Shown one piece after another: positions 1-64,000 of a stretch of DNA of 64,000 nt. The stretch comes from Candidatus Planktophila sp. (GTDB lineage: Bacteria; Actinomycetota; Actinomycetes; Nanopelagicales; Nanopelagicaceae). Each line of letters begins with the position of its first letter. Positions within the stretch are counted from its first letter, which is position 1. A program made the translations under genes and the position numbers. Location of the stretch: positions 1 through 64,000 of the forward strand of contig JAUSFN010000022.1 in assembly GCA_030649935.1 (NCBI GenBank). The letters run 5' to 3'. The notes beneath the pieces were generated by a model. It made no database searches. It was given only the letters and a program-made list of their open reading frames with translations, and had not been told where the DNA came from.

Positions 1-414
1 CACATCACTAAATGCAATTTCAGCGGCAACCATGTCTCTAATCGTCACCGATGGAAAGCGTGAACCATAGCGTTGACCATCGGGTGCAATCGATGATGGG
101 CCAGTTGAGCCCTGGCAACCACCAATAACATTGGGGCAGACAATAAAATACTTATCGCTATCAAATGCCAGCCCCGGACCAACCATCGATGGCCACCAGC
201 TTGGAATATCGGACCAGCCCGTCATTGCATGGTTGACCAAGATGGCGTTGTCACCACTTGCATTCAACGTTCCCCAACTTTGATAAGCGATCGTAATGTT
301 TTCTAAGCGCTCTCCACTTTCAAGAAGTAGGCCTCCGATATTTACGAAAAGGCGATCACCGGGTGCATGAGTTTCAAGCCATGCCCCGGTGACCAATCCC
401 CGTAAATCCTTCAT
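1..414 (-). CDS. metX: Homoserine O-acetyltransferase, N-terminal part (cut by window edge)
   Basis: Acylates homoserine so that the adjacent metY product can add sulfide, the direct sulfhydrylation route to homocysteine in the cytoplasm. The visible 138 residues have the alpha/beta-hydrolase layout of the family, with the oxyanion-region segment NHAMTGWSD and the family signature GGCQGSTGPSS. The catalytic Ser, Asp and His lie beyond the window edge. The ATG at 414 shares its A with the TAA of metY (TAATG), so translation is probably coupled and both genes answer to the SAM-IV riboswitch upstream of metY. The visible frame is intact. Whether it is an acetyl- or succinyltransferase cannot be decided from this part; the pairing with metY favours acetyl. 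Confidence 0.9.
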   Translation of the reverse strand, partial: MKDLRGLVTGAWLETHAPGDRLFVNIGGLLLESGERLENITIAYQSWGTLNASGDNAILVNHAMTGWSDIPSWWPSMVGPGLAFDSDKYFIVCPNVIGGCQGSTGPSSIAPDGQRYGSRFPSVTIRDMVAAEIAFSDV

Positions 415-1736
415 TACTTAGCTGCAGCAAACCCATCACTTAAATCGGCCTTTATGTCGTCGATATCTTCAAGGCCCACAGATAAGCGAACTAAACCAGG
501 CGTTACTCCAGCATCCAGTAACTCCTCGGCCGATAGTTGTGAGTGCGTGGTCGATGCTGGATGAATCACAAGGGATCTCACGTCTCCAATATTTGCAACG
601 TGAGAATGCAGCGTTAAAGCCTCAACGAATTTCTTTCCTGCCTCAATTCCACCTTTAATTTCAAAGGAGAGAACTGAGCCTGAGCCCTTAGGTGCATACT
701 TTGTGGCTAGAGCGTTATACGGCGAATTGGGTAGCCATGAGTAGTTAACCTTCTCCACCTGCGGATGTGCCTCGAGCCATGTTGCAACGGCCTTGGCGTT
801 TTCTAAATGTTGCTTCATACGAAGTGTGAGTGTCTCTAAACCTTGGGCGAGTAACCAGGCGTTGAATGGCGACACTGCAGCTCCAATATCGCGAAGCAAA
901 GTCAGGCGGATTTTGAAGATGTAGGCAAGGTTTGCGCCAAAGGCACTACCAACGCCGAGAGCTTGGGCATAAACCAGTCCGTGATAGGAGGGATCTGGCG
1001 TATTAAAGCTCGTGAACTTCTCTGGATACAGCGCGTAATCGAAATTACCTGAATCCACAATTGCTCCCACAACGGCGTTTCCATGTCCGGAGAGAAACTT
1101 AGTAGCTGAGTGCACAACAACATCTGCGCCGAATTCTATTGGCCGAATTACATATGGTGTCGCAACTGTATTATCAACAATCAGTGGAACATGGTTTTCG
1201 TGGGCAACTTTTGCCACGGCTGCGATGTCCAAAATATCGTTGTTAGGGTTTGAAATCGTCTCACCAAAAAATGCTTTGGTATTAGGACGCACTGCTCTGC
1301 GCCACTCCTCTGGATCATTTGGATTATCAACAAAAGTGACGTCAACTCCGAAAGTCGGCAGGGTGTAATGGAATAAGTTATATGTTCCACCGTATAAATA
1401 CTTTGATGAAACAATGTGATCTCCAGCAGTCGCAACTGCTAAGACGGCAAATGTAGTTGCTGCCGAACCTGATGCTAGAAGCAGTGCGGCAACACCACCT
1501 TCAAGAGATGCAATGCGTTTTTCAACAACATCCTGTGTTGGATTCATTATGCGGGTATAGATATTTCCAAGCTCAGCCAAACCAAATAAATCTGCGGCAT
1601 GTTTAGTGTCGCGGAACTGATAGGCAGTCGTCTGATACAGCGGAAGCGCACGAGCGCCAGTTGTTGGATCTGCTACCTGCCCGGCATGGATCTGACGGGT
1701 TTCAAATGCTGCCTCTTCAAATGTAAACGATGACAT
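414..1736 (-). CDS. metY: O-acetylhomoserine sulfhydrylase (PLP enzyme)
   Basis: Converts O-acetylhomoserine and sulfide to homocysteine in methionine synthesis. It is a Cys/Met-metabolism PLP enzyme of about 440 residues, the usual length. The cofactor lysine lies near residue 213 in HSATKFLSGHG, after the NTVATP segment, and the N-terminal signature TRQIHAG is present. An upstream ATG at 1745 sits directly against the GGAGGA ribosome site. The ATG at 1736 has a normal nine-base spacing, so it was chosen and gives MSSFTFEE as the start. It is the first gene of a metY-metX operon behind a SAM-IV riboswitch, which implies repression when S-adenosylmethionine is plentiful. Confidence 0.95.
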   Translation of the reverse strand: MSSFTFEEAAFETRQIHAGQVADPTTGARALPLYQTTAYQFRDTKHAADLFGLAELGNIYTRIMNPTQDVVEKRIASLEGGVAALLLASGSAATTFAVLAVATAGDHIVSSKYLYGGTYNLFHYTLPTFGVDVTFVDNPNDPEEWRRAVRPNTKAFFGETISNPNNDILDIAAVAKVAHENHVPLIVDNTVATPYVIRPIEFGADVVVHSATKFLSGHGNAVVGAIVDSGNFDYALYPEKFTSFNTPDPSYHGLVYAQALGVGSAFGANLAYIFKIRLTLLRDIGAAVSPFNAWLLAQGLETLTLRMKQHLENAKAVATWLEAHPQVEKVNYSWLPNSPYNALATKYAPKGSGSVLSFEIKGGIEAGKKFVEALTLHSHVANIGDVRSLVIHPASTTHSQLSAEELLDAGVTPGLVRLSVGLEDIDDIKADLSDGFAAAK

Positions 1737-1809
1737 TAAATACATTCCTCCCAGTTATGGGACCACTCGAGTACTTATGCCGACGCTGGCTATTTTAAGA
1801 CGGTTCGAG

Positions 1810-1930
1810 TAATCCACGCTTATCGATGGCGTTGTTGCTATCGATCTGGTCTTCACCCGGAGCACCCCACCGTGGTGGAGGGTTGCCGTCTAGTAAGCCG
1901 GGGCTAAACACTAGAACTCGTGACCTGGGT
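1810..1930 (-). promoter_or_regulatory. SAM-IV riboswitch upstream of metY
   Basis: Read on the minus strand, the leader opens with GGTCACGAG and continues with AGCCCCGGCTT, CGGCAACCCTCCACC, GGTGGGGTGCTCCGGGTG and AAGACC. Blocks in this order are those of the actinobacterial SAM-IV aptamer, and GGTC/GACC closes the outer helix. A distal stem (ATCGATAG...CCATCGAT) follows before metY. Binding of S-adenosylmethionine would lower metYX expression. No ORF is seen between 1746 and 1952. Confidence 0.9.
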
Positions 1931-1952
1931 GGACTCTAACAGAGAGTCGGCG

Positions 1953-2498
1953 CTAGTCAAAAATGCCGGCCGTGACCTTTGGGTGAAGCTCGCAGCGCAT
2001 AGCGGCAAAGGCGGCGGCGGGCCAGCCTGAACCAAAGACACGACGCAGTAAAATCGTCAATGAGTATTGCGGTTGGTCAATACTTGCCCGATCAAGTGCG
2101 CGATAGGCCAGTGCAATATCCCCACTCTCGTATGCCAGTGTTGCAAAGAGGCAGGCGACCGGTGCGACAAATCCATCTGGTGCTATCTGAAGTAAGTACT
2201 GCCACATCGCCCAATATGTGTGAAAGCTTGCGGCGTTATGGGATCCAAGTGCAAAATCACGTACTTGAACATCGCTCAAGCGCCCCAAAACTTTAGCAAT
2301 GTTTTCAGGAGAGCTCTTTTGTTCAAACTTTTCAAACTCAAGAGCTAAATCGATGACAGCAGTTGCACCATCGCGTTGTGAGTTATTAATATCAGGTGAA
2401 TCCTCATTGATGGCGAAACTCTTAACAAGTGCGATGAAATTTAAATCATGCGCTTGGTCGATCGATGCAATCGATGGTGCCTCTTTTTCAGTTGTCAT
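1953..2498 (-). CDS. DUF4192-like protein, short form
   Basis: A 181-residue cytoplasmic protein whose C-terminal half resembles the actinobacterial DUF4192 family. It has a helical segment around FHTYWAMWQYLLQIAPDGF, then ACLFATLAYESGDIALAYRALDRA and a YSLTILLRRVF tail. The function of the family is not established. Family members are usually longer, so this may be a reduced version. Start: the ATG at 2498 follows GAGAAG at good spacing, while an earlier in-frame start would overlap the gene upstream. The preceding secreted protein ends 8 bases before it on the same strand, so the two are probably cotranscribed. The DUF assignment is by pattern recognition and is moderate. Confidence 0.6.
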   Translation of the reverse strand: MTTEKEAPSIASIDQAHDLNFIALVKSFAINEDSPDINNSQRDGATAVIDLALEFEKFEQKSSPENIAKVLGRLSDVQVRDFALGSHNAASFHTYWAMWQYLLQIAPDGFVAPVACLFATLAYESGDIALAYRALDRASIDQPQYSLTILLRRVFGSGWPAAAFAAMRCELHPKVTAGIFD

Positions 2499-2505
2499 GC
2501 TCTTC

Positions 2506-3207
2506 TCATTTCGTGAAACGTGTTGGGGCCGATACAACGGTGACGGTTGCCACCGAGGCGTTAACTACTTTTCCAGTTATTGCCCGAACTGCTCCGTTAT
2601 GTGTAAAACTGCCATTCCATGTTGTTAGGAGCAGAACTGGATAAGTGCCGGGCTTTGAATACATATGAGTGATCATCGCTTTTGGAAATGGAGCGCCAGG
2701 ATTGGTAGTGGCCCACATTGCGCCGTCGCCATAGGACCAGATAAAACCTGGGCGCAAAGTGACATCGACAACTTCACCAATTATCTTCACGCGGCTTTGA
2801 AAAACCTGTGGTACATCTACCCAAAAAATCACCGGCACATTTGTCAGAGCCTCGAATTCGGGCTGGAAGGCGATACCGGCAGTTGGAACTAACTTAATCA
2901 AACGATCACTGAGATTGGCCGTTCGCGTAACTCTCTTAGGCGCAGCTGTACGCGCTCTGTGGCTGTGCTTTACGTATGGCCTCGGTGCAGGCGAATATTT
3001 GGGCGGAAACCACAACGTTGACGTGGGAGATGGTTTTGCCTTTGGTGCGCGTTGTGTAACTGTGGCACTACTACCCTTATGGGCTTCGATTATTATCTGG
3101 TTATTTTTCGTGTACACGTCAACGCAGGCTGAACCGGTGCAATCGGCAAAGGCTGGAGTAGGCGCGATCAAAAGTGAGGCAATTATTGGGATTATCAAAG
3201 CTTTCAT
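2506..3207 (-). CDS. Secreted protein with a PKD-like fold
   Basis: A 233-residue exported protein of unknown role. It begins with a Sec-type signal peptide (MKALIIPIIASLLIAPTPAFA) and probable cleavage after AFA. Two cysteines follow immediately (CTGSAC), then a Pro/Ala/Lys-rich linker at about residues 45-95. The C-terminal part contains WSYGDG and THMYSKPGTYPVLL, which match the turn and 'Y-x-x-P-G-x-Y' strand of PKD/immunoglobulin-like domains. No catalytic motif is visible. Such proteins in actinobacteria are usually cell-surface or envelope proteins. It lies just upstream of the DUF4192-like gene on the same strand. Confidence 0.6.
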   Translation of the reverse strand: MKALIIPIIASLLIAPTPAFADCTGSACVDVYTKNNQIIIEAHKGSSATVTQRAPKAKPSPTSTLWFPPKYSPAPRPYVKHSHRARTAAPKRVTRTANLSDRLIKLVPTAGIAFQPEFEALTNVPVIFWVDVPQVFQSRVKIIGEVVDVTLRPGFIWSYGDGAMWATTNPGAPFPKAMITHMYSKPGTYPVLLLTTWNGSFTHNGAVRAITGKVVNASVATVTVVSAPTRFTK

Positions 3208-3286
3208 TCCCGTGACGATAAGTGAGGGCGCCGACCGTTGCCAGCCTCACAGTACTAACTGTGGATAGTTATGCCACTCTTACATC

Positions 3287-3754
3287 ATGGCGCATAGAGA
3301 TGGAGATGGCTGGATCCAATGCCAGTGCGGTAATAAGCACTGGGGTCTAAATGGCGCGGCCGGAATCCTGATTGTGCGTGGCCATGAGATTCTTTTACAG
3401 CATCGAGTTCCGTGGGTACATAACGGTGATACCTGGGGAATCCCAGGTGGTGCGCGCGATAGTCATGAGAGCGTGATTCAGGGTGCGATTCGTGAGGCGA
3501 TTGAAGAGACCGGGATAGATCCAGCTTTCCTTACTCCCCTCCAGATACATAGTGATGAGCATGGCAACTGGCGCTACGACACCGTAATTGCAAGAGCCAC
3601 AGCTGACTTGGTTGCACATGAAGTAAATGATGAGTCACACGAAGTACGGTGGGTAGCCATTGACAGGGTTGCAGATTTAAATCTTCATCCAAGTTTTGGG
3701 AACTCCTGGCCAGCTTTACGCGAAATTCTTAATGAACTTGTCGGTTCTCGTTAA
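3287..3754 (+). CDS. NUDIX hydrolase
   Basis: A 155-residue hydrolase of nucleoside-diphosphate-linked substrates. The Nudix box spans about residues 57-79: GG-ARDSHE-SVIQGAI-REAIEETGI, including the metal-binding REAxEE core. The N-terminus (CQCGNKHWGLNGAAG) is typical of actinobacterial NUDIX proteins of the MutT/ADP-ribose class and carries a Cys-x-Cys that could bind metal. The gene stands alone, divergent from the secreted protein at 3207. Substrate preference cannot be read from the sequence. Confidence 0.85.
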   Translation: MAHRDGDGWIQCQCGNKHWGLNGAAGILIVRGHEILLQHRVPWVHNGDTWGIPGGARDSHESVIQGAIREAIEETGIDPAFLTPLQIHSDEHGNWRYDTVIARATADLVAHEVNDESHEVRWVAIDRVADLNLHPSFGNSWPALREILNELVGSR

Positions 3755-3815
3755 ATCATGTGCGGGAATCAGTTGTTGCTTGAATAAATGAAGAGCCTGC
3801 GAGATAGCGCTATTT

Positions 3816-5807
3816 CTAAACGGTTTCGTTAAGCCTGCGCAATGACTCTCGAACAATATCCTTATCGGATGTTCGCCAAAGCGGTGGCATTGAGTTGAGA
3901 AGTACGCTCCCATATCGCTTTGTGACGATTCTCGAATCTAGAATTGCAACTACGCCTCGATCATTAACAGATCTAATGAGTCGACCTGTGCCCTGCGCCA
4001 AAAGCAGCGCCGCTCTTGGCAGAGAAACCTGCATAAAACCACTTCCGCCAGCGGCATCGGCCTGAGCCGCACGCGCCGACATAACAGGTTCATCGGGTCG
4101 CGGAAAGGGAATCCGGTCAATAGCAACAAGGATGCAACTTCTACCAGGTACATCTACGCCTTGCCACAGTGACATCGTGCCCAGCAAAATCGAAGTCTCA
4201 TCCTTTGCAAAGCGTTCAACTAGCGGAGCGACGGCATCTCCTCGCTTTTGAGTAAAGATCTTTATTGGAAGTTCGGCCAAAACTTTACGCAGATGTGCAT
4301 CAGCGGCCTCTACCCCGCGCCATGATGAAAAGAGTGCAAGAGTTCTACCACCAGCGGCATCGATTAATTCGCCTAATTCAGTTAACGCTTAAATACTTGG
4401 GCCCTCACGGCCAGGTTCAGGTAAGTGCTTAGGCATATATAGAACACCTTGATTTGCAAAATCAAAGGGAGAACCAACATCCAACATCTGCACATTTGCT
4501 GGATCAACTTCTCCGCTCTTAACATCGCTATTTAAATCATCTCCCACTAAGAAACCAATACTCTTTGCCAGAGAGTTAAATGAATTACCCACTGTTAATG
4601 TCGCCGACGTTGCGATTACCGGAGTTTGCGTGAGTAAGTTTTCTCGTAAGACATCTGATACTGAAAGTGGCGCTAAATGAAGTGTAGAAAAAACCGGCTC
4701 GTACCAAAGAACAAAACCGTCACTGAGTTTTAATAGTGTGGCCGCAGTTGTAGATATTTCACTTACCGCCCCTTTTACTCGTGCACGTTCGGCCAGAACA
4801 TCGGTGTCAATAATTTCATCATCGGCTGAAAGGAATTGAGTTATTGCCTGAGCGCTTTCGCGCACTTTACGTATGGGAGCTTCAAGAGATTGTGGAATCT
4901 CTTTCAATCGACCTTGTGCAGTAAAATCTCCGCGGATTGATTCGCCGTAGTCAACCATAGATTCATGAAAATCATTAGCGGCTTTATGAAAACTATCTGA
5001 AAGCTTGCCCGGCATGAATTTTCGTGCCATTGCTGATGCACGTAAGACGCGGGCCGAAGTAAGTTCCTCAGTTACGGCCTGTGTCGCGCGATCCATAAAT
5101 TCATGGGCTTCGTCTAAAATAACGACATCGCGCTCGGGTAAAATGGGATGAGAATCCACAATTTCAATTGCTAACAGAGTGTGGTTAGTAACAACGACAT
5201 CGGCGGTTTGCGCCTTTGCTTTAGCGTTAGCGGCAAAGCATTGCCGGCCAAATGCACAGGAATCTGCACCCACGCATTCGCGCCCAGAGACTGAGTTAGC
5301 TGCCCACACTCGTCGGTCAACATCAGGGGCATCATCGCGATCCCCGGAAACTCCGGATTTTCGGGCCCATTCGTGCAGGCGTTTGGCATCTTTTTCAAGT
5401 GATGAAATACCTAACATAATGTCGCTATCTGGATCAGGCTCTTCGCTATTCATTTTTTGTAGGCAGATATAGTTACCAACACCTTTATAAATGGCATATG
5501 TAATTTCACGACCAAGAACCTTTTCAAGGGCTGGGACAACTGCAGGTAAATCACGCTCCACTAGCTGACGTTGCAGCGCCAAAGTCGCCGTTGCCACCAA
5601 TGTTTTTTTCCCGTGCACAAGGGGTGGAATTAAATAGGCCAGTGATTTTCCTGTGCCAGTACCTGCCTGAACCATTAAATGGTGGCTATCGCTCAAGGCG
5701 TTAGCAACGGCTTCGGCCATCTCAATCTGACCTTCGCGCGGCGCCCCACCTATGGCGATGATTGCAGCATCGAGTGCCTCGCGCACCTTTTCCGACATTG
5801 CACTCAT
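3816..5807 (-). pseudogene. dinG: DinG-type ATP-dependent DNA helicase interrupted by an in-frame TAA
   Basis: An XPD/DinG-family 5'-3' helicase acting on DNA repair intermediates. Walker A QAGTGTGKS (near residue 48), four cysteines typical of the FeS domain (ICLQKM, REC, DSC, RQC) and the DEAH box (LDEAHEFM) are present. After residue 472 (REGPSI) an in-frame TAA occurs at 4391-4389. Reading continues in the same frame without a shift (ALTELGELIDAAGGRTLALFSSWRG) into the C-terminal helicase motifs (GTMSLWQGVDVPG, QGTGRLIRS). The total of about 663 codons equals a normal DinG. The stop most simply comes from one base change in a sense codon such as GAA. A 472-residue product would lack helicase motifs V and VI. 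A sequencing error or strain variant is equally possible. It lies 8 bases downstream of ribH. Confidence 0.8.
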
Positions 5808-5815
5808 TTGAGAGG

Positions 5816-6271
5816 CTAAAAATTCAGTAGTGCAATGGCTGCTGCGGCACTGTCGTAACCCTTATCTTCTATGCTCCCAGCACCTCCAGAGCGCGCAATT
5901 GCTTGATCTACATCATTACACATCAAAACGCCATAGCCAATCGGCTTTGAGAATTTAAGTTGAACATCCATGACACCCTGAGTCAGACCTTGACAGACAT
6001 AGTCAAAGTGCGGTGTTTGACCCTTGAGAACGAGTCCAACTGCAACGACTGCATCAAAACCTTTTTCAAATGCTTTTTGTGCCGCAAGTGGAATCTCCAT
6101 TGAACCAGGAACAAAAAATACTTCTATCGTTGAAACCTCTGCCTCTTCTAATGCGCGCCTAGCGCCTGCAACCAGGTCATTACAAATATCTAAATGCCAA
6201 GAGGATGAGATGATCGCAATCTTAGCCATTGGAGTTTTAACTACTGATATTGCGGGTCCGGGTCCAGCCAT
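5816..6271 (-). CDS. ribH: 6,7-dimethyl-8-ribityllumazine synthase
   Basis: Condenses 5-amino-6-ribitylaminouracil with dihydroxybutanone phosphate, the penultimate step of riboflavin synthesis. The 151 residues carry the family landmarks: SSWHLDICNDLVAGA near the start, VPGSMEIPLAAQ, and GLVLKGQTPHFDYV with the catalytic histidine. The tail GSIEDKGYDSA is of the actinobacterial type. The ATG at 6271 overlaps the TAA of ribBA by one base (TAATG), so it is the last biosynthetic gene of the ribD-ribE-ribBA-ribH operon. An alternative start is the Met 15 residues further in (MAKIAIISSS), which would match shorter homologues. Confidence 0.93.
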   Translation of the reverse strand: MAGPGPAISVVKTPMAKIAIISSSWHLDICNDLVAGARRALEEAEVSTIEVFFVPGSMEIPLAAQKAFEKGFDAVVAVGLVLKGQTPHFDYVCQGLTQGVMDVQLKFSKPIGYGVLMCNDVDQAIARSGGAGSIEDKGYDSAAAAIALLNF

Positions 6272-7479
6272 TAAATGCTCCTTACATGTCCGAGGCGCTC
6301 TGCCTTAGTTGTTAAATACTTTTTATTAAATTTATTAACTTCAACGGGTAAGGAAATCTGTTCGCAGGCTATACCGCTTTCGAGCACAGCCTTAACTTTA
6401 AGTGGATTATTTGTTAGTAGCATGATGGATGTGAGGTTGAGATTTCTAAGTATTGCGACAGCTTCGCTCCAATCACGTGCATCAATTGGGTGGCCGAGCT
6501 CTACGTTAGCATCGACTGTATCGAAGCCTTGATTTTGTAGGATGTAGGCTTTAAGTTTTTCGCTAAGTCCTATCCCACGGCCTTCATGATCTCGAAGATA
6601 GATAATAAATCCATAGCCATGCTCTTGGATCGCAATGATTGAGCGATTTAACTGCTCGCCACAATCACATCGCTTTGAACTCATCACATCTCCTGTAAAG
6701 CACTCTGAGTGCACCCTCACGAGAGGAGTTGTGCCCTCTCTGCCAAAGCGCATGACAACCTGCTCGCGGTGTTTAAGAGATGGATACGTTGCAAGGCTCC
6801 ATTCTCCAGATTCAAGTTGGACATTGACCCACTCAAACTCATACTGCGGATATGCAGCGTTAGTCTTAGGCAGAGCTAGGGAGATCTGATACTCCTCAAT
6901 TTCAGCGATAGAGATTATTGGAATCTCATGTTCGGCGGCAAAGTTGGCCAGTGTTTCACCTCGAGCCATAGAACCATCTGGGGCGACAATCTCTGCAAGT
7001 AAGGCGGCAGGGTAGGCGCCAGTTAACTCTGCCAGTGCAATACCTGCCTCTGTATGTCCTTGGCGCATGCCCAAGCCCTGTTTATGTGCAATAAGTGGGT
7101 AGATATGGCCAGGTCGGATGAGATCTGAGTGGCGAGTTGCGTCACTACCAAGGGCTCGAATAGTTGCGCTGCGATCGGCGGCGCTAACACCGGTGGTAAT
7201 GCCATAGGCAGAATCTACCGAGACGGTAAATGCTGTCTTTCGCAGATCTTGGTTCTGCTCGACCATATAGGGAAGGCGCAACCGGTATGCCTGTTCCTCT
7301 GTAATTGCAACACATAAAATTCCAGTTGTATGACGGACCATAAATGCAGTCTTTTCTGGAGTTGCATATTCGGCCAACATAATTAAGTCGCCCTCATTTT
7401 CGCGATTGTGATCATCGACAACGATGAGCATTTCACCATTTTTAAATTCATTCAGTGCATTGAGAAACTTACTCTCCAC
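6271..7479 (-). CDS. ribBA: Bifunctional DHBP synthase / GTP cyclohydrolase II
   Basis: Supplies both precursors of riboflavin. The N-terminal RibB domain (about residues 1-200) makes 3,4-dihydroxy-2-butanone 4-phosphate from ribulose 5-phosphate and shows DDHNRENEGDL and RPGHIYPL. The C-terminal RibA domain opens the GTP ring and shows the zinc ligands CFTGDVMSSKRCDCG and the HEGRGIGL segment. Start: GTG at 7479 follows AGGGG at good spacing; a TTG at 7497 would lengthen the protein by six residues. The GTG start overlaps the ribE stop by 11 bases. The fused arrangement is usual for actinobacteria. Confidence 0.95.
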   Translation of the reverse strand: MESKFLNALNEFKNGEMLIVVDDHNRENEGDLIMLAEYATPEKTAFMVRHTTGILCVAITEEQAYRLRLPYMVEQNQDLRKTAFTVSVDSAYGITTGVSAADRSATIRALGSDATRHSDLIRPGHIYPLIAHKQGLGMRQGHTEAGIALAELTGAYPAALLAEIVAPDGSMARGETLANFAAEHEIPIISIAEIEEYQISLALPKTNAAYPQYEFEWVNVQLESGEWSLATYPSLKHREQVVMRFGREGTTPLVRVHSECFTGDVMSSKRCDCGEQLNRSIIAIQEHGYGFIIYLRDHEGRGIGLSEKLKAYILQNQGFDTVDANVELGHPIDARDWSEAVAILRNLNLTSIMLLTNNPLKVKAVLESGIACEQISLPVEVNKFNKKYLTTKAERLGHVRSI

Positions 7480-8080
7480 GGGTGAGCCCCTTTGCAACCA
7501 TTCGTTCTACATACTTTGCCAAAATATCAACCTCAATATTTATTAAATCACCTAGCTGCCTCGAGGAGAGATTTGTCTTTGCTAGCGTTTCAGGGATGAG
7601 CCAAACCGTTACTGTGCAGCTCGCATCATCGATAGAGCCCACAGTTAATGAGACTCCATCGAGTGCAATAGAGCCTTGGGCTACGAGATAGCGAAGTAGA
7701 TGCTCTGGAACTGTGAGAGAGAACTCAGACCATTTCTCTCCAGGTTTAATTGAGCTGACGCTGCCAACTCCATCGACATGGCCCTGGACAATATGCCCGC
7801 CCAGCCGCGCATTGAGTCGTGCGGCTAATTCGAGATTTACGGGGCTACCTACAGTAAGTGCAGATAATGAGGTCAGCGAGAGAGTTTGGACCATAACATC
7901 GGCGGTAAAAGTATTTCCAGATACCGATGTCGCCGTCAGGCACACACCGTTGACGGCGACGGAATCGCCCAGTGTGATCTCGGAGATTAATTGGGGGGCG
8001 TTGATAGTAAAAAACGCCGAACTCTCACCCCTTTCAATTGCGGTGATTGTTCCGAGCTTGGCAATAAGTCCTGTAAACAT
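7469..8080 (-). CDS. ribE: Riboflavin synthase alpha subunit
   Basis: Dismutates two 6,7-dimethyl-8-ribityllumazine molecules to riboflavin. The protein is 203 residues, with the conserved N-terminus MFTGLI and the internal duplication of lumazine-binding domains: SVAVNGVCLTA in the first and SIALDGVSLTVG in the second, about 97 residues apart. Other family segments are GGHIVQGHVDG and a long C-terminal helix. The ATG at 8080 shares a base with the ribD stop (TAATG). It is called ribE by the E. coli convention; ribC is used in some systems. Confidence 0.95.
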   Translation of the reverse strand: MFTGLIAKLGTITAIERGESSAFFTINAPQLISEITLGDSVAVNGVCLTATSVSGNTFTADVMVQTLSLTSLSALTVGSPVNLELAARLNARLGGHIVQGHVDGVGSVSSIKPGEKWSEFSLTVPEHLLRYLVAQGSIALDGVSLTVGSIDDASCTVTVWLIPETLAKTNLSSRQLGDLINIEVDILAKYVERMVAKGLTRGE

Positions 8081-9093
8081 TACTCACCATTTCTTATGCG
8101 ATAAACAGATTTAACATCGCCATCTAATACATCGGTGCTGATGTGATCAAGGCGCATCTGATTGTTAATTGTCGATGGATGATCAAAGCTAAAGAACTGC
8201 TTTCCTGAGCCCAACAAAGATGCTGCCTGATAGATGATTAACTCATCCAGTAACCCGGCATCAAGCATCGCGCTGCCAAGAGTTGGGCCAGTCTCTACCA
8301 AGACATGATTGAGCTCCTTCTCATTGAGCTGTGCAACAAGCTGCACTAAATCCTTGGATTGAACAAGCAAGGTCGGAGCGGCATTATCAAAGATTTGAGA
8401 ATCTTTTGGCAAACTCTGCTCACCACATATAACTCGGATTGGGTTGTGGGTAAATCCTGCATTATCTGCCTGAGGAATTAAGTGTGGATCATCTGCAATA
8501 ACCGTATTGGTACCAACCAAAATCGCATCGGCCGCCCGCCGCAACACCTGCACATCTGAGCGCGATTTTTCATTGGTAATCCACTTGGATGTTCCATCAG
8601 TTGCAGCAACCTTGGCATCGAGTGTTGTCGCAACCTTCCAGGTAAAAAACGGTCGATTCTTTTTAATCTTCATCAGCCATGCCCGGTTTGACCATGAAGC
8701 CTCCTGGCATAAAACATTGTCAACAACTCTAACTCCAGCTGCTCGCAATGCATCTGCTCCACCAGCAGCAATGGAGTGTGGTTCACTTACGGCAAAGACA
8801 ACGGTTGTAATGCCGGCATCGATAATTGCTTGCGTGCACGGGCCAGTACTGCCGGTGTGATTACATGGTTCTAACGTCACAACGAGGGTTGCACCATTAG
8901 CTCGCTCCCCTGCAGCTTTAATTGCAACAACTTCTGCATGATCACGTGCCTGCATGCGATCATGAAAACCTTCTGCGATAAGCGCACCCGATGCATCAAT
9001 AACTATCGCACCAACTATTGGATTGGGAGCAGTCTTTCCCAAACCTTTTTCGGCAAGGGCAATAGCGCGGCGCATTAGCGGTACGTAATCCAT
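8080..9093 (-). CDS. ribD: Bifunctional pyrimidine deaminase / reductase
   Basis: Carries out the second and third steps of riboflavin synthesis. The N-terminal deaminase domain (to about residue 145) has the zinc motif HAEVVAI and PCNHTGSTGPC. The C-terminal reductase domain has TLDAKVA, TNTVIADDP and the strand GPTLGSAMLDAGLLDE. Start: ATG at 9093 is preceded by GGGGGT at normal distance, preferred over the GTG at 9105. It is the first gene of the riboflavin operon, directly behind the FMN riboswitch, so repression by FMN is expected. Confidence 0.95.
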   Translation of the reverse strand: MDYVPLMRRAIALAEKGLGKTAPNPIVGAIVIDASGALIAEGFHDRMQARDHAEVVAIKAAGERANGATLVVTLEPCNHTGSTGPCTQAIIDAGITTVVFAVSEPHSIAAGGADALRAAGVRVVDNVLCQEASWSNRAWLMKIKKNRPFFTWKVATTLDAKVAATDGTSKWITNEKSRSDVQVLRRAADAILVGTNTVIADDPHLIPQADNAGFTHNPIRVICGEQSLPKDSQIFDNAAPTLLVQSKDLVQLVAQLNEKELNHVLVETGPTLGSAMLDAGLLDELIIYQAASLLGSGKQFFSFDHPSTINNQMRLDHISTDVLDGDVKSVYRIRNGE

Positions 9094-9189
9094 ATCTACC
9101 CCCACTCTTCAATCGAGTTGCCGGGGTGAGTGCTCTCAACCATTGATGTTGAAATGCACAGAGAAGGTAGGCAAGAACCTACCTCTTGT

Positions 9190-9320
9190 TGGTTTCCTCT
9201 CATCCGGACTTTAACCGTCGGTCCCAGAGTTTCACTGAGTCAACCGATACCTGGCTGGTATCGGGTCGCGGACTATAACCGCCGGTTCGGATTTACACCG
9301 ACCCCGGAAACAACGCCATG
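9190..9320 (-). promoter_or_regulatory. FMN riboswitch (RFN element)
   Basis: On the minus strand the conserved RFN blocks occur in order: TTCCGGGGTCGGTGTAAATC, AACCGGCGGTTATAG, TCCGCGACCC, a variable hairpin (GATACCAGCCAGGTATC), CAGTGAAACTCTGGGACCGACGG in two blocks, and AGTCCGGATGAGAGGA. The element ends about 95 bases before the ribD start. FMN binding would shut down the whole rib operon. Confidence 0.95.
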
Positions 9321-9364
9321 AGTCTATCGCCCTTGACCGACTAGCGTCACATTGGCGAAGGATT

Positions 9365-12046
9365 TCACGCTATTACTACGGCACGACCTGACTCAAGGCG
9401 TGCTATGGGTACCCGGAATGGCGAGCAAGAAACATAGTCAATACCCAGTGAATTAAAGAAGTGGATACTCCTTGGATCTCCTCCGTGCTCACCGCAGATT
9501 CCTAATTTAAAATCACTGCGTAAACTCCGCGCAAGATCAACTGCCGTGCGTAGAAGAATTCCTACTCCAGCTTCATCTAAAGATTCAAATGGATTAAATG
9601 GCAATAGTTCGAGATCTAAATACCGGGGTAAGAAAGTAGATTCAACATCATCTCGACTAAAGGCCCACGTTAATTGAGTTAGATCATTAGTACCGAAAGA
9701 GAAAAAATCAGCATAAACTCCCAATCTATCTGCGGTGATTGCCGCACGAGGTGTTTCGATCATTGTTCCGATTGGAATTTCTACTGAAAGACCTGAACCT
9801 TTGAAAGTTTTAGATATCTCTGCTTCGAGAGTTTCTCGAAGATATAAGAGTTCACGTTGAGTCGCGACTAAGGGAATCATCACTTCAGGACGTGGGTCGT
9901 GACCTAATTTTCGAACTTCAAGAAATGCATGTACAAGTGCGCGCACCTGCATCTTATAAAGCTCGGGAATTAAAATTCCCAGTCGAACTCCGCGCAAACC
10001 TAACATTGGATTCGCCTCATGTAGGCGACTCACTGCAGAAAAAAGTGCTTTATCTCGCGTAGATACCTCTTCGCTCAGCGCTTCGGCTTGTGCCATAGCA
10101 GCGCTGAGTACAACTAAAGATGGTAAAAACTCGTGCAGGGGTGGATCTAACAAACGAATTGTCACTGGTAATCCCGACATAGCCATCATGATCCCGACGA
10201 AATCCGCTCTTTGTAATGGCTCCATCTCTGCAATAACTGAACGTTGAACATCATCGTTTTCGGCCAAAACTAAACGCTCTACATATGAACGGCGAGGACC
10301 TAAAAACATATGCTCGGTGCGACAAAGACCAACACCTTCTGCACCTAAAATTCGTGCACGAATCGCATCTTCTGGAGTATCGGCATTGGTATGAACTTTT
10401 AAGCGTCGCTTACCATCGGCATGCATCAAGATGCGATCAACTGCCTTTACAACTGGGGTTGCCTCATCGGATGCTGCCGATAGACGGCCTTCCAAATACG
10501 AGGTTACAGAAGATGCAACAACTGGTACATCCCCCAAGTACACCGCACCTGTTGTGCCATCAATTGAAATAACATCACCTTCATAAACAGTTGTCGCACC
10601 CGCAGTAAATAAATTGGCGCGTTCATCAACTGAAATTGAATCGGTGCCGCAGACTGCCGTTTTACCCATTCCTCGAGCAACAACGGCGGCGTGAGAGGTT
10701 TTGCCGCCACGACTAGTTAATATCCCTTGTGATGCAACCATTCCAACTAAATCATCTGGGCTTGTTTCTCTGCGCACTAAAATAACCTTTTTACCAGATT
10801 TAGAGAGATCAAATGCTCGCTTTGAATCAAAGACAACTTCACCAACGGCAGCCCCTGGAGATGCCGGAATACCACGAGCAATTTCATTGAGTGCACCTGA
10901 TGTGTCGAACTGCGGGAACATTAACATTGCTAATTGATCGCCAGTGGTTCGACGCAACGCCTCATCCATTGAAATTTTATTCTCATCAACAAATTGAAGG
11001 GCAATTCGAAATGCTGCCTCGGCAGTGCGTTTGCCTACGCGGGTCTGCAGAATCCAGAGTTTTCCACGCTCAACCGTGAACTCAATATCACAGAGATCTT
11101 TGTAGTGAGTCTCTAATAACTCCATCACAGCATCTAATTCACCTGCGACACCCGGACTCAATTGACCAAATTCGTCAAGTGACATCGGGGTGCGGATACC
11201 TGCAACGACATCTTCACCTTGCGCTTTTTCAAGATAATCGCCGTAGCGCCCAACCTCCCCTGTCGATGGGTTACGAGTAAAAGCCACTCCCGTTCCCGAA
11301 TCATCACTGAGATTTCCAAAGACCATCGATTGAATATTAACTGCAGTACCAAGGTCAGAGGGAATTCTTTCGCGGCGTCGGTAGAGCTGAGCACGCTCTG
11401 AGTTCCACGATCTAAAAACGGCTTCAACGGATCGTATTAGGTGTTCGCGGGGATCAGCTGGAAAATCCTCACCCGTTGCTAGTTGTATAACCTTCATAAA
11501 GCCATCACACAATTGCTTGAGACCTTCAACTTCAAGCTCCTGTATATTTTCCACGCCCATCGAAGATACAATTCGCTCTTGTACTTTATGAAACTCTTCC
11601 GGTGCAATGTCACAGACGATCTTTCCAAACATCTCAATGAATCGACGATAAGAATCCCATGCAAATCGCGGATTTCCAGATGAATCAGCAAGTGACTGAG
11701 TTGTCTCAGAGGTCATTCCAACGTTAAGAACTGTTTCCATCATTCCGGGCATCGAGAACTTTGCACCAGAGCGCACTGAAACTAGAAGTGGATTTTCTAC
11801 TCCACCAAATTTCTTTCCAGTTTGACTCTCAAGATCTCTCAAGGCGGCATCGATTTCGCCAGATAAAGAAGCTGGCATTTCTCCAGATTGAAGGTAGAGC
11901 CGACATGCATGAGTTGTAATAGTAAAGCCTGGTGGAACTGGCAACCCTATCCGTACCATTTCTGCGAGGTTGGCACCTTTACCGCCTAAGAGATCTTTTT
12001 GTGTCATATCCCCGAAAGTGAAGGGAAAAATCAATTGTTCAGACAT
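9365..12046 (-). CDS. ppdK: Pyruvate, phosphate dikinase
   Basis: Interconverts pyruvate, ATP and phosphate with phosphoenolpyruvate, AMP and diphosphate, linking glycolysis and gluconeogenesis. At 893 residues it has normal length. It opens with the ATP-grasp segment GGKGANLAEMVRIGLPVPPGF. The swivelling phosphohistidine domain shows LTSRGGKTSHAAVVARG (phosphorylated His in the centre), and the C-terminal barrel ends with GICGEHGGDP containing the catalytic cysteine. The ATG at 12046 follows AAGGAG at five bases. Together with malic enzyme and the lactate/propionate genes nearby it fits a flexible PEP-pyruvate node. Confidence 0.96.
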   Translation of the reverse strand: MSEQLIFPFTFGDMTQKDLLGGKGANLAEMVRIGLPVPPGFTITTHACRLYLQSGEMPASLSGEIDAALRDLESQTGKKFGGVENPLLVSVRSGAKFSMPGMMETVLNVGMTSETTQSLADSSGNPRFAWDSYRRFIEMFGKIVCDIAPEEFHKVQERIVSSMGVENIQELEVEGLKQLCDGFMKVIQLATGEDFPADPREHLIRSVEAVFRSWNSERAQLYRRRERIPSDLGTAVNIQSMVFGNLSDDSGTGVAFTRNPSTGEVGRYGDYLEKAQGEDVVAGIRTPMSLDEFGQLSPGVAGELDAVMELLETHYKDLCDIEFTVERGKLWILQTRVGKRTAEAAFRIALQFVDENKISMDEALRRTTGDQLAMLMFPQFDTSGALNEIARGIPASPGAAVGEVVFDSKRAFDLSKSGKKVILVRRETSPDDLVGMVASQGILTSRGGKTSHAAVVARGMGKTAVCGTDSISVDERANLFTAGATTVYEGDVISIDGTTGAVYLGDVPVVASSVTSYLEGRLSAASDEATPVVKAVDRILMHADGKRRLKVHTNADTPEDAIRARILGAEGVGLCRTEHMFLGPRRSYVERLVLAENDDVQRSVIAEMEPLQRADFVGIMMAMSGLPVTIRLLDPPLHEFLPSLVVLSAAMAQAEALSEEVSTRDKALFSAVSRLHEANPMLGLRGVRLGILIPELYKMQVRALVHAFLEVRKLGHDPRPEVMIPLVATQRELLYLRETLEAEISKTFKGSGLSVEIPIGTMIETPRAAITADRLGVYADFFSFGTNDLTQLTWAFSRDDVESTFLPRYLDLELLPFNPFESLDEAGVGILLRTAVDLARSLRSDFKLGICGEHGGDPRSIHFFNSLGIDYVSCSPFRVPIARLESGRAVVIA

Positions 12047-12169
12047 CGTTCTCCTTAGTTGTTTTCGAGGGTTAACGCGCTTTTCTCTTCATTGCTAGAT
12101 TCACTTTAGTATGGGGAAACATGTTGGAATCGTATAGGATTCATCAAAGAGCGAGGGCGAGGATTAAGC

Positions 12170-13429
12170 GTGGCCAAAAACTTCAAGCGACAGTTTCCGA
12201 GGGTCAATGAGTTAGCTCCGCTTCTCACTTTTAAACTTCCCTCCCTCCCAAGCCGTCACAAGCGTCTGGCCAAGGCGCTAACAATCTGGGATTTACGCCT
12301 TATCGCTAAGCGGCGCACACCCACAGCTCCATTCGATTACACCGATGGTTCAGCCGAATCTGAGATTACTCTTGAACGGGCTCGACGAGCCTTCTTAGAT
12401 CTTGAGTTTCGCCCTAATATTTTGCACGATGTAAGGGATGCTTCACTCGACTGTGAAGTTCTTGGAGAAAGATTTGCGATGCCCGTTGGAATCGCCCCCA
12501 CGGGCTTCACTCGAATGATGCACTCTGAGGGAGAAATCGCCGGTGCACGAGCGGCGCAAAAGTTCGGAATCCCTTTCACACTCTCCACCCTTGGCACAAC
12601 AACTATTGAAAATGTAGTTGCTGCCGCACCAGAAGGAGTGAACTGGTTTCAGTTGTATATGTGGAAGGACCGCGACGCTAGCATGGAGCTCGTTCGCAGG
12701 GCCCAGACGACAGGAGTCAAAAACTTAATTCTCACCGTTGACGTGCCTGTTTCAGGAGCACGATTAAGAGATACCCGAAATGGGTTAACGGTTCCGCCAT
12801 CATTGACGGCTAAAACAATTATAGATGCCATACCGAGACCAGAATGGTGGATTAACTTTCTTACTACCCCAGCAATTACTTTCGCATCTATGAAAAATTG
12901 GGAAGGAACCGTCGCTGAACTTTTGGATTTCATGTTTGATCCAACAATGACATTTGAAGATCTTTCATGGGTGCGGTCGCAGTGGAATGGTCAGTTAACA
13001 ATTAAAGGAATTCAAACTGTAGAAGATGCAAAAAAAGCGGCACAGTATGGCGCTGATGCAATTATCTTATCTAATCACGGAGGTCGGCAATTAGATCGCG
13101 CCCCTGTGCCACTTCATTTACTCGTTGATGTTAAAAAAGAATTAAAGAAAGATTTAGAGATCCATATTGACACCGGCATAATGCATGGAGCAGATATTCT
13201 GGCCGCTTTAGCACTCGGTGCCGATTTCACATATATCGGGCGTGCCTACCTTTATGGTTTGATGGCAGGTGGCCAAGAAGGTGTTGAGCGCGCATTGTCA
13301 ATTTTGCAGACACAAATGTTCAGAAATATGAAGTTGTTAGGCGTTAATACACTAGAGGAACTTGAACCAAAGCATGTCCGCATACTGCCAACTCTTGCCG
13401 GACTCGGCTCACTATCTGGGGGAAAATAG
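12170..13429 (+). CDS. lldD: FMN-dependent L-lactate dehydrogenase (alpha-hydroxy-acid oxidase family)
   Basis: Probably oxidises L-lactate to pyruvate and passes electrons to the quinone pool. The 419 residues have the FMN-barrel landmarks: MPVGIAPTGFTRMMH, the substrate-binding LTVDVPVSGARLRDTRNG, KGIQTVEDA with the catalytic lysine, SNHGGRQLDRAP with the active-site His-Gly-Gly-Arg, and HIDTGIMHGADILAALALGA near the end. That last variant is typical of actinobacterial lactate dehydrogenases. Translation starts with GTG at 12170. A related 2-hydroxy acid such as glycolate remains possible. The GntR regulator 26 bases downstream is the likely local control. Confidence 0.85.
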   Translation: MAKNFKRQFPRVNELAPLLTFKLPSLPSRHKRLAKALTIWDLRLIAKRRTPTAPFDYTDGSAESEITLERARRAFLDLEFRPNILHDVRDASLDCEVLGERFAMPVGIAPTGFTRMMHSEGEIAGARAAQKFGIPFTLSTLGTTTIENVVAAAPEGVNWFQLYMWKDRDASMELVRRAQTTGVKNLILTVDVPVSGARLRDTRNGLTVPPSLTAKTIIDAIPRPEWWINFLTTPAITFASMKNWEGTVAELLDFMFDPTMTFEDLSWVRSQWNGQLTIKGIQTVEDAKKAAQYGADAIILSNHGGRQLDRAPVPLHLLVDVKKELKKDLEIHIDTGIMHGADILAALALGADFTYIGRAYLYGLMAGGQEGVERALSILQTQMFRNMKLLGVNTLEELEPKHVRILPTLAGLGSLSGGK

Positions 13430-13455
13430 ATGAGAATCGCGCGAATAGGTGCAGG

Positions 13456-14208
13456 TTGAACCCGATTAAGCCCGGCGTTGCTAAGTCCTCTGCGCGTACC
13501 TCGGTCCTCTCCGATGAGACCTACGGCAAGATTAAAGAGATGATTGTGAAGTATGAAATCTCTCCGGGCTCCAGAGTCAATATCGATGCACTCTCACTTC
13601 AACTTAAAACCTCTCAGACTCCAATACGAGAGGCACTAGCCCGCTTAGAATCCGATGGACTCATCAAAAAAGAGCCACTTAAGGGTTATAGCGCTACTAA
13701 TCTCTTAACTCTTGAAGAGTTCCACGACTTATTTCAATTTCGACTCCTCATCGAACCGTGGGCAGCCGAACAAGCGGCAAAAAGGATTACTACTGAGGGA
13801 AAAAGAATTCTTAACTTAGAGATGAAAAGTACAATGAAAACTTTGAAGCAGAAGAGTGTCGATGAATTTAAGAGTTTAACTGAACATGATGCTCGCTTTC
13901 ATAAACTGATTTCACAACTATCTGGCAGCAAATCCGTTGAATCAGCCTTTGAGAGAACACACTGCCACTTACATTTATTTCGACTCTATATGGCCCATAG
14001 GCTTCACTTGATCGAAAATAATTCAAGAGCCAAATTCGTAGAAGGTCTGTTTGAACAGTACTACCAGAATGGTTCAGGACAACTGGCAATTATTGAACAT
14101 AGTGCTATTTCGAATGCAATTATCGACGGAGATTCCAAAGCTGCACGAGCTAGTATGCACTCACATATTCAATCTTCATTGAAACGCTTTTCAACTTCGG
14201 TAGAGTAG
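13456..14208 (+). CDS. GntR-family (FadR/FCD type) transcriptional regulator
   Basis: A 250-residue DNA-binding regulator. The N-terminal winged helix (about residues 18-85) includes IKEMIVKYEISPGSRVN and the GntR signature SQTPIREALARLESDGLIKKEPLKG. The rest is an all-helical FCD ligand domain with the metal-binding pattern D...H (EHDARFHKLI) and later histidines. The start is a TTG at 13456 without a strong ribosome site, so the exact N-terminus is uncertain. Lying directly behind lldD and beside the hydroxyacid dehydrogenase/prp operon, it probably senses a hydroxyacid or carboxylate. Confidence 0.85.
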   Translation: MNPIKPGVAKSSARTSVLSDETYGKIKEMIVKYEISPGSRVNIDALSLQLKTSQTPIREALARLESDGLIKKEPLKGYSATNLLTLEEFHDLFQFRLLIEPWAAEQAAKRITTEGKRILNLEMKSTMKTLKQKSVDEFKSLTEHDARFHKLISQLSGSKSVESAFERTHCHLHLFRLYMAHRLHLIENNSRAKFVEGLFEQYYQNGSGQLAIIEHSAISNAIIDGDSKAARASMHSHIQSSLKRFSTSVE

Positions 14209-14227
14209 GTAAATGCATTTAATCGCT

Positions 14228-15139
14228 CTAGCGCATCGGGCCTGCGACAATATTTGCTAATGGCTGACCAGTTGCAAAGCGTTTAAGCTGACTCTCAATA
14301 AGAGTTCGTACGCGCGGATTAAACGCACTTGAGTCTCCACCTACATGTGGAGTGATAATTACATTTGGCGCACGCCATAAACGATGGCCTTTTGGTAATG
14401 GCTCTGGATCCGTAACATCTAAACCGGCGGTGATATGCCCACGATTCAAAGCGTCTACCAAAGCATCTGTATCGACTACAGGACCTCGAGCCATATTTAT
14501 TAAGGTAGCACCCGGCTTCATCGCATCAATCCTCGATCGATTCATCAAGTGACGTGATTGCTCAGTTAATGGAAGTATGAGAATGACTACATCTAGGGTT
14601 GGCAGTAACTCATCAAAGTCGGCCATTGTCTTACTTGCGTTATTTCCGCTGCGATTAAAACCGATGACCTCGACATTAAAGAGCTCTAGCTGCCTGGCAA
14701 TCAATGAACCGATGCTTCCCGTGCCGACAATTCCCACGCGCGAATCTGCTAAAGCGCTACGTCGCTCGTGAATCCAAAGACCCTTAACTTGGTTTGCCAT
14801 GAAAGTTGCAAATCCACGCCTTGCGCTTATCGCTAATCCAATTGCCAACTCTGCTGTGGATGCATCATGGACACCCTTTGCGTTACATAATGTAACGCCG
14901 GGTGGAAGAATCTCAAGGAGATCATCTACCCCGGCATTTGGACTCTGAATAACTTGAAGAGAAGACATCATTGAAATAGCTTCTAGGGCTTGAGCACCTG
15001 ACATATAAGGGGGAATGTAAAATTGAATTGATGCGAGAATCTCTGGCTCTGGAAACTCTCCCCGTATCGGAAAGGCTTCCAATGATTCAGGAATCGCCAA
15101 TCCAGAGAATTCGCACCAGATTATTGGTGCACTCATATC
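14228..15139 (-). CDS. D-2-hydroxyacid dehydrogenase (NAD(P)-dependent)
   Basis: Reduces or oxidises a 2-hydroxy acid, for example glyoxylate/hydroxypyruvate. The 303 residues carry the Rossmann motif GIVGTGSIGSLIARQL, and the catalytic residues of the family: Arg in NMARGPVVDTDAL, Glu in DVTDPEPLPKGH, and His in ITPHVGG. The ATG at 15139 lies nine bases behind GGAG; a GTG at 15151 is less likely. It is the last gene in the run prpB-prpC-prpD-glycerate kinase, 24 bases after the kinase, and hydroxypyruvate reduction to glycerate would feed that kinase directly. Exact substrate is inference. Confidence 0.85.
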   Translation of the reverse strand, partial: DMSAPIIWCEFSGLAIPESLEAFPIRGEFPEPEILASIQFYIPPYMSGAQALEAISMMSSLQVIQSPNAGVDDLLEILPPGVTLCNAKGVHDASTAELAIGLAISARRGFATFMANQVKGLWIHERRSALADSRVGIVGTGSIGSLIARQLELFNVEVIGFNRSGNNASKTMADFDELLPTLDVVILILPLTEQSRHLMNRSRIDAMKPGATLINMARGPVVDTDALVDALNRGHITAGLDVTDPEPLPKGHRLWRAPNVIITPHVGGDSSAFNPRVRTLIESQLKRFATGQPLANIVAGPMR

Positions 15140-15163
15140 GTTTGACTCCACATAATTGAAATC

Positions 15164-16237
15164 CTATAGGAAGTTAGTGAGCTTTACACCGGCTTCAATC
15201 AAGTATCTCCGGGGATTTTCAATCGCCTCTTTAGTGCTTCCAGCCAACTCAGACAGAGCGACACCGCCCAGATTCGGGGTTGGAAATTCACCTTCTATTG
15301 ATCCCACACAATATGCAATTGGCACACCTGCTGCAATTGCACGTTCTGAGATGTGACCGACCACCTTCCCTCGAAAACTTTGGGAATCCAATCTTCCCTC
15401 ACCTGTGATTACAAGATCACTTACATGTATCGCATCATCGAGTCGGCAAATCTGCGCAATCTTGGCAGCGCCGATTTCAATAGTTGCTCCCCACAATGCA
15501 CATAAACCAAAAGAGGTTCCGCCTGCCGCACCGCTCCCGGGTGAATCAATATAATCAGTGAACCTCGAAAAACTTTGTAATCCCAATTCAAGTTGAATAA
15601 TCTCATTCTGCGTTGCACCTTTTTGTGGAGCAAACACTGAAGCCGCTCCATCAACTCCTAAGAGTGGTGAATCTACGTCCACTAAGAGAGTCACACCACC
15701 TGTAGGCGGCACAACTGCGGCGTTATTTGAAATGCTTACAATTTTTGAAAGCTGCGCTCCGCCTAAGGAAATTGATTGACCCGTAGAATCTAAGAATTCA
15801 AAACCGAGGGCCATAAGTGCGCCTACTCCGGCATCGGTACTTGCCGAGCCACCAAGTGCGCAATACATGCGCTCCACTCTCGGATCTCGTGCAGCTATCG
15901 CTAAAACCTGGCCAAAGGCAAATGTGTGCGCGCCCAGTGGATCCAGATGTGGCAAAAGAGATAAACCCGATACTTGAGCTAACTCAACAATGGCTGTTGA
16001 GCCATCAAGTAATAACCAATAGGCATTGGGTGAAACTTCAGGGCAGTAGTTACGCACTACATCTGGTCTTGCTGCCTCAATTGCATAAAGCGTTCCTTCT
16101 CCCCCATCAGCAAAAGGGATTTGAACTACCTCATCATCGGGGCGTACTGATTTCCAGCCCTTAGCAATAGCCTCTGCTACTTCAGTACTCGTTGCGCTAC
16201 CTTTAAAAGAGTCAGGCGCAATGAGAATTCGACTCAT
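15164..16237 (-). CDS. Glycerate kinase (GlxK/GarK family)
   Basis: Phosphorylates D-glycerate, most likely at the 2-position, to return it to glycolysis. The 357 residues begin with the family signature ILIAPDSFKGSATSTEVAEAIA. They contain PFADGGEGT, ALGGSASTDAGVGALMALG, GAAGGTSFGLCAL and the C-terminal ITGEGRLDSQSFRGKVVGHI. All are hallmarks of type 2 glycerate kinase. The ATG overlaps the TAA of prpD (TAATG), so it belongs to the same transcript. Pairing with the adjacent hydroxyacid dehydrogenase suggests glyoxylate/hydroxypyruvate salvage. Confidence 0.92.
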   Translation of the reverse strand: MSRILIAPDSFKGSATSTEVAEAIAKGWKSVRPDDEVVQIPFADGGEGTLYAIEAARPDVVRNYCPEVSPNAYWLLLDGSTAIVELAQVSGLSLLPHLDPLGAHTFAFGQVLAIAARDPRVERMYCALGGSASTDAGVGALMALGFEFLDSTGQSISLGGAQLSKIVSISNNAAVVPPTGGVTLLVDVDSPLLGVDGAASVFAPQKGATQNEIIQLELGLQSFSRFTDYIDSPGSGAAGGTSFGLCALWGATIEIGAAKIAQICRLDDAIHVSDLVITGEGRLDSQSFRGKVVGHISERAIAAGVPIAYCVGSIEGEFPTPNLGGVALSELAGSTKEAIENPRRYLIEAGVKLTNFL

Positions 16238-17676
16238 TAAAGCGCCATTAAATCCATGAACTCATCTACCGGTGTAGCAATGAGCCTCTCATAATCCATT
16301 GACAGGCTAAGGATTTTCTCTGCCGTTGGCACGTCAAATATGCGGGCAAGATTTGTTCTGTACTTTTCAATCAAAAGCGGAATACCGGCGGTACGGCGAC
16401 GGGCATGCCCAATGGGATACTCAACTACTTCTTCGCCCAAAGTAGTTCCATCATTAAACTCGATTGTTAAAGCATTAGCGATGGAGCGCTTCTCTGGGTC
16501 ATGATAATCAGCAGTAAAGCCGGCATCTTCAACACAGATAATTTTCTCGCGAAGCGCGTCAATTCGCGGATCTGCAGCAATGTTATCTTCGTAATCACGC
16601 GCTGTGAGTCGGCCAAAAATTAGTGGGACTGCAACCATGTACTGAACACAATGATCTCGATCGGCTGGATTATTGAGTGGACCCTTCTTATCAATAATTC
16701 GAATGCATGCCTCGTGGGTGCGGATTGTAACTTTCTTAATATCGGCCTGAGTTTTTCCCGCAGCGAGCATTGCTGCGTGAAGGGTCATTGCTGCCTCAAC
16801 TGCAGTCTGTGAATGAAACTCGGCAGGAAATGAGATTTTAAACAAGATATTTTCCATAACGTATGTGCCATAAGGACGTTGAAACTTAAAGGCATTACCT
16901 TTAAATGAGACGTCATAAAAGCCCCACGTTTTTGCGGTTAATGCCGATGGATAACCCATTTCGCCAGTCTTTGCGATAAGTGCCAAGCGAACTGCGCGCG
17001 ATGTTGCATCCCCAGCGGCCCATGATTTACGCGAACCTGCATTTGGAAAATGTCGGTACGTGCGAAGAGATTGTCCATCTACCCAGGCAAGAGACACGGC
17101 AGCAAGTGTCTGATCGCGTGTTAAATCCATCATCTGCGAAACAACTGCCGTTGATGCGACTTTAACTAAAATAACGTGATCTAAACCAACTTTGTTAAAG
17201 GAGTTTTCCAAGGCGATACAGCCCTGAATTTCATGGGCTTTAATCATGGCAGTTAGAACATCTTTAATCGTAAACTTCTTATCTGTAGTGCGTGTTAACC
17301 AATCTGCGGTGGAAAGAATTGCACCTAAGTTATCGGATGGATGTCCCCACTCGGCAGCAAGCCAGGTATCGTTAAAATCTAACCACCGAATCATTGCGCC
17401 AATGTTGAAAGCTGCCTGTACTGGGTCTAAAACATATTTAGTACCAGGGACTTTTACTCCGTTTTCTAGGTTGGCACCCTCCACAACCGGGCCAAGCAAT
17501 TTAGTACAGGCCTCGTATTCAAGGGCTTCAAGCCCGCAACCCAAAGTATCCATGAAGCAGTTCCATGCCGTTTCATAGGCCAGCGGTGATGTGATTTCAT
17601 AGTTTAGAACATAGTCAACTATGTCAATAATCTCTTGATCATATTGTTGATTTGATTTTGAGATATTGCTAGACAT
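16237..17676 (-). CDS. prpD: 2-methylcitrate dehydratase (MmgE/PrpD family)
   Basis: Dehydrates 2-methylcitrate to 2-methyl-cis-aconitate in the methylcitrate cycle for propionyl-CoA disposal. The 479 residues match PrpD in length and in segments such as WNCFMDTLGCGLEAL, MIRWLDFNDTWLAAEWGHPSDNLGAIL, and the C-terminal DPRIDALREKI. The gene lies 5 bases behind prpC and overlaps the glycerate kinase start. No Fe-S cysteine triad is expected for this family. Position and gene order make PrpD rather than an unrelated MmgE homologue the best call. Confidence 0.93.
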   Translation of the reverse strand: MSSNISKSNQQYDQEIIDIVDYVLNYEITSPLAYETAWNCFMDTLGCGLEALEYEACTKLLGPVVEGANLENGVKVPGTKYVLDPVQAAFNIGAMIRWLDFNDTWLAAEWGHPSDNLGAILSTADWLTRTTDKKFTIKDVLTAMIKAHEIQGCIALENSFNKVGLDHVILVKVASTAVVSQMMDLTRDQTLAAVSLAWVDGQSLRTYRHFPNAGSRKSWAAGDATSRAVRLALIAKTGEMGYPSALTAKTWGFYDVSFKGNAFKFQRPYGTYVMENILFKISFPAEFHSQTAVEAAMTLHAAMLAAGKTQADIKKVTIRTHEACIRIIDKKGPLNNPADRDHCVQYMVAVPLIFGRLTARDYEDNIAADPRIDALREKIICVEDAGFTADYHDPEKRSIANALTIEFNDGTTLGEEVVEYPIGHARRRTAGIPLLIEKYRTNLARIFDVPTAEKILSLSMDYERLIATPVDEFMDLMAL

Positions 17677-17681
17677 GTCAC

Positions 17682-18818
17682 CTATCGCTTTTCTATTGGT
17701 TGGAAAGTTAAATCCTCAGGGCCGGTGTAATTAGCACTTGGACGGATAATCTTGTTATCAATGCGTTGTTCAATGACGTGAGCGGCCCAACCAGTTGTTC
17801 GAGCGATAACAAAAAGAGGTGTAAAGAAAGCCGTAGGTATCCTCATCTGGTTGTACGCAACAGCTGAAAACCAATCCAGATTGGGAAACATGTTTTTTGC
17901 ATCCCACATTACCTCTTCGATTCGAGCGGCGACGTCGTAAAGAGCGGTGCTGCCATTGTCTTTGGAAAGCTCTAGCGAGATAGATTTAATAATCGCATTT
18001 CGAGGATCAGCGACGGTATAAACAGGATGACCAAAACCAATTATAACTTCCTTTGACTCTACTCGAGAACGGATATCCGATTCAGCCTCATCGGCAGATA
18101 CGTATCGCTCTTGAATTTCAAGGGCGACCTCATTTGCCCCACCATGCTTTGGTCCGCGCAGTGCACCAATTGCTCCCGTGATCGCTGAATAGATATCAGA
18201 GCCCGTACCCGCGATAACTCTGGCGGTAAAAGTAGAGGCGTTGAATTCATGTTCAGCATACAAAATGAGCGAGGCATGCATTGATTTAATCCAGAGCTCA
18301 CTCGCAGGTGCGCCGTGAAGCAGGTGCAAAAAGTGGCCAGCGATTGAGTCATCATCGGTTTCAACGCTGATTCGTGTACCGGAGTTAGCAAAGTGAAACC
18401 AGTACAGCAGCATTGAGTTTAAACAAGCGATTAATTTGTCGGCTATTTCTTGAGCACCCTCTTGTGGGTGCTCAGATGCTTCAGGATTTAGGCTTCCAAG
18501 GGCTGAAACACCTGTACGCAGAACATCCATGGGATGGGCGCTTGCCGGAATCTGCTCAAGCACCGCCTTTAGGTGATCGGGCAGACCGCGAAGGCCTTTA
18601 AGCTTTGTTTTGTAGGCATTTAACTGAGAGTGTGTGGGCAAGAGCCCATAAATTAAAAGATAGGCGACCTCTTCGAACTCGCAATGTGCAGCTAAATCAG
18701 CGATGTCATATCCGCGATAGTGAAGATCATTTCCACTTTTTCCAACACTGCACAGAGCAGTGTTGCCTGCAGGCACACCTGAGAGTGCAACGGATTTCTT
18801 TGGCTTGAACTCGACCAA
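17682..18818 (-). CDS. prpC: 2-methylcitrate synthase
   Basis: Condenses propionyl-CoA with oxaloacetate. It is a citrate-synthase-family enzyme of 378 residues. The first catalytic histidine is in [13 protein letters not shown], the second in GPKHGGANE, with the later [10 protein letters not shown] and the aspartate region further on. The short actinobacterial/PrpC form lacks the N-terminal extension of hexameric citrate synthases. The gap to prpB is nil (prpB ends at 18819), and prpD follows after 5 bases, so the three are one operon. Minor citrate synthase activity is common in this family. Confidence 0.93.
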
Positions 18819-19700
18819 TTATTCTCTCCCTAAAGTTTTATCTAATGCTTTTTCATACTCATAATAATTAATTCGCTCGTACAGTTCTTCACGCGTCTGC
18901 ATCGTGTCAATAACATGTGACTGTGTGCCATCGCGACGAATTCTTTCATAAATATTCTCTGCCGCCTTGTTCATGGCTCTAAATGCCGAAAGTGGATAGA
19001 GAATCATTGAAACTCCATGAGCAGCTAACTCGTCGCGGGTAAAGAGTGGTGTTAAACCAAACTCTGTTATGTTAGCCAAAATTGGCCTGGAAACGGCCGC
19101 GCTAAATTTACTGTAATCATCTAAAGTGCGAATAGCCTCTGGAAAAATTAAATCAGCCCCGGCTTCGATATATGCATGCGCGCGCTCAATAGCAGCATCT
19201 AGACCTTCTATTGCTATTGCATCGGTGCGCGCCATAATTGAGAAATCGTCTTCAGTGCGTGCATCAACGGCGGCCTTAATACGATCTACCATTTCAGATG
19301 TGCTAACAACTTCCTTGTTCGGGCGGTGACCACAACGCTTAGCCCCTACTTGATCTTCAATATGTATTGCAGCAGCGCCAGCCTTAATTAATTCTTTAAC
19401 AGTGCGGGCGATATTAAAGGCCGATGCACCGAAGCCAGTATCGGCATCGACTAATAGTGGGACATCGCAGATATTTGTAATGCGTCGTACATCGGTGAGC
19501 ACATCTTCCAGAGTGGTAATTCCAAGATCAGGCACTCCTAACGATCCTGCTGCAACTCCTCCGCCAGATAAGTAAATAGCTCGGTAGCCTGCGCGCTTGG
19601 CCAAAAGGGCGTGATTGGCGTTGATAGTTCCAATGATTTGAAGTGGGGATTCATCGCGAAGTGCGGCTTTAAATTGGGCACCTGCTGAAGTTGAGCTCAC
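18819..19700 (-). CDS. prpB: 2-methylisocitrate lyase
   Basis: Cleaves 2-methylisocitrate to pyruvate and succinate, completing the methylcitrate cycle. The 293 residues follow the ICL/PEP-mutase barrel. Landmarks are [16 protein letters not shown], the magnesium-binding VDADTGFG, the catalytic loop [12 protein letters not shown] with the essential cysteine, and [10 protein letters not shown]. Start is GTG at 19700. It is the first gene of the prpB-prpC-prpD-kinase-dehydrogenase run. A strong palindrome in the intergenic region upstream (19749-19768) is a candidate operator for it and for the divergent dioxygenase. Confidence 0.93.
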
Positions 19701-19748
19701 GCCAAGAGTCTAGCCAGCCTAAGAGAGAGGGCAAATACAGTTCCAGTT

Positions 19749-19768
19749 GTAGTTGAACTTTCAACTAC
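19749..19768. promoter_or_regulatory. Perfect 9-bp inverted repeat (candidate operator)
   Basis: GTAGTTGAA-CT-TTCAACTAC is a perfect palindrome of 9-bp arms with a 2-bp spacer. It lies in the 86-bp divergent region between prpB and the DODA-type dioxygenase gene, 18 bases before the latter's ATG. Symmetry and arm size fit a dimeric MarR/HxlR-type repressor. No such regulator gene adjoins it, so the binding protein is unknown. Confidence 0.6.
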
Positions 19769-19786
19769 TTTTTGCTACAATCAGCT

Positions 19787-20560
19787 ATGTCGAAAATGCC
19801 CGCGCTCTATATCGGCCACGGTGCGCCGATGCTTCTCGATGATCAACTATGGACATCTCAGTTGCGAGGAATATCAGAGGAAATTGAACGACCAAAGGCG
19901 ATCTTAATTGTCAGTGCGCACTGGGAGTCGCAACCAATAACTTTGAGCAACCCCGCGGCCAATGCCCCACTCGTATATGACTTCAGTGGCTTTGATCGTA
20001 AGTTTTATGAGATGACATATAACAGCCCAGATGCGACTTCGGTTTCAACGCTGGTCGCTTCGATGATGCCTGATACCGAACCAGTGCATCAATCCAGTCG
20101 AGGTTTAGATCATGGTGCATGGGTGCCCTTGCGCGTGATGTATCCGGATGCAGATATTCCCGTTGTCCAAATGTCTATGCCAACGAGTGATCCAGCAAAA
20201 CTTTTAGAACTCGGTAAAAGACTGCACCCATTGCGCGATCAAGGAGTTCTCATCATTGGATCTGGTTTTATGACCCATGGGTTGCAGTATCTTCGCAACT
20301 GGTCACCTGACGCACTCGCACCAACGTGGTCAAGTGAATTTGATGCATGGGCAGAAAAAGCTCTGGCGGCTGGTGATGTCGATACACTTTCAAATTTCCG
20401 CGAATTAGCCCCCGGAATGCCGTATGCCCATCCAACCGTTGAACATTTCACACCGTTATTTATAACTTTAGGTGCGGCCAGCGTGGCCGATGCTGCCCCG
20501 CAAACCCTTATAGATGGTTACTTCATGGGACTTAGCAAGCGAAGCATTCTCGTTGCTTAA
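19787..20560 (+). CDS. DODA-type extradiol ring-cleavage dioxygenase (YgiD family)
   Basis: A LigB/4,5-DOPA-dioxygenase-family protein of 258 residues, zinc- or iron-dependent and cytoplasmic. Metal-ligand histidines of the family are visible in YIGHGAPM (near residue 10), SAHWESQP, the segment GLDHGAWVPL, and GSGFMTHGL. The tail (HPTVEHFTPLFITLGAAS) is also typical. Starts upstream of the ATG at 19787 lie inside the palindromic region and are unlikely. The natural substrate of bacterial members is generally not known. It is transcribed divergently from prpB. Confidence 0.88.
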   Translation: MSKMPALYIGHGAPMLLDDQLWTSQLRGISEEIERPKAILIVSAHWESQPITLSNPAANAPLVYDFSGFDRKFYEMTYNSPDATSVSTLVASMMPDTEPVHQSSRGLDHGAWVPLRVMYPDADIPVVQMSMPTSDPAKLLELGKRLHPLRDQGVLIIGSGFMTHGLQYLRNWSPDALAPTWSSEFDAWAEKALAAGDVDTLSNFRELAPGMPYAHPTVEHFTPLFITLGAASVADAAPQTLIDGYFMGLSKRSILVA

Positions 20561-20778
20561 ATATCACTGCTAGTAACTCGCTGTTAATAACTTTCTCAAA
20601 TTGTCTGAGTCCTCCGTTTTCTCTTTGGGAAATCCTTTCTTTTCACAACGATAGAGATGATTTTCGATTTTCTATGACTGATTTTGTTGCCTGGAATGTG
20701 AGGCGGCATATAGGTAGTCCTCAAACAAATTACTTGAACTATTTTCGCTATCGGCTCGAAATTTTTGTTTTGCCAGAA

Positions 20779-20829
20779 CAAAAAGATCGAGGCCAACCTC
20801 TCCCCTTGTAAGGAAATTGGTTGACCTCG
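20779..20829 (-). terminator. Rho-independent terminator of nrdJ
   Basis: On the minus strand, 17 bases after the nrdJ stop, arms CGAGGTCAACC and GGTTGGCCTCG form a near-perfect 11-bp stem followed by ATCTTTTTG. The rest of the 285-bp gap (20561-20845) shows no credible gene. Confidence 0.75.
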
Positions 20830-20845
20830 AATGAGAAAAATGTTG

Positions 20846-23677
20846 TTATGAGCAACCAGATGTGTTGCCACACCCTTCGCAGACATAGCAGGCACCAGAC
20901 ATGCGCATCTTTACACCGCAGGTCATGCACAGCGGCGCATCGGCTTTGACACCAGACAAGGCCTCCATTAGTTCAGTCGATGAACCGAACTGTTGCTTGC
21001 TATCGATAGTGACAGCAACTGGTTTAGGTACAGAAATCTGTACTGCAACGGGTGCGACTACTTCCAGATTTTCATAATCTTCAACAATATCTTCGGTGTA
21101 CTCGCCGGTCTCTAATGCACGTGCACGTTCGGAAGCTGTGTAAAGCCCCATCGCACTGCGTGTTTCAAAGGGTAAGTAATCTAGTGCTAAGCGACGGAAG
21201 ATGTAATCCATCATGGACTGTGCCATGCGGATATCGGCATCATCGGTCATGCCCGCTGGCTCAAAGCGCAAGTTAGTGAATTTTTCAACGAAGGTTTCCA
21301 GTGGAACTCCATACTGCAATCCGATTGATACTGCGATGGAGAATGCATCCATAACACCGGCCAGAGTTGATCCCTGCTTGCCGAGCTTAAGGAATACCTC
21401 TCCGAGTGCGCCATCGGCATAAGCACCCGAAGTCATGTAACCCTCTGCCCCGCCAACAGAAAACGATGTAGTCGTTGATGGGCGTGACTTTGGTAAACGT
21501 TTGCGAAGTGGCGTTGAAGGATGTGATGCAACCACTGGTGCATCACTCTTTGCCGCTTTACCATCAGATAAAGGCTGCCCGACTTTGCAGTTATCGCGAT
21601 ATACAGCCAAGGCCTTTAGCCCTAACTTCCAGCCCTCGTAGTAAACCTCTTCAACCTCTTCAACGGTTGCATCCGATGGCAAGTTAACCGTCTTTGAAAT
21701 CGCACCAGATAAGAATGGTTGGCAGGCAGCCATCATCCGAACATGGCCCATCGGAGCAATGGAGCGTGCCCCGAGTGCGCAGTCAAAGACGTCATAATGC
21801 TCTGGCTTTAATCCGGGAGCATCGATAACGTGGCCATGAGTAGAGATGAATTCAACGATCGCTTCAATAGTCTCCTCGGTATAGCCGAGCTTGCGAAGTG
21901 CGGCCGGTACTGTCTGGTTAACGATCTGCATAGAACCGCCGCCGACAAGCTTCTTAAACTTTACGAGTGAGAAATCTGGTTCGATTCCTGTTGTATCGCA
22001 ATCCATCATCAAACCGATTGTGCCGGTCGGGGCAAGGACAGAGATCTGAGCGTTGCGCCAACCATTCTTTTCACCCGTTGAAAGACATGCATCCCAGGCT
22101 TTGTTGGCCTGGGTCCAAACATCGCGATCAAGGGTGGTCTCTGATTTTGCAGATGAAGATGCTGCGGCATGCTTACGCATCACGCGGGCGTGGGCGCTGG
22201 CATTCTGGGCAAAGCCGGCATATGGCCCAACAATTCCAGCTAGTTCCGCCGAGCGCTTATAGGTAATTCCGCTCATCAATGAAGTGATGGCACCAGCGAG
22301 AGCGCGACCACCATCAGAGTCATAAGCAAGACCCGATGCCATCAAAAGCGCACCTAGGTTTGCATAACCAATACCTAACTGACGATAAGCCTTAGTGGTG
22401 TCGCCAATTGCCTCTGTTGGGAAATCTGCGAAACAGATTGAGATATCCATGGCAGTGATAATCATTTCTGCAGCCCGACCAAATGTTTTAGCATCAAAAG
22501 AGCCATCTGATTTCAGAAACTTCATTAAGTTAAGTGAGGCTAAGTTACATGATGAGTTATCTAATGACATGTACTCAGAGCATGGATTCGATGCATTAAT
22601 GCGACCTGTTTCTGGATTGGTGTGCCAATCATTGATTGTGTCGTCATATTGAATTCCAGGATCGGCACATGCCCAAGCGGCTTGTGCCATCTTTGTAAAT
22701 AAAGTTTTAGCATCAATGGTATCGATGACTTCACCGGTACCGCGCGCGGTTAAACCAAACTGCTCGCCCTTTTCAACTGCACGCATGAACTCATCGGAAA
22801 CACGAACTGAGTTATTTGCATTTTGATACTGGACAGAGATGATGTCTTTTCCACCAAGATCCATATCAAAACCTGCATCGCGAAGTGCGCGAATCTTGTC
22901 CTCTTCTTTTACTTTAGTCTCAATAAACTCTTCAATATCTGGGTGAGAAACATCTAGAACAACCATCTTGGCCGCACGGCGTGTTGCACCACCTGATTTA
23001 ATTGTTCCGGCAGAGGCATCGGCACCACGCATAAATGAGACTGGCCCAGATGCAGTTCCGCCTGATTTTAATAGTTCTTTCGATGAACGGATGCGAGATA
23101 GATTAAGTCCAGCACCTGAGCCGCCCTTGAAAATCATTCCCTCTTCGCGATACCAGTTAAGAATGCTCTCCATTGTGTCATCGACAGAGAGAATAAAACA
23201 TGCACTGACTTGCTGTGGCTCATTTGTTCCTACGTTAAACCAGACCGGAGAGTTGAAAGAAAATATCTGGTGCATCAGCATATGCGTGAGTTCGTGCTCG
23301 AAGATTTCTGCATCGGCATCGGTTGCAAAGTAGCCATGCTCTTTACCTGCCTTTGTATATGTAAGTACAACGCGATCAATAACCTGCTTGAGTGAATACT
23401 CACGGTTTTCGGCACCGACTGCTCCACGGAAATATTTAGTCGTAACAATGGTAGATGCATTTACTGACCAGAAATCTGGATACTCAACACCGTGTTGTTC
23501 GAATACGGTCTCTCCCGTTTTCCAGTTTTGCTGCACTACATCTCGACGCTCCCATTTAACTTCATCGTACGGGTGAATACCCTCGTTGGTGTAGATGCGT
23601 TCGATCGTTAAGCCCTTACCTTTGATTGTGTTATGAGCTTTGATCTTGGCTGGTCGGTTGATAACCGTCTCTGACAT
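20846..23677 (-). CDS. nrdJ: Adenosylcobalamin-dependent (class II) ribonucleotide reductase
   Basis: Reduces ribonucleotides to deoxyribonucleotides using a B12 radical. At 943 residues it is the long actinobacterial form. Seen in order: FSFNSPVWFNVG near residue 140, the active-site cysteine in QQVSACFILS, GGSGAGLNLSRIRSS, the radical-site region SNPCSEYMSLDNSSCNL, APTGTIGLMMDCDTTGIEP, and a C-terminal cysteine-rich tail (CMTCGVKMRMSGACYVCEGC) that shuttles electrons. nrdR lies 35 bases upstream on the same strand, so NrdR control of both is expected. No B12 riboswitch is visible. The enzyme makes this organism depend on cobalamin for DNA precursor synthesis unless another reductase exists elsewhere. 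Confidence 0.96.
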   Translation of the reverse strand: MSETVINRPAKIKAHNTIKGKGLTIERIYTNEGIHPYDEVKWERRDVVQQNWKTGETVFEQHGVEYPDFWSVNASTIVTTKYFRGAVGAENREYSLKQVIDRVVLTYTKAGKEHGYFATDADAEIFEHELTHMLMHQIFSFNSPVWFNVGTNEPQQVSACFILSVDDTMESILNWYREEGMIFKGGSGAGLNLSRIRSSKELLKSGGTASGPVSFMRGADASAGTIKSGGATRRAAKMVVLDVSHPDIEEFIETKVKEEDKIRALRDAGFDMDLGGKDIISVQYQNANNSVRVSDEFMRAVEKGEQFGLTARGTGEVIDTIDAKTLFTKMAQAAWACADPGIQYDDTINDWHTNPETGRINASNPCSEYMSLDNSSCNLASLNLMKFLKSDGSFDAKTFGRAAEMIITAMDISICFADFPTEAIGDTTKAYRQLGIGYANLGALLMASGLAYDSDGGRALAGAITSLMSGITYKRSAELAGIVGPYAGFAQNASAHARVMRKHAAASSSAKSETTLDRDVWTQANKAWDACLSTGEKNGWRNAQISVLAPTGTIGLMMDCDTTGIEPDFSLVKFKKLVGGGSMQIVNQTVPAALRKLGYTEETIEAIVEFISTHGHVIDAPGLKPEHYDVFDCALGARSIAPMGHVRMMAACQPFLSGAISKTVNLPSDATVEEVEEVYYEGWKLGLKALAVYRDNCKVGQPLSDGKAAKSDAPVVASHPSTPLRKRLPKSRPSTTTSFSVGGAEGYMTSGAYADGALGEVFLKLGKQGSTLAGVMDAFSIAVSIGLQYGVPLETFVEKFTNLRFEPAGMTDDADIRMAQSMMDYIFRRLALDYLPFETRSAMGLYTASERARALETGEYTEDIVEDYENLEVVAPVAVQISVPKPVAVTIDSKQQFGSSTELMEALSGVKADAPLCMTCGVKMRMSGACYVCEGCGNTSGCS

Positions 23678-23712
23678 ATATATTTCCCCGTATTTCTTTA
23701 GTAGGCCGTTAA

Positions 23713-24240
23713 TTAATCATTTGAAGGTGCAGCGTTTGTACTTATTTTTTCTTTACTTACATCTGCACGGGGTATCTCTGCAGTTCTTACGTTCGAAGGC
23801 ATAGCGCGCAGTAATGCGATCTCGCCTTCAAAATCCTCAAGAGAGGCAAAGTTACGGTACACCGAGGCATACCGTAAGTAAGCCACCTCATCGAGTTCGC
23901 GAAGCGGTGCCAAAATCGCCATGCCAACTTCTTGGGCCTCGATTTCAGCTTGACCAGTGCTTCGTAGAGTTTCCTCCACGCGCTGGGCGAGTAACACTAA
24001 ATCATCTTCATTAACTGGGCGTCCTTGGCAGGCTTTGCGTACGCCAACCAGGACTTTTTCACGACTAAATGGCTCAGTGGCGCCACTGCGTTTAATAATA
24101 CTGAGCACGGCGACCTCTTGAGTTGAAAAACGTTGGCCGCACTGTGGGCACTCGCGGCGGCGGCGAATCTGCGTTCCCTCTTCGGCAGGTCTAGAGTCAA
24201 TGACTCGAGAGTCATCGTGTCTGCAAAACGGGCAAATCAC
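23713..24240 (-). CDS. nrdR: Transcriptional repressor NrdR
   Basis: Senses ATP/dATP and represses ribonucleotide reductase genes. The N-terminal zinc ribbon [15 protein letters not shown]...CPQCGQRF is followed by an ATP-cone domain ([23 protein letters not shown]...). The GTG at 24240 gives the standard N-terminus VICPFC and a 175-residue protein. Starting further upstream would add about 41 unrelated residues and run through the NrdR-box region. The C-terminal 25 residues beyond the ATP-cone are poorly conserved. It is cotranscribed with nrdJ downstream. Confidence 0.92.
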
Positions 24241-24312
24241 CTCGGCGTGTCTCCCTTCATTTATCGAGTCCCTATGTAGCGCTAAAGAGGGGATTTCCAA
24301 AACTACCGTAAA

Positions 24313-24360
24313 AACACTACTTATGGAAGTTTCGGGCTCTCCTACCCCTATATATAGTGG
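24313..24360 (-). promoter_or_regulatory. Candidate pair of NrdR boxes
   Basis: CCACTATATATAGGGG (minus strand, 24345-24360) is close to the NrdR-box consensus acaCwAtATaTwGtgt. A weaker relative (ACTTCCATAAGTAGTGT, 24313-24329) lies 32 bp away, the helical spacing usual for NrdR box pairs. The pair lies 73-120 bp upstream of the nrdR start, which would give autoregulation of nrdR-nrdJ. Confidence 0.55.
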
Positions 24361-24499
24361 CAACTATAAAGCATTGGACGAGAGTTTGCCGTTAGGAACT
24401 GCGTCAATAGGGGTTTAGGGCGTGTCGTTTTACTCACCCTCATCACAGCCAGCGCTCAGCCAGCGTAAGGCCAGTAAGCCAGAACATTGTCCCATCTTC

Positions 24500-24886
24500 T
24501 TAAGCGATTAAACGAGCCCCTTTGTGGGCCTTGGCTAAGGCGGCGTCGCATGTCCAGAGCGTTGCCTTGATGGTGCTGGCTGTGGCACTGATGATCGCAT
24601 CTGGAGTTCGAAGGCCCGTACTAGCCCTGATATGAGTGGCTACGACTGCAATCTCACTAGAAAGAGCAATTGGCTCACCGAAATGCTTTCTAATCTCCTC
24701 AGCCATTTCGTTGCAGGCCTTAAGAGAAATTTTAGCTGGCCTTACTAAGACTTCGGTCAGAGTTATTGTTGAAATCACCAGTCTCTCTTCGATCTCGGTT
24801 ACCGCTTTTCTAGCAGCCGTGTGGTGTTTATCAAATGGCGTGAGCAAAGCAATAACCACTGAGGAATCTAAAACTATTCCGGCCAT
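24500..24886 (-). CDS. vapC: PIN-domain ribonuclease toxin (VapC-like)
   Basis: A 128-residue predicted RNase toxin of a type II module. PIN acidic residues are visible: Asp in IVLDSSVVI (residue 7), Glu in ITLTEVLVRP, Asp in GLRTPDAIISATA and Asp in WTCDAALA. These four form the usual Mg-binding site. It overlaps the upstream AbrB-type antitoxin by 13 bases, the standard antitoxin-first order. Target RNA cannot be read from sequence. Confidence 0.85.
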   Translation of the reverse strand: MAGIVLDSSVVIALLTPFDKHHTAARKAVTEIEERLVISTITLTEVLVRPAKISLKACNEMAEEIRKHFGEPIALSSEIAVVATHIRASTGLRTPDAIISATASTIKATLWTCDAALAKAHKGARLIA

Positions 24887-25188
24887 GCGCTCTTGCGTTC
24901 CTCGGATAGATCAAAGTCAGCAAATAAATCCCCATACTTGGCGACTAACTCATCGAGCGCTCTCATTTTGTCGTACTTACTTAACTCGATAAAACCAGCG
25001 TCGTTAACTACGAATTCCACTTCATCCCCTGCCTCTAAACCTACTCTTCGCAGAATATCTACGGGTACTGTCAATTGATTCTTAGAGCTCAACCGAGATG
25101 TGGATGTTCGACCGGCACGTTGCACCGGAACTTTACGTTTTAGGGCTCGCTTTTTAGCTGTTTTCTTAGCCTTTACCTTAGAAGCCAT
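24874..25188 (-). CDS. vapB: AbrB/SpoVT-type antitoxin (VapB-like)
   Basis: A 104-residue DNA-binding antitoxin for the PIN toxin. The swapped-hairpin AbrB domain spans about residues 29-75 (STSRLSSKNQLTVPVDILRRVGLEAGDEVEFVV). The C-terminal acidic tail (LFADFDLSEERKSAWPE) is the likely toxin-neutralising part. The first 25 residues are an unusually basic extension, rich in Lys/Arg (KVKAKKTAKKRALKRKV), which most AbrB antitoxins lack and which may add nonspecific DNA affinity. Autoregulation of the operon is expected for the family. Confidence 0.82.
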   Translation of the reverse strand: MASKVKAKKTAKKRALKRKVPVQRAGRTSTSRLSSKNQLTVPVDILRRVGLEAGDEVEFVVNDAGFIELSKYDKMRALDELVAKYGDLFADFDLSEERKSAWPE

Positions 25189-25224
25189 AAGTAAAGGCTA
25201 ACACAATTGATATCTCCTCATCAA

Positions 25225-25557
25225 TTACGCTGTTGGGATTCGAAGGCGAGCGCCAGCGGCTATGTCATATCCAGTGAGGTTATTTGCCTCACGGATAGTT
25301 TCGACCATCGCGGTGATATCGCCATCGCTATAGGCGGCGGCGATTGACCACAACGTGGCACCCCCTGGAGCGACCACGCTTACAAATGAGGGCGTATTGC
25401 TGACGTGATCTCCCGCACCAGAGCGGGCGGCAAAGCCAGCGGCCAGAACAACGGTCAGTGAGAGAACGACCAGAGTGCGGGCAAGACGGGCACGGCGCGA
25501 TAAGCCTTGATTTACACTGCTTTGCGGGGCTAATGAATTAAATACCACTGCGCTCAT
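25225..25557 (-). CDS. LysM-domain membrane protein, likely SOS-induced division inhibitor (YneA/DivS-like position)
   Basis: A 110-residue protein with one N-terminal membrane span (about residues 24-45, LARTLVVLSLTVVLAAGFAA) and a C-terminal LysM peptidoglycan-binding domain (VVAPGGATLWSIAAAYSDGD...REANNLTGYDIAAGARLRIP). The ATG at 25557 follows GAGGAG. It is divergent from lexA with two SOS boxes between. In Gram-positive bacteria this position and architecture belong to SOS-induced cell-division suppressors (YneA, DivS, ChiZ). The role is inferred from context, not from a catalytic motif. Confidence 0.75.
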   Translation of the reverse strand: MSAVVFNSLAPQSSVNQGLSRRARLARTLVVLSLTVVLAAGFAARSGAGDHVSNTPSFVSVVAPGGATLWSIAAAYSDGDITAMVETIREANNLTGYDIAAGARLRIPTA

Positions 25558-25605
25558 GTCGTTCTCCTCGTGCATTTTAAGCTGTAATTACCTTGGGGAA
25601 GGTAC

Positions 25606-25622
25606 CCGAACGCGTGTTCGAA
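25606..25622. promoter_or_regulatory. LexA (SOS) box, LysM-gene side
   Basis: CGAACGCGTGTTCG at 25607-25620 is a perfect palindrome matching the Gram-positive/actinobacterial SOS consensus CGAAC-N4-GTTCG. It lies about 50 bp upstream of the LysM gene start on the minus strand. Confidence 0.88.
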
Positions 25623-25665
25623 TAACCCAATTAAACACCACGCCACTGACAAAGGCAAGAAATTT

Positions 25666-25681
25666 TCGAACAGGTGTTTGA
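25666..25681. promoter_or_regulatory. LexA (SOS) box, lexA side
   Basis: TCGAACAGGTGTTTGA matches the SOS consensus with one asymmetric base. It lies 31 bp before the lexA ATG, positioned for autorepression. The leader has no clear ribosome site, so lexA may be translated from a short or leaderless transcript. Confidence 0.85.
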
Positions 25682-25712
25682 ATTTGCCGTCAATCTCTGT
25701 CACCATCTACCC

Positions 25713-26348
25713 ATGAGCACACAGCGCACTCCAAACCCGGCCGGCTTAAGCCCACGTCAATCTGAAATCCTCACGGTCATACAGGCCTCGATGAGCGATC
25801 ACGGTTATGCCCCATCGATGCGCGAAATCGGAGCGGCGGTCGGATTAACGAGCACCGCCTCAGTTAAATACCAGCTCGAAATCCTAGAAGCTAAAGGCTT
25901 TATCCGGCGCGACGAGAGCAAGGGTCGAGCCCTGGAACTTACTCCTGATGATCACGGCGCACCTGTAGATAAAACTCGATTGATTCCCTTAGTCGGACGC
26001 ATTGCAGCGGGCGGGCCGATTACGGCCGAACAAGAGATTCAAGAGTCCTTTCCACTTCCTGAATCAATTGTTGGGAGCGGTGATTTATTTATGCTCAAAG
26101 TCGTTGGTGAATCAATGATCGATGCTGCAATTTGCGATGGTGACTTCGTGGTTATTCGTTCTCAAAAGGATTGCAATAACGGTGAGATAGTTGCCGCGAT
26201 GATTGATGGTGAAGCAACCGTTAAAGTTTTTTCTCGCAAAAACGGCCACATCTGGTTGCTTCCAGCTAATGAAAACTTCGCTCCCATCGAAGGTGATTCC
26301 TGCGAAATCTTAGGCAAAGTAACTGCAGTTCTTCGCTCACTTCGTTAA
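25713..26348 (+). CDS. lexA: SOS repressor LexA
   Basis: Represses DNA-damage genes and self-cleaves when RecA is activated. The N-terminal winged helix (residues 8-70) has [12 protein letters not shown] and [17 protein letters not shown]. The cleavage site Ala-Gly is in GRIAAGGPI near residue 104. The catalytic Ser is in VVGESMIDA and the Lys in EATVKVFSR. The ATG at 25713 is preferred: earlier in-frame codons would run through the SOS box. Two SOS boxes precede it. Confidence 0.96.
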
Positions 26349-26490
26349 ATCTAAGTAGCCTTGACTTATGGCTTTAGTGAGCAATAGCACTACGGATCCA
26401 GGCTCGCCTTAGTTCGGCCATGTAGTTACCATAGAGTCAATTCTTCACAATTTTTCTTTACGAAATGCAATTTTGGATGGAGTGTTTTCA

Positions 26491-27879
26491 ATGAGCGATA
26501 CAAGTCCGGGCTATGGGATAACCATTCGAGTCGAAGCCACAACGACATCATCACCGACATCCTTGATTCCAGCAGCAATCGTGGCTGCCGGTGGAACACT
26601 CACCGCACTCGATGTCGTTGAATCACACCATGATCGCGTCGTAGTTGATGTCACCTGCGATACGCGGGATGCTGATCACGCCGAAGAAATTGCCGCAGCG
26701 ATTAGCGCCGCATCTCCAAATTTTAATGTTAAAAAAGTTAGTGACCGAACATTTCTTATGCATTTAGGTGGAAAATTAGAGGTTGCATCCAAGGTACCTC
26801 TTAAAACACGAGATGATTTATCTCGGGCTTATACCCCCGGCGTTGCACGAATCTGTTTAGCAATCGCTGCCGATAAATCCGATGCTCGTCGATTAACTAT
26901 TAAGCGAAATACTGTCGCCGTTGTTTCGGATGGCTCAGCTATTTTAGGTCTTGGAAATCTAGGTCCCTATGCGGCTATGCCCGTAATGGAGGGCAAGGCC
27001 GTTTTATTTAAGCGCTTTGCCAATGTCGATGCATGGCCAATCTGTCTGGATTCACAAGATACTGAAGAGATCATCCGCGCAGTTCAATTAATCGCGCCGG
27101 GCTTTGGTGGCATCAACCTAGAAGATATCTCTGCACCGCGCTGCTTTGAAATTGAAGCACGGTTGAAAGAAAGCCTTGATATTCCAGTTTTTCACGATGA
27201 TCAACATGGCACTGCAATTGTTGTCTTAGCTGGCTTGCTCAATGCGTTACGCATTGTTAAAAAAGAGATGAGCGAAGTTCGCATTGTGATGATGGGTGCA
27301 GGCGCAGCTGGCAATGCCATCTTACGTCTACTCTTTCTTTCAGGTCTAAAACATGCATCGGTCTTTGATTCAAAAGGTATCTTGCACAATGAGAGCAAGG
27401 CCGATAATGAGATGCGCAGATGGCTGATTAGTAACACTAATGTAGAAAACAAAACACACTCAATCACTGAAGAGATGAAAGGCGCAGATATTTTTATTGG
27501 GGTGAGCGCTCCAAACGTAATTACCGAGGCCCATGTTGAATCCATGGCTCGCGATGCCATTGTCTTTGCAATGTCCAATCCCGACCCAGAGATTGACCCA
27601 GCTCTTGCCCAAAAGCATGCCCGCATAGTTGCCACCGGTAGAAGCGATTACCCAAATCAAATCAATAATGTTTTGGCTTTCCCAGGGCTATTTCGCGGGC
27701 TCCTAGATGCAGGAGTTTCAAAGATTACCGATGAGATGTTAGTTGCGGCAGCTCGCGCAATTTCTGAGTGCGTAAAGCCCGATCAACTCAATGAGAATTT
27801 CATCGTCCCTAGCGTATTTGACCCAGCGGTCTCCCCTTCCGTATCAAATGCCGTGTATAAAATCGCAACTGAGAAATAA
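26491..27879 (+). CDS. NAD(P)-dependent malic enzyme with N-terminal ACT domain
   Basis: Decarboxylates malate to pyruvate. The 462-residue protein has an ACT-like regulatory region (about residues 5-80) fused to the short bacterial malic-enzyme core. The core shows LKTRDDLSRAYTPGVARIC, GDG-like SDGSAILGLGNLGPYAAMPVMEGK, the metal-binding ISAPRCFEIEARL, VFHDDQHGTAIV, and a Rossmann motif MMGAGAAGNAILRLL. The ATG at 26491 follows GGAG at eight bases; a TTG at 26473 is weaker. The ACT domain suggests amino-acid or metabolite control. Confidence 0.93.
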   Translation: MSDTSPGYGITIRVEATTTSSPTSLIPAAIVAAGGTLTALDVVESHHDRVVVDVTCDTRDADHAEEIAAAISAASPNFNVKKVSDRTFLMHLGGKLEVASKVPLKTRDDLSRAYTPGVARICLAIAADKSDARRLTIKRNTVAVVSDGSAILGLGNLGPYAAMPVMEGKAVLFKRFANVDAWPICLDSQDTEEIIRAVQLIAPGFGGINLEDISAPRCFEIEARLKESLDIPVFHDDQHGTAIVVLAGLLNALRIVKKEMSEVRIVMMGAGAAGNAILRLLFLSGLKHASVFDSKGILHNESKADNEMRRWLISNTNVENKTHSITEEMKGADIFIGVSAPNVITEAHVESMARDAIVFAMSNPDPEIDPALAQKHARIVATGRSDYPNQINNVLAFPGLFRGLLDAGVSKITDEMLVAAARAISECVKPDQLNENFIVPSVFDPAVSPSVSNAVYKIATEK

Positions 27880-27889
27880 AAACTTTAAA

Positions 27890-28546
27890 TTACTTTCTCC
27901 TGCGAGTAATAATTACACGTGCTTGATCGCCATGATGCACACTGCCCGGCTCGTAAACATCAATGCGCAGAATCTCTGGGCTTTGAATTAATCCAAGGTC
28001 AACTAAGGACGCTAACTCTTGCTCAAAACCTCTACTTTCAAAATGCTCATTATTTACTCCAATCACCAACCAACCATTGTGTTCTAGTAGAGGCAGCAGA
28101 TTGGCGATGCACTCTGGACCTAAATGCCCATGCGTAAAAGTTCCTGAGCTAAACAGCGCCTCATAGGGCGGATTCTCATTTGGAACTGCTCTCGTTAAAT
28201 CCCGTTCAAATAGCGCGCGATAAACGGCTGAACCATCTTGCCGCAACTTTGACTGAGCTTGTGCCAACATCTCAGGTGAAATATCCATGCCATCAATAAC
28301 TAAATCTGGGCGCAATCGCAGCAGATACATACCGGTTAAACCAGTTCCGGTACCTATATCTAACACTCGAGTAACTGGACCGACTACATCGTTAAAAACT
28401 TCAGCAATCGCTTTGGGATAGCGATACTGCTTAGCATCGACGAAAGATGTCTCATACGTTGCCGCCCACTTGGCATACAAACGCCGATTATCATCGGGGC
28501 TCTTTACTGAATACGCCTCGTCTAGACCAAGTGGTTCATCGCTCAT
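27890..28546 (-). CDS. Class I SAM-dependent methyltransferase
   Basis: A 218-residue methyltransferase. The SAM-binding motif I is VLDIGTGTGLTGMYLL near residue 60, followed by the acidic loop DGMDISPEMLAQAQ (motif II) and FSSGTFTHGHLGP (motif IV region). The N-terminus KSPDDNRRLYAKWAATYE is a pattern also seen in Williams-Beuren-type methyltransferases. The acceptor is unknown. It lies 2 bases behind moaA on the same strand, so it is probably cotranscribed, but a link to molybdopterin is not shown. Confidence 0.82.
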   Translation of the reverse strand: MSDEPLGLDEAYSVKSPDDNRRLYAKWAATYETSFVDAKQYRYPKAIAEVFNDVVGPVTRVLDIGTGTGLTGMYLLRLRPDLVIDGMDISPEMLAQAQSKLRQDGSAVYRALFERDLTRAVPNENPPYEALFSSGTFTHGHLGPECIANLLPLLEHNGWLVIGVNNEHFESRGFEQELASLVDLGLIQSPEILRIDVYEPGSVHHGDQARVIITRRRK

Positions 28547-28548
28547 TT

Positions 28549-29550
28549 CTAACCGCCGATTGCCGACATTGGTCTGGTTGGTTGAATAAAACTCGGATCA
28601 TTAATCCCATGCCCAGGAAGTTTGGCTTTAACCGTTGCCTGAAATGCCTGTGCCATAGCATCGCGCTTTTGTTCAGTCGTTAAATCGCCATTTCGCACAA
28701 TTGCACGCATATCGGTTTCAACCAACGAAAATAAACAGGCCCTAATCTGTCCATCTGAAGTTAAGCGAACTCGATCACATGATGCACAAAATGGACGCGT
28801 AACTGAGCCGATGATTCCTACCGTTGCAGGCCCGCCATTGATATAGAACTCTTCGGCCGGTGATGATCCTCGGGTTTCAACAGGCGTCAAAGTAAATGCA
28901 GTACTGAGCTGGGCAAAGATTTCATCGGCCGTGACCATCGCATCTCGCGACCAAGCACCGCCGGCATCAAGTGGCATCTGTTCAATAAAACGAAGTGAGA
29001 GTCCTTCAGCAAGCGCCCAGTTCAAAAGCGAGATGGCTTCATCATCATTTGTGCCGCGCATTAATACCGAGTTAATCTTTACTGGCTTTAAACCAGCGCT
29101 GCGCGCAGCATCGATTCCTGCAAAGACATCATGTATGCGATCTCTAAAGGTTAACTTCTTAAAGCGCTCGCGATCTAGCGTATCTAAAGAGATATTGATT
29201 CGGCTCAATCCGGCATCAAATAAAGGCGCAGCAAGGCGGGCCAATGCCAAACCATTTGTAGTCATAGACAGTTTTGGTGGATTGGCAATCGCATTTATTC
29301 GCGCAACGATTTCAACTATATCTGGCCGCAATAATGGTTCCCCGCCAGTTAGTCGGATCTCATCAATTCCCTGTGAAACTGCGGATTCAATCACCTCAAT
29401 GAGCTCATCGGTTGTGAGCAGTTCGGCACTAGGTAGCCACGCGGCAAAATCATGGGGCATGCAATATGTACAGCGAAGTGAACAGCGATCAGTCAGTGAG
29501 ACACGCAGATCGCGATGGACGCGGCCATATGTATCAATTAAGGCGCTCAT
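28549..29550 (-). CDS. moaA: GTP 3',8-cyclase (molybdenum cofactor synthesis)
   Basis: A radical-SAM enzyme that starts molybdopterin synthesis. The N-terminal cluster motif is CSLRCTYC near residue 24. The C-terminal second cluster shows CASCDRVRLTSDGQIRAC. The last two residues are Gly-Gly (MSAIGG), as required by MoaA. The 333-residue length is normal. The gene heads a two-gene run with a methyltransferase and lies close to a large set of molybdoenzyme genes at 30-48 kb, which need this cofactor. Confidence 0.96.
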   Translation of the reverse strand: MSALIDTYGRVHRDLRVSLTDRCSLRCTYCMPHDFAAWLPSAELLTTDELIEVIESAVSQGIDEIRLTGGEPLLRPDIVEIVARINAIANPPKLSMTTNGLALARLAAPLFDAGLSRINISLDTLDRERFKKLTFRDRIHDVFAGIDAARSAGLKPVKINSVLMRGTNDDEAISLLNWALAEGLSLRFIEQMPLDAGGAWSRDAMVTADEIFAQLSTAFTLTPVETRGSSPAEEFYINGGPATVGIIGSVTRPFCASCDRVRLTSDGQIRACLFSLVETDMRAIVRNGDLTTEQKRDAMAQAFQATVKAKLPGHGINDPSFIQPTRPMSAIGG

Positions 29551-29689
29551 AGGGATCTGCTTCGGCTCAACATTTGGCTGATACTACTATGACGGCCAAG
29601 GCTCTTAGATACCTCACATTAAGGCTTTTGGGCTTGATGATCTGCCTATTGAACTAGCAATGTTGGTATTAGTTGTTATCATTTCTCAC

Positions 29690-29956
29690 ATGACTACAGA
29701 TGGCGAGCAAGCCCTAGAGGTACTTCGTACTGTCTGGCAAGGCCAACCAAGTTTGGCTCCAGATCTTGAACTTGATGAAGATTGCAATCCAAACAAATCA
29801 TGCAAGAACATGAAGGAAGTAACATTCGACGGCTTTGCAGAGCCTGGCCAGGATTTAGGCACTGCATGGCGTGAAAAACTTGCTCGCGAGGGAAAGCTCA
29901 ATACCTCCGGCGGCTCCATTCGTGATCTTATTCTTAGCTCGATCCAACCTAAATAA
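29690..29956 (+). CDS. Small acidic protein of unknown function
   Basis: Eighty-eight residues (MTTDGEQALEVLRTV...), or 98 if the ATG at 29660 is used. It has no membrane segment. The middle is acidic and has two cysteines (DEDCNPNKSCKNM), and the C-terminal half contains WREKLAREGKLNTSGGSIRDLIL. I do not recognise the family. It precedes the MoxR/VWA pair by 29 bases on the same strand and may be the first gene of that run. Codon use is similar to its neighbours. Confidence 0.6.
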   Translation: MTTDGEQALEVLRTVWQGQPSLAPDLELDEDCNPNKSCKNMKEVTFDGFAEPGQDLGTAWREKLAREGKLNTSGGSIRDLILSSIQPK

Positions 29957-29985
29957 TTTAAAGCAATCACCGGGTATGTAATCAG

Positions 29986-30873
29986 ATGAGTACATCAAAT
30001 GACCCGCAATCTATTTCAGTAGATTCCTTAATCACCGACCTAAAATCTTTGGGTTACATTGCCGATCGCGGACTTGCAACTTCGATTTTCATTTCAATGA
30101 AACTTGGTAAGCCGATTTTACTTGAGGGCGAAGTTGGAGTTGGAAAGACTGAGTTAGCAAAAACTTTAGCCGCACTCTATGGCCGCCAATTAATTAGGTT
30201 GCAATGCTATGAAGGCATCGATACGAATCACGCACTCTATGAGTGGGACTACGCACGTCAAATGTTACAAATTCGTGCAATGAATCAAGTTGGAACGACG
30301 CAGACCTCGGTTCAAACCCTCTTTGGCCCTGAGTTTTTAATTGAGCGACCTCTGTTGCAGGCAATCCGCGCAGGAGATCAATGTGTTCTATTAATCGATG
30401 AGATCGATCGCGCCGATGATGAGTTCGAAGCCTTTTTACTTGAGCTGCTCTCGGATTTTCAAATAACTATCCCTGAGATTGGAACCGTGAGTGCTGCCAC
30501 TCGCCCGATTATTATTCTGACATCAAATCGCACACGCGAACTCCACGATGCGCTCAAACGCCGCTGCCTGTATAGCTGGATTGGCTTTCCAACTCCTGAG
30601 AGAGAGATTGAAATCGTTCGTTCACGCCTGCCTCAGATTGGGGAGCGCCTAGCGCAAAAAGTTGTGACTGCAGTTAATCGCCTGCGCGATATGGAGCTAG
30701 AGAAGGTTCCTGGTGTCGCCGAAACTATCGATTGGGTTCAATCCCTCAACGCCATTGGCAGCCATGATTTAGATGAAGATGGTGCCTCCAATACGTTAGG
30801 GGCAGTTATTAAGTGCCGTGATGACATGAATTACGTCAGGCAAAACTTGAAAGAGATTGTCACTGGTGTCTAA
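29986..30873 (+). CDS. coxD: MoxR-type AAA+ ATPase (CoxD-like)
   Basis: A 295-residue chaperone-like ATPase. Walker A is [14 protein letters not shown] near residue 39, Walker B is VLLIDEIDRADDEFEAF, and the sensor region is IILTSNRTRELHDALKRRC with the arginine finger. In CO dehydrogenase clusters the CoxD ATPase works with the VWA protein CoxE to mature the Mo-Cu active site. The immediate VWA partner and the CODH genes 2 kb away support CoxD, but the gene could be a general MoxR protein. Confidence 0.82.
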   Translation: MSTSNDPQSISVDSLITDLKSLGYIADRGLATSIFISMKLGKPILLEGEVGVGKTELAKTLAALYGRQLIRLQCYEGIDTNHALYEWDYARQMLQIRAMNQVGTTQTSVQTLFGPEFLIERPLLQAIRAGDQCVLLIDEIDRADDEFEAFLLELLSDFQITIPEIGTVSAATRPIIILTSNRTRELHDALKRRCLYSWIGFPTPEREIEIVRSRLPQIGERLAQKVVTAVNRLRDMELEKVPGVAETIDWVQSLNAIGSHDLDEDGASNTLGAVIKCRDDMNYVRQNLKEIVTGV

Positions 30874-31993
30874 GAGCGCCTTCGATGAGTTATTCGTCGA
30901 ATTTGGCGCATTTCTGCGCGATGCAGGTCTGGGGGTTGGCACCGATGATGTCATAACCTTTTGTCAAGGAACTGCCGAACTAAATCCGACCGATGTTATG
31001 GATATCTATTGGAGTGGTCGCACAACACTCGTTCGGCGCAGAGATCAAATTCCCACCTATAACGCAAAGTTTCGCGAGTTCTTCTTAGATATTAAGGATG
31101 ACGAGCCAGATCAACGAAAAGTTAAGATTAAATCATCATCAAATACCGCCGCCACTCTTGAAATCCCCTCCGTTGAACCTGGAGCTCCAGGCAATGGCGA
31201 AGAGGAGACAAAGATGGGCCATATGGCATCGGCCGCTGATACATGGAGGAACAAGGCCTTTGCTCAGTGCACACCTACTGAACTCAATACTTTAAGGAAG
31301 TTAATTTCAACTTTGCGAGTATCACCACCTGTGCGACGAACGCGACGGATTAGGCCAAAACTTCGTGGTAGCAAAATGCATATGCGCAAAATGGTGCGAG
31401 AGACGCTTCGTACTTTTGGGGATCCTAATACATTGTTCTTTACGCAACGTAAAATAAAATTGCGCCCAATAGTTTTTATTCTAGATGTCTCTGGCTCAAT
31501 GGCTGACTACTCACGCAACCTGCTGCAGTTTGCATATTCGGTCCGACGCGCAAATGCAAAAGTTGAGGTCTTCTGTTTTGGTTCACGGCTTACTCGCATC
31601 ACTAAATCTTTAAGTAAGCGCACCCCTGATGAGGCGATGGAGCTAGCCGGTAATGAGGTTCTAGATTGGGATGGCGGAACTCGGATCGGCGACAGTTTAA
31701 AAACCTATGTTAAAGATTGGGGCCGAACACGAATTGGTCGCGGAGCCATTGTGATTATCTGCTCCGATGGATTAGATCGTGGATACCCAGAGGTTTTAGC
31801 TAAGGCGATGGAGGACCTATCTCGCCTTTCTTATCGAATTCTCTGGATGAATCCGCATAAGGGAGATGCTCACAACTTTGAGCCCAATACCTTGGGAATG
31901 ATCGTGGCCGATCCTTTTATCGATGAGGTTTTTTCAGGTCATAACTTAAAAAGCTTAGAGGAATTCAGCCATAGACTCGTCCGACTACGTTAG
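30866..31993 (+). CDS. coxE: VWA-domain protein (CoxE-like)
   Basis: Partner of the MoxR/CoxD ATPase. The 375 residues begin with a helical domain and end with a von Willebrand A domain (about 200-370) bearing the MIDAS motif FILDVSGSMADYS and later WDGGTRIGDSL and IICSDGLDRG. The middle section (GEEETKMGHMASAADTWRNKAF) is the usual low-conservation linker. The GTG at 30866 overlaps the coxD stop by 8 bases. Known MoxR-VWA pairs insert metals or remodel enzymes; here the target is most likely the CO dehydrogenase encoded on the opposite strand. Confidence 0.82.
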   Translation: MSKSAFDELFVEFGAFLRDAGLGVGTDDVITFCQGTAELNPTDVMDIYWSGRTTLVRRRDQIPTYNAKFREFFLDIKDDEPDQRKVKIKSSSNTAATLEIPSVEPGAPGNGEEETKMGHMASAADTWRNKAFAQCTPTELNTLRKLISTLRVSPPVRRTRRIRPKLRGSKMHMRKMVRETLRTFGDPNTLFFTQRKIKLRPIVFILDVSGSMADYSRNLLQFAYSVRRANAKVEVFCFGSRLTRITKSLSKRTPDEAMELAGNEVLDWDGGTRIGDSLKTYVKDWGRTRIGRGAIVIICSDGLDRGYPEVLAKAMEDLSRLSYRILWMNPHKGDAHNFEPNTLGMIVADPFIDEVFSGHNLKSLEEFSHRLVRLR

Positions 31994-32001
31994 GAACTCC
32001 A

Positions 32002-32289
32002 ATGAAATACTCTGTCTCCATTGCCGCAGAAGGTGATCGTGTTATCGCTCTTGAAGAGGTTGTCGAGTTAGCCGATGCAGTTGCACCATTTAGCGGCGTT
32101 GCATCTGGTGCTGCAACGCAATCATATGGAGTGCAGATTTTAGTTGAGGCCGAGAATTTAGATTCGGCAATCGATATGGCCATGCAGATTTTTTCTAAAG
32201 CTGTAGTAACTGCAAAACTGCCCGTGTGGCCGATCACCCGTGCAGAGGCGATGAATGAAGATGATGATTGGGATGACTTCGACGAATGA
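32002..32289 (+). CDS. Conserved-looking 95-residue protein of unknown function in the cox accessory run
   Basis: A soluble 95-residue protein (MKYSVSIAAEGDRVIALEEV...) with a predicted beta-alpha-beta pattern. It has a strand YGVQILVEAENLDSAIDMAMQIF and a very acidic tail (NEDDDWDDFDE). The ferredoxin-like strand-helix pattern is reminiscent of small ACT/antibiotic-monooxygenase folds, but no family is recognised. It follows coxE by 8 bases and overlaps the next gene by 4 (ATGA), so it is part of the coxD-coxE transcript. The acidic tail might contact the partner ATPase; this is only a guess. Confidence 0.65.
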   Translation: MKYSVSIAAEGDRVIALEEVVELADAVAPFSGVASGAATQSYGVQILVEAENLDSAIDMAMQIFSKAVVTAKLPVWPITRAEAMNEDDDWDDFDE

Positions 32290-32726
32290 TTCGCCTTGGC
32301 TCACTTGCAGGTTATCCATTTGAAGGTCCGCGCGCCCTTGCGGGTTGGACTGCTACAAAGATTCCAGCTGTCTATGCCATTATGTGTCGCAACGAGCCAG
32401 ATGCTAAACCACAGGAGTTCTCTGTAATTTACGTAGGTCAAAGCGATGATTTAACTCAAGAGGGATTTCCGCTCAAACATCCACATACACATACATGGGT
32501 TGCACGAGCCGGCAATAAATACAATCTGCATATCTGCTGGTATGAAATTCCAGGTGGTCTGCCAACTCACCGCGAACAAATAAGCCGTGAATTAATGGCA
32601 ATTTATCAACCAAGCTGTAATACTGAAAAATATGATCAAGCCTGGAAAGATGAATGGATCGGTCAGTATTCCAATGCTTTCACCGACCCATTAACTACCG
32701 AACGCGATCCAAACTCTTCTAATTAA
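32286..32726 (+). CDS. GIY-YIG-like domain protein
   Basis: A 146-residue protein with the GIY-YIG nuclease layout. The first strand AVYAIMC stands in for GIY, FSVIYVGQSDDL is the YIG strand, then a region with basic residues (HTHTWVARAG), and ISRELMAIYQPSCN carries the catalytic-type glutamate and the terminal Pro/Asn. The first motif reads VYA, so the tyrosine is kept while the first glycine is not. It starts inside the stop of the preceding gene (ATGA). A nuclease fold at the end of a CO dehydrogenase accessory run is unexpected; nuclease activity is not proven. Confidence 0.7.
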   Translation: MIRLGSLAGYPFEGPRALAGWTATKIPAVYAIMCRNEPDAKPQEFSVIYVGQSDDLTQEGFPLKHPHTHTWVARAGNKYNLHICWYEIPGGLPTHREQISRELMAIYQPSCNTEKYDQAWKDEWIGQYSNAFTDPLTTERDPNSSN

Positions 32727-32728
32727 AG

Positions 32729-33088
32729 CTACTTACCTACAAAACCTACGCCATCTAACATTCTAGAACGACGTGTGCGACTTGCTGGGAAATTAGGTTC
32801 ACGCTCTTCATGTGGATCTGGCTGATATGTTGCACCGACAACAATTGCCTCGGCCATTCCGTAGAGAAGTGGCAACGCGCCGGCGACGATTCCGCCAGTT
32901 ACGTTGATGCGCTCTAAACCTGGTTCGATCAGATCGGCATCGGCCTTAATCTTCCAGACCAAATCAGCGGCCTCTTCAAGGTTTCCTGCGACCTGGGCTA
33001 GCTGCCTACCAACTATAAAGAGGTAGATCGCAAGGCTTGCGATTAGTGCAACGATATCGATAACGCTAAATAGCTGAAGTGATGTCAT
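32729..33088 (-). CDS. Small membrane protein 5 of the cox operon
   Basis: A 119-residue protein with one N-terminal membrane span (about residues 8-27, FSVIDIVALIASLAIYLFIV). A helical region (LAQVAGNLEEAADLVWKIKADADLIEPGLERI) follows, then a second weakly hydrophobic stretch, and a basic tail (SRTRRSRMLDG). It is the last of five consecutive tiny genes between coxG and the convergent coxD run, and overlaps its upstream neighbour by 4 bases. I do not recognise a family. It could be a membrane anchor or scaffold for CO dehydrogenase. Confidence 0.7.
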   Translation of the reverse strand: MTSLQLFSVIDIVALIASLAIYLFIVGRQLAQVAGNLEEAADLVWKIKADADLIEPGLERINVTGGIVAGALPLLYGMAEAIVVGATYQPDPHEEREPNFPASRTRRSRMLDGVGFVGK

Positions 33089-33360
33089 GAGCGCACCTTC
33101 TCTAGTACTCGACCTAAGAACAGGTGGTGCTCAAGACCCTCAGCCAATACTGCATCTACACCAACGGCAGTCTCATCGATGAGCTTAGTATGTGAAGTAT
33201 TGGCCTGCGCCGCTGTCAGCGTTGCTTTAATCAACGCAACACGCTTATTAATAACGTTAACGAGAATAACTAAAATCGTAAGAAGTGCAGCAACCGCAAC
33301 TACTACAACGGCGCCAAGAATATTGGCAATGAACCACAGTGTATGTACTTGATCGCTCAT
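33085..33360 (-). CDS. Small membrane protein 4 of the cox operon
   Basis: Ninety-one residues. One long hydrophobic span (about residues 9-34, FIANILGAVVVVAVAALLTILVILV) is followed by an amphipathic helical region (VALIKATLTAAQANTSHTKLIDETAVGVDAVLAEGLEHHLFLGRVLEKV). The plan (short N-terminus, one span, about 50 soluble residues) matches the four neighbours, although identity is low. It overlaps the next gene by 4 bases. No known family was recognised. Confidence 0.7.
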   Translation of the reverse strand: MSDQVHTLWFIANILGAVVVVAVAALLTILVILVNVINKRVALIKATLTAAQANTSHTKLIDETAVGVDAVLAEGLEHHLFLGRVLEKVRS

Positions 33361-33362
33361 GA

Positions 33363-33617
33363 TCAGCCCCCCAACTTCTTTCTGCCACGATTTAGACCGG
33401 CAACGATCGCGGTGGCATATGCGATCGTTGTTTTAAGATCTTTCAGGGCGGCAGTATTGACAACTGCGCCTTCTAGGCCAGCGTTGATTCGCGCAGCCTG
33501 TCCGCCAATTTTGTGCGCTAGTAGCAAGATTGGAACTACAAGGGCTACAACAACTAGCACCACTACGAGTGCGATGATGTAACCCAATAGCCAACCGCTA
33601 TGTGAGGTGAAATCCAT
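33363..33617 (-). CDS. Small membrane protein 3 of the cox operon
   Basis: Eighty-four residues. The N-terminal span (about residues 10-34, LLGYIIALVVVLVVVALVVPILLLA) is followed by HKIGGQAARINAGLEGAVVNTAALKDLKTTIAYATAIVAG, a helix with regularly spaced small residues, and a basic end (NRGRKKLGG). It starts 13 bases after the preceding gene's stop, with GGAAGAGGAA as ribosome site. It has the same architecture as the other four proteins of this set. Function unknown. Confidence 0.7.
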   Translation of the reverse strand: MDFTSHSGWLLGYIIALVVVLVVVALVVPILLLAHKIGGQAARINAGLEGAVVNTAALKDLKTTIAYATAIVAGLNRGRKKLGG

Positions 33618-33630
33618 TTCCTCTTCCTCC

Positions 33631-33858
33631 CTAAATAGATTCTGCGAAGTCGCGGACGGGCTTCAAACTTGCATTCACTGATGTAACCACTGGCTTGACT
33701 GTGGCGGTCTTTGCAACGATGACTTGCACGCCGCCGTCTAAAGCATCAAGAGTCTTAGCGACCGCGCTCAAGTGAATAATCACTCGCGTCAGACCAAGGG
33801 CTGCCGCTGCGATGATGAGTGTTGCGAGAATTAGCGTTACTACGGCTACTGTTGGCAT
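33631..33858 (-). CDS. Small membrane protein 2 of the cox operon
   Basis: Seventy-five residues from the ATG at 33858 (MPTVAVVTLILATLIIAAAALG), which follows AAGGGA. An earlier in-frame start would overlap the preceding gene by 53 bases. One membrane span (residues 3-26) is followed by LSAVAKTLDALDGGVQVIVAKTATVKPVVTSVNASLKPV. The LDALDGGV segment is nearly repeated as VDALDGGVAL in the neighbour at 33866, the clearest sign that the set is paralogous. Function unknown. Confidence 0.68.
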   Translation of the reverse strand: MPTVAVVTLILATLIIAAAALGLTRVIIHLSAVAKTLDALDGGVQVIVAKTATVKPVVTSVNASLKPVRDFAESI

Positions 33859-33865
33859 TTTTCCC

Positions 33866-34120
33866 TTACCCGAGCAACTTAGAGACAGGACCGGCGTAGC
33901 GAACTGCGCCATTAGCAACTTCTTTAATCACATAATCAGTCTTTGTCAGCAGTGCTGGCGTTGTGTTGAGTTCACCTATTAAGGCAACTCCCCCATCGAG
34001 TGCGTCAACTGCTGCACCACGGATTCGCTCAAGCGGCGCTAGAACTAGATTCAATAGCGTAACGAGAACTGGAACGATGACAATTAATAGAATTACATTA
34101 CCTATTGCCCATAAGCTCAT
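33866..34120 (-). CDS. Small membrane protein 1 of the cox operon
   Basis: Eighty-four residues, first of five small genes after coxG (29-base gap). It has an N-terminal span (about residues 4-27, AIGNVILLIVIVPVLVTLLNLVL), then PLERIRGAAVDALDGGVALIGELNTTPALLTKTDYVIKEVANG. The soluble part is likely a helical hairpin. It shares the ALDGGV segment with small membrane protein 2. The orientation (short N-terminus outside or inside) cannot be decided. Function unknown; proximity to coxG suggests membrane attachment of CO dehydrogenase. Confidence 0.7.
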   Translation of the reverse strand: MSLWAIGNVILLIVIVPVLVTLLNLVLAPLERIRGAAVDALDGGVALIGELNTTPALLTKTDYVIKEVANGAVRYAGPVSKLLG

Positions 34121-34149
34121 AATCTCTCCCCTTTTGTATGTTTCTCTAG

Positions 34150-34737
34150 TTACCGACGTGCCGTTGCCTGATATGGCAAGAAGAAACGGCTGAAAATGCG
34201 CTTTGCTCCGCGCGATACAACAATTAACCCGATTGCAACTGCGCTGGCAGATTGTGGACCCCCAACTGAGTTTGGATCTTGGCCCAGTGAAATCGCCTTC
34301 ATGCGATTCTTCATGGTTGTGGCGGTTTGATTAACTAGAACCGCAGTTATGTCACTTATTAGGCCACGACCAAACTGCGCCGCAGTTCCAGAGAGCTGTA
34401 AGTCGAGTGAGACATTTACGCGCGTTCCTTGTGGCGATGCTGTCAGTGTTGCGATTAAGACCGCTACTGCCTCTCCGCGACCTTTGCGATCGGCACCTGA
34501 TGCATCAAGGGTGATGATTTTCCTAGCATTATCACGGCTTCTAACCTTGGCAGCGCCATCAAACTCTAACTTCACAGGACCGGCTGAGATAATTACGCCA
34601 CCTTTGTAGTGGTCGGTTGCAACTTTTTCAGTGAGGTCAGCACCTGGGATGCATGCCGCAATTTGAGGCACATCATCGAAGAACTTCCACACGGCATCGA
34701 TCGGCTGATCGACATCGATTGCTTGTGATATTAGCAT
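34150..34737 (-). CDS. coxG: CoxG-like SRPBCC-domain protein
   Basis: A 195-residue lipid/quinone-binding-type START fold (about residues 1-145). It has the family opening AIDVDQPIDAVWKFFDDVPQIAACIPGA, the middle YKGGVIISAGPVKLEFDG and a long C-terminal helix (AAQFGRGLISDITAVLVNQTATTMK). The end (residues 165-190) is moderately hydrophobic and basic, as in CoxG proteins that attach CO dehydrogenase to the membrane. CoxG is needed for respiration of CO in other bacteria. The gene sits between the xdhC-YHS gene and five tiny membrane proteins. Confidence 0.88.
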   Translation of the reverse strand: MLISQAIDVDQPIDAVWKFFDDVPQIAACIPGADLTEKVATDHYKGGVIISAGPVKLEFDGAAKVRSRDNARKIITLDASGADRKGRGEAVAVLIATLTASPQGTRVNVSLDLQLSGTAAQFGRGLISDITAVLVNQTATTMKNRMKAISLGQDPNSVGGPQSASAVAIGLIVVSRGAKRIFSRFFLPYQATARR

Positions 34738-34770
34738 TCTGCCTCCTTGTTGTTATACATTTTTAATCTC

Positions 34771-35727
34771 CTACCGTGCAACTTTGTTAAGAAATGAATG
34801 TGGATCTTTTTCAAAAGAAGTACGGCATCCGCTGGCGCAGAAGTAATATGTTGTATCTTCAAAAACAAATGGGTTATTTGACTTAGTTGGTGCAACGCTC
34901 ATGCCACAGACCAGATCGATAACATCTTCAATCATCGTGAGCGCAATCTTTGAGTCAACTGGCTTTGAGAGCTCACCGCTAGCGCGAAGTTGCACGAGCT
35001 CGGCCAGAATGGAAACTGCCATCTCTCGGTGAGTGGTGCTCCCTAAATCTAAACCGACAGGGACTTTAATCTTTGCTAATTTCTGCTCAGATACTCCGCG
35101 ATCAACTAAATACTCAAGGACTACGGCCCCGCGCTTGCTCGATGCAACCAGACCGATAAAGCGAGGGTTATTCTCCAATGCAATCTCAAGTGCATCTTCA
35201 TCGCCATGGCCTTGCGTTGCGATAACAACTACTGACGATGGTGTAACCATTGAGGCCGTTAGATCATCGCCGTCTATGATCTCAACAGTCCAATCTAAAT
35301 CCCGCGCAAGATTTGACAGTGTCAGTGCCATTGGTGAGCGCCCGACGATTAAAAGTTGCGGAGAAACCTTTACTGGCTCAATGAAAATCTGAAGTGCGCC
35401 ATCGCTTTGGCAAGAGATAGGAATCGTTACAACTCCCTCAGGAATATGCATTCCGACGAAATCAGCATCTTGTCCTAACCAAATTAACTTTGCTTCACCA
35501 TTATGCAGAACTGCCTTTGCTTCACGGATTAAAACTGGTTCAGCACATGCTCCGCCAATCCATCCATAAATTACGCCATCTGCAGTAACAATCGCCCGTG
35601 AACCACGTTGGCCAGATGATGGACCTTGGCGCCAAACAACAGTTGCCATTACAAAGCTCTCTCCAGCTTTGGTTAGTTCAACTGCGCGCTCTAAGACGCC
35701 GATTCCTTCAACTGCCCCGTTGCTCAT
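34771..35727 (-). CDS. XdhC/CoxF-family maturation protein fused to a YHS domain
   Basis: A 318-residue protein with three parts. The XdhC N-domain (residues 1-75) has VVWRQGPSSGQRGSRAIV and GWIGGACAEPVL. The Rossmann-like XdhC C-domain (about 115-250) has LLIVGRSPMALTLS and IGLVASSKRGAVVL. The C-terminal YHS domain (270-318) has DLVCGMSV...YYFCASGCRTSFEKDP with cysteines suited to metal binding. XdhC proteins load sulfurated molybdopterin. The YHS fusion could deliver copper or another metal for the Mo-Cu site, which is inference. It is 3 bases behind coxL. Confidence 0.85.
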   Translation of the reverse strand: MSNGAVEGIGVLERAVELTKAGESFVMATVVWRQGPSSGQRGSRAIVTADGVIYGWIGGACAEPVLIREAKAVLHNGEAKLIWLGQDADFVGMHIPEGVVTIPISCQSDGALQIFIEPVKVSPQLLIVGRSPMALTLSNLARDLDWTVEIIDGDDLTASMVTPSSVVVIATQGHGDEDALEIALENNPRFIGLVASSKRGAVVLEYLVDRGVSEQKLAKIKVPVGLDLGSTTHREMAVSILAELVQLRASGELSKPVDSKIALTMIEDVIDLVCGMSVAPTKSNNPFVFEDTTYYFCASGCRTSFEKDPHSFLNKVAR

Positions 35728-35730
35728 GTA

Positions 35731-38112
35731 TTAGTTACCAACTCGCACTGGTGGCATTCCATAGACATCGTTGCCAGTTGTAAGAGCTTCATAGACACGG
35801 TTAGGCATCAATGGCATATCGATATTACGAACGCCCTTGTCCTTAAGTGCATCCATAACGGCGTTAACAAATGCCGCAGGCCCACCCACAGTTGCGCACT
35901 CACCGACCCCTTTTGCACCAATTGGATGGTGAGGACATGGTGTGACAACTTCGTATAACTCAAAGCCAGGAGTCTCCCAAGCAGTTGGAAGAAGGAAGTC
36001 CATGTAGTTAGCGCCGATGCAGTTACCCTCTTCGTCATAGGTGATGTACTGCATGTTCGCCATCGCATATGCCTCGGTGAGTCCACCCATGATCTGTCCT
36101 TCGACAATCATTGGATTGATACGTACACCGCAGTCATCGACTGCAACAAACTGTAAAACATCCCAAACGCCGGTCTCAGGATCGATTTCAACTTTGGCGA
36201 TATAACAAGCAAAGGGCCAGGTTAGATTTGGTGGATCGTAGTAGGCGTTGTTCTCTAAGCCTGGCTCCATTCCATCTGGCATATTGCTATAGGCAGCCAT
36301 TGCACACTCTTGAATTGTCACGCCGCGATCTTGATTGCTGCGTACATAGAAGCGACCTAACTCCCACTCAATATCCTCTTCAGAGACTTCAAGTAAGTGT
36401 GCTGCAATCTTTCTGGCCTTAGCGCGAATCTTTCGTGCAACCATTGCAACTGCAGCTCCTGCAACTGGAGTACTTCGTGAGGCGTAGGTTCCCATTCCAA
36501 ATGGAGCGGTATCTGTATCGCCCTCTTCTACAACGATATCTTCTGCCGGGATGCCGAGTTCGTGAGTGACGATCTGTGCCCACGTCGTCTCATGTCCTTG
36601 TCCCTGAGACTTAGCACCTGTGCGCAGTAGAGCTTTACCGCTCATGTGAACACGAAGCTCTGCAGAGTCAAACATCTTGATTCCCAGAATGTCGTACTCA
36701 CGGCTATTACCAGCACCGAGTGGTTCAGTCATCGTTGAAATACCTATACCTAGCAAGCGTCCGCGCGATGCTGCCTCTGCCTTTTCTTTAGCAAAGTTCT
36801 TATATCCAATCGCCTCTAAACCAATATCTAGACACTTTCCATACTGTCCTGAGTCGGTAAGGAAGCCAAAGGCGGTGCGGTGTGGAAACTCGTCATCTTT
36901 AACAAAGTTAATACGACGAAACTCTGCTTGATCCATTCCTAGATCATCGGCTGCGGCCTGCACCATTCGCTCTTGGAAAAACATCGCTTCGGTAACTCGG
37001 AATGAGCAACGGTATGCAACTCCACCCGGTGCTTTGTTGGTGTAGTAACCCGTTGACATCATATGAGCTACAGGAATGTCATAGCAGGCAAAAGCTGAGT
37101 GCATGAGGCCAATTTTGAACTTACTTGGTTGCGCATCGGAGAAGAAAGCACCGTGATCTGAGACTGTGTTCATGCGAACACCAAGGATGCGACCATCTTT
37201 GCGAAGAGCGAGCTCTCCCTTGAGATAAACGTCGCGACCAAAACCAGTTGAGATTAAGTTTCCAGTCTTATCTTCGATCCACTTCACTGGCTTTTCAGTC
37301 AAGATCGAAGCCAAAATCGAGATTACATACCCTGGATAAATTGGAACCTTATTACCAAAGCCACCACCAATATCAGGTGAGACGATACGAATCTGGTGCT
37401 CTGGAAGCTCTGCAACTAGCGCAACTGCTGCACGCACAATATGTGGTGCCTGCGAAGTCATATAGACCGTTAACTTGCCAGTTGCGCGATCGTAATCTGC
37501 AATAGATCCGCAGCACTCAAGTGGTGATGGGTGTGTACGTGGGTAGTGCAGTTCAATCTTTGAAATCTTATCGGCTGCGGCAAATGCTTTATCGGTACCG
37601 GCCTTATCGCCAATCTCCCAATCAAATACCTTATTTCCTGGTTGATTTTCCTTATCGTCGCGAATCAATACAGATGCTGGATCTGCGGCTTGCAGTGGAT
37701 TAACGATTGCTGGAAGAATTTCATACTCAACAACAATCTTTGCACAGGCATCCTTTGCAATATAGGGATCATCGGCGATAACGGCGCAGACCTCTTGGCC
37801 TTGAAAGCGCACTTTGTCAGTTGCTAACACTGCCTGTGTGTCATACGAGAGCGTTGGCATCCATGCCAAGTTACGCGCAGCCATCATTTCACCAGTTAGA
37901 ACTAGACGCACACCTGGTGTATCCCATGCTTTGGAAACATCGATTGATTTGATTCGCGCGTGTGCAACTGGGCTGCGCAAAATCTCCATATGGAGCATGT
38001 CAGGCAAGACGATGTCATCGACATAGTTGCCCTTACCACGAATAAAACGATTATCTTCTACGCGCCGACGGCTTGCACCCATTCCGCCGATCTTTATCTC
38101 ATCTAATGGCAT
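35731..38112 (-). CDS. coxL: Aerobic carbon monoxide dehydrogenase, large (Mo-Cu) subunit, form I
   Basis: Catalytic subunit that oxidises CO to CO2 at a Mo-Cu centre. At 793 residues it has normal length. The diagnostic loop reads AYRCSFR at residues 366-372 (36997-37017). The Cys-Ser-Phe form marks true form I CODH rather than the form II AYRGAGR enzymes of uncertain substrate. Other landmarks are GMGASRRRVEDNRFIRG at the start, PDIGGGFGNKVP, GAKSQGQGHETTWAQI, and near the end GAKGVGECATVGGPAAF with the active-site glutamate. It lies in the order coxM-coxS-coxL. The organism probably uses CO as a supplementary energy source. Confidence 0.96.
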   Translation of the reverse strand: MPLDEIKIGGMGASRRRVEDNRFIRGKGNYVDDIVLPDMLHMEILRSPVAHARIKSIDVSKAWDTPGVRLVLTGEMMAARNLAWMPTLSYDTQAVLATDKVRFQGQEVCAVIADDPYIAKDACAKIVVEYEILPAIVNPLQAADPASVLIRDDKENQPGNKVFDWEIGDKAGTDKAFAAADKISKIELHYPRTHPSPLECCGSIADYDRATGKLTVYMTSQAPHIVRAAVALVAELPEHQIRIVSPDIGGGFGNKVPIYPGYVISILASILTEKPVKWIEDKTGNLISTGFGRDVYLKGELALRKDGRILGVRMNTVSDHGAFFSDAQPSKFKIGLMHSAFACYDIPVAHMMSTGYYTNKAPGGVAYRCSFRVTEAMFFQERMVQAAADDLGMDQAEFRRINFVKDDEFPHRTAFGFLTDSGQYGKCLDIGLEAIGYKNFAKEKAEAASRGRLLGIGISTMTEPLGAGNSREYDILGIKMFDSAELRVHMSGKALLRTGAKSQGQGHETTWAQIVTHELGIPAEDIVVEEGDTDTAPFGMGTYASRSTPVAGAAVAMVARKIRAKARKIAAHLLEVSEEDIEWELGRFYVRSNQDRGVTIQECAMAAYSNMPDGMEPGLENNAYYDPPNLTWPFACYIAKVEIDPETGVWDVLQFVAVDDCGVRINPMIVEGQIMGGLTEAYAMANMQYITYDEEGNCIGANYMDFLLPTAWETPGFELYEVVTPCPHHPIGAKGVGECATVGGPAAFVNAVMDALKDKGVRNIDMPLMPNRVYEALTTGNDVYGMPPVRVGN

Positions 38113-38129
38113 GTAAGTCTCTCTCTCCC

Positions 38130-38666
38130 CTACTTAGATTCCGCGCGCATTTTTTCAGCAGCCCAAAGGATTGCCTTGACGATATTTTGGTACCCAGTGC
38201 AACGGCACAGGTTTCCAGAGATTGCCCAACGAATCTCATCCTCAGTTGGATTCAGATTCCTTTCAAGAAGTGCCTTTGCCGCCATCATCATTCCTGGAGT
38301 ACAAAAACCACATTGCAAACCATGCTTTTCTTTAAAGCCCTCTTGAATCGGATGGAGCTCACTTGCTGAGGCTAAACTTTCAACGGTTTCGACTTTATGA
38401 CCATCGGCCTGGACTGCAAACATTGTGCAGCTCTTAATTGGTCGGCCATCAAATAAGACTGTGCATGCACCACAGTTGGTCGTATCACAACCGGTGTGTG
38501 TGCCTGTTAACTTCAAACCTTGACGAATCAAGTGAGCTAAGAGAAGTCGTGGCTCAACATCGACGGTGCGTGCTTGACCATTGACGTTGATTGTTACTCG
38601 ACGAACCGGAACATCACCAGCAGGTGGCGTGCTGATTTCTTCGTAAAGGCTAGTCATGTGGCTCAC
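38130..38666 (-). CDS. coxS: Aerobic carbon monoxide dehydrogenase, small (2Fe-2S) subunit
   Basis: Carries two [2Fe-2S] clusters between the Mo centre and FAD. The N-terminal plant-type cluster has [15 protein letters not shown], and the C-terminal cluster has [16 protein letters not shown] and [13 protein letters not shown]. The 178 residues include a short N-terminal extension before [11 protein letters not shown]. The first codon is GTG at 38666, overlapping the coxM TGA by 4 bases; an ATG three codons later (38657) is an alternative. Middle gene of coxMSL. Confidence 0.95.
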
Positions 38667-39538
38667 GCTGCTTTCTTTGTTGAGTTAGCGATACTGGTCA
38701 AAATGCGAGTTACAAATGTACGAATTATCTGACGCTTGTAGTCAGATGAGCCGCGGTGATCACTGCGAGGTTCGGCAACGGCTGCAACTGCTGCTGCCAC
38801 CGTTGCGATATTTGCCTCAGTCAATGCCTGGCCAACAAGTGAAGATGCGGCATCTGTTGCATCGATCGTCTTGCCGCCCACACCTGCCATTGCAATTCCT
38901 GCACGGACAACTTTGCCGCCAGTTATTTCAAGGGCAACGGCAACTGATGCCGTAGCAAAATCGCCTACACGGCGCTCTAATTTGAGGTACCCACCGCGAG
39001 CTTGGCCCGCTGGCGCTGGAATAACCGCCTCAATCGCAATCTCATTAAACTCCAGCGCAGTTTGGAAAGGCCCGAGAACAAAGTCTTTCATCGCAATTTC
39101 GCGCTTGCCCTTTGGGCCTTGCACAACAACACGACCGCCGAGAGCGATCATTACCGCTGCCCAATCACCTTGTGGATCTGCGTGACAGAGTGAGCCAACA
39201 AATGTTCCGCGGGTGCGCACAATTGGATCAGCAACAAGTGGAGCTGCTGCGGCAATTGTTGGCTGCCCTTTTGCAATCACATCTGAGTGCTCTAAATCTT
39301 CGTGTCGACAGAGCGCACCAATCCGCAGAGTTCCATCTGAGTCAAAGCGATGATAGTTAAGATTTGGAATATTATTGATATCTACGACCGTTCCAGGAAA
39401 TGCAAAACGCAGTTTCATCATTGGAACCAAACTTTGTCCGCCAGCTAATACTTTAGTTTCGCCAGCTCCACTATCTAAGAGTGCAATCGCATCTGCAAGA
39501 GTTTTTGGGGACTCATAATTAAAACGAGAGGGATACAT
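38663..39538 (-). CDS. coxM: Aerobic carbon monoxide dehydrogenase, medium (FAD) subunit
   Basis: Holds FAD and passes electrons toward the quinone pool. The 291 residues have the FAD-binding motif AGGQSLVPMMKLR near residue 32 and TRGTFVGSLCHADPQGDW near residue 109, the VAO-type pattern of CoxM. A C-terminal CO-dehydrogenase flavoprotein domain follows (about 170-285). It overlaps coxS by four bases. Upstream by 9 bases is a small unknown gene that may be the first of the operon. Confidence 0.95.
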   Translation of the reverse strand: MYPSRFNYESPKTLADAIALLDSGAGETKVLAGGQSLVPMMKLRFAFPGTVVDINNIPNLNYHRFDSDGTLRIGALCRHEDLEHSDVIAKGQPTIAAAAPLVADPIVRTRGTFVGSLCHADPQGDWAAVMIALGGRVVVQGPKGKREIAMKDFVLGPFQTALEFNEIAIEAVIPAPAGQARGGYLKLERRVGDFATASVAVALEITGGKVVRAGIAMAGVGGKTIDATDAASSLVGQALTEANIATVAAAVAAVAEPRSDHRGSSDYKRQIIRTFVTRILTSIANSTKKAA

Positions 39539-39547
39539 TTAATTCTC

Positions 39548-39784
39548 CTACTTCTTTTTTGTTACATCGCGAACAGCGACTGGCATTGAATCGGCATCTG
39601 GATCTGGACGTGGCTCTTGATGTGCAGGCCAAGGGCCTTGCACTGGTTGACTTGCAATTTTTAAATACTCAGTAATCTGAGGCCACGCCCAAATAGTTGG
39701 GCTACTTCCCTCTTTTGGTGAATTCTCGATGAGTGCAAAGAAACGTGGATTACCCCGCTCGTGCCCAGTAGATTCAATTGCCAT
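39548..39784 (-). CDS. Small hydrophilic protein at the head of the cox operon
   Basis: Seventy-eight residues (MAIESTGHERGNPRFFALIEN...), with no membrane span and no cysteine. It is rich in proline in the second half (GPWPAHQEPRPDPDADSMP) and ends in Lys-Lys-Lys. The ATG at 39784 follows AGAGAG; an ATG at 39805 would add seven residues. It lies 9 bases before coxM on the same strand. I do not recognise a family. Placement suggests a structural or regulatory accessory to CO dehydrogenase. Confidence 0.6.
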   Translation of the reverse strand: MAIESTGHERGNPRFFALIENSPKEGSSPTIWAWPQITEYLKIASQPVQGPWPAHQEPRPDPDADSMPVAVRDVTKKK

Positions 39785-39873
39785 GTGATATCTCTCTCTT
39801 GACATTTAAGGTCCACGTAAAATAACACTAAAACTTTGCTTGTACTAGATTAACTTCCATTTAATATTTGGGC

Positions 39874-40431
39874 TTATCTACCCAGATAGCGCTCAAAATC
39901 TTCAGGGGTATCTAAATCTGAGCCATCGGCTAACTCGTCCAATCTCAAATAATGGATATCACTTCGCCCAAGTAAATATTGGCGAGCGCCAACATTGCCA
40001 TGGGCGGCCTCGATGATGCCGGCCCAGTGAGCCCGTGCAAATTTGGCAGGATGTCCAGGCACTTCTATATATGTAGCAACAACTAAATTCCTCGGCGTCT
40101 TGGCAATCTCGGCAATGGCTTGAGCCGTTAAGCCAGGTAGATCAACGAGTGAGATGACCACACTATCTATCTCGGCGATCTCTGTAATATGTCTGAGACC
40201 TGATTGAAGAGAGCTGGCCATACCGCTCTCCCAATCGGCATTAACAATGATTTCTGCGCCTTCGACCTCACCAATCCATGCACCTAAAACAACAAAGACG
40301 TTATTGATTCCAGCGCTCTTAAAGTTTGCAACTGCACGATCAACTAAGCGCACACCATTTACCTTGAGGAGCGCCTTTGCTCCACCCATGCGCCTGCCGG
40401 CACCTGCAGCCAAGATAAGTCCAGCGATCAT
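39874..40431 (-). CDS. mocA: Molybdenum-cofactor nucleotidyltransferase (MocA-like)
   Basis: A 185-residue nucleotidyltransferase with the MobA/MocA signature LILAAGAGRRMGGAKALL at the N-terminus, the acidic metal site in VVISLVDLPGLT (residues 90-100), and GHPAKFARAHW later. MocA adds CMP to molybdopterin to make the cytosine dinucleotide cofactor used by xanthine-oxidase-family enzymes such as CO dehydrogenase. The adjacent coxMSL and three xdhC-like genes support MocA over MobA. Confidence 0.85.
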   Translation of the reverse strand: MIAGLILAAGAGRRMGGAKALLKVNGVRLVDRAVANFKSAGINNVFVVLGAWIGEVEGAEIIVNADWESGMASSLQSGLRHITEIAEIDSVVISLVDLPGLTAQAIAEIAKTPRNLVVATYIEVPGHPAKFARAHWAGIIEAAHGNVGARQYLLGRSDIHYLRLDELADGSDLDTPEDFERYLGR

Positions 40432-40483
40432 TGGCGCATCATCTCACCTGAACTAAAAATTTTGCCTTGCTAGACTCCAGCAC

Positions 40484-41617
40484 ATGCGCGAGATTATCGA
40501 TGAGATCACACCTTGGTATGAGAACGGCACGCCCTTTGCTCTGGCCACAGTTGTTCGAACCTGGTCATCTGCGCCTCGTCCAGTTGGTGCTGCGATGGCC
40601 GTGTCTTCAAGTGCAGAGGTGATCGGCAGCGTTTCAGGTGGCTGCGTTGAAGGCGCTATTCATGAAGAGGCCTTGGAGGTTTTAAAAACTGGTCAAGCAA
40701 AGAGCGTGACCTACGGCATCAGCGATGACAACGCCTTCTCTGTCGGTTTAACCTGCGGCGGAACGATTGAGTTATTTATTCAACTCATCGATAAGCAGAA
40801 CTTTCCAGAGTTTGGCCAAATAGTCCTAGCAATTAAAGAGCAACGCCCCATTGCAGTTGCAACGATCATCGATGGTCCTGCAACTATTGGTGCGCGCATT
40901 ATCTTTGATGCCGATCAGGTGTGGAGCTCTCTCAATTCAGCTGGATTAGATTATTCAGTGAGGGAAGATGGTCGTGGATATCTAAGCGCTGGACATACCC
41001 ACACCCTCAAACTCGGTCCTGCCGGTGAGCGCTTAGGTGATGATGTCTCGATCTTTATTGAGTCATTTGCCCCAGCCCCGCGAATGATTGTCTTTGGTGC
41101 TATTGACTTTGCTGGCGCCGTTGCTCGCATTGGAAAATTCCTGGGCTTTCACGTCACGGTCTGCGATGCCCGTGCGCTATTTACAACGAAAAAGAGATTT
41201 CCAGAGGCCGATGAAATCATCGTTGACTGGCCGCATAGATATTTAGCGACAGTCGATGTAGATGAGCGCACAGTTATCTGCGTACTCACTCATGATCCCA
41301 AGTTTGATGTTCCAGTTTTAGAGATTGCCCTTCGCAGTAAAGCTGGCTACATCGGTGCAATGGGCAGTCGTCGCACTCATACCGATCGATTAGCACGACT
41401 TCGTGAGATTGGGATGAGTGAGAGCGAACTTGCCCGTCTTAGATCCCCTATTGGTTTAGATATCGGTCCGCGCACTCCAGAGGAGACTGCCATTTCAATT
41501 GCCGCCGAGATCATCTCTGATTTAACAGGTGGTTCACGTCAGCCATTATCTCAAGGCAGTGATCCCATTCATAAGAACTCACTTGCCAGCGAGAGCGGTA
41601 TTGGCCCGATTTTATGA
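40484..41617 (+). CDS. XdhC/CoxF-family molybdoenzyme maturation protein
   Basis: A 377-residue protein with the N-terminal XdhC motif VVRTWSSAPRPVGAAMAVS and GSVSGGCVEGAIHEEAL. The C-terminal Rossmann-like domain (about 200-345) has RMIVFGAIDFAGAVARIG, GAMGSRRTHTDRLARL and GLDIGPRTPEETAISI. XdhC-type proteins bind molybdopterin and help its sulfuration and insertion. It is the only plus-strand gene among the cofactor genes, divergent from mocA (52-bp gap). It is one of three such proteins within 9 kb. Confidence 0.9.
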   Translation: MREIIDEITPWYENGTPFALATVVRTWSSAPRPVGAAMAVSSSAEVIGSVSGGCVEGAIHEEALEVLKTGQAKSVTYGISDDNAFSVGLTCGGTIELFIQLIDKQNFPEFGQIVLAIKEQRPIAVATIIDGPATIGARIIFDADQVWSSLNSAGLDYSVREDGRGYLSAGHTHTLKLGPAGERLGDDVSIFIESFAPAPRMIVFGAIDFAGAVARIGKFLGFHVTVCDARALFTTKKRFPEADEIIVDWPHRYLATVDVDERTVICVLTHDPKFDVPVLEIALRSKAGYIGAMGSRRTHTDRLARLREIGMSESELARLRSPIGLDIGPRTPEETAISIAAEIISDLTGGSRQPLSQGSDPIHKNSLASESGIGPIL

Positions 41618-41622
41618 GTGTT

Positions 41623-42795
41623 TTACTGTGGAATCGGCAGCCATCGTGTGGGACTACCAGCACTCACTAGTACAAAACCATCGGCTGCTGCAACACCGCG
41701 CAGCATGTGAGAGCTTAAGTAATCCGTTGGAATGCACATATTATTTTCAATCACACTCGGCACCAATCGCGCAAAGCCATCTTGAACTTTCATCTCTTGG
41801 CTCATTTGTACCGTGGACAAAACAGTGGGTGTAGCACCACAGAGCGCATCGATTACGGGGCGGCCAAATGAAATGAGTGCAGCAATTGCCGATTGTGGAT
41901 TGCCGGGAAGGGCTAAAAATGCAACGTTTTTTCGTTCTTGGGCAGCAATCTTTGCCAACAAGATGTGATAACCGGGGCGCACTTTTACGCGATCTATTAC
42001 ATACTCACCACCGAAAGCGGCGATAGCAGATTTAATAAAATCGCGTGGCCCATCGGCAGTTCCACCCGTTGTAATTACCATATCTATTGCATTATCTTGT
42101 GATTGAATCGCCACCGAAATCTTGCTCACAAGCAGATCTAAATCATCAGTGACACAATCGCTCACAACGACCTCAGCGCCAAAGGCGGTGAGCATCGCTG
42201 GCAGTTGTGGGCCGAGTGCATCACGCACTAATCCATCTACTGGCACCCCACTGTGCATCAACTCATCGCCTAAAAAGAAGAGGGCAATGCGTGGTCTCCT
42301 TGTAACAATCACTTCGTCGTAACCAGCTGCGGCCAGTAAACCAATTTTGGGCGGGTTCAAAAGCGTACCCGTGCAAATTAAAAGCTCACCTTTTTTACTC
42401 TCGGCTCCGGCTGGACGAATATTTGCGCCTAGTTCACTGGCACCATGAATACAACCGTCGCGCTCTTGGGCAAGCTCCCATTGCACAACTGCCTGACCTC
42501 CATCTGGAATTACCCCGCCAGTTGCAATAGCCAGACACTGCGATACACCAAGTGAGATGTCACTGATCTGACCAGTTTTTACTTCACCAATAATTTTCCA
42601 TGGTCCACTTCCACTTACAACCCAACCATCCATCGCAGATGTCTCAAAGGCAGGCAGATTACACAGCGAGTGTGCATCAATGGCTAATACACGGCCATTC
42701 GCATCACTTAATGAAAGTGATTGCGTTGGAAGGGATGTAAAACTATTGCGCGAAATTGCAAGCGCGGCATCCCACGAAGCTTCAATAAGTGTCAT
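41623..42795 (-). CDS. moeA: Molybdopterin molybdenumtransferase
   Basis: Inserts molybdate into adenylylated molybdopterin. The 390 residues show the MoeA motifs: LPAFETSAMDGWVV near residue 49, QAVVQWE, a domain III region ITTGGTADGPRDFIKSA, and FLALPGNPQSAIAALISFGRP. It is convergent with the plus-strand xdhC-like gene (5-base gap) and lies 6 bases downstream of the third xdhC-like gene on its own strand. It completes the cofactor set with moaA at 28.5 kb. Confidence 0.94.
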   Translation of the reverse strand: MTLIEASWDAALAISRNSFTSLPTQSLSLSDANGRVLAIDAHSLCNLPAFETSAMDGWVVSGSGPWKIIGEVKTGQISDISLGVSQCLAIATGGVIPDGGQAVVQWELAQERDGCIHGASELGANIRPAGAESKKGELLICTGTLLNPPKIGLLAAAGYDEVIVTRRPRIALFFLGDELMHSGVPVDGLVRDALGPQLPAMLTAFGAEVVVSDCVTDDLDLLVSKISVAIQSQDNAIDMVITTGGTADGPRDFIKSAIAAFGGEYVIDRVKVRPGYHILLAKIAAQERKNVAFLALPGNPQSAIAALISFGRPVIDALCGATPTVLSTVQMSQEMKVQDGFARLVPSVIENNMCIPTDYLSSHMLRGVAAADGFVLVSAGSPTRWLPIPQ

Positions 42796-42801
42796 CGATG
42801 A

Positions 42802-43704
42802 CTATTTTCCTTTAAGGACACTGATTGCTTGGGCAAGAATTGAAATCGTAATTTCAGCCGGCGTTTGTGCACCGATATCAAAGCCTGCTGGGCCATGGAT
42901 GCGTGAGATGTCAGTAATATCGCGATAGGCCAACCAATCTTCACGATTTTCCTGCATTTTCTTTGACCCCAATGCGCCTATATATCCAGCATCGCTCTCT
43001 AGCGCCGACGCCAAACAACGAGAGGAGCTCTCCACATCGTGTCCCATGATGACGGCACAATCGAGTGGTGAGAGAACAGCCATAAAGCCAGAGATCATTT
43101 CGGGGCGAGACTCAATCTGTACTTGCCAACCAAGGTTGATAGCACCAACTGCAAGTGCTTCGGCGATCGCTCCGCTGCCTGCGATAACTAACTTTGTAAT
43201 GGGTGCATAAATTGAAATAACTTGATCGCTCTCCTCAATAACAGCAGAGACACCTTTGTTAAAAAGGTCAACAACTTTGCTATCGGCTAGCGCAATTGTC
43301 TGGGCTGTAAAGAAACTTGTCTCAATAACTTCTCCACCTTCAATATAAGCAACTAATGCGATGCGCTCACGAGCTAAAAGCGCCGGCCACATCTCTGTAG
43401 AAATCTGATTGGCTGGCACAATAATAAAACGGGGCTTAGAGTGAACCGGCAAACCCGATGTCACCGATTCAAATTCACTCACCGATAGCTCAAGAATTCG
43501 CCCCGTTGGTAATGCCCTAGTTGCAGCTTCGGCGAGTTGGCTATCAAATGTCTTACCTAATAAAACTCCGATTCGACCACCCCCTGGTGTCACTAGTAAA
43601 GCATCGGTTGCCAGCGAAGTAGGATTAGGTGAAATCATCCAGGCGATATCGGCGCGAGTCTTTGAGCGCAGGCATGCGCTAACGCTTAAGGCGATTTCAT
43701 ACAT
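42802..43704 (-). CDS. XdhC-like protein
   Basis: About 300 residues from the ATG at 43704 (MYEIALSVSACLRSKTRADIAWM); an upstream start adds 20 residues with hydrophobic character and is less likely. The N-domain is degenerate compared with the other two XdhC proteins: instead of the usual SGGCVE it reads TPGGGRIGVLLG. The C-domain is typical, with LVIAGSGAIAEALAVGAINLGW, AVIMGHDVESSSRCLASAL, GYIGALGSKKM and GFDIGAQTPAEITISIL. It is 6 bases upstream of moeA, so probably one transcript. It may have a specialised role in cofactor delivery. Confidence 0.82.
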   Translation of the reverse strand: MYEIALSVSACLRSKTRADIAWMISPNPTSLATDALLVTPGGGRIGVLLGKTFDSQLAEAATRALPTGRILELSVSEFESVTSGLPVHSKPRFIIVPANQISTEMWPALLARERIALVAYIEGGEVIETSFFTAQTIALADSKVVDLFNKGVSAVIEESDQVISIYAPITKLVIAGSGAIAEALAVGAINLGWQVQIESRPEMISGFMAVLSPLDCAVIMGHDVESSSRCLASALESDAGYIGALGSKKMQENREDWLAYRDITDISRIHGPAGFDIGAQTPAEITISILAQAISVLKGK

Positions 43705-43761
43705 TCGACGAGTATACGAGAGCAGCCAAATTGTGCCTATCCATAATAAAATAACTCTCGG

Positions 43762-43793
43762 CACCTACTCAGGTGATGCGGATTAAATCCGCA
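43762..43793 (-). promoter_or_regulatory. Two adjacent perfect hairpins in the leader of the xdhC-like/moeA run
   Basis: On the minus strand TGCGGA-TTTAA-TCCGCA (43777-43793) is followed one base later by CACCT-GAGT-AGGTG (43762-43775), then AGTTATTTTATT before the xdhC-like start. They could be a terminator or attenuator, or an operator. No known riboswitch was recognised here. Confidence 0.4.
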
Positions 43794-43808
43794 CCCCGCT
43801 CTATCCAC

Positions 43809-43886
43809 TTAGAGCTCGACCAGCGCTCCCGCATCAATCGCATCAATCGTGCCACCCAACAGTGTGATGACTGGCTCATCCTTCAT
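43809..43886 (-). CDS. Possible 25-residue peptide upstream of the xdhC-like gene
   Basis: An ATG-initiated frame of 25 codons (MKDEPVITLLGG...AGALVEL) ends 16 bases before the paired hairpins and about 105 bases before the xdhC-like start. No good ribosome site is seen. The composition is normal for a protein, with hydrophobic and acidic residues, and shows no run of a single amino acid as in classical attenuator peptides. It could be a leader peptide, a remnant or chance. Confidence 0.25.
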   Translation of the reverse strand: MKDEPVITLLGGTIDAIDAGALVEL

Positions 43887-43934
43887 TCTGAAGTTTGTTC
43901 TGGCTCTGAATCAGTTAACCTTGGCCCTAGATAA

Positions 43935-47641
<3,707 letters not shown>

Positions 47642-47720
47642 CAGCCAAGACCGGACCCATCTTCCTCATGAGCACTCCCCTCTGGAAGATCTAAAGTCAA
47701 TCCATCGAAAACCTCTAATT

Positions 47721-48314
47721 TTAAGCCTCAATGAAAATCGAACCTGCATCTTCACTTGCAACATATTTACGGAGCGCTCTTTCAGCTGGGCCACGAGTTA
47801 CAGCACCAGTAACGGCGTTGAAACCTGAGCCATGGCAAGGACAGGCTAAGGCTCCACCTGAGCCTCTTATTTGGCACCCTTCATGTGTACAAATTGCACT
47901 CACCACGATTACTAAGCCCTTAACGCGAGTCAGAGAAACCGGAAATGTGGGTTCGTTAGCGGGCTTAACGTCGAGTATTTTTATTTCGCCTTCAGCGATA
48001 TCACTGGATTTTGCTACGAAAGTTAATGCGCCCATGCTCTCGGTCGGAGCAGGTGTGGCGCTCTTAGTTGGTGTAGTTGTTTTAGTTGGAGTGGGTTCAG
48101 CATTGGGTTTACCGGCAACAACCTTTGCTCCCTTTTTCCAGATCAACTTTCCCTTTGATTTAACACAGATGTAGGCATAACCCTGGAAAACTATTTTCTG
48201 TCCAAGCTTTGTTGGCTTCAATTTTGGACCAGCCGCAGCAAGGGCGTTTGATCCAAAAATCGACAGAAGCGCTGCCGGGATTATCGCAAGAAGATTACGT
48301 CGGACAAGTTTCAT
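47721..48314 (-). CDS. Secreted Rieske [2Fe-2S] protein
   Basis: A 197-residue exported protein. The signal region MKLVRRNLLAIIPAALLSIFGSNALA carries twin arginines but not the full Tat consensus. A small domain (YAYICVKSKGKLIWKKGAKV), common in actinobacterial secreted proteins, and a Pro/Thr-rich linker (residues 70-92) follow. The C-terminal Rieske fold has CTHEGC and CPCHGSGF, the two-Cys two-His cluster ligands. It precedes the sulfite-oxidase-family gene, suggesting a shared electron pathway on the outer face of the membrane. Confidence 0.88.
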   Translation of the reverse strand: MKLVRRNLLAIIPAALLSIFGSNALAAAGPKLKPTKLGQKIVFQGYAYICVKSKGKLIWKKGAKVVAGKPNAEPTPTKTTTPTKSATPAPTESMGALTFVAKSSDIAEGEIKILDVKPANEPTFPVSLTRVKGLVIVVSAICTHEGCQIRGSGGALACPCHGSGFNAVTGAVTRGPAERALRKYVASEDAGSIFIEA

Positions 48315-48402
48315 GCGTTAAACGGTAGTGCTATCTCTCAATTTCTGCGATACAGAAGAGTTTCAACAGTCAATTTTGAGCCTAGTCTGAACTAATCGGC
48401 GC

Positions 48403-48489
48403 ATTAAAACGCACATTGTTTGATGTATATTCTCTCCATTACGAGCGAATCTAAGGTAGAATTCAGACAATTAAATCGCACATTGTTTG
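48403..48489. promoter_or_regulatory. Pair of 20-bp direct repeats upstream of the AbiE module
   Basis: ATTAAAwCGCACATTGTTTG occurs at 48403-48422 and 48470-48489 with a single mismatch, 67 bp apart. The second copy ends 13 bases before the antitoxin ATG and abuts its ribosome site (AAAGGAG). Spacing and position suit a binding site for the autoregulating AbiEi antitoxin. Confidence 0.7.
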
Positions 48490-48502
48490 TAAAGGAGAAT
48501 CC

Positions 48503-48925
48503 ATGAAATCGAGCACCCAAAGTCGGATTGCACGCTCCGTTAGCCGAAGCAAACGTGACGTTTTCCTACGTACCGATTTCAGTAAATTTGGAACTCCCAG
48601 TCGAGTGACTCGCGGTATCAGTGAGCTAGTTAATAAAGGAAAGTTAATCAAACTTGGATATGGGGTTTATGCCAAAGCTGTGCCCAGCGCTATAACCGGA
48701 AACCCTGTACCTCGTAAAGTGCTCGAAACTCTCGCAGTTGAAACATTTAGTTTATTGGGGGTTCCCATCACAATGGGCAGCGCCCGGACTAACTATTCCA
48801 CTGGCACATCAACTCAAATTCCTATGTCCATTTCAGTTTCAACCGGCTCCACAAGAATTAATCGAAAATTGAAATTGGGCAACCGTGAGATCGCGTATGA
48901 GAAGCCTTTCCCTCGAACAAGTTAA
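48503..48925 (+). CDS. abiEi: AbiEi-type antitoxin (type IV module)
   Basis: A 140-residue protein with the N-terminal winged-helix of AbiEi/DUF6088 proteins. VFLRTDFSKFGTPSRVTRGISELVNKGKLIKLGYGVYAKA contains the recognition helix and the basic wing. The C-terminal half (YSTGTSTQIPMSISVSTGSTRINRKLKLGNREIAYE) is the conserved beta-rich part. It precedes and overlaps a nucleotidyltransferase toxin gene by 29 bases, the standard AbiE order. The family represses its own promoter, for which direct repeats upstream are good candidates. Confidence 0.85.
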   Translation: MKSSTQSRIARSVSRSKRDVFLRTDFSKFGTPSRVTRGISELVNKGKLIKLGYGVYAKAVPSAITGNPVPRKVLETLAVETFSLLGVPITMGSARTNYSTGTSTQIPMSISVSTGSTRINRKLKLGNREIAYEKPFPRTS

Positions 48926-49832
48926 GCTCATTGTTGATGCGGTCAATGAAGACCTCACACTTTTTTCAGCAGGAGCCCTTGAAAAAGATTTCCATCTTAC
49001 CGAAGTTCTGAGAGCGCTTAGCCGTGTTGAAAGTGGAGATTTCAAACTTAGCTTCTGCGGAGGAACGAGTTTAGTAAAAGCCCACGGCTGTCTTAATCGA
49101 ATGTCCGAAGATATCGATATCAAAATAGTTGATCAAGCGCTATTAAATAAATCGGCTACAAGGAGAAAACTCAATCTCCTTAAAGTTAGAATTACTAAGG
49201 CACTCACTGATGCAGATTTCCATATAGAAACAGTTGAGGCAAAGAATGAAAATAGGTTTTTAACTTACAACTTGATGTACAACCCGGTATTTCCAAAGGA
49301 AGTCAGCTTAAGAGCCGAAATTAAGTTAGAGATAACTTACGCGCAAGCTGCTTTGCCCCTTGAAAACCTCCCCATTAGAAGTATCTTACTCAGAGACATC
49401 GGATTTACCGAAACTGAACTTCTATTTCCCTGTATCGCACTGGAGCAAACGCAAGCTGAAAAGGTTCTCAGTTTTCTCCGACGATCAAGAAATTCACAAA
49501 TGAATAACAATATCGACGACACCTTAATTCGGCATATTCATGATGTGCATATCCTTGATAGCCTTAATCTGAATTTTCTGAGAGTAAAACAAGCCTTTAA
49601 TATGGCAATACTTGAAGATGTAGCCAAATTCAAAAATCAGGATTATGAGTTCGCTCATAATCCGAAATTAGTTCTTACTTCCACCTTGAATCAAGCCAAA
49701 TTTGATTCAACGCTTAAACCAGCATATATAAAATTTGTAACTAATCTTGTTGCAGGTGATGCTCCATCATTTGAATCGGCAATTTCTACTTTTTCGTCAG
49801 TGGCAGAAAAGTTAATCGAAACTATTAACTAA
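48897..49832 (+). CDS. abiEii: AbiEii-type nucleotidyltransferase toxin
   Basis: A 311-residue toxin from the ATG at 48897 (MRSLSLEQVKLIVDAV), inside the antitoxin gene's end. The nucleotidyltransferase core is LSFCGGTSLVKAHGCLNRMSEDIDIKI near residues 45-70, with GG-T/S and the catalytic SEDID. A helical C-terminal domain contains SFLRRSR and DTLIRHIHDVHILDS. AbiEii proteins are GTP-binding NTases that abort phage infection; a related group adds nucleotides to tRNA acceptor ends. That is notable because an unusual tRNA-like cluster lies 6 kb away, though no link is shown. Confidence 0.87.
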   Translation: MRSLSLEQVKLIVDAVNEDLTLFSAGALEKDFHLTEVLRALSRVESGDFKLSFCGGTSLVKAHGCLNRMSEDIDIKIVDQALLNKSATRRKLNLLKVRITKALTDADFHIETVEAKNENRFLTYNLMYNPVFPKEVSLRAEIKLEITYAQAALPLENLPIRSILLRDIGFTETELLFPCIALEQTQAEKVLSFLRRSRNSQMNNNIDDTLIRHIHDVHILDSLNLNFLRVKQAFNMAILEDVAKFKNQDYEFAHNPKLVLTSTLNQAKFDSTLKPAYIKFVTNLVAGDAPSFESAISTFSSVAEKLIETIN

Positions 49833-49858
49833 TTTTACCTTAATGTAATTATCCATAT

Positions 49859-50314
49859 TTATGCCAGCGCTTCTTTAATCTGATTCCCATGATCTCGGGG
49901 ATGATTTGAATATACCTTTAACCATTTCGCAATTGTGTACTCTCCGGATTCGCTGTGGACCCCGGACTTGCTCAAATCTGAATCCTTCAATCGCTTGAGA
50001 ATATCCAACGAAGCCGCTCTTACGGCAAGCAGCACAGCGGTAGAGTTTTCAACGGGGAGTTCGGTGTAACCCAAAATCTCATTGTTTGCCCAAGTCGCTT
50101 CGTCGTAACCCTGAATCAATGAGCCTTCGGGCTCTGCAATCAATCGACGTAATCGTACATACGACTGCGCTTCGCTATCGGCTAAATGGTGGATCACTTG
50201 ACGAGGCGACCATCCACCCACTTGATGCTTATCTAAATCATCGGTAGATAGCGATGCAATTATGTCGGCAACAAATTTAGTTGCTGCCTCATACTCAGCT
50301 GCAAGGGCTTCCAT
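49859..50314 (-). CDS. DinB-family protein
   Basis: A 151-residue four-helix protein of the DinB/YfiT superfamily. Possible metal ligands are the histidines in WSPRQVIHHLADSEAQSYVRLRRL and SNHPRDHGNQIKEAL at the C-terminus, the usual three-His arrangement. Members act as small-thiol-dependent transferases or have unknown roles. It is directly downstream of the YCII protein gene with no gap, so the two are one unit. Confidence 0.83.
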   Translation of the reverse strand: MEALAAEYEAATKFVADIIASLSTDDLDKHQVGGWSPRQVIHHLADSEAQSYVRLRRLIAEPEGSLIQGYDEATWANNEILGYTELPVENSTAVLLAVRAASLDILKRLKDSDLSKSGVHSESGEYTIAKWLKVYSNHPRDHGNQIKEALA

Positions 50315-50611
50315 TTACATCTCGACAGCTTCGTAAACCTGCACGCCTGTCTTACTTGGACAACTCTTTGCAATCGCAACAGCGGCATCCATGTCCAAGG
50401 CTTTTATCAGGGTGTAACCAGTGATTGGATTTTTATCAGCAGTTATCGCCGAAGTCGAATCCTTAGTAACGTTTAATCCCTCCATAAATGGATTACCCAT
50501 ATCAATAATACTTGCGTTAATAGAAGTAAACCAAGCCATCCACACATCCATGGAGTCATCTGCCGAAGCTTCATTTGGTTCAAAGTTATAAAGGAATACA
50601 AATTTTTTCAT
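50315..50611 (-). CDS. YCII-related protein
   Basis: A 98-residue protein of the DGPF/YCII ferredoxin-like family: KKFVFLYNFEP at the start, DVWMAWFTSINASIIDMGNPF, GYTLIKALDMDAAVAIAKSCPSKTGVQVYE at the end. The function of the family is uncertain. Similar proteins occur next to ECF sigma factors or in small stress operons; here only the DinB-family gene is adjacent. Confidence 0.82.
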   Translation of the reverse strand: MKKFVFLYNFEPNEASADDSMDVWMAWFTSINASIIDMGNPFMEGLNVTKDSTSAITADKNPITGYTLIKALDMDAAVAIAKSCPSKTGVQVYEAVEM

Positions 50612-50738
50612 TGATCTCTCCGAATCTGCATGGACGGGATCTCATCCATGGTGCGATTAATTTAATTCTTCGCACGCAAAATTGGAAGAGTTTTAAGGTG
50701 TCTTTTCAGCTAACAATTTCGTTAGATAACTAGAGCCT

Positions 50739-52877
50739 TCAAATGACCTTGAAAACCAACTCTTTGTCAGCCCCTGCGCTCACAACCACGTTCGATCCAT
50801 CGGGAATCTCGCCTTTGAGCAGCATGCTAGCCAATCGGTCACCAATCGACTTCTGAATCAAGCGTCGCAGAGGTCTGGCACCATATGCGGGATCAAAGCC
50901 ATGTTCGATCAGATAGTCCTGGGCGCTCTCATCGATCTCCATGGTTATCCGTCGATCGCTAAGGCGCTGAGCAAGTTCTTCAACAAGTAGGAACATGATC
51001 CGTGAAATCTCCGAAACGCCCAATCGATTAAAGATTACGATCTCATCGATTCGGTTCAGGAACTCAGGCTTGAAGTTTGCACGCACCATCTCCAACACAG
51101 CAGCCTCTTGCGCCGTGCGTTCTAAGCTTTGATCTACTAAATATTGCGAACCTAGGTTAGAGGTCATGATGATGATTGCATTTCTAAAATCAACGGTGCG
51201 ACCTTGGCCATCAGTTAACCGCCCATCATCAAAGACCTGTAACAAAAGGTCAAAGACTTCTGGGTGCGCCTTTTCCACTTCATCTAGCAGGATTACTGAA
51301 TATGGACGACGCCTTACCGCCTCAGTTAACTGTCCACCCTCGTCATAGCCCACATAGCCAGGGGGCGCACCGACCAGGCGCGAGACCGAAAACTTCTCGC
51401 CGTATTCGCTCATATCGATGCGCACCATCGCGCGTTCGTCATCGAATAAGAACAGCGCTAAAGCTTTAGCAAGTTCAGTTTTTCCAACACCGGTAGGACC
51501 AAGAAATAAGAATGATCCGGTTGGCCTATCGGGATCGGAAATCCCCGCACGCGATCTGCGAATTGCATCGGCAACCGCATGCACGGCACTTGCTTGTCCA
51601 ACTACTCGTTTTTCAAGCTCTGCATCTAAACCAAGCAAGCGTTCATTATCTGCCTGCAGTAATCGTCCAGTTGGAATCTTTGTCCACGCTGAAATAACTT
51701 CAGCAATATCATCAGCGCCGACTTCCTCTTTAACCATTGCGGTTTGCGAATTCACTTCATGGCGGGCTTTATTTAACTCACTTTCAATCTCGCGAATTTT
51801 CCCATACATCAACCGAGCTGCAGTCTCTAAATCTCCCACCCGCTGGGCTTTTTCGGCTTGAATGCGGGTAGCGTCTAACTGCTCCGTCAAATACCCAATT
51901 CGATCGAGTGCAGTTTTTTCCTTTTCCCAACGAGTACGAAACTCAGCCAGCAATACTTCAAAGCCTTTTAACTCAACGCGCAAATCATGTAAGCGTTGCT
52001 TGGAAGCCTCGTCCTTTTCTTTTGCAAGACCGAATTCCTCCATGCGCAAGCGATCCACGTTTCGTTGCAGTTGATCAATCTCTTCAGGCGATGAATCAAT
52101 TTCCATTCGAAGTCGTGATGCTGCTTCGTCCACTAAGTCAATGGCTTTATCGGGCAAAAATCTATGCGTGATGTAGCGATCAGATAAAGTCGCAGCTGCT
52201 ACTAGCGCACCATCGCTAATCGTCACTTTATGGTGAGCCTCATATTTTTCGCGCAAGCCGCGCAAAATAGCAATCGTGTCTTCAACCGATGGTTCGTTTA
52301 CTAAAACTTGTTGGAAACGGCGCTCGAGCGCGGCATCCTTTTCAATATATTTACGGTACTCATCTAAAGTGGTTGCACCAATCATGTGCAGCTCACCACG
52401 AGCAAGCAACGGCTTCAACATGTTGCCAGCATCTAGCGCTCCGGGCATCGCGCCCGCGCCAACAACGGTATGGAGCTCATCGATAAAAGTAATAATCTGA
52501 CCTTCGGCCGCCCTTATTTCATCGAGTACGGCCTTTAAGCGTTCTTCAAATTCACCGCGATATTTCGCACCCGCAATAATTGCGCCAAGATCCAGGGAGA
52601 CAACCTTCTTATCCTTTAACCCCGATGGCACATCCCCCGATGCAATACGCAAAGCAAGAGCATCAACAATCGCCGTCTTGCCGGTTCCGGGTTCGCCAAT
52701 GAGCACAGGATTATTTTTGGTGCGACGTGATAAGACTTGTATGGTTCGACGAACTTCGTTATCTCGCCCAATGACTGGATCTAACTTTCCATCGCGAGCA
52801 CGTTGGGTAATATCAACGCCATACTGCTCTAGCGCACTCTTTTCTTCCTGCCCCTGTTCCAGGGTGGACTGGCTCAT
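50739..52877 (-). CDS. clpB: ClpB-type disaggregase lacking the N-terminal domain
   Basis: A 712-residue Hsp100 chaperone. It contains AAA-1 with Walker A GEPGTGKT and Walker [10 protein letters not shown], the coiled-coil middle domain (about residues 210-330, [15 protein letters not shown]...[20 protein letters not shown]) that marks ClpB, and AAA-2 with [14 protein letters not shown] and [12 protein letters not shown]. The roughly 150-residue Clp N domain is absent. The ATG at 52877 follows AAGGGG and no N-domain coding is present upstream, so this is a naturally short form, comparable to the internally initiated ClpB of other bacteria. Expected role: protein disaggregation with DnaK. Confidence 0.93.
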
Positions 52878-52942
52878 TTTCGACCCCTTTCGACTGCGCA
52901 TCGACGTTCGCATCCACTAGCGATAACGCCAGAAACCTCATT

Positions 52943-52966
52943 TCTATTTCCACATATAAAAATAGA
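52943..52966. promoter_or_regulatory. 7-bp inverted repeat in the clpB upstream region
   Basis: TCTATTT and AAATAGA are perfect inverted arms with a 10-bp spacer, 67-90 bp before the clpB start and 47 bp before the divergent gene at 53013. It does not resemble the HspR HAIR sequence. It may be an operator or a chance A/T-rich match. Confidence 0.3.
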
Positions 52967-53012
52967 CCTATATTCACTGCACAGCTTCGGTGCCAGCCCT
53001 TAATCTGTATCC

Positions 53013-53564
53013 ATGCCACCTAAAGATCCAACTCGAGAAGCCCACTTCCCCGCCATTGAAAAACGCTACGGCGAAAAAATGGCCTACTGGTTTAGAGTCA
53101 TGGCCACACTCGAGGGCAAGAAATATCTAGAACAGATCGCCCACCTAAAAGAGAGCTACGGATTTTCCCAAACCCATGCCAACGCCTTGGTAATGTACTC
53201 ACGCGGATCCACATCATCGCGCCGCTTTGAAACGCCAAAGGATTACTTCAAAACCCTAAGCCCCGAGCAACGAAAAACGATCAAGGCGATCTTCGCAGCG
53301 ATCACAGGTAAGTATCCCAAATTAGAGCTGGTGATCGCCTGGAACCAACCAATGCTTCGACTTGATAAAAAATACATCTTTGGCGTATCAACGACTAAAA
53401 ATTACATTCTCTTAGCTCCCTTTAGCGCCGATGTATTAGATGCCTTCAGACCAAAACTAAGTGAATACACAGTCAATAAGAAAACAATCGCAGTTCCAAA
53501 CGATTGGTCGGTCGATACCAAATTGCTACTAGGGATGGCAAAGATGAGAATGGCTGAGAGTTAA
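53013..53564 (+). CDS. DUF4287 + DUF1801 protein
   Basis: A 183-residue cytoplasmic protein with two small domains. Residues 8-70 look like DUF4287 (HFPAIEKRYGEKMAYWFRVM...LKESYGFSQTHANALVMYSRG). Residues 80-180 look like the DUF1801/YdhG frataxin-like fold (FKTLSPEQRKTIKAIFAAI, LELVIAWNQPMLRLDKKYIFGVS, AVPNDWSVDTKLLLGMAKMRM). YdhG-type proteins have been linked to iron handling, but no activity is established here. It is divergent from clpB. Confidence 0.8.
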   Translation: MPPKDPTREAHFPAIEKRYGEKMAYWFRVMATLEGKKYLEQIAHLKESYGFSQTHANALVMYSRGSTSSRRFETPKDYFKTLSPEQRKTIKAIFAAITGKYPKLELVIAWNQPMLRLDKKYIFGVSTTKNYILLAPFSADVLDAFRPKLSEYTVNKKTIAVPNDWSVDTKLLLGMAKMRMAES

Positions 53565-53610
53565 AATCGAGTGCTGGCCTTTTGTATCTCGAACTCGGTA
53601 CTCTCTGTCT

Positions 53611-54747
53611 GTGCGCAAAAACTTACTCAGAATATTTACTGTCGTCACATTGATCTCCTTGACGTGGCCAGTGCAGATATCTCTGGCTAATCCAAATGAA
53701 ATACAGCTAGAGATTGAAAGCATCGATACACCCACTGTTCAAGTTCAAGGCTCTAACGGAGAGCGCGGAGCTGCACTAGCACGTCTTGCAGATGGTCGCT
53801 TACTTCTAGGTGGCGGTGCTAGCGGGCTCAATCTCTATCTCTATGATTTAAACGGTGGTACTCAAACTCTGCTTGGGCGAGCAGGTAGTCCTAGTGAGCG
53901 CATCAATGATTCACGGTTTGCAATCACTGATATCGCCGTTTTGCGCAAATCTGCAAATACTCTTCAATTAGTTATCTCCTACCCGCGGTATGACCGAGCT
54001 AAAGAGTGCGTATCGGTTGTTCTCTACTCTTATACCGCCGACATTGGAATCAAGCCTTCGTTAAAACGCGGAAAACTCTGGTTTAAAAGCAAGCCCTGCG
54101 TTCCAATTAGCGCAGTGCAGCATGCATCTGGTCGCATTGCAACTATTGATAAAAAATCTCTCTATCTCACAGTCGGCGATTTAGGTTATACCGAGATCGG
54201 TAACAGGACTAAACGCGCGGATTTAGGTTCAGTCTTTAAGATAAGCGCAAACAAAGTAGTCAAGATTTCTTCAGGACATAGAAATGCCCAAGGAATACTT
54301 CGAATCGGCAAGCATCTCTACATATCAGAACACGGTCCACGTGGCGGAGATGAACTTAATTTAATCGAAACCGGTGGCGATTACGGATGGCCCTTCGTGA
54401 CCTATGGCGAACCATATAGTTCAGGAGATTACGTAAAACCAACTAATACCGGTACTCACGAAGGCTATAAGAAGCCGCTGTATTACTGGGTTCCATCAGT
54501 TGCCCCCACTGAGTTGATTCAATTACCCGCTGATAAATCCTGGGGTCCATGGTCTTCATACATTGTGATGGGTACTTTAAGAGAAGAGGCGTTAATTTTT
54601 ATCGAAATGCTGGATCGACGCCAGATTGGCAAAGTCGTGAAGGTGGATGTGGGTGAGCGAATTCGAGATCTAGATCTATCAATAGGTGGCTCAATAATCG
54701 CAACGACTGATAGTGGAAAACTCCTCGTTATTAATCTAGCCGGTTAG
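53611..54747 (+). CDS. Secreted PQQ-dependent-type sugar dehydrogenase (beta-propeller)
   Basis: A 378-residue exported protein with signal peptide (VRKNLLRIFTVVTLISLTWPVQISLA). It belongs to the glucose/sorbosone dehydrogenase family: RLADGRLLLGGG near residue 65, SSGHRNAQGILRIGKHLYISEHGPRGGDELNLI with the His-Gly-Pro loop, then GGDYGWPFVTYGEPYSSGDY. Start is GTG at 53611. Relatives oxidise aldoses with PQQ, but the family is broad and the enzyme may have another substrate. No pqq synthesis genes are seen in the window. Confidence 0.83.
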   Translation: MRKNLLRIFTVVTLISLTWPVQISLANPNEIQLEIESIDTPTVQVQGSNGERGAALARLADGRLLLGGGASGLNLYLYDLNGGTQTLLGRAGSPSERINDSRFAITDIAVLRKSANTLQLVISYPRYDRAKECVSVVLYSYTADIGIKPSLKRGKLWFKSKPCVPISAVQHASGRIATIDKKSLYLTVGDLGYTEIGNRTKRADLGSVFKISANKVVKISSGHRNAQGILRIGKHLYISEHGPRGGDELNLIETGGDYGWPFVTYGEPYSSGDYVKPTNTGTHEGYKKPLYYWVPSVAPTELIQLPADKSWGPWSSYIVMGTLREEALIFIEMLDRRQIGKVVKVDVGERIRDLDLSIGGSIIATTDSGKLLVINLAG

Positions 54748-54844
54748 TACGAATTCTCGTTTTTCAGAGTAGTTTCACTCAATACCAACGCTCCATTAAC
54801 CCACAGTTATCAATCTCGTCACATGCGCGCGCGATTATGCATCC

Positions 54845-55024
54845 GTGCATCTATTACATATTCCGATTTACTTTCACACATACCGCCAGCAAGTCGATGA
54901 ATACACCAAGCTAGAACTCGATCAGCAATCACGTCTTAGTCGCATCCGTCGCGACACTCAAACTTTCGATGAAGAGCTCGCCCGCCAAGCTGTATTGATC
55001 GATCACAGCAGGAGCATCGCCTAA
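54845..55024 (+). other. Open frame of 59 codons, possible remnant gene
   Basis: A frame starting at GTG 54845 (VHLLHIPIYFHTYRQQVDEY...) has a highly charged helical composition (LELDQQSRLSRIRRDTQTFDEELARQ) more like a protein than chance. It has no ribosome site and no recognised relative. It lies in the 336-bp gap 54748-55083, which otherwise holds only a degenerate copy of the ACTCGG repeat near 54755. It may be the C-terminal remnant of a deleted gene. Confidence 0.25.
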
Positions 55025-55083
55025 ACAGCACAGCTCTGGCCCTATCGCGATTTAATCCAAACGCATCGACCCCATTGGGTATC

Positions 55084-55884
55084 TCAGGACTTAAAGTTCT
55101 TGCCACCATCGCGAGAGACGAAGATTGCCTCGGCAGTCACTGCAACGAAAATCTTTGCATTTACCGAGATGCTACCGATCTCAGTAGATAACATTGCAAT
55201 CTTTTTCCAACTCTTTCCACTATCAACTGAGCGATAGATCGCCTTTCCGGAAGATGCATAGAGAGTTGTTCCTACAATTTCTACCGCACTCCACTTCAGC
55301 GAAGATTTCATAGAAGTTGTTGTTTTAAAGGCATTGGTGGTTTGCAATAATTTCCCCGACGCAAGAGCAAGCGCGCTGCCACTCTTGGTGCCCAGCACCG
55401 CGATGTCTGAATACTTATTTGCACCCAACTTTCGCCATTTCTTGCCGCGGTCTGAGGAATACATCAACTGCCCGCTGCTTGAATCAGCGCCATAGATTTC
55501 GTTTTTACCGACCTCTAACATATGAAAATCAACTTCACCTTGCAGCGAAACTTTCTTCCACGACTTTCCCCCATCCGTAGATGAAAGGAGTCCGATTGGA
55601 TTAGGAAGATTTGAATTAGCCCCTGGGTGGCCACTGGAATAAAGGGTTCGCCCATAAGGAGCTAACCCCATCACATCAAAATCATCCCTACCTATTTTCT
55701 TCATCAAATTCGCAGCTAAATACTCATAGAGACCTTCGTGCGTATTGAGCAGAACCCGATCCCCAAATACCTTCACATCATGAATATGTGAGACCGATCC
55801 ATAGGTAGCTGCAAAACTCTGCGGCACCCACGTCAACGTGCCAATTAACGCTATGGCCAACCCCGCATTTACAGATTTTCGCAT
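55084..55884 (-). CDS. Secreted BNR/Asp-box beta-propeller protein (F510_1955-like)
   Basis: A 266-residue exported protein with signal peptide (MRKSVNAGLAIALIGTLTWVPQSFA). Four Asp-box repeats are visible: SSTDGGKSW, SSDRGKKW, SVDSGKSW and SRDGGKNF, spaced about 40-60 residues. The N-terminal part has HIHDVKVFGDRVLLNTHEGLYEY, as in the F510_1955 family annotated as glycosylhydrolase-like. Asp-box propellers often bind or cleave glycans, but catalytic residues are not evident. It is convergent with the sugar-dehydrogenase-like gene. Confidence 0.78.
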   Translation of the reverse strand: MRKSVNAGLAIALIGTLTWVPQSFAATYGSVSHIHDVKVFGDRVLLNTHEGLYEYLAANLMKKIGRDDFDVMGLAPYGRTLYSSGHPGANSNLPNPIGLLSSTDGGKSWKKVSLQGEVDFHMLEVGKNEIYGADSSSGQLMYSSDRGKKWRKLGANKYSDIAVLGTKSGSALALASGKLLQTTNAFKTTTSMKSSLKWSAVEIVGTTLYASSGKAIYRSVDSGKSWKKIAMLSTEIGSISVNAKIFVAVTAEAIFVSRDGGKNFKS

Positions 55885-55942
55885 GAACTAATTCTATCCG
55901 CGCTTGATTTATTCCGCTCGGCTGAGCCTAATTTGGCAGAAA

Positions 55943-55967
55943 TACTCGTCACTCGGAGTAGTTTCAC
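55943..55967. repeat. Dispersed ACTCGG repeat, copy 1
   Basis: TACTCGTCACTCGGAGTAG followed by TTTCAC. It is nearly identical to copies at 56772 and 57838, and related in its core to sequences at 54755, 62450 and 63397. It lies about 55 bp before the -10 of the plus-strand unit at 56023. Confidence 0.7.
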
Positions 55968-56022
55968 TAAACCCACCACGCATTCAAATATCGATTCACA
56001 AAAACACCAGGGGCCCAACCAG

Positions 56023-56107
56023 TGTTAAGATTCGAAAGCGTTATGGAGTTGAATATTCACAGAGTTGCACAACTAAACCTCGTAGAGAAATCCGCGGGGT
56101 TTTTTTT
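56023..56107 (+). ncRNA. Short plus-strand transcription unit 0 with shared terminator
   Basis: An extended -10 (TGTTAAGAT, 56023-56031) is followed about 50 bases later by the terminator. The terminator has arms AAACCTCGTAGA and TCCGCGGGG plus TTTTTTTT around a GAAA loop, a slightly diverged form of that in the sister units. The short transcript (about 70 nt) contains GAGTTGCACAACT just before the stem. No neighbouring tRNA matches it. Sequence upstream (CAAATATCG...CCAG) resembles that of unit 4 at 57914. Confidence 0.5.
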
Positions 56108-56125
56108 GTGGGCTTGAAATCCAAA

Positions 56126-56155
56126 GTGGCCCTACGCGACTAACCGTAAGGCCAC
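56126..56155 (-). terminator. Hairpin terminator behind the tRNA-like gene at 56166
   Basis: On the minus strand, arms GTGGCCTTACG and CGTAGGGCCAC form an 11-bp stem with one G-U pair, followed by TTTGGATTT. A decayed relative lies at 63853-63880. Confidence 0.6.
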
Positions 56156-56165
56156 CTAGTGTGCG

Positions 56166-56239
56166 TGTCACTGACGAGATTCGAACTCGCGACCTGCAAC
56201 ATAGTCGGTGTGCTGCTCTATCCTCTGAGCTACAGCGAC
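56166..56239 (-). tRNA. Arg-type tRNA-like gene with abnormal anticodon arm (C)
   Basis: A cloverleaf with acceptor GTCGCTG/CAGTGAC (one G-U), D arm GCTC-AGAGGATA-GAGC with the A20 of Arg tRNAs, and T arm GCGAG-TTCGAAT-CTCGT. The discriminator is A and no CCA is encoded. The anticodon arm is 18 nt (GCACACCGACTATGTTGC), one longer than normal. The best fold has a bulged T in the 3' strand and the loop CCGACTA, with C rather than U at position 33. Isotype cannot be assigned. Its 5' half has a degenerate complement in the plus-strand unit at 56313. Confidence 0.6.
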
Positions 56240-56312
56240 ACGCAGTGATGAACTTATGCGAAATTCATTCCCGCATCCCTTGAGGTAACAGTGGCTGTGG
56301 ACAATCCAGTGG

Positions 56313-56404
56313 TGCTAATATGCAACCACATAGTCAGTGTGCCCTCGTTAATCACGAGTTACAGAAGATAAACCCCGTAGAGAAATCTGCGGGGTTTATT
56401 TTTT
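56313..56404 (+). ncRNA. Short plus-strand unit 1, complementary to the tRNA-like gene C
   Basis: Extended -10 TGCTAATAT (56313-56321) predicts a start near 56328. From there the RNA reads CACATAGTCAGTGTGC, then CTCGTTAATCACGAG (hairpin) and GAGTTACAG. It aligns with the complement of the anticodon arm, D arm and first acceptor bases of the tRNA-like gene at 56166. It ends in the terminator AAACCCCGTAGA-GAAA-TCTGCGGGGTTT plus ATTTTTT (56370-56404). Predicted length about 75 nt. No ORF. Confidence 0.55.
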
Positions 56405-56586
56405 GCAGAATTGTTTCGCATCAGTCGCATTTATTCACAGGCGCTGAAGCAAATTGCTTGACTGCCAACACTTTCAATTACATTCCACTCGCCTGAATTC
56501 CTTATCTCACATCAGTAAGCACGCCGCCAGCGTCACTTATTGATTTCCCAACACCCGTTGGGAATAGAGAAAGGAAGTGCAAATGA

Positions 56587-56706
56587 ATGAATCTAAATTA
56601 TTGTGCGATGTTAATCATCGCGCTTGCCAATCTCGGAATTCGTTTCTGGGAAATGCGAAAGGCCCGTCGGAGAAATACCGACGGACCCGATCAGCTAGCC
56701 GACTGA
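56587..56706 (+). CDS. 39-residue basic amphipathic peptide, copy 1
   Basis: A frame of 39 codons beginning at the second of two close ATGs, nine bases behind GGAAG. The N-terminal half is hydrophobic (CAMLIIALANL, residues 6-16) and the C-terminal half strongly basic (WEMRKARRRNTDGPDQ). A peptide of identical length and plan is encoded in the second copy (57654). Between the copies six third-position changes are silent, others are mostly conservative, and both frames stay open; the alternative first-ATG frame is stopped after five codons in copy 2. The fold resembles small membrane-active or toxin-like peptides. No family recognised. Confidence 0.5.
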   Translation: MNLNYCAMLIIALANLGIRFWEMRKARRRNTDGPDQLAD

Positions 56707-56771
56707 TTTCGCATAAGGCAGTTGGGTCGGGATAAGGCACCCCGATTCAACTTCACTAATTAAAGCAGAAA

Positions 56772-56796
56772 AACTCGTCACTCGGAGTAGTTTCAC
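56772..56796. repeat. Dispersed ACTCGG repeat, copy 2
   Basis: AACTCGTCACTCGGAGTAG followed by TTTCAC, at the right end of the ~370-bp element copy 1, just before the terminator of the tRNA-like gene at 56870. Confidence 0.7.
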
Positions 56797-56831
56797 TTCA
56801 GCACCAATTAAATAATCCTGCGAAATTAGAT

Positions 56832-56864
56832 GTGGCTCCACGCAATTAAATTACGCAGAGCCAC
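56832..56864 (-). terminator. Hairpin terminator behind the tRNA-like gene at 56870
   Basis: Minus-strand arms GTGGCTCTGCG and CGTGGAGCCAC pair with small internal mismatches around TAATTTAATT, 5 bases after the encoded CCA. The T-run behind it is weak. Confidence 0.5.
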
Positions 56865-56869
56865 CGAGG

Positions 56870-56946
56870 TGGTGCCCCCGACAGGATTTGAACCTGCAAC
56901 CTCTTCCTTCGGCAAAGTAGCGCTCTATCCATTGAGCTACGAGGGC
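56870..56946 (-). tRNA. Arg-type tRNA-like gene with abnormal anticodon arm (A), CCA encoded
   Basis: Acceptor GCCCTCG/CGGGGGC, D arm GCTC-AATGGATA-GAGC with A20, variable loop AGGTT, T arm GCAGG-TTCAAAT-CCTGT, discriminator A and an encoded CCA. The body matches actinobacterial Arg tRNAs. The anticodon arm is 18 nt (CTACTTTGCCGAAGGAAG): with a five-pair stem (one A-A mismatch) the loop has eight bases, TTGCCGAA, i.e. U33 followed by GCCG and AA. A seven-base reading would give anticodon GCC, which is not Arg. A complement of its 5' half lies in the unit at 57029. Confidence 0.65.
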
Positions 56947-57028
56947 ACCTGTGTAAAGTAGAGATTTTTAGATTAGTTCATCAGTTTGAAAACTTTCCGG
57001 TGGATAACTAATACAAAGCCTCCTCTAC

Positions 57029-57123
57029 TGCTATCGTTAAGCAACTTCGGCAAAGAAGCGTTTTGTTTAAGCATTGAACTACAAAATAAACCCCGTAGAG
57101 AAATCTGCGGGGTTTATTTTTTT
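57029..57123 (+). ncRNA. Short plus-strand unit 3, complementary to the tRNA-like gene A
   Basis: Extended -10 TGCTATCGT (57029-57037). The predicted RNA begins near 57044 with CTTCGGCAAAGAAGCG, matching the complement of the anticodon arm of the tRNA-like gene at 56870 (one mismatch in 16), and continues to ATTGAACTAC, the complement of its D arm. It ends in the shared terminator (57088-57123, tail TTTATTTTTTT). Predicted length about 80 nt. Confidence 0.55.
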
Positions 57124-57173
57124 CTTTTCTGAGTCAGCACACAAATCATTAACGAAGTAACTATTCTTTAACT

Positions 57174-57417
57174 ATGAAAACAATCGGCTCGATAGCAGCC
57201 TTCGATTGCATCGGCACTGACCTGGGCATACCAGTTCTATCGCCCACACAATCTAGGAATTGCAACAATCGCACTCGCACTCTGTGCGGCCTTAACAATT
57301 CCCCTTTTAGTAATCACCGCCCGAACATCCATACCGACAGCCATCGCCCTTATCCCCTACCAGTTATGGCTAATAACAGCTGCAGGACTTAGTTATTCAT
57401 ATATGAGGCGGAATTAA
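57174..57417 (+). pseudogene. Internally deleted copy of tspO
   Basis: Start and end match the intact tspO at 58343: ATGAAAACAATCGGCTCGAT at the start and TTAGTTATTCATATATGAGG near the end. About 218 bp in the middle (codons ~10-82) are missing, and the junction changes the frame, so no TspO can be made. Sequence before the ATG (CACAAATCATTAACG...TAACTATTCTTTAAC) also matches. It is part of a duplicated block with the preceding terminator unit. Confidence 0.88.
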
Positions 57418-57653
57418 GTACCGCCGCATCAACTCTTCACTTGCCTCAACCTTTTAAATCAAGACAGCTTTAGGCTTTGGTTACACAATAAACCCACTTA
57501 TTCACAGGCCTTGAAGCAATTAACTTTCGCATCAAGATATTCACTTACCTTTCACACGCCTTAATCCCTTAACTCATATCAATGAGCACGCCGCCAGCGT
57601 CTCCCATTGATTTCCCAACTTCCGTAGGGAATAGAGAAAGGGAGTGCAAATGA

Positions 57654-57773
57654 ATGAATCTAACTGATTGTGCGATGTTGATCATTGCGCTAGCCAATCT
57701 CATGCTTCGCGTATGGGAGATGCGAAGGACCCGTCGGAGAAATACCGACGGGCCCGATCAGATTGAGACCTGA
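57654..57773 (+). CDS. 39-residue basic amphipathic peptide, copy 2
   Basis: Counterpart of the peptide at 56587. It shares the N-terminal MNL, CAMLIIALANL, the W-E-M-R turn and RRRNTDGPDQ, and differs mainly at residues 4-5, 17-20, 25-26 and 37-39. Ribosome site GGGAG eight to nine bases upstream. The basic segment overlaps a perfect RNA stem, so part of the conservation may reflect RNA structure rather than protein. Confidence 0.5.
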   Translation: MNLTDCAMLIIALANLMLRVWEMRRTRRRNTDGPDQIET

Positions 57774-57837
57774 GTTCGCATCTGGCAGTTGGGTCGGGCC
57801 TAACAGCCCGGCTCAACTTCACTAATTAAAGCACAAA

Positions 57838-57862
57838 TACTCGTTACTCGGAGTAGTTTCTC
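57838..57862. repeat. Dispersed ACTCGG repeat, copy 3
   Basis: TACTCGTTACTCGGAGTAG followed by TTTCTC, closing copy 2 of the ~370-bp element and lying 52 bp before the -10 of unit 4, like copy 1 before unit 0. Confidence 0.7.
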
Positions 57863-57913
57863 AATTCACACTCTTGCATTTAAATATCGTTATACAAAAG
57901 AAGTTCGAACCAG

Positions 57914-57996
57914 TGTTAATCTTGTAGCAGTCAGGAAGGTGCACCATAGAGTTACAGAAATAAACCCCGTAGAGAAATCTGCGGGGTTTATTTTTT
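57914..57996 (+). ncRNA. Short plus-strand unit 4 with shared terminator
   Basis: Extended -10 TGTTAATCT (57914-57922), then CAGTCAGGAAGGTGCACC and AGAGTTACAGA, then the shared terminator (57962-57996). No adjacent tRNA matches it. Its middle (CAGTCAG-AAGGT...AGAGTTACAGA) is shared with the partial unit at 63932. Predicted transcript about 68 nt. Confidence 0.5.
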
Positions 57997-58008
57997 AGTG
58001 TGCAAATG

Positions 58009-58043
58009 AAAAAGACTCCGCCGACGAAGCGAAGCCTTTTCAC
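58009..58043 (-). terminator. Terminator behind the tRNA-like gene at 58049
   Basis: Minus strand: GTGAAAAGGCTTCGC and GCGGAGTCTTTTTC arms around TTCGTCG, followed by ATTTGC. The stem is long, with small mismatches, and directly follows the tRNA-like 3' end. Confidence 0.6.
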
Positions 58044-58048
58044 ATGCA

Positions 58049-58122
58049 TGGACCTGGTGGGACTCGAACCCACAACCTCCAAATTCGTCGTATCGGCGCT
58101 CTATCCATTGAGCTACAGGACC
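58049..58122 (-). tRNA. Arg-type tRNA-like gene with abnormal anticodon arm (B)
   Basis: Acceptor GGTCCTG/CAGGTCC has a T-T mismatch at the third pair. D arm GCTC-AATGGATA-GAGC, variable AGGTT, T arm GTGGG-TTCGAGT-CCCAC, discriminator A, no CCA. The anticodon arm is again 18 nt (CCGATACGACGAATTTGG). A fold with one bulged T gives a seven-base loop ACGACGA with C33; an eight-base loop would be ACGACGAA, containing GACG. The body is of the Arg(ACG) type. A complement of its 5' half follows in the unit at 58191. Confidence 0.62.
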
Positions 58123-58190
58123 ACCCTCGGAACATAGAGGTATACCCAGACATCTAAAGTATCTTTGCAACCCTGTTGTGGATGACGACG

Positions 58191-58273
58191 TGCTAGTCTT
58201 TGCAAGTCGTATTGGTGCACAATTGAGTTACAGATGTAAACCCCGTAGAGAAATCTGCGGGGTTTATTTTTTT
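58191..58273 (+). ncRNA. Short plus-strand unit 2, complementary to the tRNA-like gene B
   Basis: Extended -10 TGCTAGTCT (58191-58199). The predicted RNA begins at the homology: GTCGTATTGGTGCACA then ATTGAGTTACAG. These complement the anticodon loop (ATACGAC, 7 bp perfect) and the D arm of the tRNA-like gene at 58049. Its three substitutions from perfect antisense are C to T and keep G-U pairing, and a few bases of the D loop are missing. It ends in the shared terminator (58238-58273). Length about 68 nt. Confidence 0.58.
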
Positions 58274-58342
58274 GCAGAGTAGTTCTGCCTCTCTTAACTC
58301 CCCCAGCTCACAAATCACCAACACGGTAACTACTCTTTAACC

Positions 58343-58804
58343 ATGAAAACAGCCGGCTCGATAATCGCCATCGCACTGGTATTCATCTACGCCATTGGCT
58401 CTGGTATCTGGGTTAACACAGGTGATAACTGGTATCGCACCCTCAACGCCCCATCATGGCAGCCACCTGATTTTGTATTCGGAATCATCTGGCCATATAA
58501 CTTCATCGTCCTTGCAATAGCTGCCGTTATCGTTGCCAATAGATCCTCTGATTCCACCACATTAATATTTCTATCCATCATGGCCCTATCGATTGCAGCG
58601 GCACTGACCTGGGCCTATCAGTTCTATCGCCCACACAATCTAGGCATTGCAACAATCGCACTCGCACTCTGCGCGGCCCTAACTATTCCCCTACTAGTAG
58701 TCACCGCTCGCACATCCATACCCGCAGCCATCGCCCTTACCCCCTACCAGTTATGGCTAATTACGGCTGCAGCACTTAGTTATTCATACATGCGGGGAAA
58801 TTAG
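58343..58804 (+). CDS. tspO: TspO/MBR-family membrane protein
   Basis: A 153-residue protein with five membrane helices, the plan of the tryptophan-rich sensory/translocator family. Conserved parts are APSWQPPDFVFGIIWPYNF in the first loop and second helix, and TPYQLWLITAAALSYSY in the last helix. Family members bind porphyrins or sterols and respond to light or oxygen stress in some bacteria. A deleted copy lies at 57174. It is preceded by the plus-strand terminator of unit 2, so it needs its own promoter. Confidence 0.85.
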   Translation: MKTAGSIIAIALVFIYAIGSGIWVNTGDNWYRTLNAPSWQPPDFVFGIIWPYNFIVLAIAAVIVANRSSDSTTLIFLSIMALSIAAALTWAYQFYRPHNLGIATIALALCAALTIPLLVVTARTSIPAAIALTPYQLWLITAAALSYSYMRGN

Positions 58805-58899
58805 GTAGGTAGGGAATTAAATCTCAAGTCCTCTCCATACCAAATCTAATGACGCCTAATATAATTCCACCAATCAGTGAGCAAAAGCGAATTCAATGC

Positions 58900-59580
58900 T
58901 CATATTTTTGAAAAAATTGCGTTCCAAATTTCAAGCACATACCAGTCTCTTTTTGATTTCAACATTACTGACCGACCTCGCGAGTATATCTTGTAGTTCA
59001 ACGAAGGCTTTTGGGTTATGCCGAGTTTTCTTGCAATAACTCGGAGCTCAGCAATTGAAAAAGACCTGAATCCTTTCCGGATCTGCTCAAGCCTAATTCC
59101 AGCAGGGGGCTCCGAGAATATCTTCCATTTTTCCAAATAATCCTCTAACGAAGAGGTTGTGTTTGTCTTCCGATTGCGAATATGTATCACTTCGGTAGGC
59201 ACAATCCAACATTTACCTGTAAAAGTGTGAACACCAATGAGAAAGTCGCTCTCATCAGGAGTGAGCACCGTCTCTCTTGAGCTAGCGGAGCGGCTAATTT
59301 GCTCGCCAGACCTTCCTCCAGATGTGCAACTTATATTTTTTCCATCTCCCGTCTGTTTAATTTCAATACGGAAAAGTTCACCTTTAGCGTCAAGCACAGC
59401 GTCATACTTGGAATCACGCCATGCCTTAAAAAATAGGTTATACCCACAAGCCAGCGCTCGGCCAATAACGATGGATTCACCTGCATAACCCAAAATGCTA
59501 CGGACTAATCCCTCAGGTAATTTTGCAAGGTTACGAGTTTGTGCCCATCCTTCTAGCGCTGGTGCCTTTGATTTGACCAC
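58900..59580 (-). CDS. PD-(D/E)XK restriction endonuclease-like protein
   Basis: A 226-residue protein. A likely nuclease core spans residues 35-160: Glu in YAGESIVIGRALACGYNLFF, Asp in RDSKYDAVLD, and the E-x-K pair in FRIEIKQTGDG. A glycine/serine stretch (SGGRSGEQISRSASSRETVL) and a strand YLIGVHT-like (DFLIGVHTFTGKCWIVP) follow, as in several type II endonucleases. Start is GTG at 59580. It is divergent from the Mrr-N-like gene and 0.4 kb from a C5 methyltransferase, so it may be that system's endonuclease. The recognition site is unknown. Confidence 0.65.
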   Translation of the reverse strand: MVKSKAPALEGWAQTRNLAKLPEGLVRSILGYAGESIVIGRALACGYNLFFKAWRDSKYDAVLDAKGELFRIEIKQTGDGKNISCTSGGRSGEQISRSASSRETVLTPDESDFLIGVHTFTGKCWIVPTEVIHIRNRKTNTTSSLEDYLEKWKIFSEPPAGIRLEQIRKGFRSFSIAELRVIARKLGITQKPSLNYKIYSRGRSVMLKSKRDWYVLEIWNAIFSKI

Positions 59581-59662
59581 TTCGAAATCATCCTAGTTCA
59601 AAACATTCCCGTCAAGCTGTTATAAGCCGCTACGAAGCATAGCCACAGTGTAGATTTTCCCC

Positions 59663-59929
59663 ATGAGCGATTCAAAATTACCTTCAGTTGGCAGCCTGAA
59701 ATCTGCAATGGTGAAAGTTTTGGGATTGAATGGAGGTCAAGGATCGAATTCTGAAATCCTTGAATGGGTATCGCAAGAATTAGAGCTAGACCCCAAAACC
59801 TTGGCGGTCATGCGCTCTGGGAATCGAACTGAAGTTGCATACAGACTCGCATGGGCGCGAACACAGGCTCGCAAAGAAGGGCTCATCTTGCGTTCGGGTC
59901 CTTCAAAATGGTCATTGCGGACTAAGTAA
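59663..59929 (+). CDS. Small winged-helix protein (Mrr N-terminal-like)
   Basis: Eighty-eight residues forming a single predicted winged helix: MVKVLGLNGGQGSNSEILEWVSQELEL, then YRLAWARTQARKEGLILRSGPSKWSL. This matches the N-terminal DNA-binding domain of Mrr-type restriction proteins, present alone without a nuclease. Such small proteins accompany restriction-modification genes and may act as controller or specificity partner. It is 75 bases before the methyltransferase gene on the same strand. Confidence 0.72.
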   Translation: MSDSKLPSVGSLKSAMVKVLGLNGGQGSNSEILEWVSQELELDPKTLAVMRSGNRTEVAYRLAWARTQARKEGLILRSGPSKWSLRTK

Positions 59930-60004
59930 CGTAATGCATTAACAGCTTTATGTCAGTCCCAAAAGGTAAACTCTAATTACATCAATGAATTGAAATGAGG
60001 AGAA

Positions 60005-61093
60005 GTGGATTTTGTTTTAGGAGAGCTTTTTTCTGGCCCGGGTGGAATGGCTCTGGGGGCCCTCTCTGCAGAAATTCAAAAGGGGAAGTCGAAATTTCGC
60101 ATCGTGCATGGATGGGCAAATGATTACGACGAAGATACCTGCAAAACCTATGCTTATAACATCACTCCTAACAATGAAAATACAGTAATTCATGGAGATG
60201 TGAAGCAACTTAGGATGAAAGATCTGAAAGAGATTGATGCCTTTGCTTATGGCTTCCCTTGTAATGATTTTTCTATTGTTGGAAAGAAAAAGGGTTTTGG
60301 CGGTGATTTTGGACCGCTTTACATGTACGGAATTAAAGTGCTTAATAAATTTAGACCAAAGTTCTTTGTAGCCGAAAATGTAGGTGGAATAACTTCGAAT
60401 AATGATGGATTGGCATTTCGGAAGATTTTAGATGATCTATCCAATGCGGGAAATGGTTACGTAGTAACCGCCCACTTGTATAAAGCAGAACAATACGGCG
60501 TCCCACAGACACGACATCGCGTAGTGATTGTCGGTATCGACAAAACTTTAGGACTTGAGTTCAAAGTGCCCTCACCTACTACGCCTAAGACGCCAATGTC
60601 AGTAAGTCAAGCTTTTAAAGGTATTCCAAAAGACGCTGCAAATAATGAATTTACAAAACAATCTGCCATAGTAGTTGAACGTTTAGAATTAATTGCACCC
60701 GGTGAGAATATATGGCAAACAAGCCTTCCAAAGCATCTTCAACTCGACGTTAAGGGGGCAAAGTTAAGTCAGATTTACAAGCGCTTGCACCCAGATAAAC
60801 CTTCTTATACCATCACTGGAAGCGGTGGTGGTGGAACGCATGGATATCATTGGAAGTATCCAAGAGCTCTAACCAATCGAGAAAGGGCGCGAATTCAAAC
60901 CTTTCCAGATGACTTCATTTTCCAGGGATCAAAAGAAAGCGTCAGGAAGCAGATAGGTATGGCAGTACCAGTGGAACTTTCACGAATCATTTTCGAGGCC
61001 ATTTTGAAAACTTTTGCAGAGGTTCCTTATGATTTTGTTCCAAATTCCATAAATAATGAAGGAATCCGTTTATTTAACCCTCGAAAAGATTAA
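60005..61093 (+). CDS. DNA (cytosine-5) methyltransferase
   Basis: A 362-residue type II C5 methyltransferase. Motif I is LFSGPGGMALGAL, motif IV with the catalytic cysteine is GFPCNDFSIVGKKKGF near residue 84, motif VI is FFVAENVGGI, motif VIII is QTRHRVVIVGI, and motif X is RKQIGMAVPVELS. The target-recognition region lies at about 190-290 (PSYTITGSGGGGTHGYHWKYP region after it). Start is GTG at 60005 behind GAGGAG. It is followed 9 bases later by a probable endonuclease gene. Confidence 0.94.
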   Translation: MDFVLGELFSGPGGMALGALSAEIQKGKSKFRIVHGWANDYDEDTCKTYAYNITPNNENTVIHGDVKQLRMKDLKEIDAFAYGFPCNDFSIVGKKKGFGGDFGPLYMYGIKVLNKFRPKFFVAENVGGITSNNDGLAFRKILDDLSNAGNGYVVTAHLYKAEQYGVPQTRHRVVIVGIDKTLGLEFKVPSPTTPKTPMSVSQAFKGIPKDAANNEFTKQSAIVVERLELIAPGENIWQTSLPKHLQLDVKGAKLSQIYKRLHPDKPSYTITGSGGGGTHGYHWKYPRALTNRERARIQTFPDDFIFQGSKESVRKQIGMAVPVELSRIIFEAILKTFAEVPYDFVPNSINNEGIRLFNPRKD

Positions 61094-61102
61094 TTTGGAA
61101 TC

Positions 61103-62113
61103 ATGACAAAAGCCACAACTAGAAAACGTAGTGATACCCCATTAGCCACTTATGAGGATCATTTATTAAAACAAGTTTCAGATGCTCTAAGTGAGAATAA
61201 ATCAGTCGCCGAAAGAATAATTTCTGCTGCTATCCAGGGGAGGGAGACCAAAAATAGCGTCGATGCAATCGAAAACTGGATTTCGAATCAGCTTATCCCT
61301 AATACTGTGGTCATTGATAGGGACGGCTATACAGAAATGTGTATCGATGCTTTAAAAACAACAAGTACCCAAGTTTTGACTGATTTTGGCACTTCGCGTC
61401 AAAGAGACTTTGGCCAAGCGTGGTCTGACATGATTCGTGGATATCTTGGGGAATTTGCCGTTACTAAATTCCTCGAGCAAAATTTTGCTCTTCAAACAAA
61501 ATTAGCACACCAACGCGGGATCGCAGAAACATTTTATGATAGTGATATCTCTGAAGTCCTAATGGTTGGACTTTGGAGGAAGCCTAAAATAAATGTCGGA
61601 ATTAAAACAACTAAATATAACGGACTATGGCTTGATATTGCGAAGGAACAATTTGCAAAATCACATCTCCATGTGCAAGTGAAAATTGGTGGCGGTTCAA
61701 CTCACCTATTTTCTTTTTTCAAAGAACTCAGTGTCTTTAAAGATAAGATTCTTAAAGTCGGCTTGGAAGGCAATTTCCTTACCCCAGATGAATCCGAGCA
61801 AATTTTGAATGACATCCCCGACTTTAAACCGATCTCCGCTTATATTGCTGGATTTGCTTTGCGAGACTTCGATTACCTTCCCCTGGATTACGACGGACAT
61901 ATGGCAAAAATTCATTTTACGATTCATACATACAAGGGACTACTCCCCAGAAACTACAGAGAACAAATTAAAGAACGAGAAGGGGTTTCTGCCAAGGGAA
62001 ATGTTAAGTTTGAATCTATAAATGAATTTTCTTCAACGGATAGATTCTTATTCAACACCGGTTCCATTATGAAAACTAAGTCTGAATGGCAGGCCATAGT
62101 CAACCAACTCTAG
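61103..62113 (+). CDS. Probable type II restriction endonuclease
   Basis: A 336-residue protein directly behind the C5 methyltransferase (9-base gap), the usual place of the cognate endonuclease. A candidate nuclease site has Glu in GYLGEFAVTKFLEQN (about residue 117) and NVGIKTTKYNGLWLDI with a lysine after a strand (about 173-190), compatible with a variant PD-(D/E)XK core. The C-terminal part (FKPISAYIAGFALRDFDYLPLDYDG) is not recognised. Assignment rests mainly on context. Confidence 0.65.
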   Translation: MTKATTRKRSDTPLATYEDHLLKQVSDALSENKSVAERIISAAIQGRETKNSVDAIENWISNQLIPNTVVIDRDGYTEMCIDALKTTSTQVLTDFGTSRQRDFGQAWSDMIRGYLGEFAVTKFLEQNFALQTKLAHQRGIAETFYDSDISEVLMVGLWRKPKINVGIKTTKYNGLWLDIAKEQFAKSHLHVQVKIGGGSTHLFSFFKELSVFKDKILKVGLEGNFLTPDESEQILNDIPDFKPISAYIAGFALRDFDYLPLDYDGHMAKIHFTIHTYKGLLPRNYREQIKEREGVSAKGNVKFESINEFSSTDRFLFNTGSIMKTKSEWQAIVNQL

Positions 62114-62123
62114 AGTTTTAAAA

Positions 62124-62288
62124 TCAAACTTTAATCCTCCCACCACAATCCCCCAGATCTTTCTCTTCATTCAGCACCTTTGCAATGTCCAGAGTCTATG
62201 CGCGCTGTTCCTCTTCGCTGAGTTCAAAGAAGTTAACTGGGATCTTCAAGAAGTGTTTGCGTAGTTGTTTCTATTCAGGTGTATCCAT
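62124..62288 (-). pseudogene. Remnant of a small gene with two in-frame TAG codons
   Basis: Reading the minus strand from ATG 62288: MDTPE, TAG, KQLRKHFLKIPVNFFELSEE and EQRA, TAG, TLDIAKVLNEEKDLGDCGG. Composition, helical pattern and a continuous frame strongly suggest a former protein of about 54 residues disabled by two stops. No family is recognised with confidence. It lies behind the convergent endonuclease gene. Confidence 0.6.
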
Positions 62289-62449
62289 AATCAATCATTC
62301 TCATTTTCCCAGTGCTTAGTGCGCCTGGGCGGCTCTTCCTGTAAGACCACCGTGAACGAAGTTACGGTTGGTAGGTAATCTGCTACGGGTCAGATGATTA
62401 CCTTCTTGAGCTATTTGAAAGATAGCAGGTGGCACTGACATTTCTGGTG

Positions 62450-62463
62450 ACTCTGGGTAGTCG
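62450..62463. repeat. 14-bp repeat ACTCTGGGTAGTCG, left copy
   Basis: Identical to 63397-63410, with weaker similarity extending about 10 bp each side. The two copies bracket the NYN-domain gene. The core resembles the ACTCGG repeats of the tRNA-like cluster. The rest of 62289-62528 shows no gene. Confidence 0.45.
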
Positions 62464-62528
62464 ATGCATTGAAAGCAATCAGAGTAATTATTAATGTCTG
62501 AGGCGGCAGATACAGTTACACCGTCATG

Positions 62529-62563
62529 ACCCGTCCACGCAGCGAAAGCGGTGGGCGGGTTTT
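62529..62563 (+). terminator. Rho-independent terminator
   Basis: Arms ACCCGTCCACGC and GGTGGGCGGGT enclose AGCGAAAGC and are followed by TTTTC. The structure is strong. It may end transcripts from the restriction island and insulate the NYN gene. Confidence 0.7.
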
Positions 62564-62621
62564 CACTCTACGAACTGTGGATAGCCAGTCATCGCTCTAA
62601 AATCACTATAAGTTCATCGCT

Positions 62622-63266
62622 ATGCCCAAGCCAACTGTCATTGTCTATGTCGATGGATTTAACTTATATCGCTGGGCGCTTGTCGGGACGCCATATAAGT
62701 GGCTTGATTTAGAAGCGCTCTTCTCGCACACCCTCCAAGAATTTGAAGTAATACAAATCAAGTATTTTACTGCTCGTATCCAGCCGAAGCCACATGAAAA
62801 ATCACAACACATTCGACAGAATATTTAATTACGTGCTCTTCAAACAAATCCGATAATCGAAATCGAATACGGGAAGTTTAGCAGCGAAACGAAATCCTTA
62901 CCCAAATCCCCCTGGCAATATGACGAAGAAGGAATCCCACTTCAGGCGAAAGTTAAAGTGCATCAAGAAAAAGGGTCTGATGTAAACCTAGCAACTAATT
63001 TAGTTTTTGACGTGCTAAAGAAGCGGGCCGAGGCGTTTATTGTCGTCACAAATGATTCAGATCAAGTCGGTCCATTAAGGAAACTAAAGAATGAGAACGA
63101 AGGACTTATTGGCCTAATTTTGACATCGAAGGAGGCTGCGGTTGAACTCATGAGTATCGGTTTACCAATCATCCGCCAAATTCGTGAGGGCATACTTTCA
63201 ATTTCTCAATTACCAGACGAGTTATCTGATGCTGTCGGAAGAATCCGTAAACCAAGTTCTTGGTAA
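62622..63266 (+). pseudogene. NYN-domain (LabA/DUF88-like) protein interrupted by an in-frame TAA
   Basis: A PIN-like NYN nuclease fold. The first part has VIVYVDGFNLYRWAL with the first catalytic aspartate. The last part has GSDVNLATNLVFDVLKK and FIVVTNDSDQVGPLRKL with two further acidic sites. After codon 68 a TAA at 62826-62828 interrupts the frame, which then continues without shift (LRALQTNPIIEIEYGKF) to a normal end. The intact length would be 214 codons. A Tyr codon changed to TAA would explain it, as LRAL usually follows an aromatic residue in such proteins. The truncated product would lack most of the active site. A read error is possible. Confidence 0.75.
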
Positions 63267-63272
63267 AAGACA

Positions 63273-63298
63273 GAGAGCCCGGCTTTCGCTGGGCTCTC
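63273..63298 (+). terminator. Hairpin terminator behind the NYN gene
   Basis: GAGAGCCC-GGCTTTCGCT-GGGCTCTC forms a strong stem 6 bases after the stop codon. There is no long T-run, so termination strength is uncertain. Confidence 0.6.
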
Positions 63299-63396
63299 GT
63301 ACTCAGCCATCGAAATGACTGAGGATGTATTCAAATCATAGCCGAAATGACGATAGATTGAAAACACTTGGGGATTTCTCTTGAATATTTCCGCTC

Positions 63397-63410
63397 ACTC
63401 TGGGTAGTCG
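63397..63410. repeat. 14-bp repeat ACTCTGGGTAGTCG, right copy
   Basis: Second copy of the sequence at 62450, 130 bp behind the NYN gene stop. It could mark the border of an inserted segment of about 950 bp. Confidence 0.45.
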
Positions 63411-63439
63411 CATTCTTTTGTCAGCGGTACCTGCTACCT

Positions 63440-63640
63440 TTTTACTTGCCGCACATTAGGTGCGGAGAAAACTGTCCGAGGTTTAGGCCTCGCAGAAGAA
63501 GGTTTTGGAGCGTTAAGCCCTTCGGCTTGCTCCACGCCAACCGGGCAACCGCACCGGTGGAACCGATGGATGACAGGCTGTAAGCCTTGCATGTGAGGTG
63601 TTACGGAATGCGGATTCGAACCAGAATCGAATCCCTACTT
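63440..63640 (+). ncRNA. Possible structured RNA upstream of a 53-residue protein
   Basis: A GC-rich run of consecutive stems: CCGCAC-ATTAG-GTGCGG, CGAGG-TTTAGG-CCTCG, the nested GGAGCGTTAAGCCCTTCGGC-TTGCTCC, then CCGG...CCGG segments and GATTCG-AACCAGAAT-CGAATC. It ends about 20 bases before the ribosome site of the next gene. No known riboswitch or RNA family was recognised. Orientation is inferred from the downstream gene; the stems would also form on the other strand. Confidence 0.4.
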
Positions 63641-63658
63641 TATAAAGGGAGAATCACA

Positions 63659-63820
63659 ATGGAGCTATCCGAGAAAGATAGGAACGATTTCCTGAAACGT
63701 ATTGGTGCAGTACAAAAGGTCCGTAAAAATGGTGAAGAAGTTCCGGGGGAATATGTGGGCGAGGATGGCAAGGAATGGGACGATGACGACATCTTGATGC
63801 TGATTGCTTTCGGGTTTTAG
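63659..63820 (+). CDS. Small acidic protein (53 residues)
   Basis: Starts at the ATG at 63659 behind AAAGGGAG (MELSEKDRNDFLKRIGAV...). It is hydrophilic, with a basic centre (QKVRKNGEEVPGEY) and an acidic stretch (GEDGKEWDDDDILM) before a hydrophobic end (LIAFGF). No family recognised. It follows the stem-rich region at 63440-63640, which may be its leader. An earlier in-frame start would run through the last stem and is unlikely. Confidence 0.55.
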   Translation: MELSEKDRNDFLKRIGAVQKVRKNGEEVPGEYVGEDGKEWDDDDILMLIAFGF

Positions 63821-63852
63821 GAAAGAACCCTTAACACTAAAAAGCGAAGAGG

Positions 63853-63918
63853 CCTCACGCAACTAACTGTAGGGCTACTTAGAGTGTGCACCGCTGACGG
63901 GATTCGAATTCTCTATGG
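63853..63918 (-). pseudogene. Remnant of a tRNA-like gene and its terminator
   Basis: GGGATTCGAATTCTC and the hairpin-like CTCACGCAACTAACTGTAGGG resemble, base for base, the T arm and terminator of the tRNA-like gene at 56166, but D and anticodon arms cannot be built. It precedes the plus-strand unit at 63932 in the same arrangement as the intact cases. Confidence 0.5.
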
Positions 63919-63931
63919 AAAGCAACAAAAC

Positions 63932-64000
63932 TGATATTATTCACTCACTTCAGTCAGAAGGTTCTTTAACGCAAGAGTTACAGAGCAAAAGCCTTGCAGA
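63932..64000 (+). ncRNA. Short plus-strand unit 5 (cut by window edge)
   Basis: Extended -10 TGATATTAT (63932-63940), then CAGTCAGAAGGTTC and AAGAGTTACAGAG, followed by AAAGCCTTGCAGA, which looks like the 5' arm of a terminator whose partner lies beyond the window. The middle matches unit 4 at 57914. This shows that the family extends past the cluster at 56-58 kb. Confidence 0.45.

Follow-up and report, generated by a model that had tools for sequence, protein, structure and literature searches.

The window analyzed here, the whole 64,000-nucleotide stretch from Candidatus Planktophila sp. (GCA_030649935.1, contig JAUSFN010000022.1, positions 1-64,000), carries a minus-strand operon with the order s85-coxM-coxS-coxL-xdhC/YHS-coxG-P1-P2-P3-P4-P5. 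It opens with s85 (39548..39805), a small gene upstream of coxM whose product has no Pfam match, followed by coxM for the FAD subunit (38663..39538; PF00941, PF03450), coxS for the [2Fe-2S] subunit (38130..38666; PF01799, PF00111), coxL for the large subunit of a Mo-CO dehydrogenase (CODH) (35731..38112), a gene for an XdhC/CoxI-family maturation protein with a C-terminal YHS domain (34771..35727), and coxG (34150..34737; PF06240). CoxL belongs to form I, with 1085 bits against TIGR02416 (cut-off 991) and the motif AYRCSFR. Convergent to this operon, on the plus strand, lie the genes for a CoxD-type AAA ATPase (29986..30873) and a CoxE-type VWA protein (30857..31993; PF05762), and two genes whose functions are unassigned, s95 (32002..32289) and s146 (32286..32726, GIY-YIG-like by eye only). 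The three small genes s85, s95, and s146 recur in window-type cox loci.

Between coxG and s146, five minus-strand genes occur, which we call P1 (33866..34120, 84 aa), P2 (33631..33858, 75 aa from its ATG), P3 (33363..33617, 84 aa), P4 (33085..33360, 91 aa), and P5 (32729..33088, 119 aa); below, L and G numbers denote loci and genomes. The gaps from coxG onward measure 29 (coxG-P1), 7, 13, 2, and -4 bases. These open reading frames confirm the arrangement given in the earlier note on this DNA, namely five tightly packed consecutive genes for proteins of 75-119 residues, each with an N-terminal span and a helix, between coxG and the convergent coxDE genes. None of the five proteins reaches a family's curated cut-off in Pfam or NCBIfam. 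They are encoded by real genes, with mean column identities of 61-81% in 13-row alignments (13 of the 17 available rows, near-copies omitted). In P4, the tail stretch EGLxHHLFLGRVLxKVR is invariant except at the x positions over 39 rows from window-type cox loci (38 of the 39 listed P4 rows plus the window); the corresponding P5 alignment holds 42 of the 51 listed rows plus the window.

Each protein has one strongly hydrophobic N-terminal stretch. Lys and Arg residues average 0.00-0.13 before the span and 1.8-4.3 in the 20 residues after it, a charge distribution that would orient all five N-out/C-in. A second hydrophobic stretch above the cut-off is found in 32 of 85 P5 and 4 of 83 P2 sequences. 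The part following the span is mostly amphipathic and helical; its hydrophobicity repeats best at 3.4-3.9 residues, a signal most pronounced in P5 and least in P4. AlphaFold2 predicts a single helix for P4 (residues 3-90, mean pLDDT 79.5, block means of 62-73 from residue 41) and two for P5 (residues 3-65 and 68-86, mean pLDDT 75.4), in single-chain models of moderate confidence; the method often defaults to long helices for sequences of this sort. Beyond the span, from about residue 34, the P4 helix would extend over ~80 Å if straight, by arithmetic at 1.5 Å per residue. A PDB sequence search with P4 and P5 returned no solved relative, the P5 matches being designed coiled coils.

The five genes are closely associated with one type of CoxL. 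In the family sample, CoxL (88-100% identity) is found in 9 of 151 genomes and a strong P5 match in exactly the same 9, while a tenth, weak P5 match (G050, E 0.009) falls inside a 779-aa frame; the Fisher p value for co-occurrence is ~1e-14 without G050 and ~1e-13 with it. No CoxL match occurs in 19 other genomes of the same genus in this sample, indicating that the locus is patchy. In the class sample, the 51 CoxL-bearing genomes among 296 show a bimodal distribution, 12 at 83-100% identity and 39 with only 53-58%. P1-P5 are complete and in order in 16 (L050-L065) of the 18 window-type loci that we fetched (8 from the family, 10 from the class), and the contig ends too early in the other two; one of these genomes, G215, carries the set on a different contig, where it follows a coxL fragment (L172). 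P4 is strong (E <1e-40) in 12 class genomes, comprising 11 of the 12 in the high-identity CoxL group and G376, where a contig end truncates coxL; in G208, the member of that group without strong P4, the contig ends within coxL. None of the 39 genomes with only 53-58% CoxL has a P4 match at E 0.01, and no P1-P5 match was found in 20 loci of this kind (L068-L087, some cut). In the class and phylum comparisons, the genome samples used for the P4 searches and for the CoxL or hydrogenase searches were taken as identical because their size, wording, and handles agree.

A broader scan with the P4 alignment against a collection of 84,980 species points in the same direction. Among the best 80 of the 146 relatives, cox genes adjoin the set in all 80 loci, and all five genes are complete and in order in 76, the other four lacking an end gene at a contig end. 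The earlier note had proposed a synteny survey for co-occurrence with form I coxL: CoxL is labelled in 70 of these 80 loci, with AYRCSFR read in 60 of the 70 and the other 10 cut or without the motif. CoxD is labelled beside the quintet in 68. The carriers in the best 80 include Nanopelagicales, Micromonosporaceae, the strain Planosporangium flavigriseum TBRC 198 (L113), Acidimicrobiales, Ilumatobacteraceae, and Nitriliruptoraceae. Those labelled Rubrivirga, Acidobacteria, Poseidoniales, Streptomyces griseus, and Bifidobacterium look like mislabelled or misbinned metagenome-assembled contigs.

We rejected the possibility that the set is common to all form I cox clusters, given its absence from most other CoxL lineages sampled. 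The pHCG3 cluster of Afipia carboxidovorans (L213) resembles the window in having coxM-S-L with a MoxR ATPase, a VWA protein, XdhC, and coxG. Nevertheless, it and the other form I cox clusters compared (L068-L087, L200, L201, L208-L211; several cut) differ in that profiles find no P1-P5 and in that their CoxL is ~53-64% identical to that of the window. Both of those tested against TIGR02416 pass it (L074, a 53-58% CoxL locus, with 1389 bits, and L201). More generally, we searched 5,747 stop-to-stop frames from 30 controls, made up of 20 cox loci of the class sample, 6 others with CoxL at 63-64% identity, and 2 named regions each for cox and hydrogenase; none contains a P profile match at E 0.01, in keeping with the earlier note's remark that such a quintet lies outside the usual cox gene sets.

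The set is not specific to cox either, an option that we rejected on finding orthologues of all five in [NiFe]-hydrogenase loci. In the phylum sample (296 genomes), P4 matches at E 0.01 in 31 genomes including that of the window, and we examined the other 30 with profiles of all five proteins, in line with the HMM searches proposed in the earlier note. P proteins occur beside [NiFe]-hydrogenase subunits in 20 loci, 19 from the phylum sample and one from the class sample (L169, in G374), the neighbours being identified as hydrogenases by cysteine motifs and also by family matches in the cases put to that test. Confirmed matches to HypC, HypD, and a maturation protease come from three of the hydrogenase loci, further Hyp names being given by eye. 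Seven P members from hydrogenase loci were compared with Pfam, and none scored above the cut-off. Two further class-sample cases are G308, whose contig at this place is only 3 kb long and carries no enzyme gene (L170), and G338 (L171), which shows no P profile match and is probably a false match.

In L184, L190, L191, and L193, the set sits between the genes of the small and large hydrogenase subunits, in the order hydS-P3-P4-P5-P1-P2-hydL, and L192 is cut before the large subunit gene. This layout corresponds to that of HylTM1-5, five short predicted membrane proteins encoded between the small and large subunit genes of group 1l [NiFe]-hydrogenases, as described in PMC9561532. P1-P5 are likewise five short span-bearing proteins encoded together, and the five proteins of these four loci are related one-to-one to them; group 1l is assigned here by layout, and homology is shown against these loci rather than against the published HylTM sequences. 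The primary report of HylTM1-5, credited by the later paper as its reference 24, is reportedly Ortiz et al. 2021 in PNAS. By order only, P3, P4, P5, P1, and P2 would be HylTM1-like to HylTM5-like, respectively. The window differs in that the partner is a Mo-Cu CO dehydrogenase, the copy lies in a cox operon instead of between hydrogenase subunit genes, and the order is P1-P2-P3-P4-P5 instead of P3-P4-P5-P1-P2. Indeed, the large-subunit search found no hydrogenase in the window's genome at E 1e-60 or better, which together with the cox operon location makes this a homologous set and not a hydrogenase component. The earlier note had counted an existing annotated family with an unrelated role against its idea: no family in Pfam or NCBIfam is matched at its cut-off, and the HylTM1-5 layout had been published for group 1l hydrogenases.

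In L180, L185, and L187-L189, P3-P4-P5 and P1-P2 form a single block or two separate ones close to the genes for the hydrogenase. L180 and L185 were assigned to group 1m by layout only. For this group, PMC9561532 lists two single-span proteins of 82-92 aa together with a HybD peptidase, a TPR protein, and a protein of FeS assembly. L185 similarly contains P1 (92 aa), P2 (84 aa), a maturation protease (PF01750), a NifU/NfuA-like protein, and a TPR protein, and it also has P3-P5 on the opposite side of hydSL. Some loci carry an extra trio of longer single-span proteins; one member of this trio gave no match in the window's genome, in a search run without a positive control.

Sorting the phylum sample by enzyme type (CoxL at E 1e-200, hydrogenase large subunit at E 1e-60, P4 at E 0.01) shows how closely the set follows its partners. 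P4 is found in all 15 genomes whose hydrogenase is at least 52% identical to that of L191, in all 10 genomes with CoxL of at least 69% identity, in 5 of the 44 whose hydrogenase or CoxL all fall below these identities (G434, G510, G609, G657, G660), and in 1 of 227 with neither enzyme at the thresholds used (G612). This amounts to 25/25 versus 6/271 (Fisher p ~5e-31), with identity cut-offs chosen after seeing gaps in the distributions. The other six P4-positive genomes were inspected individually. G609 and G657 have P3-P4-P5-P1-P2 directly upstream of coxM, with CoxL at 55-56%, and G510 has P3, P4, P1, and P2 ~5 kb upstream of coxM. G434 and G612 have the set at a contig end, next to the gene of a hydrogenase small subunit; G660 also has it next to such a gene, on a contig of 9.9 kb where no large subunit gene was detected. 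Counting against the adaptor model given below, a P3-P4-P5 triple without a gas dehydrogenase in the examined stretch is found in G533, G572, and G660 (L174, L176, L177); in G572, P1 and P2 lie near cox elsewhere (L202), all five being present but split between L176 and L202.

Set against the intact quintet-associated types included in the comparison, the hydrogenases of Cupriavidus necator H16, whose group 1h enzyme is cited in PMC9561532, and of a Streptomyces plasmid show 39-44% identity, and no P1-P5 match was found in these two hydrogenase regions. Genomes with only such 39-44% hydrogenases are P4-negative except G503, G510, G533, and G660, where cox or another set explains the match. Since most other CoxL lineages and the sampled 1h-like hydrogenases are without the set, it is not needed for coupling in general.

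P1-P5 are orthologous one-to-one to the five proteins of the hydrogenase clusters, as judged from their sequences. Among hydrogenase-locus frames of at least 25 bits, 73 of 74 prefer one cox profile by at least 7 bits. In comparisons of cox profiles with hydrogenase-only profiles, P1 to P5 each have their namesake as best match, with probabilities of 99.5, 98.6, 99.5, 99.0, and 98.4%; these come from a repeat that excluded three cox loci (L196, L197, L199) held in the first hydrogenase-side profiles, which gave 99.6, 98.8, 99.5, 99.1, and 98.5%. The figures are partly circular because hydrogenase rows were labelled by best cox HMM, but two checks are independent of that labelling. Gene order is consistent, and profile comparison identifies as P5 (99.2% probability) the fifth gene in loci of the 1l type, which HMM searches had missed. 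In those loci P2 scores weakly, at up to 24 bits (E 0.005-0.006 in L184 and L191). One-to-one orthology implies that the split into five most likely predates the sharing between the two enzymes.

Within the set, P1, P3, and P4 are related, as are P2 and P5, in each case above 20 shuffled controls, and the link between these two families is weaker (P2-P3 at 87.5% in hydrogenase-side profiles). The closest paralogues are P3-P4 (with P1) and P2-P5. The earlier note had taken the segment ALDGGV, which P1 and P2 do share, as a sign that these two arose by duplication. We rejected this argument, as the P1 and P2 cox profiles score 13.6 against a column-shuffled mean of 10.3 and maximum of 14.6, and the hydrogenase-side profiles are marginal (20.9 against a shuffled maximum of 19.8).

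A concatenated tree was built from 33 rows (the window, 8 of the 80 scan loci, two ~70% cox loci, L196, L197, L199, and hydrogenase sets). It separates the cox sets of the window type and of the 70% type from all others with 100/100 support. L196, L197, and L199 form their own branch, with the caution that long branches meet in this tree; L196 and L197 have the hydrogenase-like gene order beside cox. The data do not reject (p-AU 0.291) a grouping of all cox quintets into a single clade. This tree leaves out L170, L174, L176, L177, L181, L186, L195, L202, and low-scoring or long frames.

The quintet is thus kept as a set and tied to two unrelated types of gas-oxidizing enzyme. We favor the explanation that P1-P5 probably act as a modular five-subunit membrane adaptor, tethering unrelated cytoplasmic gas dehydrogenases to the membrane and its quinones. 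The five helices would form a bundle rooted in the membrane in N-out/C-in orientation, and this stalk would hold the cytoplasmic CoxMSL against the membrane, where the last Fe-S cluster of the enzyme could meet menaquinone. In cox loci, CoxG would add to menaquinone access, and electrons from CO would thereby enter respiration. A bolder form of this model, which we consider possible but rather doubtful, is a hetero-pentameric stalk with one copy of each protein, serving as a plug-in quinone adaptor on [NiFe]-hydrogenase and CODH, having joined form I CODH more than once, and extended on the other membrane side by the extra trio.

A precedent for such an arrangement is HucM of the group 2a hydrogenase Huc from Mycobacterium smegmatis, an amphipathic helical stalk proposed as a menaquinone conduit, with menaquinone said to be moved over 94 Å, according to PMC10017518. 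In both cases, amphipathic helices would join a soluble gas dehydrogenase to the membrane, and the ~80 Å of P4 is comparable with this distance. HucM differs in being one protein, a tetramer peripheral at the membrane, whereas the quintet consists of five proteins with true spans; the P4 and P5 profiles show no match to HucM chains at E 1.

The membrane platform suggested in the earlier note, docking CO dehydrogenase or CoxG to the respiratory chain, is partly supported and plausible from these comparisons, being right in spirit but too narrow: the set is conserved and co-inherited with this CODH lineage, but it is not specific to cox. The cassette does occur in genomes without cox genes, which the earlier note had counted against its idea, but the other partner is also a gas-oxidizing dehydrogenase, which strengthens a coupling role. 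The CoxG part cannot hold as a general function, because a search limited to the 20 hydrogenase loci themselves found no coxG match in any of them.

The same result bears on the alternative that survives best, in which the quintet is a passive anchor that fixes or clusters the enzyme while the quinone chemistry takes place elsewhere, by CoxG in cox loci. CoxG directly precedes P1 in window-type cox loci and is a menaquinone-binding membrane protein according to PMC13240472, and the P proteins show no family match that would point to a cofactor. However, five non-interchangeable subunits would hardly be needed for anchoring, and the hydrogenase loci without coxG match (20 of 20) would require another quinone access; we therefore regard this alternative as unlikely. 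It is slightly harder to believe that the quintet joins the MoxR-VWA pair (CoxD/CoxE) in maturing the enzyme or delivering it to the membrane, instead of taking part in electron transfer. The frequent presence of coxD beside the quintet in the scan loci would fit, as would coxD/E-like genes in the hydrogenase locus L198 and a coxE fragment in L188, but the other 18 of 20 hydrogenase loci have no coxD/E match, and other cox clusters have coxD/E without the quintet. The maturation of Mo-Cu and [NiFe] sites is, moreover, unrelated. An ion-translocating, energy-conserving module on different dehydrogenases seems very improbable: five distinct spans kept together across enzymes may recall modular respiratory complexes, but the spans contain few charged residues by eye, each protein has one clear span, and known pump subunits are not matched in Pfam or NCBIfam or, for P4 and P5, in the PDB. 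Finally, the idea that these small genes merely travel in a conserved neighborhood, with no role alongside the enzyme, hardly merits belief and is already contradicted in the present sample, for although the whole locus order and not the quintet alone is conserved in the window-type cox lineage, the five genes also stand beside hydrogenases, are ordered differently next to a second cox lineage (L196, L197), and are retained in G572 in spite of being split.

Five short membrane proteins in group 1l clusters are already in print. As far as we have seen, three points are new: that CODH operons carry the set, that its members are orthologous between two unrelated enzymes, and that the association is nearly complete; a limited literature search found no link between a HylTM-like set and cox. 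The open question of how soluble CODH and high-affinity hydrogenases deliver trace-gas electrons to respiration carries large biogeochemical weight, and a set common to two unrelated enzyme families points to a shared physical solution. The adaptor model also gives a testable role to HylTM1-5, a published but unexplained hydrogenase gene set. Within form I CODH, the set distinguishes a separate lineage that several groups of Actinomycetota carry; the named strain Planosporangium flavigriseum TBRC 198 is suited to such tests.

The CoxL active-site motif differs between lineages, reading AYRCSFR in those bearing the quintet of small single-span membrane proteins (P1-P5), whereas AYACSFR is found in all 20 class-sample loci of the other lineage (L068-L087). 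The stricter CoxL motif used in PMC13240472 is (A/S)YRCS(F/L)R, which would overlook the AYACSFR lineage; one locus of this lineage, L074, passes TIGR02416.

Longer single-span proteins of about 200-270 aa adjoin the quintet in cox as well as hydrogenase loci, as a trio in L173 (2755-4868), L175 (4355-6283), and L187 (11828-13937), with two found in L188 (5759-7875) and L179 (11735-13281; positions within each locus). They feature Ser/Thr/Asn-rich helical repeats and a C-terminal Cys, and show weak similarity to P2-P5. Their basic N-termini, assessed by eye, suggest a topology opposite to that of the quintet.

The P3-P4-P5 set of L188 adjoins a hydrogenase large-subunit-like protein (13035-14747) in which, from a reading of the cysteine motifs (RVCGWSG, DPGMTEATH), the Ni-ligand cysteines seem to be replaced; they are kept in its 80% relative in L179. 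The L188 protein may represent a paralogue that is no longer functional, or the replacements may stem from an error in the MAG. In L198, the P set lies near coxE/coxD-like VWA and AAA ATPase genes (1212-3318), and a [NiFe]-hydrogenase large subunit frame occurs less than 2 kb from these genes.

Several small genes of the window recur with its type of cox, namely s95 (32002-32289), s85 (39548-39805), and s98 (29660-29956), for which no family exceeded its cut-off in the Pfam search, and s146 (32286-32726), which had no Pfam match at E 1 and looks GIY-YIG-like by eye (VYAI...IYVGQS...). The same type of search identified an XdhC/CoxI-type maturation protein with a C-terminal YHS domain at 34771-35727 of the window.
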